A program made the position numbers and the translations under genes. A DNA stretch of 51,138 nucleotides from an uncultured Alphaproteobacteria bacterium (GTDB lineage Bacteria; Pseudomonadota; Alphaproteobacteria; UBA7985): positions 1-51,138 of the forward strand of contig CAJQLX010000041.1 in assembly GCA_905479265.1 (NCBI GenBank), written 5' to 3'. The notes under the pieces were generated by a model. The model was given only the letters and a program-made list of their open reading frames with translations. It was not told where the DNA came from and ran no database searches. Shown here piece after piece: positions 1-51,138 of this stretch (positions are counted from its first letter, which is position 1; the number at the start of each line of letters is the position of its first letter).

Positions 1-84
1 TAGATCTAGGCCTCTAGCGGCGAGCTGCAGCGGCGTTTAGATGGTGTAATCCTCGCCGGTGAGATCGCAACGATCCTTCAATCG

Positions 85-1359
85 CTATTGCTGACTCTTT
101 GCCCGAATCGTGAAGGCCTGCTTTAACTCAAATAAGTGGGGGGCCAAGCCGTTTCCGGCCTGTGGGTTTCCCGTATATACCGAGTCACCGACAGTAACGA
201 TGGACGCATTTTTGTGCTGGCGTGGGAGTCTTGGCCGGACATAAGGTGCCCAAGTAAACGTTGGCTCCAAAAACGGCCCTGGACCTTGCTGATGCTCAGC
301 GAGCCACGCAATGATAGGCCCGAGGCGCGGGCCGAGAGCGCTCATGATCTCTTCGCTGGCGCAGGCTTCGCTCAATGAACAGACCCTGCGATGACAATCG
401 TCTAGCGCATCCAGCTCCGCCTGGGTGAGGCAACAAATCAGCAAGGCCTCATTCATCTCTGGCTGCATAAATCCGTTCCAAAAGTAGAGGCCCTTGGTAA
501 AGGCCCTTTCGAAGAACCTTTCGAAAAATGCGGGTTTCAGCTTTGGGTCTATTTTTGTAATTTTGAGATAAGGAACCTGCAGCTCAGTTTGATTGAGGGT
601 TGGACGCCAAGCGTCGCCGTAGAACTTAAGGGCCAGCTTGTCATCGGGCAGCAATGGGCGAATGCGGCAGCCAAAGTTGTCAAAGGTTTCGCCTGAGTCA
701 GCCGGGGCACCCTGAAGGGGCATCTCAGCGCCCAACTCAGCCATGCCTTGCCAAGGCAATCGTCCACCCGTGGCGTCGATCCATTGTCTGACCTCTGCGC
801 CGTCTAAATCCCCTTCATGGTTGCACAAAGGAATTCCAAGCGCTTGGGTGGCTCGAAATAGCGCAAACTCCAAGTTCTTGATCGTTACGCCGATAAATCC
901 CTTGGCGCCAATCGCCTCAATAGACTTGCGATCCTCGGCCGTTAAAAGCGACCAGACAACGGGCGCTTTGACAAAAGTGAGCCACTCGCGTGTGTATGGG
1001 CGGGCTGCTGAGCCGTCCTCTGTGCTGCGCCGTTCGACCAGTACCACACGAAGTTTGGGCGCCCGTCGTTTGAGCCATATGGCTGTAGCCAAGCCAATTG
1101 GGCCCGCGCCTAAGACCGCAACGTCACAATTCTGGGCTCCGTGGAAGGATAAGTCAGTAGACAGGTTACGCTTTTCCAGCACGCCAAGCTCAAGAGGCGG
1201 GTCAAGATTGAAGCGAGTGTAGCTAGAGTCCTTGGAAAGCGTCTTGGCGGCTGAAGGCGTGAGGAGGAAATCTCGGTTACGCTGAAGCGCGCAAATCCAT
1301 CCCTTACGTGCGTTCGCGATCACTGTTTGCCGCGTTCTGAGATTGGAAATCCAGCTCAT
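85..1359 (-). CDS. FAD-dependent oxidoreductase (monooxygenase-like)
   Basis: A 424-residue flavoprotein. A Rossmann dinucleotide-binding motif GAGPIG (residues 84-89) is followed by a strand ending in an acidic residue (VVLVERR, E109), which is the usual FAD-ribose contact. Near the C-terminus TVGDSVYTG carries a GD pair (391-392) like the second FAD motif of aromatic hydroxylase-type flavoproteins. About 75 residues precede the Rossmann fold, an unusual N-terminal extension, so a later start is possible, but no better RBS-supported start was found. No signal peptide or membrane segment is visible, so it is probably cytoplasmic. The substrate is unknown. The gene follows the CBS gene on the same strand after about 150 bp containing a hairpin, so co-transcription is uncertain. 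Confidence 0.75.
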   Translation of the reverse strand: MSWISNLRTRQTVIANARKGWICALQRNRDFLLTPSAAKTLSKDSSYTRFNLDPPLELGVLEKRNLSTDLSFHGAQNCDVAVLGAGPIGLATAIWLKRRAPKLRVVLVERRSTEDGSAARPYTREWLTFVKAPVVWSLLTAEDRKSIEAIGAKGFIGVTIKNLEFALFRATQALGIPLCNHEGDLDGAEVRQWIDATGGRLPWQGMAELGAEMPLQGAPADSGETFDNFGCRIRPLLPDDKLALKFYGDAWRPTLNQTELQVPYLKITKIDPKLKPAFFERFFERAFTKGLYFWNGFMQPEMNEALLICCLTQAELDALDDCHRRVCSLSEACASEEIMSALGPRLGPIIAWLAEHQQGPGPFLEPTFTWAPYVRPRLPRQHKNASIVTVGDSVYTGNPQAGNGLAPHLFELKQAFTIRAKSQQ

Positions 1360-1457
1360 AGATCATCCAAATTGGTTATTGCTTCGGTTTGACCTTCTCG
1401 GGCGCCAGAAAGACCCTCAAGCCGCATAGCGATGTCCCCCCGGTACCCCCTCGGCCC

Positions 1458-1478
1458 TTTGCCCCAGTTGGGGGCAAA
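1458..1478 (-). terminator. Stem-loop after the CBS-pair gene
   Basis: TTTGCCCC at 1458-1465 pairs with GGGGCAAA at 1471-1478 across a 5-base loop, giving an 8-bp perfect stem just past the stop codon of the CBS gene. There is no long T-run, so it may be a weak terminator or an mRNA-end stabiliser. Confidence 0.45.
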
Positions 1479-1508
1479 CTTTAATGCTCAGGCCGGTTTT
1501 TCAACTTC

Positions 1509-2060
1509 TCAGTTTTGGCTTGCAATCACGGCGCCAAGCGCTGCGACAACCACGACTGTATACAAGAGAATACCACCGACAATCAGGACGACAGATCGGT
1601 TTCTGCTGATCGTTGCTCGTGCGAGTTGGCGCGCTTGATAAGCCAGATCAGGCCACGTGTATGAAACGAAATCGCCTTGGGTGAACAGCGCGGTAATACG
1701 GCCATCCGTATCAACCACCGGCAATCGACGGAAACGCTCATTGGACATGATTCGCAACCAGTCCACGACATCGTCGGTCTCTCTGGCAAGCCTCGGATCC
1801 TTCGTCATGATGTCCCCGATTTTTGTCGATGCGGGATCCTTGCCACCATTGACCACTTTTATCATCACGTCGCGTTCGGTGGCGATACCAACGACTTTGT
1901 TATCGGGGTCAACAACGACAATCGAGCCGAAATTCTTTTCGCTCATCAAACCCACGGCCTCGGCAACACTGGTGTTCGCGTCTGCGGTCAGTGGCTTAGG
2001 CTTTTCGCGGTATTCGGGACGATCTTTTAAGCGTGTACCTGGCCGCTGATTGTTCGACAT
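1509..2060 (-). CDS. CBS-domain pair protein with C-terminal membrane anchor
   Basis: A 183-residue protein with two CBS motifs in tandem (roughly residues 20-75 and 80-138). The typical pieces are visible: VAEAVGLMSEKNFGSIVVVD, then GIATERDV, then IGDIMTKDP, then MSNERFRRLPVVD and a second GD segment. CBS pairs usually bind adenine nucleotides and act as regulatory modules. A single hydrophobic helix at about residues 155-178 (VVLIVGGILLYTVVVVAAL) probably anchors the protein in the inner membrane with the CBS domains in the cytoplasm. No enzymatic domain is fused, so it is likely a sensor or regulatory subunit with an unknown partner. Translation starts at the ATG at 2060. Confidence 0.85.
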   Translation of the reverse strand: MSNNQRPGTRLKDRPEYREKPKPLTADANTSVAEAVGLMSEKNFGSIVVVDPDNKVVGIATERDVMIKVVNGGKDPASTKIGDIMTKDPRLARETDDVVDWLRIMSNERFRRLPVVDTDGRITALFTQGDFVSYTWPDLAYQARQLARATISRNRSVVLIVGGILLYTVVVVAALGAVIASQN

Positions 2061-2439
2061 AAGTCTTGCTTCCTTTTGGTGCCGTAAGCGCCTTCCAACA
2101 GTCAGAAGGCAATCTCAGTTGAATAATGATAGGGCCGCCACGTCCAAACCTGATGGCCCTGACCACAGGGAGGCGAATGGGCTGCTCTCCCCCAATGACT
2201 TGCGAACACAAGGGTCGGCGCGACCTGCTCAGTGTTCATGCCCTTCGCGATTATGAGGAACGGTATCACAACTGACAAATGCATATGGCATATTTATGCA
2301 TTGGAAAGAGCGCTGTCGGCGCGAGTACGCCCCGCGATGAATTCTCGTGCTGTAATTCTGTCGCGTTGGCCAGGAGCATTTCCCCTTGCGTACCAAGGGA
2401 TCTGTCCATTTAAGTCAAAAATAGTGTATGTGAATTCTA
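2061..2439. other. Intergenic region with an imperfect palindrome
   Basis: This 379-bp stretch separates the divergent CBS gene and the DsbA-like gene, so it should hold both promoters. An inverted repeat AATGCATA (2278-2285) and TATGCATT (2295-2302) with a 9-base spacer is the only clear structure and could be an operator. I see no convincing gene and no unambiguous -35/-10 pair. Confidence 0.4.
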
Positions 2440-3057
2440 TTGAATGAAGTCAGATGGATCCGTGTCGTGCAAATCACCGCTTACCTGTCGATCGGCAGTA
2501 CTTACACTTTCCTAACGGCCCTTCGCCTCCGCGGTGTCATGGAACGCGAGGGCGTTGACCTGCATTTTCGCCCTTTCAGCGTACGGGCCATCATGCGGGA
2601 GATGAACAACATCCCCTTTCCGCCCGAAAAGGAAGCCAAAGTCCGCTACATGTGGCGCGATATCGAGCGCCGCGCCGGCGGCTATGGCTTGCCCACCCCG
2701 ACGGTGCCTGCGCCTTACCCGCTGAAGGACTTTGACCGGGCTAACCACGTGGGCGTGGTGGCCGAGCAGCAAGGTTGGTACCTCGACTACTTTGAAGCAA
2801 CCTACCGCGCGTGGTTCGTTGATGGCGTGGAAGCAGGCAGCGATGACAACATCCGAGGGGTGTGTGAGGCGCTGGGCCGGTCTTACGAGGACGTCTCAAC
2901 CGCCGCCGCAGCACCCGAAGCTGATGCCAGCTATCGTGCCAATACCGAAGCGGCCAAGGCGTCAGGCGTATTTGGTGCGCCGTCCTTTGTTGTTGGCGAT
3001 GAGGTGTTTTGGGGCGACGATCGGCTCGAAGACGCCATCGCTTTCAGCCGCACTTGA
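2440..3057 (+). CDS. DsbA-family / 2-hydroxychromene-2-carboxylate isomerase-like protein
   Basis: A 205-residue thioredoxin-fold protein of the DsbA / kappa-class GST / HCCA isomerase type. The opening strand QITAYLSIGSTYTFL carries serines where these enzymes have the glutathione-contacting Ser rather than a CxxC pair. FRPFSVRAIMREMNN, an all-helical insertion, and the C-terminal VFGAPSFVVGDEVFWGDDRL (the cis-Pro GAPSF motif followed by the GxDRL segment) are typical. It lacks a signal peptide and is probably a cytoplasmic GSH-dependent isomerase or transferase. The long frame begins with TTG at 2440 and has no clear RBS. GTG at 2467 would begin directly at the first beta-strand, with GGAT 8 bases upstream, and may be the true start. 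Confidence 0.8.
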   Translation: MNEVRWIRVVQITAYLSIGSTYTFLTALRLRGVMEREGVDLHFRPFSVRAIMREMNNIPFPPEKEAKVRYMWRDIERRAGGYGLPTPTVPAPYPLKDFDRANHVGVVAEQQGWYLDYFEATYRAWFVDGVEAGSDDNIRGVCEALGRSYEDVSTAAAAPEADASYRANTEAAKASGVFGAPSFVVGDEVFWGDDRLEDAIAFSRT

Positions 3058-3108
3058 GCCGGTGATTGGCCGCAAAGCAACCACCAGCCCGACCTCATGC
3101 CGCAAGGC

Positions 3109-4686
3109 TCAGCGATAGGCGGCAGACCAAGGTTCGACGCTGACACCCTGCACGGTCTTGGTGTCGTTGCTGAAGTTAAACAGGCAAAGAACCGAAGCAT
3201 CGCCTTGGTCCGCTCGCCGATTGAACGCGATCACGTCGTCGTCGGTATCCAGCAGCTCAATTTGCCCTTTGGCCACCAAAGCTGTTTGGCCTTTACGCCA
3301 TTCGAGATGCGCTTTGTTTCGTTCAAACAGGCTTCCTTGCTGGCCCTGTTGTTCAAAGCCGCCCTTGGCGATGTGGCGTTCATCGACGGGCAACCAGCTT
3401 TCAACATCGGCGTCCCCGCTGAAGCCACCGTTGGGTTGGTCGCGGTTCCATGTCATCGGCGTGCGACAGGTATCACGGCCTTTGAACGTTTCGCTGTAAC
3501 GATGGATGCCCCAAGGATCGCGCAATTGATCGCGGGTGAGGCGGTCCGCGTCGTCGAGCCCCAGTTCTTCGCCCTGATAGATGCAGGTGGAACCAATGAG
3601 GCTTGTTGAGAGCTGGATGAGCATATGAGCGAAGTCTTCTCGCGCAGCATCGGGCACGTCGATCTTCCGCGCCATGCGATCATAAACCCGCGCCATGTCG
3701 TGATTGGCCCAAGCGGTTGAGATTGAGTTGCTGTCGTTGAAGTTCTCGGCAAGGCCCGCAATGATGTCGCGCACTTCCCCCACGTTCGCGCCATCCCAGC
3801 GCAGCAGGTCGAAGTTGTAGGTTGAATGCAAGCGGTGGCTGCCCTCAGTGAAGGTTTTGGATACAGCCACAGCGTCTTCGCCGTCCAACTCGCCCATCAA
3901 AAAGCGGTCGCCGTATTCGTCGGCGAGCTTGCGCAGGTTTTCGGACAGTTTCTGGATGCTGGGTTGGTTCAGTTGAGCGCTGTCTTGGCTCTGGTAGTCA
4001 AATTCCCGCTCAGGCCGCACGCCGGTCTTGCGCGTGCGCGGTTTGTTGTCGGCCCAATTGTTATCGACTTTGGCGGTATGAATAGCGTCCAACCGGAACC
4101 CGTCCACGCCCTTGTCCAACCAGAACCGACAGATGTCCATCAGCGCGTCCATGACGCTGGGGTTGGATAGGTTCAGGTTGGGCTGCTCGCTTAGGAAATT
4201 GTGGAAGTAGTATTGCTGTCGGTTCGTATCCCACGTCCACGTTCGCCCACCAAAGAAGCTCAGCCAGTTATTCGGCTCAGTCCCGTCGTCCTTGGGGTCC
4301 AGCCAGTAGAACCAATCGGCCTTCGGGTTCGTCCGGTCCTTGCGGCTTTCGATGAACCACGGGTGCTGATCCGAGCAGTGCGCCAACACCATATCAATCA
4401 TGATTTTCAAACCCAGACTGTGCGCCTTTTCCAGCAGCTCGTCGAAGTCCTCGTTGGTGCCAAAAGCCGGATCAACCGCGCGATAGTCTGCAACGTCGTA
4501 GCCAAAGTCCTTCATCGGCGAGACAAAGAAAGGGGAGATCCATACGGCATCGACACCCAAGTCGGCGATGTACTCCAACTTGCTCGTGATCCCCGGCATA
4601 TCACCAACGCCGTCGCCGTTGCTGTCAGCAAAGCTGCGCGGATAAATCTGGTAGATGATGGCATTGTCCCACCAAGGGTCAGACAT
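3109..4686 (-). CDS. aglA: Alpha-glucosidase, GH13 family
   Basis: A 525-residue cytoplasmic GH13 enzyme. WWDNAIIYQIYPRSFADSNG opens the TIM barrel. The catalytic set is complete: nucleophile D200 in DGFRLDAIH, acid/base E266 in LMGELDGED, and the transition-state stabiliser H329-D330 in AWANHD. Length and the opening match alpha-glucosidases and oligo-1,6-glucosidases of alphaproteobacteria. Expected role: hydrolysis of imported alpha-glucosides (sucrose, maltose, trehalose type) to monosaccharides. It is the last gene of the operon after the binding protein and two permeases, 49 bp from aglG. The ATG at 4686 is preceded by AGGAA. Exact substrate preference cannot be read from sequence. Confidence 0.92.
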   Translation of the reverse strand: MSDPWWDNAIIYQIYPRSFADSNGDGVGDMPGITSKLEYIADLGVDAVWISPFFVSPMKDFGYDVADYRAVDPAFGTNEDFDELLEKAHSLGLKIMIDMVLAHCSDQHPWFIESRKDRTNPKADWFYWLDPKDDGTEPNNWLSFFGGRTWTWDTNRQQYYFHNFLSEQPNLNLSNPSVMDALMDICRFWLDKGVDGFRLDAIHTAKVDNNWADNKPRTRKTGVRPEREFDYQSQDSAQLNQPSIQKLSENLRKLADEYGDRFLMGELDGEDAVAVSKTFTEGSHRLHSTYNFDLLRWDGANVGEVRDIIAGLAENFNDSNSISTAWANHDMARVYDRMARKIDVPDAAREDFAHMLIQLSTSLIGSTCIYQGEELGLDDADRLTRDQLRDPWGIHRYSETFKGRDTCRTPMTWNRDQPNGGFSGDADVESWLPVDERHIAKGGFEQQGQQGSLFERNKAHLEWRKGQTALVAKGQIELLDTDDDVIAFNRRADQGDASVLCLFNFSNDTKTVQGVSVEPWSAAYR

Positions 4687-4735
4687 GGTTGTTTCCTATC
4701 TTTTTGATAATGGGAAATGCAGTTGGCAGCAGCGT

Positions 4736-6031
4736 TTAGCCACCCTTGACCGACCCCGCCAGAAGGCCGCGCACGAAGTAGCGCTGCAGACTGAGGAAGA
4801 CGATCAGGGGGACGATCATGGATATGACTGCACTGGCGTTGAGCAAGTGGAGCTGGCTCTTGTAGGTGCCGAGCTGTGACTGGATGATCCGGGGTAAAAC
4901 GCGGCTGGTTTCACCGTCCGGGCCAAGGTAGAGCGCGACCAGTAGATCGTTCCAGACCCAGAGGAATTGGAAGATACCAAAGCTGGCCAGCGCAGGCACA
5001 CTCAGCGGCACAATAATCTTCATGAAAGTCTGCAGGTGCGAAGCGCCGTCCATCCGTGCGCTTTCCAAGATTTCTTTCGGCAAATTGCCGACGTAGTTGC
5101 GCAGCAGATAGATCGCCAGCGGCAAGCCGAAGGCGGTGTGCGCGATCCAGAGCGTGGCAAAATTGGCGCTGCTGACTTTGCAACTGTTGCTCGCTTCACA
5201 GTCGGTGAGCCATTGGTTCAGCGAGGTGCCCCAGTTCGCGGCCTGTGTAAAGCTGGTGAGCAAGGGCAGGAAGGCGAGCTGCAAGGGAACCACCAAGAGC
5301 GCCACAACCACCACAAAGATCAGATCCCGGCCCGGAAACCGCATCCATGCAAAAGCGTAGGCCGCAAAGGCCGCGATCATGATGGGGATAAGGGTTGCTG
5401 GAATGGTGACCACAAACGAACTGATCAGCGCGTTTGGCACCTGAACATTGGTGAGCACTTGAACGTAGGAATTCCAGCCGAACTTTGGCTGCTGATCGAT
5501 AAAGACGCTGAGCTTTTTGCCCTTGCCGCTGTAGGGCTCGTCAAAGCGCCACGTGTAACGGCCATCGCGCTGATAGGTGAACTCGCCCTTACCCACGCTA
5601 AAGGCTTCGCCCGGTTCTTGGATGACGGTTTGCCGGATTGTTTTTGTCGCGTCATTGGGGTCTGGAACGCGCTGAATCGACAGGATGCCGGTGACGTCAC
5701 CAACGATTTCCATCTCTTTTGGAATGAAAGCATTGGCAGAGCGCTCGTTGGCTCGTTCGAACCGGGTCTGCTGCGCGACCGCTATATCGTCGAAAATGTT
5801 GCCTTCGATCAGCAGCGACCCGCCATCGGGACCACCTTGAGTCCGCACGGCATGCCCGCGCTCCATAGGGGTGAAAGCGCGCCAAAAGCCTGTCTCGTTG
5901 GCGTCCTTCTGCGGACGGATCGAGGTTGTTAGCAGGCCAATGAACGGCACGACCCATAGGATTACAACGGCAAGCAGCGCGATGTGGGCAAAGAGCTTGG
6001 CCAACGACATGCGGTTTGAAGCGTCATTCAT
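4736..6031 (-). CDS. aglG: Alpha-glucoside ABC transporter permease (AglG-like)
   Basis: A 431-residue inner-membrane permease of the MalG type. The first membrane segment is LFAHIALLAVVILWVVPFIG; a large extracytoplasmic segment follows (about residues 45-200, including ERGHAVRTQGGPDGG), characteristic of AglG-like permeases and much longer than in MalG. The C-terminal half holds the remaining helices and the cytoplasmic EAA loop SARMDGASHLQTFMKIIVP, which docks onto the ATPase. The ATG at 6031 has GGGGGA upstream and lies 12 bp after the aglF stop, indicating one transcript. It forms the channel with AglF. Confidence 0.9.
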   Translation of the reverse strand: MNDASNRMSLAKLFAHIALLAVVILWVVPFIGLLTTSIRPQKDANETGFWRAFTPMERGHAVRTQGGPDGGSLLIEGNIFDDIAVAQQTRFERANERSANAFIPKEMEIVGDVTGILSIQRVPDPNDATKTIRQTVIQEPGEAFSVGKGEFTYQRDGRYTWRFDEPYSGKGKKLSVFIDQQPKFGWNSYVQVLTNVQVPNALISSFVVTIPATLIPIMIAAFAAYAFAWMRFPGRDLIFVVVVALLVVPLQLAFLPLLTSFTQAANWGTSLNQWLTDCEASNSCKVSSANFATLWIAHTAFGLPLAIYLLRNYVGNLPKEILESARMDGASHLQTFMKIIVPLSVPALASFGIFQFLWVWNDLLVALYLGPDGETSRVLPRIIQSQLGTYKSQLHLLNASAVISMIVPLIVFLSLQRYFVRGLLAGSVKGG

Positions 6032-6043
6032 GTGCTGATCCCC

Positions 6044-7267
6044 CTACTTCTGATCCTGGCGCAGGCGCCAGATGTTGAAGGCCATGATGGGGACGACAGT
6101 GAGCATCAGGACGATGGCAATCGCCGCTGCCTGACCCTCGTCCCGGTATTTATCCTGAACCACGCGCATGTAGGTTGCGAGCAAGAGCTTGTCGTCCTTG
6201 TTGGCCGTGAGCGCGTAGGGGATGTCGAACACTTTGAGCACCAGAATGGTGATGGTGGTCCAGACCACAACAATGGTGCTGTAAATCTGTGGAATCTGCA
6301 CGCGGGTGAAGATCTGGAACGGATTGGCACCTTCAATTTTTGCGGCTTCAATCGTGTCCTCTGGCACCCCCCGCAGGGCGGCTGAGAAAATGACCATCGC
6401 GAACCCTGTCTGGATCCATATCAGAATGGTCATCATGAAGAAGTTGCCCCAGAACTGCAGCTCGTAGAAGAACAGTCCATCATTGGTGCCGCGACCCAGC
6501 ACGGCGTTCAGCAGTCCGATTTGAAAGCCCGGCGTGACCGCCGTCGCTTCGATTCCGCCACTGGCGTATATGTTGCGCCAGATCACGGCTGCGCCCACGA
6601 AACTGATGGCCAGTGGCACGAAGATAAAGCTCTTCGCGATCACGCCCCAGCGGACGCTATCGGCGAGCACCGCAATAACCAGCCCCAGCAGGACACAGGC
6701 GGTCGGCACAACCGCGAGCCACATCACACTGTTGCGGATGGCGACCCAGAACTGGTTGCTGTTGAAAATGAAGATGTAGTTTTCGAAGCTGTAACCGCCA
6801 TCGCCGGCAAAGCTCAGACGCAGCGTTTCCAAGGCCGGATAGACAAGAAACAGGCTCAGCAGCACGACCGCTGGACCAACAAAGATCCAAGGCTGAATGG
6901 CCTCAACCACGCGGTTCCGCGCCTGTAAATTCTTGGTGACGATCCGGGAGCCGGCGAAGTTCAGCCAGCTGGCGAGCGCGTAGTAGCCAAAGCTCAGCGT
7001 CATCGCGATCAGGATGGCGCGGATGGCGAAGGTGATTCGCGTCAGGGTGATGTAAAGCGCCTGATTGTCTGTTGCGCGCCCAAACTCATCAGCACCAAAC
7101 ATGGGAAAGCTGACAATCAACGTGTCGACGACAGAAGTCGCGGCAAACAGGGCAAAGGCTGCGGAGGGCAAAACGATCAGCACGGTGAGAAGCAGGCCGA
7201 AACTATTGCTGATGATCGGCAATACGTGGCGCTTAGGCTGAATGGATGGTTGGACTTTCGTGGTCAT
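6044..7267 (-). CDS. aglF: Alpha-glucoside ABC transporter permease (AglF-like)
   Basis: A 407-residue MalF-type inner-membrane permease. Two N-terminal hydrophobic segments (around SFGLLLTVLIVLPSAAFALF and AILIAMTLSFGYYALASWL) precede the conserved permease core starting near IFVGPAVVLLSLFLVYPALE. The EAA loop is AAKIEGANPFQIFTRVQIPQ. I place the start at the ATG at 7267; the frame can be extended to a TTG at 7285, but that start is poorer. The gene follows aglE after 134 bp with a strong stem-loop, and is followed by aglG after 12 bp. Partner of AglG in the translocation pore. Confidence 0.9.
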   Translation of the reverse strand: MTTKVQPSIQPKRHVLPIISNSFGLLLTVLIVLPSAAFALFAATSVVDTLIVSFPMFGADEFGRATDNQALYITLTRITFAIRAILIAMTLSFGYYALASWLNFAGSRIVTKNLQARNRVVEAIQPWIFVGPAVVLLSLFLVYPALETLRLSFAGDGGYSFENYIFIFNSNQFWVAIRNSVMWLAVVPTACVLLGLVIAVLADSVRWGVIAKSFIFVPLAISFVGAAVIWRNIYASGGIEATAVTPGFQIGLLNAVLGRGTNDGLFFYELQFWGNFFMMTILIWIQTGFAMVIFSAALRGVPEDTIEAAKIEGANPFQIFTRVQIPQIYSTIVVVWTTITILVLKVFDIPYALTANKDDKLLLATYMRVVQDKYRDEGQAAAIAIVLMLTVVPIMAFNIWRLRQDQK

Positions 7268-7331
7268 AGCGTGAATCGCCCCCAAAGATGGTAGGAGTCC
7301 GTCCCTTTTGCTTCTTCGTCTTAAAAGCGAA

Positions 7332-7368
7332 AAGGGGTCTGACAGAGGTTAGCTGTGCCAGACCCCTT
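7332..7368 (-). other. aglE-aglF intercistronic stem-loop
   Basis: AAGGGGTCTG (7332-7341) pairs perfectly with CAGACCCCTT (7359-7368), and the stem extends with a bulge into ACAG/CTGT. It sits between the binding-protein stop and the first permease start without a T-run. Such structures commonly protect the upstream binding-protein mRNA or attenuate the downstream part, giving more binding protein than permease. Confidence 0.6.
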
Positions 7369-7419
7369 GGGGCCATGGAACCCGAACCGAAGTCCGGGTC
7401 TGGAGGGCCATGGGAGGCG

Positions 7420-8760
7420 TTACTTGATAACGTCCCAAGCGGCTTGGATATTGTCAGCCGTGGTCTGTGCATCTTGGCCGTTCGCAAAAGCGGTCATTTC
7501 GGTCCAGAACGCACCAGCGCCGATTGGGCCAGGCATCAGGTCAGACGCGTCGAAACGGAAGGTCGTGGCATTTGCCAAGATCTCACCCTGCTTGCGCAGA
7601 GCGTCGTTGGCGTAAGCCGATGCATCCACGCCCAAGTGTGGGGTCAGGAAGCCAGACTCAGCCATCCAGATTTCGTGCGCGGCTGGCGATGTCAGGTAGT
7701 TGAACAACTCCATGGTCGCGTCAGTCATGTTTGGTGAAGCCCAAAGGGTGCCTGCACCCAGAACCGGCTTGCCCAGATCGCCTTCAGCGAAAGCAGGGAA
7801 GTAGAAGAAGTCCGCTTCGCCATCAGCCAGTTCCTGACCCTGATTCGGGAAGAAGGACGGGATGAAGGACGCCTGACGGTGCATCATGCACTGTGCTGGC
7901 GTGGTGAAGAGACCGTTTGGAGAATCGCCGAAGAAGATGGAGGCAACGGCGTCCGCGCCACCAGCAACATAGTCGTCATTGCGAGAGATGGAGCCGTAGA
8001 CTTCCATTGCATTGATGACTTCAGGGCTGTTGAACGGCAGATCGTTGGTCACCCAAGCGTCGTAGTTCTCAGGAGAAGTGGTGCGCAGCATCACGTCTTC
8101 CATCCAGTCGGTTGCGGTCCAACCCGTCGCGCCACCGGACTCAATGCCGATACACCAAGGGGTCAGGCCGTCAGCAACCATTTGATCGGACAGAGCAACC
8201 AGCTCTTCCATGGTGCCGGGGATCTCGTAACCATTGTCTTCAAAGGCTTCTGGAACGTACCAAACCAGCGACTTTACATCGACCTTGTAGGCAAAGGCAT
8301 AGAACTGGTCTGCGCCATTTTCGTCAGCGTAGGTGCCCAGATCAACCCAAGAGGAACCTGCGCCGTAGTTGTCGGTCATCCAAGCGGCCAAGTCTGGACC
8401 CAAAGCGTCCAAGCCGCCTTCAGCGGCCATGTCCGCTGCCAAGCCTGGCTGCGGGAAAATAGCAACGTTTGGTGCGTTGCCAGCGCGGATCGAGGTCACG
8501 ATCAGCTGCTCAAATTCGCCGGAGCCGCTGTACTGTACGTCTGCGCCCGTCGCGCTTTCAAAACAGGAAAGAACCATGTTGACGAGTTCTTCGTCACGGC
8601 CTTCCCATGGACCTGTAATGGTAACAACTTCACCAGACAGATCGGGCATTTCCGGCATGCCGGAAGGGGTTGTTGCACAATGGCCTTCTGCGTAAGCCGC
8701 TGAAGTACCCATCGCGAGGGCAGCCGCACCAGTGAGGCCACCAATCAGAAATTTCCGCAT
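7420..8760 (-). CDS. aglE: Alpha-glucoside ABC transporter substrate-binding protein
   Basis: A 446-residue periplasmic solute-binding protein of the sugar (MalE/AglE) type. A Sec signal peptide (RKFLIGGLTGAAALAMGTSAAYA) precedes the mature protein. GEVVTITGPWEGRDEELVNM opens the first lobe, and many Trp/Tyr residues (GGATGWTATDWMEDV) resemble the aromatic sugar-binding positions of this family. The ATG at 8760 has a perfect AGGAGG 5 bases upstream. It is the first gene of the agl operon and diverges from a LysR regulator. It should capture alpha-glucosides and deliver them to AglF-AglG. Confidence 0.92.
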   Translation of the reverse strand: MRKFLIGGLTGAAALAMGTSAAYAEGHCATTPSGMPEMPDLSGEVVTITGPWEGRDEELVNMVLSCFESATGADVQYSGSGEFEQLIVTSIRAGNAPNVAIFPQPGLAADMAAEGGLDALGPDLAAWMTDNYGAGSSWVDLGTYADENGADQFYAFAYKVDVKSLVWYVPEAFEDNGYEIPGTMEELVALSDQMVADGLTPWCIGIESGGATGWTATDWMEDVMLRTTSPENYDAWVTNDLPFNSPEVINAMEVYGSISRNDDYVAGGADAVASIFFGDSPNGLFTTPAQCMMHRQASFIPSFFPNQGQELADGEADFFYFPAFAEGDLGKPVLGAGTLWASPNMTDATMELFNYLTSPAAHEIWMAESGFLTPHLGVDASAYANDALRKQGEILANATTFRFDASDLMPGPIGAGAFWTEMTAFANGQDAQTTADNIQAAWDVIK

Positions 8761-9131
8761 TACTTCCTCCTAAAAACTCACATTGAGTTGGTCTTTTGCC
8801 TTTCCTCCCCACCCACACGAGCGGAAAAGGGAGAAACGGTTCCTCCTAGCCAGGGATGGCGGACACCCCTGCGCAGGTCATTTATGAGAAGAAATCTTCG
8901 TGAGCTGCTGCTCAGCAAGAGCGGCACAGTCGTGAAACAGATTCCGGATCCTCAGCGCCCAATCGCCTCGTAGGAACCTGAAACAACGCGAAAACAATCC
9001 GCGTCTCCTCCCAATGGTTCCAAAATTACTCCTTCCGCTCCTATAAGTGAATTCTAGTTTTTTCCCCTTCCCATCATAATTTTTGATATAAGGAATGTGC
9101 AAAGGATTGCATAACGGGGGATCAGATAGTC
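8761..9131. promoter_or_regulatory. Divergent aglE / lysR control region
   Basis: A 371-bp gap between divergent aglE and the LysR gene, the usual layout for LysR control. Near aglE there is an inverted repeat AACTCA (8775-8780), CAT, TGAGTT (8784-8789), directly upstream of the aglE ribosome binding site. The half nearest lysR is AT-rich (9050-9090). No single binding site can be assigned with confidence. Confidence 0.5.
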
Positions 9132-10028
9132 ATGGACAAGCAGCTCGCGCACTTCATTGGAATTATTGAATCTGGCGGCCTCGCCGCGGCGGCTGATCGG
9201 CTGCACGTCGGGCAACCTGCGCTAACGGCCTCTCTAAAAAAGCTGGAAGAACGCTATGGCGCTCAGTTGGTCTCGCGCCACAATCGAGGCGTAAGGCCGA
9301 CGAAATCAGGCGAGCTTGTTTATGATCATGCCTTGCTGATGCAGCGTCTTGAAAGCGGCATTCAAAACAAAGTCCGGCAGGCGGAAGGCTTTGAAAACAC
9401 GCCCTTGAATTTGGCCTGTGGTCACGCGTGGTGGTGGGTGTTTTTAAGGGACTGGGTGGGTACGTTTTGCGCTAACAATCCCGACACCAAAGTGAAGTGC
9501 TTGGTGGGTGGCAAGTTCCAATGCGCTGACTTTCTCATTTCGGGCGAAGTCGATCTGTGGGTGGGTCACGAAGTCCCCGGCCTGACACCGGATAAAGGCA
9601 TTTCCTTCGAGCCGCTGTTTGAATCGGTCGATTATTTCTATGGCCGCGAAAATCACCCGTTGGTGAACGCTGTCGGCGGCGACACCATCGCAAACTATCC
9701 GCGCATCAATTCTGTTCCCATGCTGAACCGACGCATGACGACGTTGGATGAAATCAACGAGTTGAGCCCGGAGCCCGAGGTGGATCCGTTTTTGTATCAG
9801 TTTTCGTCGAATTCTCTGCTGGCCTGCATCGATCAGGTCCGAGCCACGGACGCGTTGTTCAATTACCCCGAAGCGGTAAAGGATAATCTGGCAACCTACG
9901 GCATCGTCCCCATCGCGCCTGTTGATGATGGCAAGAAGACTCGCGTTGGCATCTTTACAATTCGGATATCGGAGCCAACCCGCGCGGTTTCGGCGCTCCG
10001 ACGCCATCTCATCGAAGCCTTTGCCTGA
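9132..10028 (+). CDS. LysR-family transcriptional regulator
   Basis: A 298-residue LysR-type regulator. The N-terminal winged helix-turn-helix (residues 1-60: FIGIIESGGLAAAADRLHVG, then QPALTASLKKLEERYGAQLV) is canonical, followed by the linker helix and a periplasmic-binding-protein-like effector domain from about residue 95. It diverges from aglE, so the simplest inference is control of the alpha-glucoside operon; characterised agl loci such as that of Sinorhizobium meliloti have a LacI-type AglR instead. It could alternatively regulate only itself or the convergent gene at 10104. The start ATG at 9132 has only a modest purine-rich RBS. Confidence 0.9.
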   Translation: MDKQLAHFIGIIESGGLAAAADRLHVGQPALTASLKKLEERYGAQLVSRHNRGVRPTKSGELVYDHALLMQRLESGIQNKVRQAEGFENTPLNLACGHAWWWVFLRDWVGTFCANNPDTKVKCLVGGKFQCADFLISGEVDLWVGHEVPGLTPDKGISFEPLFESVDYFYGRENHPLVNAVGGDTIANYPRINSVPMLNRRMTTLDEINELSPEPEVDPFLYQFSSNSLLACIDQVRATDALFNYPEAVKDNLATYGIVPIAPVDDGKKTRVGIFTIRISEPTRAVSALRRHLIEAFA

Positions 10029-10103
10029 GCGCTCAATGGTCAGACGCGCGCGGGAAAGGTGGGGGGATGAAGGCCGCTCAGACGCCCGGCCTTCGCCCGG
10101 ATA

Positions 10104-10724
10104 TTACTTGAAAATCACCATCCCAAACGACCGCGCGAGCGTACCGAGTTTGGATGCCTCTGTGACCATAGCCTGGAACTCTTCGGACATGCCGACGTTG
10201 TCCACGCCATGACCCAAGGCCACCATGTCAGCGGCTGAATACACAACAAATGCGCGGTTCATTTCCGATGAGATAACGGGCGCCCACATGGTGACGTTCA
10301 CCCCATGGGGCTCTGACATTTTCTGCGCATCCGCCATCATTCCTGCGGCGGTCATCAGGTTCGTGCGCGGCATTTCATACTCACGCACCATCATGGCGGT
10401 GTTGCCGCGGTTTGGCGTGCCTGCGATCAGCCGGGACAGGTCTGGCCCCACAACAACCGCTGACGGTCCCTTTTCGCGCTCGGCATTCAAGGCGGCCCAC
10501 GCCGGATCGCCCATCATGTTTGCGCTGACTTCCATGCTGTGAGACATGGATTCGAAGTTTGCATAGAGATGCATTGTGCCTGCGCCATAGCCGCCCATGA
10601 CCTGAGTCGTGAACACGTTGGAAGCGCCATTGCGTGAGATGATGCCAGCGGCCGCGCGCATGCGCGCTTTGGCAATCTCGCCTTTACCGACATGGGGAGT
10701 GCTAACGCGTCTTGAAGCCCACAT
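10104..10724 (-). CDS. Tandem dimeric alpha/beta-barrel-like protein
   Basis: A 206-residue cytoplasmic protein of unknown function. Two similar halves (about 1-108 and 112-206) each begin with a helix-containing strand region, carry an aromatic strand (TMHLYANFESMSHSME and NRAFVVYSAADMVAL) and end in a helix plus strand, as expected for fused ferredoxin-like dimeric-barrel (NIPSNAP/ABM type) units. Both halves are rich in Met. I choose the ATG at 10724 because AGGAGGA lies 6 bases upstream; the frame could run to 10781 but without such support. No operon partner is evident. The fold assignment is from pattern only. Confidence 0.65.
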   Translation of the reverse strand: MWASRRVSTPHVGKGEIAKARMRAAAGIISRNGASNVFTTQVMGGYGAGTMHLYANFESMSHSMEVSANMMGDPAWAALNAEREKGPSAVVVGPDLSRLIAGTPNRGNTAMMVREYEMPRTNLMTAAGMMADAQKMSEPHGVNVTMWAPVISSEMNRAFVVYSAADMVALGHGVDNVGMSEEFQAMVTEASKLGTLARSFGMVIFK

Positions 10725-11041
10725 GAATTTTCCTCCTGCTAAATAAAAAAGCCCTACACAGCGTGCGGGTGGAGTAACCATGACTCTGTTTGGCGAGTTT
10801 CCCTATATTCGAAGCATCAAAGGAAAAATAATAATAACTATACAACAAATGTCTTAGGTTTCATGATTTTTAATACTTAATTCGAGTCCGTTTACGATCG
10901 AGATGAAACGAAAAAATCACTGATAATACTTGGGAAATAGGACTCTAATCGACACGCCAACAGGAAAAGACACATCAAACAGACCGGTCAGCGTGAACGG
11001 CTTGGACGTATTCTCGACGGCCAGCGCATTGGGCAGGTGGT
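10725..11041. other. AT-rich intergenic region
   Basis: A 317-bp gap upstream of the 206-residue protein and downstream of the dehydratase. The stretch 10815-10885 is strongly AT-rich (AATAATAATAACTATACAAC) and probably carries the promoter for the minus-strand gene at 10104. No RBS-supported ORF is evident. Confidence 0.4.
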
Positions 11042-11977
11042 TCAGCCTTCGTGCATGAACCAGTCTGGTTCTGCATTCCCGCCACACAGCAGTACGGCAA
11101 CCCGCTCGTCTTTTTCCGGGACGTATGCCCCTGCGGTCAGCGCTGCGAGGGCAGTGGCCGCGCTGGGCTCTACCACGATCCGACTGGCTTCCCACAGCAG
11201 GCGCTGTGCTGCGAAGGTATCGGCATCGGAAACCACGGTATGACCATCGAGCCACTTCTGAGCAGCGGCCCAGCCCCGGTCACCGATGGCGCTGGCGCCA
11301 AGGCCACTGGCAGAAATGCCGCTGGGCATGATGGAAACCTGCTCGCCCTTCTCCCGGCTTGGTGCCAGCGAAGCGGTGCGTTCAGTTTCCACGGCGATCA
11401 CGCGCACATCATCCTGATAGTGGGACAGGATACCCCCGATCAGACCCCCACCGCCGACTGAGACCAGCAACGTGTCGATTTCTGTTTGTGCCGACAGCTC
11501 CAGCGCGACTGTCCCTTGGCCCGCAAGCGTGGCGTCACTGTCAAAGGGGTGGATTTCCAGCGCGCCTGTCCGCGCCGCGTGGGCTTGGCACTCCAGCGCT
11601 GCGTTGCCGACTGGGTCCGGTACGGCAACCACCGTGGCCCCAAAACCGCGCATGCGACGCAATTTGACCTCAGCGGCAATGGCAGCGGGCACGTAAATTG
11701 TGGATGGGGCACCAAGCGCCGTCGCGGCATAGGCAACGCCTGCGCCGTGGTTGCCACCCGACGTCGCGACAACGCCGGCCTCGTCGATGCTTTGGGTCAA
11801 TAGGTTGTTGAAGGCACCACGCAATTTGAACGAGCCCGTCGCCTGCAAATGCTCCATTTTGAGCGTTACTGGATACCCCAGACCGAAGGCGTCAGCATCC
11901 ATATGCATCACCGGCGTGCGACGGATATAAGGTAAAATGCGCTCGTAAGCGGCTTCAATGTCGGCGCGTCCAATCAT
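11042..11977 (-). CDS. PLP-dependent serine/threonine dehydratase
   Basis: A 311-residue fold-type II PLP enzyme. The Schiff-base lysine is K51 in GSFKLRGA, the substrate carboxylate loop is SGGNHG (73-78), and the phosphate-binding Gly loop is SVGGGGLIGG (about 173-182). The C-terminal LCGGNAE supplies the PLP-nitrogen region. It has no ACT domain, consistent with a short catabolic threonine dehydratase, serine racemase-like or hydroxyamino-acid ammonia-lyase rather than biosynthetic IlvA. The reaction would release ammonia and a 2-oxoacid from Ser/Thr or a related hydroxyamino acid. I prefer the ATG at 11977 (MIGRADIEAAYER); the frame extends to 12079 but the extra 34 residues look non-conserved. 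Confidence 0.88.
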   Translation of the reverse strand: MIGRADIEAAYERILPYIRRTPVMHMDADAFGLGYPVTLKMEHLQATGSFKLRGAFNNLLTQSIDEAGVVATSGGNHGAGVAYAATALGAPSTIYVPAAIAAEVKLRRMRGFGATVVAVPDPVGNAALECQAHAARTGALEIHPFDSDATLAGQGTVALELSAQTEIDTLLVSVGGGGLIGGILSHYQDDVRVIAVETERTASLAPSREKGEQVSIMPSGISASGLGASAIGDRGWAAAQKWLDGHTVVSDADTFAAQRLLWEASRIVVEPSAATALAALTAGAYVPEKDERVAVLLCGGNAEPDWFMHEG

Positions 11978-12147
11978 CGGAAGTGTCTCTCTGTCCAAGG
12001 GCGGAGATGGACGTTTGGCGCCATGATCCGCTGTCTGCAACTGTAATCGTCTGACAGACAGCCAATCTAGTTTTCCCATGCAGTCAAGCTCTCATTGTCG
12101 CTGGCGTGGCAAGCGCTGCTGTGGGCGAGTGATTGATTTGCGGGGCG

Positions 12148-15100
12148 CTAGAAGGAAATCAGGTCAGCCGATCCATCGTCTGCGAAACGCATGATGATGT
12201 CCGTGTTAAAGATATCGCTGGTGAAATGGATATAAGACGTGTCTCCGGTCTGATACTCACGCGCGTCCCAGCCGCACAGATCATAGGAAGACGTGCTGCT
12301 GCTCGTCACCGGGATATCGTTATCCAAACCAGTGGTGGACGTTGTGGGGAGACCTGAAACGGGGTCGATTGCACCGGTGAATATCGTACCGGTGCCATCA
12401 TCCACAATGGTCACGGTGCCCGTAGGATTGACGGTTAATTGGAAAGTTTCACCATTATCACGCTCGACGTCTTGTTCTTCCATGATCGTTGTTCGCACCG
12501 CCAACATACCAAATTCATTGAGTGAGGTGGTGTTCGGCACAAAATCGATCCACGCGCTATCGGGGTCCAAAGGATCGTAGTTGGCGTGGTCAAAAACTTT
12601 GAGGTCAAAGTTCTGGATCACAACTTCGTTGTTGGTGTCTTGGACGGTCAGGCTCGTCAGGACGAAATCGTTTGCCCCAGAAATGATGTTGATGGCGTAG
12701 TCAGAGGCTTCGTTAACAATCACATCGTTGATCGAAACCACGTCTGTATCAAAATCCAGATCAGTCCCTTCCGTCGATGGGGTGGGCGGGCTGGTCCCCG
12801 TGTCTGCTTGGCCGGTAAATTTCGTTCCGCCACCACTGTCGTTGATGGTTGCCTCGCCCGTCACTGAGCCGCCATCGGCTTTGGTCACCGTCAGTTGGAA
12901 CTTCTCGCCGTCGTCAACAAAACTATCCTGCTCCTCAGCAATCGATATCCGAACCAGCAAAGTGGCTGTTGCATCAATGGTGATGGGGTTGGTCGATGAA
13001 AAGACCTCCCACGTGGTGCCGTTGAAAACTTCCAATTCATTGTCTGACAGGTTGAGCGTGACGTTATTTCCGCTGCTGTCTCCATCGGTGAGCGTCAGGC
13101 CGCTGATGGTCGTGCCTTGAGCGCCCGAAATGGTGAACACGGCATAAGGCGAGGCTTCGTTGACGACGATGTCCGAAACGCTAAAGGCGCTGTCGTCATC
13201 CGGGACCGTGGTGGTATCTGCCACCGGTGGTGCCGTGTCGTTTTGGACCAAGATGCCCGTCCCGTCGTCGAGGATCTTGGCGAGCCCGGTTTCCGACAAT
13301 GCCAAGTCGGTATCGGTTACTGTCAGCTCGAAGTACTCATCGCCTTCGCTGCTGCTGTCATTCACCAAGCCCAGCCGTACGTAAAGGATGCCCGTGTTAT
13401 CGACGGTCACGCCGCTCGTATAGGGGGTCCAAGAACCGTTGAAATACTCAATGGTGTTGCTGTAGTCCTCGCTGCCATCGGTCGCGGTTGGCGTATCCGC
13501 GCCGATCGCATCGACAGAGCCCGCGCTACCCCCGCCATCGCTGACTGAAAGCGTCAAGGTGTTCCCGGGCAGCGCTGTAACGGTGAAAACCGCTCCGCCC
13601 GGAGAGCCCTCGTTCACGTCAATATCGTTTATGGTCAGCGTAACGTCGTTGTCGGGTGTGGTTCCCTCATCCAGCGTGGGGTTCCCGTCGCTGTCCGGTC
13701 CCGCATCCGCGTAGAGGTTACCCGTGCCATCGTCTGTGATAGTTCCAGCGCCCACCAGCAACTCGCCCGTGTCGAGCGTGGTAATCAGCCGAAACAGTTC
13801 ATTGTTGTCGAGCGGGGTATCCTGCTCCGGGATAATCGACGTGCGAACAAGCAACGTGCTTTCGTCTGGAACCGTATACCCAGCAGAAGGGAGGGTGGTC
13901 CAACTGCTCGTCGAAGAATCGTAAAACTCGGCGGTGCCCCCGCTGAGGCCCGAGGTGGACGTGCCGCCTGCGCCATCGCCATCGAGGAAGGCAAGGTCGG
14001 TCACTGTTTGCCCGGCACCCGAAGCATTGGTGATGGTAAAGACGGCCCAATCAGAGCCCTCATTGACCGTGATTGAGTCGACTGTTAGCCCTGCGGTGTT
14101 GCTGTCATTGCTATCATTGATCGTCGCCAAGCCTTCATCGGTTATCGCAGGATGGGCCGCGTAGGACGCCTGAAGTTTGAACGTTTCACCATCGTCAGCG
14201 ATGGCATCGTTCTCGATTTTCACCCGGACATAGAGCGTTTGGCTCGACGTAATGGCAGGAAGCGCGCTTTCGTCATAGTCGTTCCAAGTCCCGCTGGTCC
14301 CATCGATCTGCCAATTTAAATAACCCCCATCTGCATTCTTCCACTTTTCCCCAAAGTCGAAAGCGGCGGATGGATCGTCGGGATTGTAAGCCGTCGCCAA
14401 AGGCGTGTCGCCGTCGCTGTAGGCGAGGGTAATTTCGTTCGCGCTGTCCTCAGAACTGGTTATGGCAAAGACGGCACCGTCGCCACTGGCCGCCGCATCT
14501 TCGAAGACCGTCACGTCAGAAACGGATATCGAAGCATCCTGATCTCGGGTTACCGCGGGATCTTCTGACGGTGGCGGGCCGCCATCCGCATAAACGGCCG
14601 CGTATCCTGAATCTTCAATAATCCCGACGCCGGTTGCTGTGTAGCTGCTGTTGGCTGCATCGGTCACCGTAACCGTGTATTCTTCGTTTCCTTCGAACAC
14701 AGGGGTGGCTGTGTCGTTTATGATCGGCACCCTGAAAAACAGCTTGCCGTCCGCGTCGACGGCAACGGCGCTGCTGTAGGTATCCCAGGCGGCTCCGTTC
14801 CAATATTCAATGGCGGTGCCAAAGTCGGTGCCCTTGACCGCATTGTCTGAACTGACCCCCGAAGCAGAGGCAAGCTCAAGACTCACGCCGACAGAGGCAA
14901 AGGCGGTAAAAATGGCAAAAGGCGAAGCTTCGTTGACGGTGACGCTATCAACGAAAACCTCGTTTGCGCCCAAAACGACAAGCTCAGCGGACGTGTTGTC
15001 TGAGCTTGAGAGGCCCGTATCTGTGTCGATTATCGTTGCGGTGACGTCATAAATACCCGGGTCAAGGTCTTGGCCGTCCGGTATCGTCAAGCTCCAGGTG

Positions 15101-16218
15101 TTGTTGCCAACGTCCACGACGAGGGCTGTATCTGCCTCCGTGTACAGGACGCCATTGACCGTGACAGTGAGCTCTTCATTTTCCGCCCGATCAAGAACGA
15201 CAGTTCCCGTCAGTGTTGGCGTGGTATCTGTTGTGCCTTGGCTTTCAACCGTCACGTCGCCCTGCGGCTGCAGCGTTTGGACGTAGTTGAGATATTCGTT
15301 CAGTTTATTCAAAACGTCTTTGAGGTCTGCCGAGCCCCCGACATCGTTGCCGGGTACGGATACGCCATATTCTTCAGCGACGTGGGTCGCGTCAGCCCCG
15401 TACAAGACCAGCCCAACGTTGCTGATCCACGGGTAGTTCAGGCTCTCGTTATCAGTAACGTCTTCGCCGTAGGCCACCCATTCGATCGCCGAACCATCGA
15501 TGGTGCCGTTCTGATTGTATTGCTGAAACATGATGTCCGGGGATGGATCCGGGTTCAGCGTGAAGTTATCCGAAGGCAAAAAACCGAAGCTTTGAGACAC
15601 ACCACCCAGTTTGTCTTGCCAGCCAATATACCCGGGAATCTCAAAGGTTTGACCACTTGATTCAATGGTGAGTGTGCCGGGTACATCATTACCCTGCGCT
15701 TCACCAAAAGCGCTGCGGTTTTGGAACTGATCTGTGGTGGAGACTTGGGAAAAATAGGCCTTGTCAATATCCATGTCAGCGAAGGAATTGACGTCATTAT
15801 TCTTCTGGTTGTTCGTCCCTCGCTTGCCGATATAGCCAGCGTCAAAAGGAACGGTCAGAACGGGCAATAGATGATTGAGGCCTTCGACCGGAGCTGCTTG
15901 GTATCCATCCAGATCTTTGTCTGTCTTCGGGCAGTAACCAAAATCGAGGACATAAGTTCCGCCGAGGCTGGCAGGGCCAACGTATTTTGAGCTTGCAAAG
16001 ACCGGTTTGCCGACGGCGCGGGCAAAGGTCCGGACAAAATCACGTCCAACATCCCCCAACGCGACCCGGCAGCTGATTAATTCTACACAAGGCGCAGCCT
16101 CAACCAGTGACTGTAAGCGTGATACAAAATGGCGGTTGGCGAAGTGGGCTGCACTTATCTTTTCGCCGTTTAGCTGAAAAGTTCCAGGAGCCCCATGCCC
16201 AACAAATCTAAAGCTCAC
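12148..16218 (-). CDS. Giant Calx-beta-like repeat protein with clan CD-like N-terminus
   Basis: A 1356-residue acidic, repeat-rich protein. Residues 1-95 resemble the C-terminal part of DUF4347 or C80-like domains: FRFVGHGAPG with H8, then ELISCRVALG with C50, spaced as in caspase-clan (CD) His/Cys dyads, then ASLGGTYVLDFG. Residues about 100-325 are unassigned. An Ig-like domain follows (TTPTLTGTVVLDRAENEEL, about 330-415), then six Calx-beta-like repeats, each opening with a motif such as DIVVNEASPYAVFTI or SITVNEGSDWAVFTI and ending in DDG or NDS. No Sec signal, RTX repeats or membrane segment is seen. The start is GTG at 16218, directly after a TAA, and the domain appears to lack its first strands, so a 5' truncation or frameshift is possible. 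It lies 193 bp after the FecR gene. Probable surface or extracellular protein; function unknown. Confidence 0.8.
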   Translation of the reverse strand: MSFRFVGHGAPGTFQLNGEKISAAHFANRHFVSRLQSLVEAAPCVELISCRVALGDVGRDFVRTFARAVGKPVFASSKYVGPASLGGTYVLDFGYCPKTDKDLDGYQAAPVEGLNHLLPVLTVPFDAGYIGKRGTNNQKNNDVNSFADMDIDKAYFSQVSTTDQFQNRSAFGEAQGNDVPGTLTIESSGQTFEIPGYIGWQDKLGGVSQSFGFLPSDNFTLNPDPSPDIMFQQYNQNGTIDGSAIEWVAYGEDVTDNESLNYPWISNVGLVLYGADATHVAEEYGVSVPGNDVGGSADLKDVLNKLNEYLNYVQTLQPQGDVTVESQGTTDTTPTLTGTVVLDRAENEELTVTVNGVLYTEADTALVVDVGNNTWSLTIPDGQDLDPGIYDVTATIIDTDTGLSSSDNTSAELVVLGANEVFVDSVTVNEASPFAIFTAFASVGVSLELASASGVSSDNAVKGTDFGTAIEYWNGAAWDTYSSAVAVDADGKLFFRVPIINDTATPVFEGNEEYTVTVTDAANSSYTATGVGIIEDSGYAAVYADGGPPPSEDPAVTRDQDASISVSDVTVFEDAAASGDGAVFAITSSEDSANEITLAYSDGDTPLATAYNPDDPSAAFDFGEKWKNADGGYLNWQIDGTSGTWNDYDESALPAITSSQTLYVRVKIENDAIADDGETFKLQASYAAHPAITDEGLATINDSNDSNTAGLTVDSITVNEGSDWAVFTITNASGAGQTVTDLAFLDGDGAGGTSTSGLSGGTAEFYDSSTSSWTTLPSAGYTVPDESTLLVRTSIIPEQDTPLDNNELFRLITTLDTGELLVGAGTITDDGTGNLYADAGPDSDGNPTLDEGTTPDNDVTLTINDIDVNEGSPGGAVFTVTALPGNTLTLSVSDGGGSAGSVDAIGADTPTATDGSEDYSNTIEYFNGSWTPYTSGVTVDNTGILYVRLGLVNDSSSEGDEYFELTVTDTDLALSETGLAKILDDGTGILVQNDTAPPVADTTTVPDDDSAFSVSDIVVNEASPYAVFTISGAQGTTISGLTLTDGDSSGNNVTLNLSDNELEVFNGTTWEVFSSTNPITIDATATLLVRISIAEEQDSFVDDGEKFQLTVTKADGGSVTGEATINDSGGGTKFTGQADTGTSPPTPSTEGTDLDFDTDVVSINDVIVNEASDYAINIISGANDFVLTSLTVQDTNNEVVIQNFDLKVFDHANYDPLDPDSAWIDFVPNTTSLNEFGMLAVRTTIMEEQDVERDNGETFQLTVNPTGTVTIVDDGTGTIFTGAIDPVSGLPTTSTTGLDNDIPVTSSSTSSYDLCGWDAREYQTGDTSYIHFTSDIFNTDIIMRFADDGSADLISF

Positions 16219-16322
16219 AGTACATTACTTCTTCGTGTCAAAGTTAATTTCACGTCAAAATCGCTGAGATGAATGACAAATGCGCCGTGCTTAGAAGGCT
16301 TGAAAACGACAAATGAAAACAT
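16215..16322 (-). CDS. Possible 35-codon upstream ORF overlapping the Calx-beta gene
   Basis: An ATG at 16322 opens 35 codons (MFSFVVFKPSKHGAFVIHL...) ending in a TGA that overlaps the GTG start of the giant gene as GTGA. It could be a coupling leader or the displaced 5' end of the giant gene after a frameshift. There is no good RBS, so it may be chance. Confidence 0.2.
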   Translation of the reverse strand: MFSFVVFKPSKHGAFVIHLSDFDVKLTLTRRSNVL

Positions 16323-16411
16323 ACTAAAATACTAGTACGAGTTCAAAAATATTCGATAAAACGGCGTGTTTTGAGGGGGTTATGCGATTAGTATTTGTGA
16401 AGCGTTTGACC

Positions 16412-18565
16412 CTATTGCTCGGTTGCTGTGCTGAGCTGCAGCGCGATTGGCCTGAGTTGAAAGTTTAAATTCGGGTAAGAACACAGGAATGATTGATCGC
16501 TGACCGGCCCCTCGCACCGTGGTCCGGTTTGAGCGGTGAGGATATCGAGCGCGACATTCAAATCGTGGGCTTTGTGTTCGAATATCTCCAGCGTGATGAC
16601 GCCGGAATAGAGGCCGTCATCACGGGCATCGCAGATGAACTCTACGACCTCGAATTGCGGTTGTATGTTGGTCGCCTCATTAATGGCGCCGGTATCGTCC
16701 AACTCAAACGCAGCTTGTCCGTCCAGCGAGACGGTCAACTGTCCGGGAACGACGTAAACGTTGGTGGTGTCGTCGATCGAGGAGACGACCACGGGACCGC
16801 ATCCGCCTCGGGCCGTCTCAAGCGCAGGAAAGTTAACGAGCATGCGGAACCCGCCATTTGCGCGCAGATCTACATTGGCAGCCATCACCGGTGAATTGGC
16901 CGCAAGTCCGATCCAGTCATCCGTTCCGGTCCCAATAAAGGACTGGGATGTCAGGCCGTAAACGGAGGCGTAGTAGGGGTAGGCGAAGTTAAATGTGATG
17001 CCAAAGCTGGTGTTGCTGCTGTTGGCACTGGGAATCACCTGTGACTGCAAGGTCAGCTGTTCGAAATCTTGAAGGCTGCTTGGATTGGAAAACACGGTGA
17101 AGCTTGCGCCGGGCGTGAGCGCCGTTCCTATGGTCTTTGCGGCTGCTGCGACGGGGCTAACACTGTCACCGTCTGCTGCCTCAAGGTCAGCATTTTCGTC
17201 GATCGTTTCCTCAATGACCTCGTCTTCTGTGGCACTGTCACCGGTCAGAGCCGGGTCGCTTTGGTCGGCTGCTTCTGTGCCGTCCACGCTGAGAGCGTTT
17301 GATTGTTGGGTGGTTTCCAAAACAACCTCGGGATCCAAAATCTCCACGGCTGTCTGTGCCTCTGGGATTTCTTCTGTCGCTTCTTCTGAAACCGCTTCAT
17401 TGGTGAGCGGAACATAGCTTTGCTCCACGTTGCCCTTCACGACTTCGAGCGTATCCAGCGCGGACCGCAGGGTGGCCAGCGTTGCACCTGATGACCGCAG
17501 CCCCTCTTCAATTTGATCCAGGGAGCCAAGCGCATCGTCTTTTTCGACGCCGAGCGAACCCAATTCTTCGACCAGTTCAGCAATTTGTTCGCTGCAATCA
17601 AGGCCCTTGGTGCAGCTGTCGATAATTTTTTGTTCGAACTGCTCGGTTTTGAAAGAGCTGACAAAGGTTGAATAGGTTTTAGGATCTTGAAACACCGCTT
17701 CAACCTGCGTGAAGCTCTCCAGCATTTGTCCGACTGAGGCCGCAGCCTGATCGCCGTCTTCGTCGCGGTTGATGCTCAGCAGTTCGCTGGTCAAATCAAC
17801 GTCTTCTCCCTGTGCATTGCGGGCGGTCAAGGTGAAGGTTTGGCTGGGGGGATCGGCGGTTTCTGTTGCGTCCTCGGCAACGGGATCCGTTGCACCATCG
17901 GCGCTGGGGTCTGAAGTCTCAGGTTCTGAGTCTTCTAGGGCCGCCAACGTGAAATCCACGGCGCCCAAGAATACGGCCAAGTGCATTTCGCCATCGGGCT
18001 CGATCAAGAACACCAGCTCTGTTCCTCTGAGCTGTGCGGTGCCGTTGGGGGATGAGATTGTGTAGGACGCCGGGCTCATGGTCCCCGAGGCAAATTTGAT
18101 CAGTCCGGACAGCAAATTAACCGACATCGAGCCCAGATTGGTCGCGGTGGTATAGTCAAAAACGTTGACCTCGGCTTCGCTGTTGCTGCCCAAAGACAGA
18201 AGTGTTCCGTCTTCGAACTCAATGACAGCCAAGCCACCGTCGTACGTCGAGATGATTTCGTTGGTAAGGACGGTGTCGCCCACGCGGGCCGTGTCATAGG
18301 CTGCGAAGTTATACAGGCGCTCAACGTCGCCTTGCACATCGATCAGGATGCCAACCTCCGTTTCCCCGGCTTCGACCAAGGTTTCACGGGTGATGACGGG
18401 GAACGTTGTTTCTGTGTTCAAAGACGAAGCGAGCAAAGCCACCAAGGGATCATCCGCATCAACCGGTTGGCTCAAGGCGCGGGTTGCTGGGAAAGTCACG
18501 ACAAGCGCCGTGAGCAGCCAACCAACGATAGGGCGCCACGTTCGCTGGCGTGGCACCGCGGTCAT
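16412..18565 (-). CDS. FecR-domain protein with C-terminal subunit-like beta domain
   Basis: A 717-residue exported protein. A signal peptide (about 1-32) precedes a FecR domain at about 73-205: GDTVLTNEIISTYDGGLAVI, FEDGTLLSLGSNSE and SSPNGTAQLRGTEL are the standard FecR motifs. Then come an acidic low-complexity stretch (210-242), a helical, probably coiled-coil segment (about 275-385, with C318 and C324), a second acidic stretch (390-470), and a beta-rich C-terminal domain (about 485-717). That last domain has C589 and C645 flanking GQLTVSLDGQAAFELDDTG, very like the two small secreted proteins at 21147 and 23538; C684 and C695 form a second possible pair. Its ATG overlaps the lipoprotein stop (ATGA), so translation is probably coupled. 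It could be an anchor or assembly factor; this is inference. Confidence 0.85.
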   Translation of the reverse strand: MTAVPRQRTWRPIVGWLLTALVVTFPATRALSQPVDADDPLVALLASSLNTETTFPVITRETLVEAGETEVGILIDVQGDVERLYNFAAYDTARVGDTVLTNEIISTYDGGLAVIEFEDGTLLSLGSNSEAEVNVFDYTTATNLGSMSVNLLSGLIKFASGTMSPASYTISSPNGTAQLRGTELVFLIEPDGEMHLAVFLGAVDFTLAALEDSEPETSDPSADGATDPVAEDATETADPPSQTFTLTARNAQGEDVDLTSELLSINRDEDGDQAAASVGQMLESFTQVEAVFQDPKTYSTFVSSFKTEQFEQKIIDSCTKGLDCSEQIAELVEELGSLGVEKDDALGSLDQIEEGLRSSGATLATLRSALDTLEVVKGNVEQSYVPLTNEAVSEEATEEIPEAQTAVEILDPEVVLETTQQSNALSVDGTEAADQSDPALTGDSATEDEVIEETIDENADLEAADGDSVSPVAAAAKTIGTALTPGASFTVFSNPSSLQDFEQLTLQSQVIPSANSSNTSFGITFNFAYPYYASVYGLTSQSFIGTGTDDWIGLAANSPVMAANVDLRANGGFRMLVNFPALETARGGCGPVVVSSIDDTTNVYVVPGQLTVSLDGQAAFELDDTGAINEATNIQPQFEVVEFICDARDDGLYSGVITLEIFEHKAHDLNVALDILTAQTGPRCEGPVSDQSFLCSYPNLNFQLRPIALQLSTATEQ

Positions 18566-18933
18566 ACCTTGTCGACCACGACAACCCCCGTGGAGATACC
18601 GGAGATGTAAACTTGGTCACCAAAGACGGCGATGGCGTGGCTGATGTTCCCATCAATTAAAACGCGCGCGCCACCATGTTCGATCAGCGCTTGCATGATT
18701 TCAGGCGCTTTCAGCGCGATTTCTTGAGCGTTGAAGCCGGATTTTAGCAAGGCTTCAACCATCGTGGGCGGGCTGACAAAGGCTTGCGAGCCGATGCGCA
18801 CCGGCACCACGTAAATGCCCGGCTGGTTGATTTCAGCGATTTCATCGCCGTTCTCTCCGCCGACGGCGCTGCAGCTTATCAAAGCAGGCGTGAAGACAAG
18901 GGCAAGCAAGCCAATAACGAGACGACGCATCAT
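18562..18933 (-). CDS. Small outer-membrane-type lipoprotein in the secretin operon
   Basis: A 123-residue lipoprotein: MMRRLVIGLLALVFTPALIS precedes the lipobox cysteine C21 (LISC). Residue +2 is Ser, which by the Lol rule favours outer-membrane sorting. The mature part holds NQPGIYVVPVRIGSQAFVSP, a short helical segment (residues about 58-90) and a C-terminal beta stretch. It belongs to no family I recognise. Its ATG overlaps the secretin stop and its TGA overlaps the FecR gene start (4 bases each), so the three proteins are made together. A pilotin-like or secretin-accessory role is plausible by position but unproven. Confidence 0.75.
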   Translation of the reverse strand: MMRRLVIGLLALVFTPALISCSAVGGENGDEIAEINQPGIYVVPVRIGSQAFVSPPTMVEALLKSGFNAQEIALKAPEIMQALIEHGGARVLIDGNISHAIAVFGDQVYISGISTGVVVVDKV

Positions 18934-20609
18934 AGGGCTCCCAGCCGTTTGAGTTCGGAAAGAATTTGCTGCTGATACGTCTGCGGATCCATGTGTGTGA
19001 GCACCCGGCCTTCGCTGATTTTCTTCAGCGGATCAACGAGTGTCGGCCTGATCAACACGCTGACTTGAAGCCGCTCATCATTGCTGATTTGGCGGGTAAA
19101 CAGGCTGCCCAGTCCGGGAAGACCCCGGAACGTATCGGCACGCTTGGTCGTGACCAGCCCTCCGACAATGGCCGTCCCGCCGTCTTCGACGACAACGGTT
19201 GTCTTGGCGCGGCGATCATACTTTTGCGCGTTGCCGCCCTCACTGGATGCATCATAGTCACTGACGCTCACGTCGATCTCCAGCTGAATATTGCCGTTAC
19301 CCAACAGTCTAGGGACGACTTGTAATCGCGTTCCGGTCGCAACTTCTTTGATGGAGGTGGCGGCGTTCTCGTCGCTCGTCGGTGTTGAATCGAGGCCCGA
19401 CATATACGTGGTGCTGAATTCAATTTCTGCGGTTTTGTTGTCCAGTGACATCACCGACGGCGCAGACATCACCATCGCATTCTGGTTGCCTTCAAGCATG
19501 GACAAACTCACGCTGAGGGCATTGGAAAATTCTTCGGTGGGCGAATACCCCAAATCGCCCGCCCAAGGCCGGGTGAGCAGGCCGGCCAAGCCGCCGGTAA
19601 AGCCAGCGCCAAAACGCGCGGTGGGCAGGCCCAGTTCACTGCCTTGGTCGATCGCATTCGCGTCGCGCAAAGCAACGACCTTGGCGTGGATCAAAATCTG
19701 CTTTGGCGTGCCGTCGATCGTCTCAACGGCGCTGAGGAGTGTCTGGATGACAGCGGGCTCGCCAACAAAGGTCATGACGGTTGAGTCGGGGGAGACAAAA
19801 ATGAACTCTCGCCATTCAGGGGGGAGCAGCTCGGCTAACTCCGATGGGGCAAACGTGCTGGGGCTGTAGGTTATGACCGATTGCCCTTGGAAAGCCTGCG
19901 CCATGGCCGATGATGTACCGTCGAGCTGTCGCACGTAGGATTGGATTTTCATGATGACGTCCGATGGTGCTCGAACGATCAGCTTGTTCTGTGAGACAGT
20001 AACAAAGCTCGACAAGCTCAACGGCAACGCATCTTTCACGTCCTCAGCCGCAATTGTGCTCGGGGTCAAAACGGCAGTTTGCAAGTCGACGGCATCCAGC
20101 TGGCGCAGCTGATTCAGGATGTTCTGAACCACCAGACGAGGGCCAACAACGGAGACCAGCCCGGCTTCATTCAGGGTGCGGGTGTATTCTCGCTGTTCTG
20201 ACGGTAGCAGGTTGACGATCTCGGATGGAGCGAACGACCGAGGCTGGAAGAGTTCACTCGCAATCGCTTCGCCGGACAAGACCGACATGTCTGCAGGCTC
20301 GTAAATAAGAATGAAATTGTCGATCATCTCAAACGTGGCGCCGCTGCCAGCCAAAACCAGTCTTAAAGCGTCCGTCACCTGCATGTTGCTGAACGTCACG
20401 TCTGTCGTCCCGATGACATCAGTACCAAACACGATGTTCATGTTCGCCTCGAAGGCAATGTCCTGCACCGCTTGGCGCAAGTCGGTTTGATAAAAGCTGT
20501 TCGAAACGAGCGGAGAATTCGTGCTGTAGACTTGCGTTTGAGCGCTTGCTTGACCGACGAAAAGGCCGCTCAAAACGAATAATAACGGGTAAATCCACAA
20601 CCGGGGCAT
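18930..20609 (-). CDS. Secretin (outer-membrane pore) with STN domain
   Basis: A 559-residue secretin-superfamily protein with a Sec signal peptide (cleavage near ASA-Q24). Order of domains: STN/N0 (about 37-104, LRQAVQDIAFEANMNIVFGT), three N1-like periplasmic modules (about 122-172, 178-230 and 245-299), then the secretin core (303-526). The core shows VEDGGTAIVGGLV, the lip motif GLPGLGSLF (496-504) and the terminal strand VSVLIRPTLV. The first and third N1-like modules share the phrase FAPSE..(N/E)LLP..(Q/W)RE. It should form a multimeric outer-membrane channel. None of the usual partners (GspE/PilB ATPase, GspF, GspC, pseudopilins, CpaB/CpaE) is nearby. It is the first gene of an ATGA-coupled operon with the lipoprotein and FecR gene. 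Confidence 0.9.
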   Translation of the reverse strand: MPRLWIYPLLFVLSGLFVGQASAQTQVYSTNSPLVSNSFYQTDLRQAVQDIAFEANMNIVFGTDVIGTTDVTFSNMQVTDALRLVLAGSGATFEMIDNFILIYEPADMSVLSGEAIASELFQPRSFAPSEIVNLLPSEQREYTRTLNEAGLVSVVGPRLVVQNILNQLRQLDAVDLQTAVLTPSTIAAEDVKDALPLSLSSFVTVSQNKLIVRAPSDVIMKIQSYVRQLDGTSSAMAQAFQGQSVITYSPSTFAPSELAELLPPEWREFIFVSPDSTVMTFVGEPAVIQTLLSAVETIDGTPKQILIHAKVVALRDANAIDQGSELGLPTARFGAGFTGGLAGLLTRPWAGDLGYSPTEEFSNALSVSLSMLEGNQNAMVMSAPSVMSLDNKTAEIEFSTTYMSGLDSTPTSDENAATSIKEVATGTRLQVVPRLLGNGNIQLEIDVSVSDYDASSEGGNAQKYDRRAKTTVVVEDGGTAIVGGLVTTKRADTFRGLPGLGSLFTRQISNDERLQVSVLIRPTLVDPLKKISEGRVLTHMDPQTYQQQILSELKRLGAL

Positions 20610-21146
20610 GTATAGATAACCTACGTCTAGAAGTTAGAATAGCTTCCAGCTGCTACATGTATTATCCGTCAAACAAGCGAATACTTATTATGCGACTGCA
20701 TTCTGTGGATAAATACAATCAATATAGAAATGAAAATATATGACTCGATCTCATTGAAAACATTTAGGATTTTGTTTTGCGCGATTGCACGATTTAATAC
20801 ACGTTTGAGTGTTGGAATTTACATATAAAGTGAATAAACGGATAAAGTATCTGTTTTTTTGCGTCTCAGTTTGGGGTCAATTTTCCTTGTGCAACGCAAT
20901 ATAAGGCCGAAAAATTTTTTAGATATTTTTATATCAAAAAGATACGAGAAAATTTCAAAAAGATGCATTAAGTTCTATCGTTTTATTGTTTGTCACCACC
21001 CAACATGTTCCATTTTTCTGTGAGCTGAGTTTTCAGCAATCCCAAATCAGTTTTGGGAGCGCGATTTGAGTTTTGAAGCGCGCGCATTTAACGAGTCGGG
21101 GCTGCGGTTAGCGACTGCTCAGACGTGAATTCGGAGAGAGAGAATA
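20610..21146. promoter_or_regulatory. AT-rich divergent control region of the envelope locus
   Basis: A 537-bp AT-rich gap between the divergent secretin operon and the subunit-like gene. It contains a 10-bp direct repeat TCAAAAAGAT at 20934-20943 and 20955-20964, whose 21-bp period places both copies on one DNA face, typical of tandem regulator sites. Near the plus-strand gene lie two stem-loops: GCTGA/TCAGC (21024-21037) and CCCAAA/TTTGGG (21041-21057). They should fall in its 5' leader if transcription begins upstream. No ORF with an RBS was found. Confidence 0.55.
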
Positions 21147-21806
21147 ATGAAACAGCAAAAGCTGACGAGAGCCTTAAGCATCGCGTGTACCATCGCAGGA
21201 TTGTCATTCAGTGCATCAGCGTTTGGTCAAACAACAGACTCAGCGAATTACGAAGCAACGGCGCCTGCTTACGCCGTCGTGCTGGATAATGGTTTGGCAG
21301 ACAGCTCTGCAACGGTCACATACAACAACACCGCACTTGGTGACGAGAGCCGGATCACTGACATGATTGCCGTTGTTGAAAATCAAGACGTGAAGGTAAG
21401 GGCCAATAGTACTTACAGCCTTGCGCTGGTCATCCCTACTTTTCCCTATGACACCAACTCGTGCCAGCCTGTGTTCTTGCAGAACGGTGTCGATACGTTC
21501 GGTGCCGTTGGAGAAATTGAGATTACAGTCGATGGTACAACAGTGACATTCAATGACCTGGGCTTTGCTGTCTCAGCGGGTGATAATGTGGCTGCCGCTA
21601 TTGTCTGTGACAATATCGGTGGTTCCGCCACGATCACCTTCACCAGCACACCGCCGACCGGCACGACCGTTGACACCTATACCTTCGATGTCGGGTTCTT
21701 ACCTGATGGTGCTCGGGATGATTCAGGCCAAAACTATGGAGCCGATCAGGAGCCACCGGCAGGCGTCTATGATTTGCCACTTTCGGCAACACTGAGCACC
21801 AGCTAA
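21147..21806 (+). CDS. Secreted beta-rich subunit-like protein (candidate major subunit)
   Basis: A 219-residue secreted protein. A Sec signal peptide (about 1-27, ending SASAFG) is followed by a beta-rich acidic chain. C106 and C154 flank GEIEITVDGTTVTFNDLGF, a pattern shared with the protein at 23538 and with the FecR-protein C-terminus. The last residues PPAGVYDLPLSATLSTS resemble the final strand of spore-coat-U/CS1-type pilins (P-A-G-x-Y then alternating residues). GGAGAG precedes the ATG. A strong intrinsic terminator follows the stop codon, so this gene is probably transcribed more than its downstream neighbours, as expected for a major structural subunit. Family unrecognised; a structural role is inferred. 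Confidence 0.75.
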   Translation: MKQQKLTRALSIACTIAGLSFSASAFGQTTDSANYEATAPAYAVVLDNGLADSSATVTYNNTALGDESRITDMIAVVENQDVKVRANSTYSLALVIPTFPYDTNSCQPVFLQNGVDTFGAVGEIEITVDGTTVTFNDLGFAVSAGDNVAAAIVCDNIGGSATITFTSTPPTGTTVDTYTFDVGFLPDGARDDSGQNYGADQEPPAGVYDLPLSATLSTS

Positions 21807-21862
21807 GCGACGCCATCTTTTGTTCATCTGACGGTTTACATGCGGTCAGATACAATCGCACC

Positions 21863-21900
21863 AAAGGGGTGGCACGGCTTGAGTGCTGCCCCTTTTTTTT
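21863..21900 (+). terminator. Intrinsic terminator after the subunit-like gene
   Basis: AAGGGGTGGCAC pairs with GTGCTGCCCCTT across a 7-base loop (two G-T wobbles) and is followed by an unbroken T-run to 21900. It lies between the subunit-like gene and the chaperone-like gene, so partial read-through would set subunit excess. Confidence 0.88.
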
Positions 21901-21963
21901 AGCCCTGCATTATCCGGTGTCCGGTATCCGGGACCGTCGAAGGGTCTATTGGGGATACAATTG

Positions 21964-23541
21964 ATGATTACGATTAAGCGATTCATCGCTGGTTTTATCG
22001 CTGCTGGAGCCTTGGCACCCGTTCTCTTTGCAACAGTGGCGAATGGCCAGAGCTACGCGATTTTGCCTCAACGCGTCGCGATCGAAGCGCGGACCGGTGC
22101 GAGTTTCAGTTTACCCATCAAAGCTCTGTCTTTCAGCGACAGTCCGATTTTGATCGAGATGGAGCATCTTCCCAACGCGTGGACCTATGACGATAGCCGT
22201 GGACCCAGCCCGGTCAACGCGCGCGCTGACAGTGTATTGCAAGCGCGGGATGGCAACCAGTTGCCTTGGTTTGATTACCCGTCACAGGTGGAAATTCGGC
22301 CAAATGCAGAAGATCAAGTGATCCCCGTCACAGTCAACCTGCCTGATAACGTCTCCGGCACCTACGAAGGCGAGTTTATCGTTCAAGAAGTTGGGTTGGA
22401 CCAGCTTTTGACCATTGGTTATCGGACAACGTATCAAATCATCATCACCAATCGGCCGTCTTATCCGCTGATCGATGTCCAAGAGACGGCATTTGAATGG
22501 AAGCCGGAACAGCTTTCGCTGGATATCGGCATCAAGAACACCGGAAACGCCGCGCTGGTGCTTGGTGGTGAGTTTCAGATCTTCAGCGAGGCTGGGGGCC
22601 GCCGCCGGGCTGTTCTCAAAGACACGCTGGAGCAAGTCACCCTATCTGCTGGTGACATAGAGCGGATCGAGCAGCCCTTGCCGGCCTCATTTCCCAGTGG
22701 AAACTATGGGATCCTTGTCTCGCCAAAGATTGACGAACAACGTCTTCGTCCAATGAGCAGCTCGACCACGTTGCTCAATGCCTATGAGTTTGGTGGGACG
22801 ATCGGTAACTACGGCATCGCCAGCGTCCCGAACTTGGTGCGGGCTTCAATCGCTCCAGCAGGACGCCGAAACTTCCCCCTTCTCGTCCGGAATGCATCCG
22901 AGCAGTCGAAAGCTGTATCGTTGAAAAGCATCGAGTGGCTCTCAGAAGCGCCGGAAGCGCTGACGATGACCCTGACGCCAGAGGCGATGACGCTCCAAGC
23001 GGGTCAGGAAAGAAGCCTGCGTCTGCTGGTGATCTCTGGTCCGGACTACGAGCCCAGCCCGACGCCACATTATGCCAGCATCTACCTGAACGTCTTTGAT
23101 GAGGGGGAAGACGTTGCCAGTGGCGAGCTGATGGTCCTGCTTGAGATTTCGGACGGAGACTTTAACCCGGTCAGGGATCTCGCTTTCTCCAATCCAAGGA
23201 TTGTTGCCGACGCCACCAATCAAGAGCGCTCCGTCTTGCAGTATGATGTTGAAAACAACGGTGCGCTGGCTGAGACACCCTTTTTCTTCCTGAGCCTTGG
23301 CGGGCCGGGCGAAATCGGCTCGGTGATCGAAAACGAGCTGGTGGCGCTTAAACACTTCATTGGGCCGGGTCAGTCGAAAACCGAGGAGGTCAGCCTGGCT
23401 GTACCCCTGACGCTTTTTCAAGCCGAGCTGCAGAACGATCGATCGTCCCAACTGGATGTCATATTCGAAGCGGTCCAATCCGGGGAACGGCAACGGCCCG
23501 TGCGCGCCAACGTAAGAGTTGAAGGATTAGGGGCGGAATGA
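21964..23541 (+). CDS. Periplasmic multi-Ig-like protein, candidate chaperone
   Basis: A 525-residue exported protein. The signal peptide ITIKRFIAGFIAAGALAPVL ends near ANG-Q29. The mature part looks like about four consecutive beta-sandwich modules: the first (about 30-170, opening YAILPQRVAIEARTGASFSL) resembles the start of FimC-type chaperones and DUF916-like Ig domains; later ones contain DIGIKNTGNAALVLGGEF and FPLLVRNASEQSKAV, which are N-x-G/N-A type Ig edge motifs. There are no cysteines and no membrane anchor. I start at the ATG at 21964 because GGGGA lies just upstream; the frame runs back to 21883 without support. Its TGA overlaps the next gene start (ATGA). Chaperone or scaffold for the small beta-rich proteins is an inference from context. 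Confidence 0.75.
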   Translation: MITIKRFIAGFIAAGALAPVLFATVANGQSYAILPQRVAIEARTGASFSLPIKALSFSDSPILIEMEHLPNAWTYDDSRGPSPVNARADSVLQARDGNQLPWFDYPSQVEIRPNAEDQVIPVTVNLPDNVSGTYEGEFIVQEVGLDQLLTIGYRTTYQIIITNRPSYPLIDVQETAFEWKPEQLSLDIGIKNTGNAALVLGGEFQIFSEAGGRRRAVLKDTLEQVTLSAGDIERIEQPLPASFPSGNYGILVSPKIDEQRLRPMSSSTTLLNAYEFGGTIGNYGIASVPNLVRASIAPAGRRNFPLLVRNASEQSKAVSLKSIEWLSEAPEALTMTLTPEAMTLQAGQERSLRLLVISGPDYEPSPTPHYASIYLNVFDEGEDVASGELMVLLEISDGDFNPVRDLAFSNPRIVADATNQERSVLQYDVENNGALAETPFFFLSLGGPGEIGSVIENELVALKHFIGPGQSKTEEVSLAVPLTLFQAELQNDRSSQLDVIFEAVQSGERQRPVRANVRVEGLGAE

Positions 23542-24209
23542 TGATGGCATTCCGTGCGATTTTGTTTGCTCTGGCGATCTTTCTAACCGGGACGCAGGTC
23601 GCGTGGGGCGACCACAACCCCAACCACGGTGGCGGCAGCAGCGGCAGCGGCGACGAAGTGGCTGCCGATAGCGCAGTCCTATCGTCGTCATCCATCGTTA
23701 TCGACCTCGGCCAAGTCGATTTGCAGGGCTCCACGGCTTACGGCGGCAGTGATGATCGTGTCGTGGTGTCTAACTCAATTTTCATCGAGGGCAGCCGGAA
23801 GTATGATTTCGAGCTTGTTTATCCATCGCTCTGCGGTTCGCCATCTAGCGACGATCGGCTGATTTTTTCGCCAACCTCGGGCACTCAAGTGAATAATTTT
23901 GTGGTGCTTGCGGGGCTTCAGGTCGTCTTGGATGGTGCCTCAACGCTCTTTAATGTTGACCCAGACACGGGGGCAACGAGCGGAAACCCAAACCAGTTCA
24001 AATGCGTCTCAGGCAACCGCGAAATAAAGATCCGGAACCAAAACATCTCTGGCAGTTCGGATACCATTGAACTTTACGTAACATTCCGCGTTGATGGCGG
24101 GGTTTTATCGACCAGCGCTGGGTTGGGCGAAGTTGGCGAAAACGGCGAAATACCCGCCGGCACCTACCAAGCCGTTATCGACACGACTGTGACCTTCAAA
24201 GGGTCGTAA
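23538..24209 (+). CDS. Secreted beta-rich subunit-like protein (candidate minor subunit)
   Basis: A 223-residue secreted protein with a signal peptide (FRAILFALAIFLTGTQVAWG) followed by a His/Gly/Ser-rich linker (residues 25-40). The body resembles the protein at 21147: RKYDFELVYPSLCG matches STYSLALVIPTFP then the Cys; LQVVLDGASTLFN matches IEITVDGTTVTFN; C99 and C156 are the shared pair; and the end EIPAGTYQAVIDTTVTF matches EPPAGVYDLPLSATL. The similarity is by eye and moderate. It is translationally coupled (ATGA) to the chaperone-like gene. Probably a minor or tip-like partner of the first subunit. Confidence 0.75.
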   Translation: MMMAFRAILFALAIFLTGTQVAWGDHNPNHGGGSSGSGDEVAADSAVLSSSSIVIDLGQVDLQGSTAYGGSDDRVVVSNSIFIEGSRKYDFELVYPSLCGSPSSDDRLIFSPTSGTQVNNFVVLAGLQVVLDGASTLFNVDPDTGATSGNPNQFKCVSGNREIKIRNQNISGSSDTIELYVTFRVDGGVLSTSAGLGEVGENGEIPAGTYQAVIDTTVTFKGS

Positions 24210-24255
24210 AGCCGAACCCTTGGTTGATCGCAAAAGAGCGCCAATAGGCTGCTTC

Positions 24256-24287
24256 GAAGGGCGGCATCAGGGGTGATGACGCCCTTC
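24256..24287. terminator. Hairpin between convergent genes
   Basis: GAAGGGCG (24256-24263) pairs with CGCCCTTC (24280-24287), and CATCA pairs with TGATG inside, with one G/A mismatch and a GGGG loop. It separates the convergent genes ending at 24209 and 24295. There is no T-run, so termination strength is uncertain. Confidence 0.55.
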
Positions 24288-24294
24288 ACGGGAT

Positions 24295-25227
24295 CTAAAG
24301 CGCGAGCTGTTGCTTCGCCCAATCCAACATCTCTGGCGTGATGGATTCCACGTCCGCGGTTTGGCCCGAGTTAACCAGAAAACTTACAAGAGCAAGGCTG
24401 AGGTTATCATCACCGGTGATGGCTTCGAGGCCGTCGACGTCTTCCTGCAGCACCGCCAACTCCGTCTGGGCCTGGGATTGGACAGACTGCACACGATCAG
24501 CCTCCGCGCTGATCTCGCCCACGCGCTCGGATGCAGCTAGGGCATCCAGCTCGATTTGAGCCCTTTGTGCGTCGAGCAAGGCCAGTTCTGCATTCAGGGC
24601 GTCGATTTGATCTTGCTGCGTTGCTGGATCAAGCGCTTCGAGGTCAGCTTGCAGCGCTGTCATCTCCTCGCTCACACCAAGCAGCTCAGCGGTAAAGGCA
24701 AGTTGGTCTTGCTCTGCTTCAGCGAGCGCTGCCGCCAGCGCGCTAACGTCATTGGCCAACAGTGCCAGCGCCTGAGAGGCGAGTTCGCGGTTGATGACGG
24801 TTTCGTCGAGCAGCATTTTGTTCGCCAGGAACGTCTGGATCTCCCCAAGTTTCTTATCGGAAGAATTCAAGAGTGCTTCAGGATTACGCTTTAGTGAATT
24901 GAGAGATTTCAGCTGCGCGTTCAGGTTCTTCTCTTTGGTAGACGCAGAATTAATGTTGCTGCTGCCAGAAGATTTCGACGATGACGCGGTATTGCTGTTC
25001 GACTTTTTCGAGCTTGACGCATTGGATTCGCTCTTAGAGCCAGAAGAGCTTGACGTTGAGGCTTTGTTTTTGCCTTTCCCGCTGCTTTGACTGGAATTTG
25101 ATTTGTTATCTTTGCTTTTGCCCTGTGCCGTTGCGTCATCGGATATTGAAACCGAAAGGAATAAAGTCAGAGCCCCAGCAGCTAGCGCAAAATTTCGAAT
25201 ACTTTGTTTGCCAAATGAAAAAATCAT
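24295..25227 (-). CDS. Exported Ser/Lys/Asn-rich coiled-coil protein
   Basis: A 310-residue exported protein of no recognised family. A signal peptide (about 1-34, ending DATA before QGK) leads into a low-complexity tract (36-98) almost entirely Ser, Lys, Asn and Gly, then a long helical region (about 145-270) rich in Ala, Leu, Glu and Gln with heptad-like spacing, predicted coiled coil. The start at 25227 is chosen because GGAGA lies 5 bases upstream; the frame runs back to 25290. It converges on the subunit-like genes, so membership in the envelope system is possible but not shown. Functions such as a peptidoglycan or matrix tether fit the composition but are speculative. Confidence 0.7.
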   Translation of the reverse strand: MIFSFGKQSIRNFALAAGALTLFLSVSISDDATAQGKSKDNKSNSSQSSGKGKNKASTSSSSGSKSESNASSSKKSNSNTASSSKSSGSSNINSASTKEKNLNAQLKSLNSLKRNPEALLNSSDKKLGEIQTFLANKMLLDETVINRELASQALALLANDVSALAAALAEAEQDQLAFTAELLGVSEEMTALQADLEALDPATQQDQIDALNAELALLDAQRAQIELDALAASERVGEISAEADRVQSVQSQAQTELAVLQEDVDGLEAITGDDNLSLALVSFLVNSGQTADVESITPEMLDWAKQQLAL

Positions 25228-25238
25228 CTTGTTCTCCA

Positions 25239-25290
25239 TCAATTTGATAAAACAATGATCTTCAATTTGATAATACGCAAACCTTATCAA
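25239..25290 (-). promoter_or_regulatory. Repeated TTGATAA sites in the coiled-coil gene leader
   Basis: The 12-mer TCAATTTGATAA occurs at 25239-25250 and again at 25262-25273 (23-bp period), and the reverse complement TTATCAA occurs at 25284-25290. This cluster directly precedes the start codon and could be a repressor or autoregulatory site. Confidence 0.4.
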
Positions 25291-25453
25291 GTTGCTTTTG
25301 AGGCAAATTACTTCGACGGAGTTCAGTAAAGTCCATTCGTTGTCGCAACACTCTCTTCTTCAAGCCTAACGTCTGACGCTCAATTCAGCATCAGCGCTAG
25401 GCTTGTTATCAAGGGCGTTGCGGGCCGGGACGCAGAGGGGTTTTTGCAGGTAT

Positions 25454-26089
25454 TTAGGCCGTGTCTTCGACGGCGAAAATGATGGGAACGGAATAAACCA
25501 GCCGATCACAGTCTGCGACGGCCGGTGGGTCTTGATCAGGCTGCAGTGGGAAAGCGCTTTGCTGCGCATTTGCAGGCGAGCAATCGGCACCCTCACTGGC
25601 GGGGCGATAGCGGGCGGAGCGACATTTCTTGTGCGTGACATCATCGAGTGTGCGGCCATTCGAAAGCTGCCAGCTCTGCCGTCCGTCAGCGTCCGGTGCT
25701 GCAACGGTCAAAAGAGCCACGTTCTTGATCGCGTTGGTCACCAAAAACCGGCCCGACGGCATCGGGAAGTTGGGTGCCATCATCAGCAGACCATTTTCGT
25801 CGAGCCACCAGTCGTCTTCATTAAACTGCCAGCCTTTGGGCCCAATGCCGCCGTTGGCTGCCAACTTGTCAAAATCACGCAACCGGACGCCGATTGGGCC
25901 GGGATCTTCTGGCCAGTGTCCCCACGTGTGAGCGTTATCGCCCTCGGTCGCATCAACCGGGCCGAGGGCCGCGATGTACTGCGACCGCACCCGACGAAAT
26001 TTGGCGTCCTGAGCCAAGGCGGGCCATGCGAAAGTGGACATGGCTGCGGCAGCAAGGCCGGTGGTCACAAGGTGTCTACGTGAAATCAT
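25454..26089 (-). CDS. Tat-exported protein of unknown function
   Basis: A 211-residue protein with a twin-arginine signal (ISRRHLVTTG, hydrophobic core AAAAMSTFAW, cleavage near ALA-Q). The mature protein contains ALGPVDATEGDNAHTWGHWP, a Trp-rich patch (KGWQFNEDDWWLDENG) and three cysteines near the C-terminus. Tat export suggests a cofactor or folding in the cytoplasm, but no cofactor motif is recognised. It starts at the ATG at 26089. It diverges from the EamA gene. Confidence 0.7.
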   Translation of the reverse strand: MISRRHLVTTGLAAAAMSTFAWPALAQDAKFRRVRSQYIAALGPVDATEGDNAHTWGHWPEDPGPIGVRLRDFDKLAANGGIGPKGWQFNEDDWWLDENGLLMMAPNFPMPSGRFLVTNAIKNVALLTVAAPDADGRQSWQLSNGRTLDDVTHKKCRSARYRPASEGADCSPANAQQSAFPLQPDQDPPAVADCDRLVYSVPIIFAVEDTA

Positions 26090-26295
26090 AAGGATCTATC
26101 CCAGTACCTATCGTTCCCCATTAACGTGTCTGCCGTAAGCGATTCTTCAAGTCCGGTGAGCCATTCTTTGTACGAGGCAAAGTCTCAGCCCCACAAAAGC
26201 GGCTTGGATGCGACACGCGCGCGTGTCGTCCTCCCGCAAACGGGCGCATGAAGCTCAGGATACCGTGCGGGTGTTTGCTCAATAGGAATCGCGCT

Positions 26296-27210
26296 GTGAC
26301 GACTTCTCTGCCTGCACAGGATATCAACGACAGCCGCCGTCGCGGCTTTGTCTTCGTGTTTGCCGCTGGTCTGCTGTGGTCAACCGTGGGGTTGGGTATA
26401 CGGCTGATTGAAGAGGCTTCGGTATGGCAAATTTTGCTCTACCGCTCCTTCGGACTGACCGCGCTCTTGTACATCGTCATACGCTGGCGCACAGGCAAGG
26501 ATCCCTTTGTGTTGGTGCGTCGAGCAGGGATTGCCGGGGTGATTGCCGCGCTGTCACTGGTCTGTGCCTATACAGGTGCGATCTACTCCATGCAGACGAC
26601 GTCCGTGGCAAATGCCATGCTGCTTTTCGCCGTTTCACCGTTTTTGGCCGCCGTGCTGGGGTGGGTTTTCCTGCGTGAGCGTGTGCGCATCGGCACTTGG
26701 GTCGCGGTGGTCGTTGCGATTGCCGGTGTCTCGGTCATGTTTGCCGATAAATCGGGGGCCGTTTCAGTTCCCGGCAGTTTGGCGGCCTTTGCCTCAGCGC
26801 TGGGGTTTGCCTGTTTCACCGTTGCGTTGCGGTCGGGCAAATCGGTCGAGATGATGCCGTCCGTGTTCCTGTCCGGTGTGTTCGCCATTTTCATCATGGG
26901 CGGGATGTGTCTGGCCCTAAAGCTGCCCTTGGTCCTGACCCCGCAGGACAGTGGGATCGCGCTCGCAATGGGGGTGTTTCAGGTCGGCGCGGGTCTGGTG
27001 TTGTTCACGTTGGGATCGCGCAGTCTGCCTGCCGCTGACCTCGCCCTGTTGTCGCTGGCGGAAGTGGTGCTTGCGCCGCTTTGGGTCTGGATGTTTCTGG
27101 GCGAAACGGTTGGGGCCAATACCTTGATTGGGGGCGGTATCTTGCTGGTCGCCATCGCTGGAAACGCGCTGTCTGGTATTCGCCGAAAACCGCCCATCAT
27201 TTCACCTTAG
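26296..27210 (+). CDS. EamA/DMT-family membrane transporter
   Basis: A 304-residue inner-membrane protein with about ten hydrophobic helices arranged as two EamA repeats (about residues 15-145 and 160-295). FVFAAGLLWSTVGLGIRLIE and the Pro/Gly-containing helix pairs (NAMLLFAVSPFLAAVLGWVF and LALLSLAEVVLAPLWVWMF) are typical. Members export metabolites or amino acids; the substrate cannot be inferred. I place the start at GTG 26296 because AGGAA precedes it by 8 bases; the frame can be extended to 26248 but the extra 16 residues look non-conserved. Confidence 0.88.
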   Translation: MTTSLPAQDINDSRRRGFVFVFAAGLLWSTVGLGIRLIEEASVWQILLYRSFGLTALLYIVIRWRTGKDPFVLVRRAGIAGVIAALSLVCAYTGAIYSMQTTSVANAMLLFAVSPFLAAVLGWVFLRERVRIGTWVAVVVAIAGVSVMFADKSGAVSVPGSLAAFASALGFACFTVALRSGKSVEMMPSVFLSGVFAIFIMGGMCLALKLPLVLTPQDSGIALAMGVFQVGAGLVLFTLGSRSLPAADLALLSLAEVVLAPLWVWMFLGETVGANTLIGGGILLVAIAGNALSGIRRKPPIISP

Positions 27211-27236
27211 CGCACCGACATTCTGGCGCGCTAAGG
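27205..27236. terminator. Hairpin overlapping the EamA stop codon
   Basis: CCTTAGCGC (27205-27213) pairs with GCGCTAAGG (27228-27236) across a 14-base loop. It lies between convergent genes and includes the TAG stop. There is no T-run. Confidence 0.5.
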
Positions 27237-27280
27237 CCTTGAGTCCGTGAGAGGCTATTCGTCACCACGATCGCCACGCC

Positions 27281-28465
27281 CTAAGCGCTGATATCATAGA
27301 GCCAGTTTTGGGCGTATCCGGCAAAGCGGTTGGTGGGCAGGCCAAACCACTTGGCGAGGATGAAATCATAGAGCGACCGATAATCGAGGGTGAAACGTAG
27401 GTCACCGTCATCCAGGTTTTCGAGGTCTGGATCATCACCAAACAACCCGCCCCTGATCGAACCACCCAACAAGAAATGGGGTGCAGCCGTCCCGTGATCG
27501 GTGCCGCTGGATCGGTTTTCTGTCGCCCGCCGGCCGAACTCGCTGTAGGTCATGATGAGGGTATCGTCCCAGTGACCCGATCGCTTGAGCGCCAGCCGCA
27601 AGTCGGACATGGCACCGGCCAAACTGGACAGCAGTTGCCCGTGCTCGCCCTGCTGATATTCGTGTGTATCAAAGCCGGAAATCTTGAGCTTCAGCACGGG
27701 TGCTTCAACGTCTGCAGCGATTAATCGGGCGGCGAGTGCGGCTTGGCTGGACAAGGCGCCACGGCCAAATTGCAGTCCGCTCGTGGGGCTGTGTGAGGCA
27801 TCGACCTTCGCGGAAATACGAGACATGGATGCGTCCAGCGTGCTGGCGCGATCCATCAGCAACGCCAAAGCCGGGTTCGCTTGTGCGCCTGCGCCCGGGG
27901 TTGTCATTTGGTAGTCTTTGAGCGTTTTCAGCTCTCGCAGCGATGTCAGCGAGATCCACATTCCTGACGAAGAGGCGAAGACGCCCATGCCGCCGTCCAG
28001 ACTGATCCCATGCGCGTCGAGGGGCTGTTCAAGGCGTTCTATGTCTTCGGTCAGCCAGCCGTTTCGACCCGCCTTTTTGCCATCGCCGCCCGTCTCCCAT
28101 AGCGCGATGGACTTGAAATGTGAGCGGTTCTGGTCGGGGTAGCCCAAACCCTGGACAACCGCCATATCGCCCGCGTTCCATGCGCTCATCAAGCTGTTCA
28201 TGCGACTGTTCAGGGCCATGTCACCGCCAAGCGACAAAACCTCGGACGCATTGAGCGCAACGCTTGGCCGAATGGCGCGGTATCGGTCATTCTTGATCGG
28301 TACAATGGTGTTCAAGCCATCGTTCGCGCCGGAGAGTTCAACCAAGATCAGACGCCGGCCTGAGCGCTGTGCGGCTCTGGCGAGTTGAAGGGGGGCCAGC
28401 GGGATGGACAGGCCAGCGGCAAGAAGGCTGAGGAGTTGTCGACGTTCCAAGGGTTTTGTCCTCAC
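27281..28465 (-). CDS. DUF1501 (alkaline-phosphatase-superfamily-like) exported protein
   Basis: A 394-residue DUF1501 protein with a Tat-like signal (LERRQLLSLLAAGLSIPLAP). Diagnostic segments are RLILVELSGANDGLNTIVP, YPDQNRSHFKSIALWETGG, SGFDTHEYQQGEHGQLLSSL and EFGRRATENRSSGTDHGTAA, which place the metal-binding-like Asp/His residues of this family. Biochemical function is not established for the family. It starts at GTG 28465, whose GTGA overlaps the stop of the DUF1800 gene; the two families are a conserved pair, suggesting joint function at the cell envelope. Confidence 0.92.
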   Translation of the reverse strand: MRTKPLERRQLLSLLAAGLSIPLAPLQLARAAQRSGRRLILVELSGANDGLNTIVPIKNDRYRAIRPSVALNASEVLSLGGDMALNSRMNSLMSAWNAGDMAVVQGLGYPDQNRSHFKSIALWETGGDGKKAGRNGWLTEDIERLEQPLDAHGISLDGGMGVFASSSGMWISLTSLRELKTLKDYQMTTPGAGAQANPALALLMDRASTLDASMSRISAKVDASHSPTSGLQFGRGALSSQAALAARLIAADVEAPVLKLKISGFDTHEYQQGEHGQLLSSLAGAMSDLRLALKRSGHWDDTLIMTYSEFGRRATENRSSGTDHGTAAPHFLLGGSIRGGLFGDDPDLENLDDGDLRFTLDYRSLYDFILAKWFGLPTNRFAGYAQNWLYDISA

Positions 28466-31026
28466 TTCACTTGAAAGGCGGGTTCACGGACCAAGTCAGC
28501 AAAGCTGAAACCTTGGCTTGTCCCCGCCATGTTTGCCCCGGCTAGGAGGCTTTCTACGGGATGGTCCAGCACCGCCGCTGCGGGTTGGTCCGTCCAATTC
28601 AAATCATCGCGCAACAGGCCGAGAACGATGGGTTCAGCACTATTCATTGCGGCCATCATCATGCTCATCATCGATGCATTTTCTGAATCAGCAGGTTCGA
28701 TAATGACGTCACGGTCGGGCTGGGTCCGTGCGTACCGACTGTTTTTGAGCCGTGCGGAGACGGGTTTCAGCAGCGGCTGCCAAGAGGCCAATATCACCCT
28801 GCCGTCACGGCGTTGAAATTGACGCCCAGACTGCATTTCTGTCAGCAACGTCGGTATGGCAAACCAAAGTGCGCTGTAGAAGCGCTTCTGCTGGGGCGTT
28901 AGTTGGCGGAATTGACGTTCTGCGCTGCTGTCTGATCGGGAGGTGAGCGGGATCTCGATATTTCTAAACCCGGAGCCCGTCATCCGAAAGGAGGCATTGG
29001 GCCAGCGATCATTCCAACATGCTGGTTCGCAATCACGCTGGTCGAGCCTGAGCGCCAGGACCATTCGGCCATTTATCTTTTTAGCAGCAAGCTCCAGCCG
29101 CATGGCATCGATTGCTATGTCTTCAAACCGCACCTGATCCAACCCTAATTTGAACCAGCTGTGGTTACGCTCGCTGCGGAGTTCGCGGCCACCATCGAAA
29201 TGCACATAACCGACAGACAGGCCACTCGCTGTCTCATCCTCATCGGCGGCAACGGGGGTAATCAGCGCGCTGGACTTACTCAACGTGAGACGCCCGGCGC
29301 AGTAGAAACTGCCCGGTGGATTGTCACCATTTGATTGTCGGCATCCGGGGCTTTGTAGCCCGTCGTTGGCGAAGAAAATGCGGTCTTGGACCTGTACCCA
29401 ATCAATGAAAACGTTTCGGTCCCCGCCCGAACTGCCGCCGACACCGCAGCAGTGATCGTTGGGAAACGCGACCATGAAGGAGCGCGGGGCAGGGCCGCCG
29501 CTGGGCTGTTCGAATTCAGCAACTTGCCAGTTGAGACCAACGCCATTATCCGCTCGCCCGTAGCGCGCCGTGTCTAGCCCGCCTTGGGCGTTGAACAGGG
29601 GGGATTTCCAAATCAGCTCTGTGCCAGCTTCATCTGCAAAGGCTCTGATCGACAGCATGGGCGGTCCTTCGAAATCTTCAGCGGCGTATCGAAGCCGGAT
29701 TGTGTCGTCCGAGCTGAGCCCTTCCTCTAGCGCCATTGCGGCAACAGGCGTTTGTTCTGGCATCTGGGCGTTGAACATGTAGGCGGGCGCATCAGCGTAC
29801 TCGCCCAAAACTTCATTGCGTTTGACGATCCGTGCTGGCGTCAGCCAATCAGCTCCACCCGGCCAGCCCGCAACATTCGGCGCTTCAAACAGGTTTTGTC
29901 CCAGACTGGCGAGAGTCGTGGGTAATTGTTGCCAATCCGCTGGCAGTTTCCCACTGGTTCGGATGCTGCCAATGACCAAATCAACAGGCGATTTGATGAT
30001 GGTTCCGCGGTTTTCCTCTGCCCAAAATGCAGCCGATGACAGGGTGGATCGGAGCAGCGTGCGTATCTCGTAATCACTGTCGCGAAAGGCTTTTGCGATC
30101 TGCGCGATCTCTTGTTCGTCACTGTTGAATTCCGAGATATAAGCGCGCCAGAATTTTTCAGTGAGAAAGGTGGCGCTGCGGGTTTGTTGCAACAGAAGAT
30201 CGACAATGTCGTCCCCGTCAAAGTTCCCGCGCTGCCCGAACACTGTCTTTACGCCGCCATCGTGGGACCAGTTGTTAAAGTGGAAATCAAGCCGGCGCAG
30301 GTTGCTGTAATCATAGCCGGTCAGGGCGCGAGCCACTTCTTTAACGTCCTGTTCGGTGTAGTTGCCCTCGCCCAGGACGAACAACTCCAGCAGCTCCCGG
30401 GCAAGGTTCTCGTTGGGGCTTTCCTTGCGGTTGCTGCTGTTATCCAGATAGTTCAGCATCGCCGCATCTCGGATGACGGCGTGGAGCAAATCTCGGAAGC
30501 TGCCGTGTCCTTGCTCTCGCAGCATCAAGTGCTGGGCAATCAAGGCGTCAACCTCTTCGTTCAAACCGGAATAGGCGGTTACAAAGTGATTGTGCCACAG
30601 CAGCAGCAAGCGCTCGCCCGCTGGATTGGGTGAGGAAATCAGCTCGCTGATCCACCAACGGCGAAACTCATCCATTTCCTGATTGCGCATGATGCGAAAG
30701 GCTTGTCGGTCAGCCTCATCCCGGTCGCTGATCGAGTGGTATTGAGCATAGCGTCGATCAAGGATGTCGGGTGGGTCGATGAAAGGGGATGTCACATCAA
30801 GCTGCTCCAGCATCTTCTCGATGGCTTGAGCGCGGTCTAACTCAAGCAGCGCTGCAATCTCAACGGGATGCGCACCAATCCCGGCGCGCTCCAACAGGTG
30901 GCGGGCATCGGCTGCTGTCATGGGCTGGTTCAGGTGCGGGAGATCGCGGATTTGATCCGATCGCGCTGCGTTTGCTCCGCTAACAAGTACGGCAAACAAA
31001 AGGGATAATAGCCTTAGAACCCGCAT
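28462..31026 (-). CDS. DUF1800 protein with inserted CBM-like module
   Basis: An 854-residue exported protein. After the signal peptide (RVLRLLSLLFAVLVSGANA) comes the DUF1800 core (about residues 35-400): ARHLLERAGIGAHPVEIAAL, LLLWHNHFVTAYSG, ESPNENLARELLELFVLGEG and EAPNVAGWPGGADWLTP are family hallmarks. A roughly 250-residue segment then intervenes. It contains FMVAFPNDHCCGVGG and GDRNVFIDWVQVQD, the ND...DRN(V/L)xxD pattern of calcium-dependent xylan-binding CBM36/60-type modules. A helical tail (QLTPQQKRFYSALWFAIPTL) follows. Start: ATG at 31026, with GGAGG 5 bases upstream; the longer frame to 31203 is unsupported. It overlaps the DUF1501 gene by GTGA. Confidence 0.88.
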   Translation of the reverse strand: MRVLRLLSLLFAVLVSGANAARSDQIRDLPHLNQPMTAADARHLLERAGIGAHPVEIAALLELDRAQAIEKMLEQLDVTSPFIDPPDILDRRYAQYHSISDRDEADRQAFRIMRNQEMDEFRRWWISELISSPNPAGERLLLLWHNHFVTAYSGLNEEVDALIAQHLMLREQGHGSFRDLLHAVIRDAAMLNYLDNSSNRKESPNENLARELLELFVLGEGNYTEQDVKEVARALTGYDYSNLRRLDFHFNNWSHDGGVKTVFGQRGNFDGDDIVDLLLQQTRSATFLTEKFWRAYISEFNSDEQEIAQIAKAFRDSDYEIRTLLRSTLSSAAFWAEENRGTIIKSPVDLVIGSIRTSGKLPADWQQLPTTLASLGQNLFEAPNVAGWPGGADWLTPARIVKRNEVLGEYADAPAYMFNAQMPEQTPVAAMALEEGLSSDDTIRLRYAAEDFEGPPMLSIRAFADEAGTELIWKSPLFNAQGGLDTARYGRADNGVGLNWQVAEFEQPSGGPAPRSFMVAFPNDHCCGVGGSSGGDRNVFIDWVQVQDRIFFANDGLQSPGCRQSNGDNPPGSFYCAGRLTLSKSSALITPVAADEDETASGLSVGYVHFDGGRELRSERNHSWFKLGLDQVRFEDIAIDAMRLELAAKKINGRMVLALRLDQRDCEPACWNDRWPNASFRMTGSGFRNIEIPLTSRSDSSAERQFRQLTPQQKRFYSALWFAIPTLLTEMQSGRQFQRRDGRVILASWQPLLKPVSARLKNSRYARTQPDRDVIIEPADSENASMMSMMMAAMNSAEPIVLGLLRDDLNWTDQPAAAVLDHPVESLLAGANMAGTSQGFSFADLVREPAFQVK

Positions 31027-31257
31027 TAAAACCTCCATCAACAGAACTAGAAAATTCAAAACAACTTTAGCATCTTTGACAAGCTGTGGGCTGCCAATTC
31101 GCTCGCGCCTTTTGAAATCAAGGCCGCATACTTTCGCCCTGCCTCGGCTGGCTCGGCAATCTTTATGGTCACGGCGTGTCAATTGAGTCTCGTCATGAAG
31201 CATATTTCTGATAGAATCTTGCCATCAATGACTGGCGCACATCAGATGAGGACGATC

Positions 31258-31764
31258 ATGGCTCGGGTAACCCAATTTTTCAGAACATCGTTTCGGGCTG
31301 TGACAGCCGCCTTGTTCATCGGTTTGGTCACTCAGACGTTTGCCTCGGCGCATTCTGGGGAGCCGGTTAAGCTCGTAAAACTGGAGCCTGAGGTTGCTTA
31401 CACCTTCAATTACGACGGTGCCGTTTATGAGGTTTATAACACCCACCTCATCAACTTTGCGGGCCTTGAGCGCATCGAGATTAGGACGTTAGCGGGCCAA
31501 GTGGCGAAGACGTGGTGGTCGCGGCGTGGATGGTGCTTCACCCAGGAAGCTTACGCAGGCGCCACGTGTATGTCTCAAGACCGCTATCAGAACTATTTCG
31601 CGCAGAAACTCTCCGCAGACGCGCTTTCCTTCCGCGTCACCGCCGCCAGCGGCGTTGGCTGGGCGGGTCGCCGGTCTTCGGTGCTGGATGATTATCCCTG
31701 TCTGAACAAGCGGCTGTCGTCGAACCAAGCAGCGTCGGTGGAGTTGACAGCGCCAGATTGTTAG
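31258..31764 (+). CDS. Small secreted protein with four cysteines
   Basis: A 168-residue secreted protein of unrecognised family. The signal peptide TSFRAVTAALFIGLVTQTFA is followed by a short beta-rich body (KLEPEVAYTFNYDGAVYEVY). Four cysteines (in GWCFTQ, ATCMSQ, DYPCLN and PDC at the end) could form two disulfides. The start ATG at 31258 has GAGGA 5 bases upstream; the frame extends to 31165 without support. It diverges from the DUF1800-DUF1501 pair. Confidence 0.7.
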   Translation: MARVTQFFRTSFRAVTAALFIGLVTQTFASAHSGEPVKLVKLEPEVAYTFNYDGAVYEVYNTHLINFAGLERIEIRTLAGQVAKTWWSRRGWCFTQEAYAGATCMSQDRYQNYFAQKLSADALSFRVTAASGVGWAGRRSSVLDDYPCLNKRLSSNQAASVELTAPDC

Positions 31765-31805
31765 AGCGTCTGGCTAACCGGCTTTAGGCAGAACGCGCGC
31801 CTTCC

Positions 31806-34800
31806 CTAAATGTCATCTTGGACGTTGATGAAGTATGTTTGCGCGTCCTGCGCCCCTCCGTCATCCGTGACGATGACGTCTACGGTATAGACGTTGGATG
31901 ATAGGTAAGAGTTCGGCGCATCGAAACTCGGTTCGGAGAGGAAGGAGACCGCACCAGTGGTTGGCGCAATCTGCAGCAAGGCGTTGTCGTTTGTGCCTGA
32001 GCTTGCGGCCAAGCTGTATGCCTGCCCGTCACCAACATCGATATCCGTGGCGCTCGCGCTAAAGCCGCTGGGAAGTTGTCCTTCAACCATGTCCGTGGTG
32101 GAGGATGCAGCGAGAACGGGCGCTTCGTTTGCATTGGTAACCGTGATCAGTACGTTTTCCGTGTCGCTCAGCAAGCCGTCGGATACGACAATATCGATAT
32201 CGTAGATATTATCGCCATCAAAGCTGCCCGGATTTTCGAAATTAGGCTCTGCGAGGAAGCGAAGGGCACCGGTTGTTGGATCAATGGAGAACAGCGCATC
32301 ATCTTCGCCCGTATTGGCTAATGAAAATGACAGGCTGTCTGAATCAGGATCCATTCCTGTCGCGATGTAACTGGTGCTTAGGCTGTTTTCGATGGCTTCG
32401 TCGTTATTGGCGCTGGTGAATTCAGGGGCTTCGTTGATGTCACTGACATCGACAGTGACGGTTTGCACGCTGGTGTTTTGGCCGTCTGAGACCTGAATAT
32501 CGACAACGTAGTCATTTTGCCCATCGGCATCGGTTGGATTTTCTGCGTCCGGGGGCGTTAAGAAGGTCAGGGTTCCGGTAGTCGGGTCGATGTTGAACTT
32601 TCCCTGATCGGCGCCTGTGTTTGGGATGGAATAGGTCAGTGTTGCGCCTTCGGGATCGGTGGCTGCAGCGACGTATCCGGTTGTTGTCGTGTTCTCGTTT
32701 TGCAGGGATGAGTCTCCGCTGCTGAAGGAAGGCGCTTCGTTGACGTCTGTGATGTCAACCAAGACCTCTTGAGTGGATTGGTTGGTGCCGTCATCGGCCT
32801 GAATGGTAACGAGGTACTGATTGTCAGTGTTCCCGTCCTGCGGGTTTTCAAAGTCCTGCGCTGCATTGAGGCTGAGCTCGCCTGAGCTGCTGATGCCAAA
32901 CTTGGACAAATCCGCACCGCCCACGATGGACCATGTAATCGAATCGCCCTCAGGGTCGGTGACGCTGGCTTGCAGGGTGGGCGAGGTTGCGCCCTCGGCA
33001 ATCGACAGGGTGTTGGTGTTGCCGAATTCAGGGGCTTCGTTGATGTCACTGACATCGACAGTGACGGTTTGCACGCTGGTGTTTTGGCCGTCTGAGACCT
33101 GAATATCGACAACGTAGTCATTTTGCCCATCGGCATCGGTTGGATTTTCTGCGTCCGGGGGCGTTAAGAAGGTCAGGGTTCCGGTAGTCGGGTCGATGTT
33201 GAACTTTCCCTGATCGGCGCCTGTGTTTGGGATGGAATAGGTCAGTGTTGCGCCTTCGGGATCGGTGGCTGCAGCGACGTATCCGGTTGTTGTCGTGTTC
33301 TCGTTTTGCAGGGATGAGTCTCCGCTGCTGAAGGAAGGCGCTTCGTTGACGTCTGTGATGTCAACCAAGACCTCTTGAGTGGATTGGTTGGTGCCGTCAT
33401 CGGCCTGAATGGTAACGAGGTACTGATTGTCAGTGTTCCCGTCCTGCGGGTTTTCAAAGTCCTGCGCTGCATTGAGGCTGAGCTCGCCTGAGCTGCTGAT
33501 GCCAAACTTGGACAAATCCGCACCGCCCACGATGGACCATGTAATCGAATCGCCCTCAGGGTCGGTGACGCTGGCTTGCAGGGTGGGCGAGGTTGCGCCC
33601 TCGGCAATCGACAGGGTGTTGGTGTTGTCGAATTCGGGGGCTTCGTTCTGATCTGTGATCGTGATTGTGTAGCTTTGCACGGTCGTTAGGGCGGTGTCTG
33701 TGACATCCGTGGCGGTCACATCGACGGTGTAGGAGGCCGTTGTTTCATAATCCAAAGTGCCGCTGTTTTTAACGGTGATCGCACCTGTTGTCGGATTGAT
33801 TTCAAACAAGCCAAAACCCGTGCCTCCCGTGATGGAATAGGTGAGGTCCGCGTCGGTTGTGCCGCCATCGCCATCGTTGGCGTTGCTGTCCCCCACGCTC
33901 CCGCCCGCGGTTGTATTTTCCTGCACGCTAAACGGCCCAGCATTTTCGAAAACTGGGGCTTCATTAACGTCTTGAAGGGTCATCGATACGGCAACGGTAT
34001 CCACGGCACCCGCTGTGTCCTGTACCTGAATGGAAAACTCGTAATCACCGTCGGCGTTTTGGTCGCTTGGGTTTTCGTAGTCGAGTGCACCATTGAGACG
34101 AACGACGCCGGTGGTTGGGTCGATGAGGAAAAAGCTATCGTCTGCCCCTTGGACAACAATGGAATAGGTTTGGGTATCGCCCGCATCGACGTCTGTGGCG
34201 GCGGCTGTATAGGTCGTGGTCGTACCGTTTTCGTCCATGGAGCCACTGAGCCCAGAGGTCAGCGTTGGTGCTTCGTTAACGTTGGATAGGACGACCGTAA
34301 CGTCCTGCTTGGCCGTCTCTCGCCCGTCCGTGACAACCAATTGGATGACGTACGCGTTGTCGCCATCGCTATCGCCCGGTATCTCGAAATCAGCAGCGGC
34401 CCGAAAGAGCAGCGCGCCCGTTGTCTCATCAATCGTGAACAGGTCATCGTCTGGACCATCGCCGCTCAAGCTGTAGGTCAAGGTATCATCGGTATCAGGA
34501 TCGGAGGCGAGGGCAGTGTAGCTGGTCGCTGTGCTGTTTTCACTGGCCGTGCCGGCATCACCCGAAACCCACGAGGGCACTTCGTTGATGTCAATCAGGG
34601 TGATGCTGACAGTTTGGGTTGCGGTTTGGTCGCCGTCAGAGGTTCTGATTTCGACGCTGTAGATGTTGTCGTCGTTTCGGTCTTCTGGATTTTCATAATT
34701 TGGGGCGTCTTTAAAGCTAAGACGGCCTGATGCTCCATCGATCTCGAACAAGGCGTCGTCTGCGCCGTCCCCTGTCAGGGTGTAGGTCAGTGTTTCACCG

Positions 34801-35318
34801 TCTCTTCGATTGACGATTGGCGTAAAGGTGACGGGCGTCTCGTTCTCGTAAGCCAGAGCCGTGTTTGAATTGTCAAATCGCAGCGTGCCCGGCTGCAAAA
34901 GGTAAAAGGCCGTCGCCCCCGCTAGACCAAGCAGGGGGACAGAAAATGCCGTGCTGCCGGGGAAAAAACCCGGAGGGCTTGCCAAGAGGTTCGGTGCCGC
35001 GCCCATCGCTTGCGCCAACTCTACGCTCGCGAACTCTTTGGACACATACACGTCGTCGCCCAAAATTTCGTAATGTTCAGCTGGAACGGAGACAGAGCCA
35101 CTGTCCATGCTCAGAAGTGCCGTTTGAGTATCTGTATCGATCTCAAACATGCCTTCGTTCAGGCGGACAAAACGCTTCCCATCAGCAACCATTTCAAAGC
35201 CGGAAGCTGTGTTAGCCAAGGCCAGCGCGCCAACGGCACCCATAGCAATTGAGGACGAACCTGCGCGCAGGCGTTCGCGACGCGTGCGGGCGGCGGCATA
35301 AAAATTCGGGCCGACCAT
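31806..35318 (-). CDS. Giant cadherin-repeat surface protein
   Basis: A 1170-residue acidic protein. The N-terminal part (1-140) has basic residues, a hydrophobic stretch (SSIAMGAVGALALANTASG) and a second one (AFSVPLLGLAGATAFYLL), then about ten cadherin-like repeats of roughly 100 residues with the calcium-site linkers D(I/V)NEAP, FEIDxxTGxLxF and (Y/F)ENPxDxNxDNxY. Repeats at about residues 560-970 include a 202-residue two-domain unit present twice, almost identical. There is no RTX tail, sortase motif or classic autotransporter domain, so the export route is unclear. Likely a calcium-stiffened adhesin or matrix protein. The frame could begin at a GTG at 35348, but the ATG at 35318 is more plausible. 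Confidence 0.85.
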   Translation of the reverse strand: MVGPNFYAAARTRRERLRAGSSSIAMGAVGALALANTASGFEMVADGKRFVRLNEGMFEIDTDTQTALLSMDSGSVSVPAEHYEILGDDVYVSKEFASVELAQAMGAAPNLLASPPGFFPGSTAFSVPLLGLAGATAFYLLQPGTLRFDNSNTALAYENETPVTFTPIVNRRDGETLTYTLTGDGADDALFEIDGASGRLSFKDAPNYENPEDRNDDNIYSVEIRTSDGDQTATQTVSITLIDINEVPSWVSGDAGTASENSTATSYTALASDPDTDDTLTYSLSGDGPDDDLFTIDETTGALLFRAAADFEIPGDSDGDNAYVIQLVVTDGRETAKQDVTVVLSNVNEAPTLTSGLSGSMDENGTTTTYTAAATDVDAGDTQTYSIVVQGADDSFFLIDPTTGVVRLNGALDYENPSDQNADGDYEFSIQVQDTAGAVDTVAVSMTLQDVNEAPVFENAGPFSVQENTTAGGSVGDSNANDGDGGTTDADLTYSITGGTGFGLFEINPTTGAITVKNSGTLDYETTASYTVDVTATDVTDTALTTVQSYTITITDQNEAPEFDNTNTLSIAEGATSPTLQASVTDPEGDSITWSIVGGADLSKFGISSSGELSLNAAQDFENPQDGNTDNQYLVTIQADDGTNQSTQEVLVDITDVNEAPSFSSGDSSLQNENTTTTGYVAAATDPEGATLTYSIPNTGADQGKFNIDPTTGTLTFLTPPDAENPTDADGQNDYVVDIQVSDGQNTSVQTVTVDVSDINEAPEFGNTNTLSIAEGATSPTLQASVTDPEGDSITWSIVGGADLSKFGISSSGELSLNAAQDFENPQDGNTDNQYLVTIQADDGTNQSTQEVLVDITDVNEAPSFSSGDSSLQNENTTTTGYVAAATDPEGATLTYSIPNTGADQGKFNIDPTTGTLTFLTPPDAENPTDADGQNDYVVDIQVSDGQNTSVQTVTVDVSDINEAPEFTSANNDEAIENSLSTSYIATGMDPDSDSLSFSLANTGEDDALFSIDPTTGALRFLAEPNFENPGSFDGDNIYDIDIVVSDGLLSDTENVLITVTNANEAPVLAASSTTDMVEGQLPSGFSASATDIDVGDGQAYSLAASSGTNDNALLQIAPTTGAVSFLSEPSFDAPNSYLSSNVYTVDVIVTDDGGAQDAQTYFINVQDDI
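32418..33023 (-). repeat. 606-bp tandem repeat unit, copy encoding the downstream part
   Basis: This unit encodes two cadherin domains (202 codons). By direct comparison it matches 33024-33629 base for base except C at 33022 against T at 33628, which changes Gly to Asp. Confidence 0.95.
33024..33629 (-). repeat. 606-bp tandem repeat unit, copy encoding the upstream part
   Basis: Adjacent head-to-tail copy of 32418-33023. Third-codon positions are also unchanged, so the duplication is recent or maintained by gene conversion. Confidence 0.95.
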
Positions 35319-35492
35319 TATGAAAATCCAAAAAAAATTCAAAAACACTTAAAATAATGCGATTACACTCGCATAACCTGCCGCATGATTCAAGTAGCAA
35401 CCGTTCGTGGTTGCTGCAGCAGGTGCGTTGAATGTCACTTGGATGATTGCATCACGCGTTCCGATAGGCCGTGAACACAATAAGCAGACCGG

Positions 35493-37028
35493 CTAGACGT
35501 TGCGGCCTGCGTCTTTCCAGTAGGGCTCGCGCAATCTGGCTTTAAAGATTTTACCGCTGTCTTCCCGAGGAAGAGCGTCGTGAAGATCGATGATTCGAGG
35601 GTGCTTAAACCGAGCGAGCTTTCCATCGAGGAATGTGCGTAAAACGCTTTCGTCACACGGTAATCCCGGCACAGGTTGCACCGCTGCTACGACCTGCTCG
35701 CCAAATTCGGCATCTGGGGCTCCAAACACGGCAACGTCCTGAACGCAGGGTGCGCGCATCAGCACCGCTTCAATTTCCGCCGGGAAAATGTTGGCGCCAC
35801 CAGAGATGATCATATCCTTCTTCCGATCGGTGATGAACAAGTAATCATCGTCGTCCAACCAGCCCAAGTCGCCGACGGATAAGTGCCCGTGTTTTTCCGC
35901 TTTCTTGCGACCATCGGGGTCGTTGGAATAGTCAAAATCGCCAAACACATCCATTCGCGCGTAGATTTCGCCAACCGCACCGCGCGGAAGCTCCTTGCCT
36001 TCGCTGTCGAGGATGAGAACCGTTCCGCCCATCTGCATCCGTCCGGCCGTACCCGGTCGTTCAAGGGCATCAGCAGATGACGCCATGGTCATAAAGCCGA
36101 TCTCTGACGCGCCGTAGGTTTCCCAAAAAACCGGTCCCCACCAGTCGATCATCGCTTGCTTCAGATCATGAGGCCAAGGCGAGCCAGTGGAGATGCAAAA
36201 TTCAACCGAAGAGGTGTCGTAGCGGTCTTTTTCGGCCTGTGGCAGCTTGAGCAAACGGCTCATCATGGTTGGGACCAGATACACGTGCGTGATCCGTCGC
36301 GCCTCAATCGTTGCGAGGAAGGAATGCGGCTCGAACTTTGGTGCGATCGACGTTGAAACCCCTTCGCTGACCAGCGCCGCACTTGTCAACGTCGAGGGGG
36401 CAGAGTGATAGACGGGGGCCGCCGTAAAGAAATGCGAACCCGGTTTGAAGCCCATCATCTCCTTACCGATCCGTTTTAGGGCGTCGGTGAAGTCCCCACG
36501 AGGGCCGGAACTGATGCGGCGAATGCCCTTTGGACGACCGGTGGAGCCCGAGGTGTAGCGCCGAAGCGGTCGCATGGAAGCAGGTTGGGTGAGCGGTTCA
36601 TGGCCTGCGACGAGGTCGTCCCATTCAGGGAAATCCGGCTCAGCCGTCGCGGCTGCGTCTGTGATGCTGTAGGTGGACCGCAAAGCCGCATCGGGCGTGA
36701 CGGCAATCACCCGACGCCCGCGCAGCGCAGGGCGCAACGTGTCGATGAGGTCGCGGTGGATGATGACCGTTTGGGCCTCGCTATCGTCGCAAATCGCCGT
36801 AACTTCGTCTGCCGCGCCATGCCAGTTCAGCGCCACGAGGATCGTTCCAGCTTTGGCCGCTGCTCGCATGATCTCCAGTTGCGTCAGGTCGTTGCGCATC
36901 ACCAGCGCGACCGACTCATCCTCGCCACAGCCCAAGGCGATTAGTGCACTGGCGCCCCGTGCGGCCCTGTCTTCCAAGGCGTCGTGCGACAGGGTGCGAT
37001 CGAAATCGCTTATCGAAGCGTCAGTCAT
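35493..37028 (-). CDS. AMP-forming acyl-CoA synthetase / ligase
   Basis: A 511-residue member of the ANL (AMP-binding) superfamily. The P-loop YTSGSTGRPKGI is at residues 158-169. The A5-type motif is WETYGASEIGF. LSVGDLGWLDDDDYLFITDR carries the ribose-binding Asp and hinge region, and IISGGANIFPAEIEAVLMRA and the C-terminal PREDSGKIFKARL give the catalytic lysine. It activates a carboxylic acid with ATP and transfers it to CoA; the substrate (medium/long-chain or aromatic acid) is not determinable. No other fatty-acid gene is adjacent. Starts at ATG 37028. Confidence 0.9.
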   Translation of the reverse strand: MTDASISDFDRTLSHDALEDRAARGASALIALGCGEDESVALVMRNDLTQLEIMRAAAKAGTILVALNWHGAADEVTAICDDSEAQTVIIHRDLIDTLRPALRGRRVIAVTPDAALRSTYSITDAAATAEPDFPEWDDLVAGHEPLTQPASMRPLRRYTSGSTGRPKGIRRISSGPRGDFTDALKRIGKEMMGFKPGSHFFTAAPVYHSAPSTLTSAALVSEGVSTSIAPKFEPHSFLATIEARRITHVYLVPTMMSRLLKLPQAEKDRYDTSSVEFCISTGSPWPHDLKQAMIDWWGPVFWETYGASEIGFMTMASSADALERPGTAGRMQMGGTVLILDSEGKELPRGAVGEIYARMDVFGDFDYSNDPDGRKKAEKHGHLSVGDLGWLDDDDYLFITDRKKDMIISGGANIFPAEIEAVLMRAPCVQDVAVFGAPDAEFGEQVVAAVQPVPGLPCDESVLRTFLDGKLARFKHPRIIDLHDALPREDSGKIFKARLREPYWKDAGRNV

Positions 37029-37224
37029 GGGGTGTCCTCAGATTAGCCCTTGAGCCTAGACGCCTAAGCCTAGAAGCAGGACGTCAATATTTGCGCGAGA
37101 TCTCATGGGACCACGACGGTAGTGCGCCAAGATGGCAAAGGCCAGATTTGTCATTGCATTCCCACGGTCAAACCCGCACTTGAAAGGCCACAGACCTTCC
37201 CAATCTTGCGACACAGAGACCCAA

Positions 37225-37425
37225 ATGAGCGATGCAATCATAGAGCTGGAAATCAGACTGGCGCATTACGAAACTGTTTTGGGCGATCTGAGTGATGTTG
37301 TCGCGAAACAGCAGGACCAGATCGACCAACTAATTGCCGAGGTTGTTCGGTTGCGGGAGCATCATGTTGAAGACAACGACTCCCTCCAGCTGCCTCCCGA
37401 AGACACGCGGCCGCCGCATTATTGA
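37225..37425 (+). CDS. slyX: SlyX family protein
   Basis: A 66-residue, mostly helical protein. IELEIRLAHYETVLGDLSDV, then QQDQIDQLIAEVVRLREH, forms a continuous coiled coil, and the tail ends in the characteristic PPHY. Length matches SlyX (about 70 residues). Function is poorly defined. The ATG at 37225 is chosen for the family start and GAGA upstream; the frame runs back to 37132. Confidence 0.88.
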   Translation: MSDAIIELEIRLAHYETVLGDLSDVVAKQQDQIDQLIAEVVRLREHHVEDNDSLQLPPEDTRPPHY

Positions 37426-37472
37426 AAAGCGCTGCAAACGCGTGCCATCCCAACCAAAAAGGCCCAACCAAA

Positions 37473-37502
37473 AAAGGCCCGGCCGCAAACGACCGGGCCT
37501 TT
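37473..37502 (-). terminator. Intrinsic terminator of cysK
   Basis: AAAGGCCCGG (37473-37482) pairs with CCGGGCCTTT (37493-37502). On the minus strand the stem is followed by a T-run, just past the cysK stop. The same stem also faces the slyX transcript. Confidence 0.88.
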
Positions 37503-37515
37503 GGCTTGTCTTGGC

Positions 37516-38568
37516 TTAGGCGGTTGGAAATTGCCCTGACGGTGTGGATTGCGCGATGGCGGTTTCTTCGTCACTCATCCACTCATCAATGCCGTCAAAC
37601 AGCATGGATGATAGATAGCGCTCACCCGTATCCGGCAGCATGGCCAAAATGGTTGAGCCAGCGGGTGCTGACGTCGCCGTTTCTATGGCTGCCGCGAAAC
37701 TGGCACCGCCTGAGATTCCTGTGAAAATGCCCTCTTCTTTGGCCAAGCGGCGAGACCACTGAATGGACGATTGGTCGTCCGCTGGCACCAGCACGTCCGC
37801 GTAATCCTTGTCCACGGCTTCTTGCAGGACGTCAGCGATAAAGTCGGGGGTCCACCCTTGGATCAGGTGTGGCGACCAAGCGGGGTGCGTCACCGATGGT
37901 GTGCCGTCCGCGTTGCGCTCCTGCTTCACGCCACTGGCAATCAGACCGGCGTTGGTTGGCTCACTGAGGATGATTTTGGTATTCGGCATCTCGCGTTTCA
38001 GGACGCGTGACACGCCGGCAACCGTGCCGCCAGTGCCATAGCCCGTCACCCAATAATCAAGACCCGTCTCCCGAAAGTCCCGCACGATTTCAGCACCGGT
38101 GGTGGCTTCGTGAATATCAGCGTTGGCTTTGTTCTCGAATTGCTGCGCCCAGAACCAGCCGTTTTGCTCAACGAGTTCACGAACCTTTTCGATCATCCCC
38201 AAGGCTTTCCCCTCTTTCGGGGTCAAGACGACCTTTGCGCCCAAGAACCGCATCAGCTTTCGGCGCTCAATGCTGAAGCTTTCCGCCATGACGATCACGA
38301 GCGGGTAGCCTTTCGCGGCACAGACCATGGCCAAGCCGATACCCGTGTTGCCACTGGTTGCTTCGACAACGGTCTGTCCAGGCTTCAGCGAGCCGTCCTT
38401 TTCAGCTTGCTCGATGATGTTCATCGCCAAGCGGTCTTTGACCGATCCACCCGGATTTGCCGATTCGAGCTTGACGTACATCGATACGTGATCGGGCGCT
38501 ATTCTCTGGATTTTTACGCAAGGGGTGTTCCCAATCAGATCAATGACCGAGTTATTTTGGTTCGACAT
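37516..38568 (-). CDS. cysK: Cysteine synthase A
   Basis: A 350-residue O-acetylserine sulfhydrylase: O-acetylserine plus sulfide gives cysteine and acetate. The PLP lysine is K44 in NPGGSVKDR; the substrate loop is TSGNTG (residues 70-75); the phosphate loop is GYGTGGTVAGV; and GISGGASFAA holds the PLP-nitrogen contact. About 25 residues longer than E. coli CysK, mainly at the C-terminus, a form common in alphaproteobacteria. No cysE is adjacent. A hairpin (CGCGGC 38700-38705 with GCCGCG 38712-38717) lies upstream in its leader region. Confidence 0.93.
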   Translation of the reverse strand: MSNQNNSVIDLIGNTPCVKIQRIAPDHVSMYVKLESANPGGSVKDRLAMNIIEQAEKDGSLKPGQTVVEATSGNTGIGLAMVCAAKGYPLVIVMAESFSIERRKLMRFLGAKVVLTPKEGKALGMIEKVRELVEQNGWFWAQQFENKANADIHEATTGAEIVRDFRETGLDYWVTGYGTGGTVAGVSRVLKREMPNTKIILSEPTNAGLIASGVKQERNADGTPSVTHPAWSPHLIQGWTPDFIADVLQEAVDKDYADVLVPADDQSSIQWSRRLAKEEGIFTGISGGASFAAAIETATSAPAGSTILAMLPDTGERYLSSMLFDGIDEWMSDEETAIAQSTPSGQFPTA

Positions 38569-38904
38569 TGTGTGAGCCTTTCTGGTGGAGAGGGGGGTTA
38601 AAACTGTGGCTGCGAGCCGTCACGGCTGCTCACGCCCTTAAAGTGCGCCCGCCGGCCGTGGGTTTTAAGAGGCAGGGTTTACGGAAAACAGAAAAACGGC
38701 GCGGCCAAGCAGCCGCGATGGAACGCTTTTCCAATTCTGGTGACCGAAATGCCTTCATCTTTGGCAGCGTCGCTTTAATCAAAACATACAACGGATTTGC
38801 AACGTATCAGTTCTAAGCAACTAGGCGAGTCCATATTTTGAGCATGCGAGCCCACGCGGAGTATTCGTTGCGCATGCCACCCAAAGGCGAAGGGGTTGGT
38901 GCCG
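38569..38904. other. Intergenic region upstream of cysK
   Basis: A 336-bp gap on the minus strand between a membrane-protein gene and cysK; it should hold the cysK promoter. Only a 6-bp GC stem (38700-38717) stands out. No ORF or riboswitch-like fold is convincing. Confidence 0.35.
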
Positions 38905-39417
38905 CTAGAACGATCCGGGTTGCTGGTTCGGAAGCAGCCGCTTTTCGAGGAAATTCCGAAGTAAGGCAAAGCTGATAGCAACCGTGATGGATTTAGGCAC
39001 GGCCAGCACAAAATTCAGCAGTGAAAAGTAAGCGCACTGCGTCTGGTAATCCAAATTGGCTTCAAAAAGATCGTAATAAATGTGCTGTTCAAACGTGCCA
39101 AACGAGCACGTCGTATAGCGTATCAGCATGATCAGTGCGGTCAAAACGACCGACATGACGACATAGTCCCATACTTGATTCTTACGAAAAGCGCGCATCG
39201 TGACCATCAAAATGGGACCGAACAATACGGCGAGCATGGAACCCTTGCTGGTGAAGCCGACAAAGACCAGCGGGTTGAAGTCGATTGCCTCTAACTGCTC
39301 AACCACTTCCAAAAGGACGTTGAGGCCGTAAAAAACCAGCAATGCGCACCAAATGCTGATTGTTTCGAGGGCAACAAGGCCCACTCGGGTCAAGCGTGAA
39401 ATCTTCTGTGATGCCAT
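38905..39417 (-). CDS. Four-helix membrane protein of unknown function
   Basis: A 170-residue inner-membrane protein with about four hydrophobic segments: LETISIWCALLVFYGLNVLL, SMLAVLFGPILMVTMRAF, DYVVMSVVLTALIMLIRYT and FVLAVPKSITVAISFALLRN. The C-terminus is short and basic (LEKRLLPNQQ). No family is recognised. Start choice is uncertain: the ATG at 39417 or a TTG at 39438, neither with a clear RBS. Confidence 0.6.
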   Translation of the reverse strand: MASQKISRLTRVGLVALETISIWCALLVFYGLNVLLEVVEQLEAIDFNPLVFVGFTSKGSMLAVLFGPILMVTMRAFRKNQVWDYVVMSVVLTALIMLIRYTTCSFGTFEQHIYYDLFEANLDYQTQCAYFSLLNFVLAVPKSITVAISFALLRNFLEKRLLPNQQPGSF

Positions 39418-39771
39418 ATCGCGAAGGTGCGCTACCAAACCAATGAAAGAGAAACCGACGCGGGCAACCTAGGAGTTCTCCGCAGCCGGGTCACGTAGAA
39501 TAGTGGAATACCACTTATATGACTGGGTTTGCGTTTGAAGCGTTCCCTTGAGATCCCCTCAACAGGGGGGGGTCGGCGTTGATCAACAGCCTGCACTGGC
39601 CTTTTCACAACGGGCAACATAACCACTAAAATGAAGAAGTAAGCTCTAGTTCTAGACCGTATTCTCTTACTGAGCAGGTTGCATGAGCAATACATCTCAA
39701 AGGCAAAGAAATATTTTTGCATTTAAACGATTCTAACCGAGGCTATTGATTGGAAAAAACAGGAGTGAATC
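39418..39771. other. Intergenic region between divergent genes
   Basis: About 350 bp between the membrane protein and the ABM-like gene, presumably containing both promoters. A G-run (39566-39574) and an AT-rich stretch (39700-39735) are visible. Nothing else can be assigned. Confidence 0.35.
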
Positions 39772-40065
39772 ATGAGTATTATTGTTGTCGCACAAGCAGC
39801 GTTTTCTGAGTCGGGCGCGCAAGCCTTTATCGATTGGAGTAAGAGCCCGGATGGGTACGTTCTTACGCGCGCCTATGATGGCTTTGAGCACATTGAAACG
39901 TGGTTGGGTGAAGACCAGAAGACCGTTTATCTCTATGAAAAGTGGGCATCCAAAGAGCATCATCAGGCTTATTTGAAATTCCGGATCGAAACCGGCCTCA
40001 TGGAATTCCTTGGTCCGCATTTGGAAGGCGAATTCACTGTCAGCTACTTCCACAATGCAGACTAA
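39772..40065 (+). CDS. Antibiotic biosynthesis monooxygenase (ABM)-like small protein
   Basis: A 97-residue cytoplasmic protein with a dimeric ferredoxin-like barrel pattern: IIVVAQAAFSESGAQAFIDW, then YDGFEHIETWLGEDQKTVYL, then YEKWASKEHHQAYLKFR. The phrase YEKWASKEHHQAY is the ABM hallmark. Members are heme-degrading, quinol-modifying or unassigned enzymes; which applies here is unknown. AGGAG precedes the ATG. It is monocistronic, with a terminator after it. Confidence 0.85.
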   Translation: MSIIVVAQAAFSESGAQAFIDWSKSPDGYVLTRAYDGFEHIETWLGEDQKTVYLYEKWASKEHHQAYLKFRIETGLMEFLGPHLEGEFTVSYFHNAD

Positions 40066-40110
40066 AGTGTCCGTCTATTAACGGGCTTGGAGCTTCGCGC
40101 TCGGAGCCGT

Positions 40111-40149
40111 AAAAAAGCGCCCCAAGACCGATCCCGGGGCGCTTTTTTT
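40111..40149. terminator. Bidirectional intrinsic terminator
   Basis: AGCGCCCC (40116-40123) pairs with GGGGCGCT (40136-40143), flanked by an A-run on the left and a T-run on the right, so it can stop the ABM-like gene (plus) and the ABC ATPase operon (minus). Confidence 0.92.
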
Positions 40150-40171
40150 CTGTCAAAACGGCGTCGTGGGC

Positions 40172-40990
40172 TCAGCTGCTGAACTCAATCTTTGGCGCGG
40201 CGGAGAGCAGCATTTTTGTGTAATCCTGCTGGGGTTTGGAAAACAGGTCCACGGTCGCTTGTTCCTCAACCAAAACACCCTGATTGAGCACCCCAATCTT
40301 GTTGGCCATGGTCGAAACCACGGCCAAGTCGTGGGTGATGAACAGGTAGGTCAGGCCAAAATCTTGTTGCAGTGATTTCAGCAGATTGAGCACCTGCGCT
40401 TGCACAGAGACGTCGAGCGCAGAGGTTGGCTCATCACAAATGATCACCTCCGGCTGGCTGGCCAGCGCGCGCGCGATGGAAATACGCTGGCGTTGACCGC
40501 CGGAGAATTCGTGCGGAAATTTGCCCGCGTCCGTCTCGCTCATCCCGACTTGTTCCAGCAGTTCGGCCACCCGCCGTCGCTGCGCGGTGGCACCGTCGAT
40601 GAGATTAAACGCACGCATGGGTTCGCTGAGAATATCCCCCACTTTCCAGCGCGGATTCAGGCTGGCGTAAGGGCTTTGGAAGACCATCTGGATCCGGCGC
40701 CGCAAACGCTGTTGCTCCTGCCGATTCATGGACGCGTTGCCGAGGTTCTGGCCGTCTATGGTTATCGAGCCAGCAGAGGGCTGCATCAGGCCAACAACCA
40801 TGTTGGCGATGGTCGATTTTCCAGACCCTGACTCCCCAACAAGCGCGTAGGTGGTCCCACGTTCGATTTCAAAGTTCACGTGGTCAACGGCTTTGAGCAA
40901 GCGCTTGGGCTGCATGGTCAGTTTGCGAACAATCCACGGCTCGGACAGGTCAAAGGTGCGACAGAGGTCTTTGGCAACAACAAAGCTCAC
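40172..40990 (-). CDS. Dipeptide/oligopeptide ABC transporter ATPase (DppF/OppF type)
   Basis: A 272-residue ABC ATPase. Walker A GESGSGKS (residues 52-59), signature SGGQRQR, Walker B VIICDEPTSALD and the switch His in LFITHDLAVV are all intact. It pairs with the upstream ATPase to power a peptide-type importer. I choose the GTG at 40990, which overlaps the upstream TGA as GTGA and has GGAGA 7 bases upstream; the frame can be read back to 41011 inside the neighbour. Last gene of the operon. Confidence 0.9.
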   Translation of the reverse strand: MSFVVAKDLCRTFDLSEPWIVRKLTMQPKRLLKAVDHVNFEIERGTTYALVGESGSGKSTIANMVVGLMQPSAGSITIDGQNLGNASMNRQEQQRLRRRIQMVFQSPYASLNPRWKVGDILSEPMRAFNLIDGATAQRRRVAELLEQVGMSETDAGKFPHEFSGGQRQRISIARALASQPEVIICDEPTSALDVSVQAQVLNLLKSLQQDFGLTYLFITHDLAVVSTMANKIGVLNQGVLVEEQATVDLFSKPQQDYTKMLLSAAPKIEFSS

Positions 40991-41937
40991 GATGCAGTCT
41001 CCATCAACCAACAGGCCGCTCGATCAGACATAAGGGGCGGGCGCTCGGTCCTGCAGCGTTCATGCACTTGATTGCAACGGGGGTTAAAGGCGCAGCCGTT
41101 GGGTAGGGCGTCGAGTTTGGGCATGGAACCGGGGATCTGGAACAACGTCTTTCCAAAGGATTTGGCATCCACGCTCGGCGTCGAGGCCATGAGGCCTTGG
41201 GTGTAAGGATGCTGGGGGTTCGTCAGCACCTCGCGCGTGCTTCCGATTTCCGCCAGTCGCCCTGCGTACATCACGGCAATTCTGTCACTGGTTTGGGCAA
41301 TAACGCCCATGTCGTGAGTGATGAGCATGACCGACGTTCCGCGCTCTCGACACAGTTTTTTAAGCAGGTCGAGAACTTGCGCCTGCACGGAAACATCCAG
41401 CGCTGTGGTTGGCTCGTCTGCGATCACCAACTTAGGCTCGGTCGCCAAAGCCAAGGCAACCACCACACGCTGACGCATTCCGCCGGAAAAGGCGTGGGGG
41501 TAGGCGTTGAGGCGGTCGGGATCGATGCCGACCTCGGCCAAGCCGTCGCGCGCGCGCTGGACGGCCTCGGATTTGCTGACGTTCATGTGCACCAGAATGG
41601 TTTCGATCAGCTGGTCGCCAACGGTGCGCAAGGGGTTGAGGCTGGTCAGAGGATCCTGAAACACCATGGAAATCTGTCGCCCGCGCAGGCGTTCGGGGTG
41701 CGCGTCCACGCGCTCCTGCTCGAACCAGACTTCGCCGGCGGACACGCGGCCCGGCGGGTCAATCAGCCCGATGATCGCAGCGCCCGTCATCGATTTACCG
41801 GCGCCAGACTCGCCAACGATGCCAAGAATTTCGCCTTTTTTGATGCTCAGGGAGAGGTCGTCAACGGCTTTGAGGGTGCCCCGACGGGTCTTGAAGGTGA
41901 CTTCCAGCCCCTTCAATTCAAGCAAGGTCTCAGTCAT
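40987..41937 (-). CDS. Dipeptide/oligopeptide ABC transporter ATPase (DppD/OppD type)
   Basis: A 316-residue ABC ATPase. Walker A GESGAGKS (42-49), signature SGGMRQR, Walker B LVIADEPTTALD and switch ITHDMG are present. The C-terminal oligopeptide/dipeptide extension (PGSMPKLDALPNGCAFNPRC with further Cys) is typical and in some relatives binds an iron-sulfur cluster. Its ATG overlaps the upstream permease stop by one base (TGATG). Confidence 0.92.
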   Translation of the reverse strand: MTETLLELKGLEVTFKTRRGTLKAVDDLSLSIKKGEILGIVGESGAGKSMTGAAIIGLIDPPGRVSAGEVWFEQERVDAHPERLRGRQISMVFQDPLTSLNPLRTVGDQLIETILVHMNVSKSEAVQRARDGLAEVGIDPDRLNAYPHAFSGGMRQRVVVALALATEPKLVIADEPTTALDVSVQAQVLDLLKKLCRERGTSVMLITHDMGVIAQTSDRIAVMYAGRLAEIGSTREVLTNPQHPYTQGLMASTPSVDAKSFGKTLFQIPGSMPKLDALPNGCAFNPRCNQVHERCRTERPPLMSDRAACWLMETAS

Positions 41938-42842
41938 CAGCGGAGCCTCGGGTTCAGGGTGTCTCGCAGCCAGTCACCAAACAGGTTAACCGACAGAGCC
42001 AGTGCCAAAAGGGTTAGGGCAGGAAACAGCAGAATCCACCATTCGCCGGAGAACAAGAAGTCCTGTCCAATGCGAATCAGGGTGCCAAGCGAGGGTTCGG
42101 TCCGCGGCGCGCCGACGCCTAAGAAGGACAGCGTGGCTTCGGCGATGATGGCCAAGGCAAGCGTAATGGTCGCGATGACCAGCACCGGTCCCAGCACGTT
42201 GGGCAGGATATGACGCAGCATGATCTGCCACCGGTTTAGCCCGATCAGACGCGCGGCGGCGACGTATTCTTTTTCTTTCTCAACCATCGTTGAGCCCCGA
42301 ACGGTTCTGGCAAAGTTGACCCACTCGGACAAACCAATCGACAGGATCAGCACTGTAATCGCCATTTCCTCCCGCAACTCAGCGGGGAGAAGCCCCCGTG
42401 CGACGCCAAAGATCAACATGGCGATGAGGATGGAGGGAAAGGTCATCTGGATGTCCGCCAATCGCATGATCAGCGTGTCCAGCCAGCCGCCCACGTACCC
42501 TGCGATCAGGCCAAGCAGCACCCCAAGAACCATCGCCAGCCCCACCGCCATCAGACCCACAAACAGCGACACCCGCAGGCCAAACAGGATGGCGGAGAAC
42601 AAGTCGCGGCCTTGGTCGTCGGTTCCCAGCAGGAACGTCTCACCGGTGAAAGCATTGGGCTCCATCGGTGCGGTAAAGCCGTTCATAAGGTTCAGGCTGG
42701 CGGCATCAAAGGGGTTGGTTGGCGCAATGAAGTTGGCGAGCAAGGCGCTCAACACCATAAACACCACGACGATCAGCGACACGATTGCGATGGGTGAGCG
42801 ACGGAAGGCATAGAAGAAGTCGGAATCAAAGAAACGGTGCAT
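41937..42842 (-). CDS. Dipeptide-type ABC transporter permease (DppC type)
   Basis: A 301-residue inner-membrane permease. An N-terminal helix (SPIAIVSLIVVVFMVLSALL) is followed by a periplasmic segment containing LLGTDDQGRDLFS, the DppC hallmark, then the BPD transport core; the EAA-type loop is AARLIGLNRWQIMLRHILPN. It forms the pore with the DppB-type protein. It is separated from that gene by 6 bp and overlaps the next ATPase gene. Confidence 0.92.
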   Translation of the reverse strand: MHRFFDSDFFYAFRRSPIAIVSLIVVVFMVLSALLANFIAPTNPFDAASLNLMNGFTAPMEPNAFTGETFLLGTDDQGRDLFSAILFGLRVSLFVGLMAVGLAMVLGVLLGLIAGYVGGWLDTLIMRLADIQMTFPSILIAMLIFGVARGLLPAELREEMAITVLILSIGLSEWVNFARTVRGSTMVEKEKEYVAAARLIGLNRWQIMLRHILPNVLGPVLVIATITLALAIIAEATLSFLGVGAPRTEPSLGTLIRIGQDFLFSGEWWILLFPALTLLALALSVNLFGDWLRDTLNPRLR

Positions 42843-42848
42843 AGCGTT

Positions 42849-43838
42849 CTACTGCCCTCTTGCCTGTTTGAGTTGACCATCACGCAAGCGCGGATCGATC
42901 ACCAAGTACAGCAAATCCACGATCAGGTTGATGATGACAAACAGCGTACCAACCAAAAGCAAGTAAGCGCTCATCACGGGAATATCGACAAAGTACACAG
43001 CGTTGATGAACATCAGCCCGACGCCCGGCCACTGGAAGACAGTTTCGGTAATGATGGCGAAGGCGACAATCGAGCCAAGCTGCAAGCCGGCGATGGTCAC
43101 CACGGGCACCAGCGTGTTTTTCAGTGCGTGGCTGAAGTAGACAGCCCGGTCGCTCAAGCCCCGCGCACGGGCAAATTTGATGTAGTCCTGCCGCAGGACT
43201 TCCAGCATTTCGGCGCGCGTCAGGCGCATGATCAGCGTCATCTGGTACAGGCCAAGCGTAATGCCCGGCAGAATAAGGGATTTCAGTCCCGAAACGCTCA
43301 AAAAGCCGGTTTTCCAGAAACCAAGATCGACCGTTTCACCGCGACCAAAGGACGGGAGCCACTTCAGCTCGACCGAGAACACCCAAATCAGCAGAACACC
43401 GATCAGGAAGGTCGGCAGCGAGACCCCGATGAGCGACGATGACAGGATGGTGTTTGCGATAAAGCCCCGTCGGTTTATTGCGGTATAAACACCAGCGACA
43501 ACACCCAGAACGATGGCAAAAATCGCCGATACCAAGGCCAGTTCCAGCGTTGCTGGCAGGCGTTGCAGAATCATGTCCGCAACCGGCTGTGCCGTTCGGT
43601 AGGAAATACCGAAATCAAACTGCAGCGCACGGCCGACAAAGCTAAAATACTGAACGTGCAGGGGGTCATTTAGCCCCAGAGCTTCAATCAGCGCGTCACG
43701 ACGATCATTGCTGGCCTCTTGACCCAACAAGTTATCAACGGGGTTTCCGACGTATCGGAAAATCATGAAAGAAACAAAGGCAACCAGGAACAGTACGAAA
43801 ACGGACTGGCCGAGGCGCCGCAATATGATCAAGAGCAT
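42849..43838 (-). CDS. Dipeptide-type ABC transporter permease (DppB type)
   Basis: A 329-residue inner-membrane permease. The start LLIILRRLGQSVFVLFLVAF is the typical DppB first helix, followed by DPLHVQYFSFVGRALQFDFG and the EAA loop ARARGLSDRAVYFSHALKN. The ATG at 43838 is chosen on homology of the first helix; the frame extends to 43946 without family support. It follows the binding-protein gene after 117 bp containing a folded RNA element. Confidence 0.9.
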   Translation of the reverse strand: MLLIILRRLGQSVFVLFLVAFVSFMIFRYVGNPVDNLLGQEASNDRRDALIEALGLNDPLHVQYFSFVGRALQFDFGISYRTAQPVADMILQRLPATLELALVSAIFAIVLGVVAGVYTAINRRGFIANTILSSSLIGVSLPTFLIGVLLIWVFSVELKWLPSFGRGETVDLGFWKTGFLSVSGLKSLILPGITLGLYQMTLIMRLTRAEMLEVLRQDYIKFARARGLSDRAVYFSHALKNTLVPVVTIAGLQLGSIVAFAIITETVFQWPGVGLMFINAVYFVDIPVMSAYLLLVGTLFVIINLIVDLLYLVIDPRLRDGQLKQARGQ

Positions 43839-43881
43839 AGCGCCAATGTTGATCGAACCCTCGCAAATCTCTAGGGGACGA

Positions 43882-43939
43882 TCTCTCCTTGCGTAGCGCA
43901 GCAGCGGCCTGTTCCGCCCCTCAAGGAGAGACGGAACAG
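43882..43939 (-). other. Structured dppA-dppB intercistronic RNA element
   Basis: Two perfect inverted repeats interleave: TCTCTCCTTG (43882-43891) with CAAGGAGAGA (43922-43931), 10 bp, and CTGTTCCG (43909-43916) with CGGAACAG (43932-43939), 8 bp. They are either alternative hairpins or a pseudoknot. The position between binding-protein and permease genes suggests mRNA stability or expression-ratio control. Confidence 0.65.
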
Positions 43940-43955
43940 AGCGCACGGCGTTACA

Positions 43956-45500
43956 TTAGTTAAAGGTCAAGAACTGGAAGTGTGGCTGGTCTTCTGGCTG
44001 AACATCAAAGTTGATGCCTTCGCCCATGCCCCAGTTCAGTACCTGGTTGTGGATCGGCAGGTGAACCTGCTCGGCCTGTACGATTTCCCAGATCTTCGCA
44101 ATGGTTGCATCACGAACCGCAAGGTCAGTCTCGGACTCAAGGCTAACGATCATTGCATCGACGTCAGCGTTGGAGAAACCGGTTGGGTTCCATGAACCAC
44201 GGCTGCCACCATTGGTGTGCAGCAGGTAGTTGAAGATGTAGTGAGAATCAAAGGTCGGTACGCCCCAACCCAGCATCCAGAAGTCAGAGTTGCCTTCTTT
44301 GATGTAGGGGAAGTGCTGTGCCTTTGGCTTCGCATCGAGGGTCACGTTGATGCCAATCTGGCCCATCATGCCAACAGCAGCCTGACAGATGGCTTCATCG
44401 TTGATGTAGCGATCGTTCGGGCAGTTCAGCGTGATGTCGAAACCTTCGGCATAGCCCGCATCCGCCATCATTGCCTTAGCAGCATCGAGGTCGTTCGCAG
44501 GGTACTCGTTCAGTGCTTCGGTCCAGCCGTTTACGAACGGAGGCATGATCACGCCAGTCGGGTCAGACTGATCGCGCATCACGATCTTTTGGATCGCTTC
44601 ACGGTTGATGGCCATGTTCATCGCCTGACGAACACGCAGATCGGAGGTTGGGCCTTCAGCGTTATCGACGCCGAAGAAAATCACCCGGTTCTGAGCCGCG
44701 GTCACAACCTTCAAGCCGTCGGTGGACGCCACGCGACCAAGATCCTGTACCGGCACATCCTGGATGATATCAACTTCACCGGAAAGCAGCGCTGCAACGC
44801 GGGTCGCAGAGGACTGAATCGGCGTGTAGATGATTTCCGTGACTTCGTTCGGGTAAAGGTCAGCGCCCCAGTAGTTTGGGTTTGCCTTCAGAACGGTTTT
44901 CTCGTCAACGGAGCGGCTGACGAGCATGAACGCGCCCGTGCCGTTGGTGTTCATGGTGGCGTAGTTGGTTTCGCCAGCGGTCACGTTTTGCGGCATGACC
45001 ACGTCGTTGGCTTCAGACCAGCCTTTGTCCATGATGAACATGTTGGTCAGGTTGTTGATCATCAGTGGGTTTGCGCCCGCTGTTTCCATATCAACAGTGT
45101 AGGCGTCAACCGCGCGAATATCGACAACCGATGCCAGCAGTTCCTGCATCTCGGAGCCTTCTTGCTTCGCACGATTCAGGGAGAACACAACGTCCTCAGA
45201 ATCAAAAGCAGCACCGTCGTGGAAGGTTACGCCTTCACGCAGCTTGAAGCGCCAAACGTTCGGGTTGTCTGCCAGTGCAGCCCACTCCGTCGCCAAAGAA
45301 GGGATGATCGCGCCCGACATGTCACGCTGGAGCAAGCCATCGTACATTTGGTGAGCCAGAGCGTGGGTTGGACCCTCATTCTGCCCATGGGGGTCGAGGG
45401 TGATGGAATCACCAGCGCGCGCCCAACGGATCGTTTCCGCCGACGCTGCCGCCGCTGTCACGGTCAGCGCGGTCGCAGTTAAAAGAATAAGACGTAGCAT
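43956..45500 (-). CDS. Dipeptide-type ABC transporter substrate-binding protein
   Basis: A 514-residue periplasmic SBP of the family 5 (DppA/OppA/nickel) type. The signal peptide LRLILLTATALTVTAAAASA is followed by ETIRWARAGDSITLDPHGQN. WRFKLREGVTFHDGAAFDSE and DVVFSLNRAKQEGS are the family signature, and AVDAYTVDMETAGANPLMIN is also typical. The ligand may be peptides, opines or other compounds. ATG at 45500 with AGGAGG 7 bases upstream; first gene of a five-gene transporter operon (SBP, two permeases, two ATPases), complete in this window. Confidence 0.92.
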   Translation of the reverse strand: MLRLILLTATALTVTAAAASAETIRWARAGDSITLDPHGQNEGPTHALAHQMYDGLLQRDMSGAIIPSLATEWAALADNPNVWRFKLREGVTFHDGAAFDSEDVVFSLNRAKQEGSEMQELLASVVDIRAVDAYTVDMETAGANPLMINNLTNMFIMDKGWSEANDVVMPQNVTAGETNYATMNTNGTGAFMLVSRSVDEKTVLKANPNYWGADLYPNEVTEIIYTPIQSSATRVAALLSGEVDIIQDVPVQDLGRVASTDGLKVVTAAQNRVIFFGVDNAEGPTSDLRVRQAMNMAINREAIQKIVMRDQSDPTGVIMPPFVNGWTEALNEYPANDLDAAKAMMADAGYAEGFDITLNCPNDRYINDEAICQAAVGMMGQIGINVTLDAKPKAQHFPYIKEGNSDFWMLGWGVPTFDSHYIFNYLLHTNGGSRGSWNPTGFSNADVDAMIVSLESETDLAVRDATIAKIWEIVQAEQVHLPIHNQVLNWGMGEGINFDVQPEDQPHFQFLTFN

Positions 45501-45648
45501 AAGGAAGCCTCCTGTTTTCCGAGCAGTAACCTTGTTCTGAATTTCTCCCAATTGCAAGAAATCGAGCGAAAAACGGTGTTAGGACGATCTACTCGTGTCG
45601 GATAATAAAACGCATTGCTTATCAGGATTAGAAACGGGGTCGGTTTGC

Positions 45649-45672
45649 GCCAAATTGAGGGCGGAATTTGGC
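45649..45672. promoter_or_regulatory. 24-bp palindrome upstream of the dipeptide operon
   Basis: GCCAAATT (45649-45656) and AATTTGGC (45665-45672) form a perfect inverted repeat with an 8-base spacer, about 150 bp upstream of the binding-protein start. The symmetric arms and spacing suit a dimeric regulator. Confidence 0.5.
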
Positions 45673-45792
45673 TCATGTTGCTTGACCCATCGGCCTCACG
45701 ATTGGGTCCGTGCTTGCCGATGGCGCTTTTGAGACTCTAGTCTTATTTTTGGTGGCCTGACAACCCGCTTGGACCGCTTTTGGGCGTGGGGA

Positions 45793-46854
45793 TTAGATCG
45801 AGCAGGCAATCACCATGTTCGACGCGTTCTTAAAGACGACTTCCGTTTCCTTGAAGCCCGCTTCGATCATGATGTCACTCAGCCGCTTGGGTCCGGCTTG
45901 AGCGCCTAGAGCGAGGCCTACTTTTTGGCCCTTGGATGTCGGAACACAGCCCATGGTCGAGAACGAGTAATACATCTGGCCAATCACGGACATGTTCTCG
46001 CTGGGATGATCGGCGGCGCTGGGTTCAATCAGAATGACCATGCCGCCCTCACGCAGGCGAGAGCGCGCGTATTTCGCGGCGCCAAGCGGATCGCCCATAT
46101 CGTGCAAGCAGTCAAAGAATGTGATGACGTCGTATTCGCCGCCATAGCTTTCCGCATCTGCCGCGTCATAGCAAAGGCGATCACTCAGCCCGGCGAGATG
46201 GGCTTCTTCGTTTGCTTCGTCGATTGAGGGGGCGTGGATATCGATCCCGACGAAGCTGGCCTTGGGGTAGTGTTCAGCCATCAGCAACGTCGAAAGTCCC
46301 TTGCCGCAGCCGACATCACAGAGCCGCCCGCCGTTTTCCAGCTTTTCCGTGGCGGCCGGAATTTTTGGCATCCATTTTTCCAGCAGGTTCGACTTGTAAG
46401 ATGGCTTGAAGAAGCGTGCGGTGCCTTGGAACACGCACTGGTGGAAGTCGCCATAGTCGACGCCTTCGCCCGTCTTGAACGCTTCGGTGATCGCTTCAAT
46501 CCCGTGGACGTTGCCGACCAAAATATCGAACGCCCCGATCATCAACGCCTTGCTCTCTTCGTCCGCAAAAACGGCCTGTTGCTCGGCGCTCAGGTGGAAG
46601 GTTTCAAAGGCGTCGTCGTGGCTGCAATACCCTGCGGCGCACAGGGCGTGCAACCATTCGCGGGCGTAGCGTTCATCGATTCCAGCAGCGTCCGCAAAGG
46701 CTTGGCACGAGCACGGTCCGGCTTCTGCCAAAGCAGCAAACAGCCCCAATTCATCGCCAATGCGCATCAGCGGGAGAATGGAGCAAGCGGATACGGTCTC
46801 CATGATGGACCACTGCAGGGCCCGAAGTTTGGATTTGTCGATGGCGATGGTCAT
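45793..46854 (-). CDS. Winged-helix + SAM-dependent methyltransferase
   Basis: A 353-residue cytoplasmic protein. An N-terminal winged-helix dimerisation domain (about 15-100: CSILPLMRIGDELGLFAALA, then AGIDERYAREWLHALCAAGY) precedes a class I methyltransferase fold with motif I LCDVGCGKGLSTLL (about 178-191), the acidic ribose ligand in VGIDIH, and motif IV VITFFDCLHDMGDP. Related proteins methylate small molecules; the substrate is unknown. The ATG at 46854 is chosen because AGGAG is 7 bases upstream; the ATG at 46860 is too close to it. It diverges from the small-barrel/OsmC cluster. Confidence 0.88.
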   Translation of the reverse strand: MTIAIDKSKLRALQWSIMETVSACSILPLMRIGDELGLFAALAEAGPCSCQAFADAAGIDERYAREWLHALCAAGYCSHDDAFETFHLSAEQQAVFADEESKALMIGAFDILVGNVHGIEAITEAFKTGEGVDYGDFHQCVFQGTARFFKPSYKSNLLEKWMPKIPAATEKLENGGRLCDVGCGKGLSTLLMAEHYPKASFVGIDIHAPSIDEANEEAHLAGLSDRLCYDAADAESYGGEYDVITFFDCLHDMGDPLGAAKYARSRLREGGMVILIEPSAADHPSENMSVIGQMYYSFSTMGCVPTSKGQKVGLALGAQAGPKRLSDIMIEAGFKETEVVFKNASNMVIACSI

Positions 46855-47167
46855 GATCATGCTCCTTTGTAAACGGGCGCTTGTTCAAACCAAGATCGGG
46901 GAACTTTGACCCTCACACTCTGCTCAACAGCCCGTGCTCTTGCACGCGCAACTGCAGAATTTCCCAAAAATAGAGGCATCAATGCGCTCTGTTAGAAAGA
47001 TCAAAAATCGCGATATCTGGGAAAATTTCATGAAATTGATGTTAAAGGCGTTCCTTCTCGTCAGGAATTCTCAATATGATTTAATTTTATTTTCGTTGAC
47101 TGAATTTCAACTTGAATAGTTGGGCAAATCGCCGGGAACTGTTGGTTCCAGAACTTTGGAGAGAACC
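46855..47167. promoter_or_regulatory. Divergent control region with a perfect palindrome
   Basis: A 313-bp AT-rich region between the methyltransferase and the plus-strand cluster. It contains AATTTCATGAAATT (47024-47037), a perfect 14-bp palindrome placed to affect both directions. No ORF with an RBS was found. Confidence 0.5.
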
Positions 47168-47452
47168 ATGAGTTACGCCCGCATCAATACCATGACCTTT
47201 GTTTCGGCTGAGGCTGCAGACACCATGCAAGCCCAATACGCTGAAACCGCCCCATCCTCCTTTACTGAGGCCACTTTGCTGACCTTTGTCCGCACGGGGC
47301 CAACCACAGCATCGCTTACGTCCGTTTACCCGGATCGCGCTGCCTTTGACCGCTCTGCACCTGTTCGTGAAGCCCGTATGGGCGAGAACCGGGCGCTGAT
47401 TGCCGCCGTCGAAATGACAGAGGGCGAAGTCGCTCTCGTCCATACCAACTGA
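47168..47452 (+). CDS. Small dimeric-barrel-like protein
   Basis: A 94-residue protein: strand (ARINTMTFVSAEAADTMQ), helix, strand (EATLLTFVRTGPTTASLTSV), helix, strand (ALIAAVEMTEGEVALV), a ferredoxin-like layout as in ABM/DABB proteins. Function unknown. GGAGA precedes the ATG at 47168; the frame runs to 47120 without support. First of three closely spaced plus-strand genes. Confidence 0.7.
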   Translation: MSYARINTMTFVSAEAADTMQAQYAETAPSSFTEATLLTFVRTGPTTASLTSVYPDRAAFDRSAPVREARMGENRALIAAVEMTEGEVALVHTN

Positions 47453-47477
47453 TCAAACCGTAAAAGGAACGCGACAG

Positions 47478-47768
47478 ATGAAAAAGCTATCCATTATCCG
47501 CTTTAAGCCAAAGCCCGGGTGCTTTGACGAATTCTTGGCAAACTCCATCGAGCAAAGCCGGGACCGGGGCACCGCCAATCCGCCCACTCAGTTCCTGATG
47601 ACCAAGGACGATGAGATTTACGCCATTGTCATTCGGGACGCCGATGGTTTGCAGCAAAACGCAGCCGAGGGGGTAAACTGGTTAGATACGCAGCGCCATT
47701 TGCTGCAGGAATTCAACGAGGTTGACCGCCACACCATTCCGCTCACAGGCGATTTGGTCGATTACTGA
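47478..47768 (+). CDS. Small protein, possible dimeric-barrel
   Basis: A 96-residue protein of unrecognised family. KLSIIRFKPKPGCFDEFLAN, a central FLMTKDDEIYAIVIRDAD strand pair and a helix (NWLDTQRHLLQEFNEVDRHT) suggest another ferredoxin-like unit. It lies 25 bp after the preceding small gene, with AGGAA before the ATG, and 32 bp before the OsmC-like gene, so the three are likely co-transcribed. Confidence 0.7.
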   Translation: MKKLSIIRFKPKPGCFDEFLANSIEQSRDRGTANPPTQFLMTKDDEIYAIVIRDADGLQQNAAEGVNWLDTQRHLLQEFNEVDRHTIPLTGDLVDY

Positions 47769-47800
47769 AAAGCGCGAAGCGAGAAGCGAGGAGTAAGGCT

Positions 47801-48304
47801 GTGACCGATGTTGCGATTAAGAAAATCCAAGAAGCAAACAAAGCCGCTTTGACCGTTAATCCGAATGACGGGATTTCCACAGCCGTGCTGGAGGCGTCGA
47901 TCGGGGACGGCTTGGCCTGTCAGGTGAGCGATGGCAAGAATGCGACGTTGATCGATATGCCCGAAACCTTTGGCGGTACGGCCCAAGGGCCAACCCCCGG
48001 GTTCCATGCTCGGGCGGCGGTTGCGGCGTGTGTTGCCATTGGCATTAAAGCCACCGCCGTGCGGGAGGGGCTGAGTTTTGAGGAAGTCAAAGTCCGCGTT
48101 GAGATGGATTTTGATGATGGCGCTTTGTACGGGCTGGGTGAGAACACGGCAGCGCCGTTTTTCACGCGCTTGGTGGTTGATCTTAAGACAGAGCATAGCG
48201 AGGCTGAAGTGGCTCCAGTTATCGATTTAGCCCTCGAAACCGACCCGTTTTTCCTCGCCTTGCGAGACCCGCAAAAGGTCGAAACCGACGTTCGGATTGC
48301 TTAA
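47801..48304 (+). CDS. OsmC-like protein
   Basis: A 167-residue OsmC-superfamily protein. The central helix GFHARAAVAACVAIGIKATA holds the resolving-type Cys position; FGGTAQGPTPG upstream is the family loop; VKVRVEMDFDDGALYGLG is the typical strand. The usual first catalytic Cys of Ohr/OsmC is not obvious at the first site, although LACQV may supply it, so peroxidase activity is uncertain. The start is GTG at 47801, with GAGGAG 9-14 bases upstream. Confidence 0.8.
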   Translation: MTDVAIKKIQEANKAALTVNPNDGISTAVLEASIGDGLACQVSDGKNATLIDMPETFGGTAQGPTPGFHARAAVAACVAIGIKATAVREGLSFEEVKVRVEMDFDDGALYGLGENTAAPFFTRLVVDLKTEHSEAEVAPVIDLALETDPFFLALRDPQKVETDVRIA

Positions 48305-48329
48305 ACGGCCCGTTCTGCACGGCACAAAA

Positions 48330-48356
48330 AAAGGCCGGTGGTCAGCACCGGCCTTT
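48330..48356. terminator. Bidirectional intrinsic terminator
   Basis: AAAGGCCGGTG (48330-48340) pairs with CACCGGCCTTT (48346-48356), flanked by a long A-run on the left (a T-run for the minus strand) and TTTT on the right. It serves the OsmC-like gene (plus) and bioY (minus). Confidence 0.92.
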
Positions 48357-48379
48357 TATCGTTTGGACCTTTGGCAGGG

Positions 48380-48976
48380 TTAGCGCTTGAACGCGGAAAC
48401 CAGACGCCAGACCAGCGGCATCAGGACCGCCGCTGCCGCGATCTTTACGGCGTCACCGGCGAGAAAGGGTGTCAGTCCCCATGCCAAAACCGGCTTATCC
48501 CAACCCACGATCGTGCCCAGCCACAGCAGGCCGGTCATGTAAATCAAGATGTTGCCCAGCACCATCGCCAGCGCCGTTTTCACCGGGCTGCGATCCCAAC
48601 CGCGCTCGGCGAGAAAGCCAACAGCCCCTGCGGCCAGCACGAAGCCAACCAGGTAGCCGCCCGTCGTGCTCATCATGTAAGCCAGCCCAATTCCCTTTTC
48701 AGGGGTGCCGGAAAAGACGGGTAAGCCGACAGCGCCTTCAGCCAAGTAAAGCAGCACCGTCGCAGCCCCAAGGCGCGCGCCGAATGCCATGCCGATGACC
48801 AGAACCACCAGCGTTTGCATGGTCAGCGGAACAGGCCAGAACGGGATGCTGAGTTTAGCGGAAACCCAAAGCGCCAGGCTGCCGACAATGGCGAGGATGA
48901 GGTTGCGGACGACGGCATTGTCGATCGGCAAAAGGGTCTTTGCCAGCGTGTTCGTGGGCGAGGCTGCTGTGTTCAT
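48380..48976 (-). CDS. bioY: Biotin transporter BioY
   Basis: A 198-residue inner-membrane S-component for biotin uptake with six hydrophobic segments. WVSAKLSIPFWPVPLTMQTL and GLPVFSGTPEKGIGLAYMMS are BioY hallmarks, as are TTGGYLVGFVLAA and the Asp/Lys in LAGDAVKIAAAA. No bioM/bioN or general EcfA/EcfT genes are in the window, so it either works alone or uses a shared energising module elsewhere. GGAGA precedes the ATG at 48976. Confidence 0.93.
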   Translation of the reverse strand: MNTAASPTNTLAKTLLPIDNAVVRNLILAIVGSLALWVSAKLSIPFWPVPLTMQTLVVLVIGMAFGARLGAATVLLYLAEGAVGLPVFSGTPEKGIGLAYMMSTTGGYLVGFVLAAGAVGFLAERGWDRSPVKTALAMVLGNILIYMTGLLWLGTIVGWDKPVLAWGLTPFLAGDAVKIAAAAVLMPLVWRLVSAFKR

Positions 48977-49358
48977 TTCTTTGTCTCCATTGAGGTCTGC
49001 GGACCCGCGTCCCGCTTGCAGCCTGCTCTGGTGTTTGAGGGCGGACGCAAGACGTGTTTCAGCGGATTAATCGTAGACCTAGGCGAGTAAACCGGCGCGG
49101 TCCACAGCGGAAATGGGCAAGTCTGCTAGGATGATTTTAGCGTCCCGCCACCACCCACGCCCAAGGCCCGAAAGTCCGGAGCCCAACACGACGTTTTTGG
49201 TTTTCCAACAATTGACAATGCGCTCAATTCCAGTAAGGGTCGCTTAACCAACGGGCGTTGAGCGCGGTCTTTTTCGTTATGAGGAGGCAACCGCGACGCT
49301 TAGCCCCGCTGCGACCAATCCAAGTCATCTGTGGGGCCAAAGTGACAAGGCTCTAGCG
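48977..49358. promoter_or_regulatory. Divergent bioY / tnaA control region
   Basis: A 382-bp gap holding both promoters. Two short plus-strand ORFs (ATG at 49130, 39 codons, Pro-rich; ATG at 49278, 25 codons, Arg-rich) precede tnaA, but neither contains tryptophan. I did not find a clear BioR-type or BirA-type operator. Confidence 0.45.
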
Positions 49359-50729
49359 ATGAAAACGATTATCGAACCGTTCCGTATAAAAGCTGTTGAA
49401 CCGATCACCCTGACCACAGAGGAAGATCGCCGCGGTTTTCTGAAGAAAGCGCATCACAACCTTTTCCTCCTGCCATCCTCTCAAGTCTTGATCGACTTGC
49501 TCACGGATTCAGGCACCGGCGCGATGAGCTCGGCCCAATGGGCGGCGATCATGACGGGCGACGAAAGTTATGCGGGTTCGCCCTCGTTTTATCGTTTCGA
49601 AGCCGCCGTTAAAAACCTCATGCCTTTCAAGCACGTTTTGCCAACCCATCAAGGACGGGCTGCGGAAGCCATGCTCATGGCGCTCTATGGTGGTGAGGGA
49701 AAGATGGTGCCGAACAACACCCACTTTGATACCACACGGGCAAACGTTGAAGCCTCAGGCGCGATTGCGCAGGATTTCGTTATTGCTGCCGGATTGGATC
49801 CGGCGAATGAGCATCCGTTCAAGGGCAATATGGACATCGACGCGCTCAAGACGTTCATGGCCGCAAACCACGAACGCGTGCCGTTGGTCATGCTCACGAT
49901 CACCAACAATGCCGGCGGTGGCCAGCCTGTCAGCTTGGAGAACATTCGCGCTGTGGCTGCGGTGGCGAGAGCGTACGCGAAGCCGTTCTATATCGACGGT
50001 TGCCGGTTTGCCGAAAATGCGTGGTTCATCAAGCTGCGTGAACCCGGCCAAGCCGATCGAAGCATTCCCGACATTGTGCGTGATTGCTTTGCCGAGACGG
50101 ACGGCATGACGATGAGCGCGAAGAAAGACGGACTGGGCAACATTGGCGGTTGGCTTGCGCTGAACGATGACGCCAAGGCCGAACAAGCGCGGGCGCACCT
50201 CATCCGAACCGAAGGGTTTCCAACCTATGGCGGCTTGGCAGGCCGGGATCTGGATGCTTTGGCGGTTGGATTAGAGGAGGTCGTGGACGAAAATTACCTC
50301 GCGTACCGCGTTCGCTCGAATGCTTACATTGTTGAGCGTTTGGATGCGCTGGGTGTCCCGGTGGTCAAACCCGCTGGCGGGCATGCCGTGTTCGTTGATG
50401 CCCGAGCGTGGCTCAACCACATCGATCCCATGCACTATCCCGGCCAGGCGCTGGCAGTGGCGCTGTATGAAGCGGGCGGCATTCGGAGCTGTGAGATTGG
50501 CACCGTGATGTTTGGCCGACAAAAGGACGGCACAGAGCAGCGCGCGCCGATGGATCTGGTTCGCCTCGCCATGCCGCGACGCACCTACACGCAAAGCCAC
50601 GCGGATTACATCGTTGAAGTTTTTGAGGAAATCACCCGCCGAAAAGCATCGCTCAAGGGGCTGCGCATCCGCAAAGAACCCGCAATGCTGCGCCACTTCA
50701 CATGTGAGTTTGAACCCATGACGGCGTAG
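49359..50729 (+). CDS. tnaA: Tryptophanase
   Basis: A 456-residue PLP enzyme of the beta-eliminating lyase group: L-tryptophan to indole, pyruvate and ammonia. The PLP lysine is K256 in MSAKKDG; NAGGGQPVSLENIR and GCRFAENAWFIK are family motifs. Three positions separate tryptophanase from tyrosine phenol-lyase and all are of the tryptophanase kind: FDTT (D124, not Thr), EIG (I380, not Arg) and LRHFT (H446, not Phe). Monocistronic by position, with a long inverted repeat after the stop. It implies indole production, as a signal or catabolic by-product. Confidence 0.92.
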   Translation: MKTIIEPFRIKAVEPITLTTEEDRRGFLKKAHHNLFLLPSSQVLIDLLTDSGTGAMSSAQWAAIMTGDESYAGSPSFYRFEAAVKNLMPFKHVLPTHQGRAAEAMLMALYGGEGKMVPNNTHFDTTRANVEASGAIAQDFVIAAGLDPANEHPFKGNMDIDALKTFMAANHERVPLVMLTITNNAGGGQPVSLENIRAVAAVARAYAKPFYIDGCRFAENAWFIKLREPGQADRSIPDIVRDCFAETDGMTMSAKKDGLGNIGGWLALNDDAKAEQARAHLIRTEGFPTYGGLAGRDLDALAVGLEEVVDENYLAYRVRSNAYIVERLDALGVPVVKPAGGHAVFVDARAWLNHIDPMHYPGQALAVALYEAGGIRSCEIGTVMFGRQKDGTEQRAPMDLVRLAMPRRTYTQSHADYIVEVFEEITRRKASLKGLRIRKEPAMLRHFTCEFEPMTA

Positions 50730-50732
50730 GGC

Positions 50733-50818
50733 CGCGTCGGGGGCAGGGGCCCACCTTTCTGGCTCCAAACAGATCGGCAGCACCCGTTTAAACGAGGATG
50801 CAACCTGCCCCCGACGCG
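50733..50818 (+). repeat. Long inverted repeat after tnaA
   Basis: A 15-bp perfect inverted repeat: 50733-50747 (CGCGTCGGGGGCAGG) and 50804-50818, with a 56-base interval, beginning 4 bases after the tnaA stop. The loop is long for a terminator and no T-run follows. Confidence 0.7.
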
Positions 50819-50858
50819 CGCCTTGGTGAAGCCAAATGAGTCTGTTGGCTGCCTGAAG

Positions 50859-51053
50859 TCAGTTCACCAAAGCCTGCACGATGCGGTAGATGATGATGCC
50901 AGATATACCGGCTATCCCACCCACGATGAGGCGTCCGCGACGGTTATTGGCATAGAACTGGTTCAACCGATCCCTGAGGACGAAGCGCAGAAGCAAGAAG
51001 GCAGCGACGCCAATCAAGCCAATCAGTAAGAGTTCAAGTGATCGTTCATCCAT
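50859..51053 (-). CDS. Small inner-membrane protein
   Basis: A 64-residue protein with two hydrophobic helices (LELLLIGLIGVAAFLLLRFV and LIVGGIAGISGIIIYRIV) joined by a basic loop (LRDRLNQFYANNRRGR). No family is recognised. The ATG at 51053 is chosen because AAGGAG lies 9 bases upstream; the frame runs back to 51119. Confidence 0.65.
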   Translation of the reverse strand: MDERSLELLLIGLIGVAAFLLLRFVLRDRLNQFYANNRRGRLIVGGIAGISGIIIYRIVQALVN

Positions 51054-51138
51054 ATCGACTAACTCCTTCGCGGCGGTTTCGCTTTCTGATAAGGCAAATG
51101 CAGGTAATAATGTCTGCATTCAAGAAGACCAAAATCTA

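What the first reader, a model, noticed from the sequence alone, without database searches (positions are those of the whole stretch)
16412..24209. Candidate undescribed secretin-plus-chaperone surface-subunit system
A secretin (18930-20609), a lipoprotein and a FecR-domain protein form an ATGA-coupled operon divergent from two related small secreted beta-rich proteins and an Ig-like chaperone-type protein. Secretins normally work with a type II, III or IV machine, and chaperoned beta-subunits normally use an usher; neither set of partners is in the 25 kb around. The combination suggests a pathway in which a secretin replaces the usher as outer-membrane exit. Co-localisation, overlaps and domain calls are seen in sequence; the pathway is inference.
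Basis: partly seen in the sequence, partly recalled or inferred. Interest (0 to 1): 0.82.

Follow-up and report, generated by a model that had tools for sequence, protein, structure and literature searches.

The report
Orphan secretin beside surface-subunit-like genes
This alphaproteobacterial genome carries one very divergent outer-membrane secretin gene but none of the inner-membrane engines tested for that secretins are known to work with, and it sits beside genes for secreted beta-rich proteins whose domain also ends the secretin operon's FecR protein, so it may be the exit pore of an undescribed surface-assembly route, though no second genome with the set was found.

Summary
New evidence: the two small proteins are paralogues and the FecR protein's C-terminus appears to be a third copy of their domain (leave-one-out profiles; similar Cys pair), tying the two operons together. 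A strong terminator hairpin follows the first small gene, as behind a major subunit. Genome-wide (2.9 Mb, 96% complete) this is the only secretin; there is no GspE/PilB/CpaF-type ATPase, T2SSF platform, usher, FHIPEP or Zot. A tree places the secretin outside the T2SS, PilMNOPQ and Tad groups on a very long branch. So the secretin is an orphan. Not supported: the 'chaperone' call (no family or PDB match; structure models failed) and conservation: no relative of the 525-aa protein or the subunits in 385 class and 398 phylum genomes, and no close secretin relative in a scan of 84,980 species. The secretin-as-usher pathway is possible but unproven. Partly supported; interest moderate because the orphan state is unusual, lowered because it is a singleton.

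The parts
18930..20609 (-). Secretin, 559 aa: signal peptide, STN/N0 (57-103), three N1-type repeats (about 118-175, 182-233, 248-300), secretin pore domain (372-526), 33-residue C-terminal tail (possible pilotin-binding S domain, inferred)
   Evidence: Pfam PF00263 92 bits, STN, Secretin_N; N1/N2/N3 mutual similarity, 0 of 500 shuffles as high; only secretin in the genome
18562..18933 (-). Small lipoprotein, 123 aa, lipobox LISC; candidate pilotin or anchor (inferred)
   Evidence: sequence; ATGA overlap with secretin; no family match
16412..18565 (-). FecR-domain secreted protein, 717 aa: signal peptide, FecR domain 105-203, acidic linker, coiled-coil-like 287-374, acidic linker, C-terminal subunit-like domain (about 520-717)
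   Evidence: PF04773; C-terminal domain related to betaA/betaB; ATGA overlap with lipoprotein
21147..21806 (+). betaA: secreted beta-rich protein, 219 aa, candidate major subunit
   Evidence: Shine-Dalgarno-like GGAGAGAGAG before the ATG and terminator behind the gene; paralogue of betaB
21863..21895 (+). Terminator-like hairpin with T run between betaA and the next gene; would lower read-through after betaA
   Evidence: 13-pair stem followed by T run, -22.2 kcal/mol
21964..23541 (+). 525-aa secreted protein without Cys, Ig-like in layout (inferred only), candidate periplasmic holder or scaffold; no family match
   Evidence: no relative in 385 + 398 genomes
23538..24209 (+). betaB: secreted beta-rich protein, 223 aa, candidate minor subunit
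   Evidence: ATGA overlap with the preceding gene; paralogue of betaA
20610..21146 (.). AT-rich (36% GC) region between the two divergent operons, presumed to hold both promoters
   Evidence: GC 0.363 against 0.556 for the window; no ORF of 90 aa or more

Best explanation
One functional unit made of two divergent operons that puts beta-rich, probably disulphide-containing subunits on the cell surface through a secretin with no ATPase engine. The parts enter the periplasm by Sec (signal peptides seen). The lipoprotein brings the secretin to, or holds it in, the outer membrane (inferred from its place and lipobox). The FecR-domain protein sits under the secretin, perhaps docking on its N0/STN domain through the FecR module, as FecR-type sigma regulators bind the STN-fold signalling domain of TonB transducers (inferred). 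Its C-terminal subunit-like domain would be the base that receives betaA and betaB. The 525-aa protein would hold subunits in the periplasm until export. betaA, followed by a strong terminator, would be the abundant subunit and betaB the minor one. Shown: gene content, overlaps, domain homologies, genome-wide lack of the engines tested. Inferred: export of these subunits through this pore, the polymer, the chaperone role.
For: Only one secretin in the genome; T2SSE below cut-off, the two weak hits being ClpB and an ABC ATPase; no T2SSF (16), Usher (27), FHIPEP (53) or Zot (54). The subunit domain occurs three times, twice in one operon and once at the end of the FecR protein in the other: a betaA+betaB profile finds FecR first among other ORFs of 7,780 (E 0.003, next 0.21), betaB+FecR finds betaA (0.004, next 1.6), betaA+FecR finds betaB (0.19, next 0.99); each has a Cys pair 48-57 residues apart. 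Overlapping stop/start codons. Terminator after betaA. FecR/PupR-type periplasmic domains bind STN-fold domains in sigma regulation (PMC7186176).
Against: No other genome with the set was found. The 525-aa protein matches no chaperone family and is acidic (pI 4.5), unlike typical PapD-type chaperones (own knowledge). The FecR protein has no recognised STN subdomain, which PupR also needs for binding (PMC7186176). No energy source or gate-opening mechanism is evident. The betaA model has mean pLDDT 40 only. The FecR/subunit homology is statistically modest.
Confidence: 0.36

Rival explanations
1. The secretin is a relic or a re-used lone channel, and the beta proteins and the 525-aa protein are a separate surface or periplasmic module that only happens to lie next to it.
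For: Secretins without filament genes in the fetched flanks exist elsewhere in the class (L039, L040), the window secretin weakly joins those two in the tree, and no co-occurrence in other genomes was found.
Against: The FecR protein, ATGA-coupled in the secretin operon, carries a domain like the divergent subunits; reading frames are intact and codon use is normal, so it is not decaying.
Confidence: 0.27
2. It is a divergent T2SS or type IV filament machine whose ATPase, platform and pilins are in the missing 4% of the genome or too divergent for the profiles.
For: The domain layout N0-N1-N2-N3 is that of GspD (own knowledge); TIGR02517 and TIGR02515 match, though far below cut-off; the assembly has 61 contigs and is 96% complete.
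Against: Neither T2SSE nor T2SSF is found, while these searches ring in 14 and 13 of 14 control genomes; none of 5 same-genus genomes shows a secretin, though four of the five are 63-82% complete; the secretin falls outside the typed groups.
Confidence: 0.14
3. The secretin, lipoprotein and FecR protein serve the giant repeat protein encoded next on the same strand (12148-16218), as exit or retention site of a large adhesin, and betaA/betaB are its partners.
For: Same strand, 193 bp downstream of the FecR gene; the FecR stretch shows a weak match to the LapA retention module (E 0.014).
Against: The DUF4347 domain starts at profile position 51 with an in-frame stop just upstream, so the giant gene may be damaged or mis-started; giant adhesins of this type normally use a type I system (own knowledge).
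Confidence: 0.12
4. A sensing rather than export device: the STN domain of the secretin and the FecR domain form a surface-signalling pair.
For: STN-fold and FecR-type domains interact in TonB-transducer signalling (PMC7186176).
Against: The FecR protein has a signal peptide, no later transmembrane-strength segment and no anti-sigma domain match; no sigma-factor gene was recognised by eye among the window ORFs.
Confidence: 0.05

Closest known systems
Type II secretion secretin GspD / type IV pilus secretin PilQ (type IV filament superfamily)
   Same: Secretin pore domain, STN/N0 and N1-type repeats; neighbouring lipoprotein as for pilotins
   Different: No assembly ATPase and no inner-membrane platform found in the genome; far below the GspD and PilQ cut-offs; outside their groups in the tree; FecR protein and beta subunits beside it instead of pseudopilins
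Chaperone-usher pathway
   Same: Secreted beta-rich, Cys-containing subunits; a larger secreted protein beside them; terminator behind the first subunit gene
   Different: No usher in the genome; no chaperone or pilin family match
Filamentous phage pIV
   Same: PHROG 1012 (protein IV of M13) matches residues 38-526 (108 bits), so the general architecture is shared
   Different: No Zot/pI ATPase in the genome and no phage genes recognised around
FecR/PupR sigma regulators
   Same: FecR domain PF04773
   Different: Signal peptide instead of anti-sigma domain and transmembrane helix; fused to a subunit-like domain

Membership tests
Secretin family (PF00263) | Secretin homology domain over curated cut-off | tested here: met
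   92.3 bits against a cut-off of 27.5
Type II secretion / type IV filament machine | T2SSE-family assembly ATPase in the genome | tested here: not met
   best 20.3 bits under the 24.9 cut-off; hits are ClpB and an ABC ATPase
Type II secretion / type IV filament machine | T2SSF inner-membrane platform | tested here: not met
   no match at E 0.01
Type II secretion / type IV filament machine | Major (pseudo)pilin and prepilin peptidase | not tested
Type II secretion / type IV filament machine | Secretin nested in a typed clade | tested here: inconclusive
   outside T2SS, PilMNOPQ and Tad groups, but on a branch of 2.81 with weak support
Type III secretion | FHIPEP/SctV export gate | tested here: not met
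   no match
Filamentous phage | Zot/pI ATPase | tested here: not met
   no match
Chaperone-usher pathway | Usher PF00577 | tested here: not met
   no match in the genome
Chaperone-usher pathway | PapD-type chaperone domain in the 525-aa protein | tested here: inconclusive
   no PapD match in Pfam and no chaperone in PDB at E up to 10, but a sequence-level test on a single sequence has low power
Chaperone-usher pathway | Donor-strand complementation between chaperone and subunit | not testable with these tools
   models have mean pLDDT 29 and 40
FecR sigma regulator | Anti-sigma domain plus transmembrane helix before the FecR domain | tested here: not met
   only FecR recognised; one N-terminal signal-peptide-like segment and no later segment of transmembrane strength

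The most novel reading that the evidence does not exclude
An engine-less secretin pathway: a secretin, with a lipoprotein and a FecR-subunit fusion as its base, exports and anchors a surface polymer of beta subunits without any cytoplasmic ATPase, so that the secretin does the work of an usher.
Probability: 0.22. Interest if true: 0.88.

Novelty: new variant of a known kind. Interest (0 to 1): 0.56.

Why it matters
The well-studied secretins work with a cytoplasmic ATPase (type II, III, type IV filaments, filamentous phage; own knowledge). A genome that keeps an intact, native-looking secretin while none of these engines could be found makes the question 'can a secretin act without an ATPase?' directly testable with three to six genes. 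If the subunits go through it, it would be a route for surface polymers outside the known numbered systems.

Tried and rejected
Close-relative scans of the secretin (genome and viral collections) and of the 525-aa protein, FecR and betaB (viral) gave nothing. A profile-guided scan of 84,980 species returned 80 loci with other secretins and none with a relative of the 525-aa, beta, FecR or lipoprotein genes; those whose partners could be typed were T2SS or PilMNOPQ sets. FecR matches on rhizobial and Paracoccus plasmids cover the FecR module alone; in the one annotated region viewed it lies beside a cyclase and a TPR protein. Weak beta-domain hits in two genomes (E 0.02 and 0.04 per genome, in 398 genomes) are at chance level and have no related neighbours. 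A tandem repeat inside the 525-aa protein was looked for and not detectable. AlphaFold models were too poor for fold searches, so none was run. T2SS/T4P membership of the system was considered and rejected for lack of engine genes. Papers in the held library: no description of a lone secretin with FecR or such subunits found.

Full report
What is in the sequence. The ORFs are at the stated coordinates. Minus strand: secretin 20609-18930 (559 aa), lipoprotein 18933-18562 (123 aa), FecR protein 18565-16412 (717 aa), joined by two ATGA overlaps. Plus strand, divergent: betaA 21147-21806, the 525-aa protein 21964-23541 and betaB 23538-24209, the last two also joined by ATGA. The ORF listed from GTG 21883 begins inside a terminator-like hairpin (21863-21895, 13 pairs, then a T run; -22.2 kcal/mol), so ATG 21964 is the likelier start. 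The 537-bp gap between the operons is 36% GC. Third-position GC of the cluster is like that of its neighbours, betaA being somewhat lower, so there is no clear sign of recent import or decay.

The secretin. Pfam finds the secretin domain (92 bits), STN/N0 and a Secretin_N domain. Three N1-type repeats are alike (N1/N3 score 95 against a shuffled mean of 22), giving N0-N1-N2-N3-pore, the GspD layout, in 559 residues. NCBIfam models for PilQ, GspD and SctC match at 70-97 bits, all far below their cut-offs of 238-351. In a tree of 47 secretins typed by their neighbours, T2SS, PilMNOPQ and Tad secretins largely form their own groups, and the window secretin lies outside them on an end branch of 2.81, weakly (SH-aLRT 76) beside two orphan secretins of another genome of the class; that join may be long-branch attraction.

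No engine found in the genome. The window is contig C41 of a 2.89-Mb genome in 61 contigs, 96% complete. It has one secretin. The type II/IV ATPase family gives two sub-threshold hits, which are ClpB and an ABC transporter ATPase by their sequence. The platform protein T2SSF, usher (27), type III gate FHIPEP (53) and phage ATPase Zot (54) are not found. A published generic definition of a type IV filament machine needs ATPase, platform and major pilin (PMC6668835); two of the three are missing, the pilin was not tested. Five same-genus genomes show no secretin by protein search, although four of the five are only 63-82% complete; the same search finds a secretin in 151 of 385 genomes of the class.

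A shared domain ties the operons. betaA and betaB are paralogues (score 81, shuffled mean 37, 0 of 500). betaA and the FecR C-terminus score 63 against 36 (1 of 500), betaB and the FecR C-terminus 47 against 35 (20 of 500). In a leave-one-out test against 7,780 ORFs each two-member profile ranks the left-out third member first among the rest: FecR E 0.003 (next 0.21), betaA E 0.004 (next 1.6), betaB E 0.19 (next 0.99). Each has a pair of Cys 48-57 residues apart (betaA 106/154, betaB 99/156, FecR 589/645); in a MAFFT alignment they fall in the same regions but not in the same columns, so a conserved disulphide is suggested, not shown. This is the best evidence that the secretin operon and the subunit operon are one unit: the FecR protein, coupled to the secretin operon, ends in a subunit-like domain.

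What does not hold. The 525-aa protein has no match to a chaperone, usher or pilin family in Pfam (to E 10), NCBIfam, PHROGs or PDB sequences; it is acidic (pI 4.5). Its Ig-like nature is inferred from residue pattern only. AlphaFold runs with one and three sequences gave mean pLDDT 29 and 40, too poor to use. No relative of this protein or of the subunit domain was found in 385 class and 398 phylum genomes. The scan of 84,980 species genomes gave no close secretin relative and, with a profile, 80 other secretins without any of the partner genes. These scans need short near-exact motifs and would miss distant relatives.

Mechanism. The most likely single account is an export and anchoring route for a surface structure: Sec-exported subunits, a secretin placed by its lipoprotein, a FecR-subunit fusion as base below the pore, and a periplasmic holder. 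FecR-type periplasmic domains bind STN-fold domains in sigma regulation (PMC7186176), so a FecR/N0 contact is plausible, though PupR needs an STN subdomain of its own that is not recognised here. Shown are gene content, homologies and the absence of the engines tested; the direction of transport, the polymer and the chaperone role are inferred.

Novelty and verdict. The pore protein is of a known kind; the setting is not one I know or could find in the held papers. Observation confirmed and strengthened; interpretation partly supported. The orphan state is real and unusual; the claim of a system rests on one genome.

Noticed in passing
12148-16218 (-): Giant repeat protein whose DUF4347 domain starts at profile position 51 right at a GTG with an in-frame stop three codons upstream; the first third of the domain is missing, so the gene may be truncated at its 5' end.
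   Followed up: partly
31806-35348 (-): 1180-aa cadherin-repeat surface protein containing long identical internal repeats (for example 'NTLSIAEGATSPTLQASVTDPEGDSITWSIVGG' twice).
   Followed up: no
27281-31203 (-): DUF1501 and DUF1800 genes overlapping by four bases, a usual pair of these unknown families; the DUF1800 protein carries a long extra C-terminal part.
   Followed up: partly
24295-25290 (-): Ser/Lys-rich then coiled-coil-like secreted protein of no known family, convergent with betaB.
   Followed up: no
L039:8412-10070 and L040:8972-10708: Two related orphan-looking secretins in one other genome of the class (G348), with no filament or secretion genes recognised in the flanks fetched (short on one side in L039).
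   Followed up: partly
whole genome G000: The genome seems to lack the T2SSE ATPase family, T2SSF, FHIPEP (so also the flagellar and type III gate) and ushers.
   Followed up: yes
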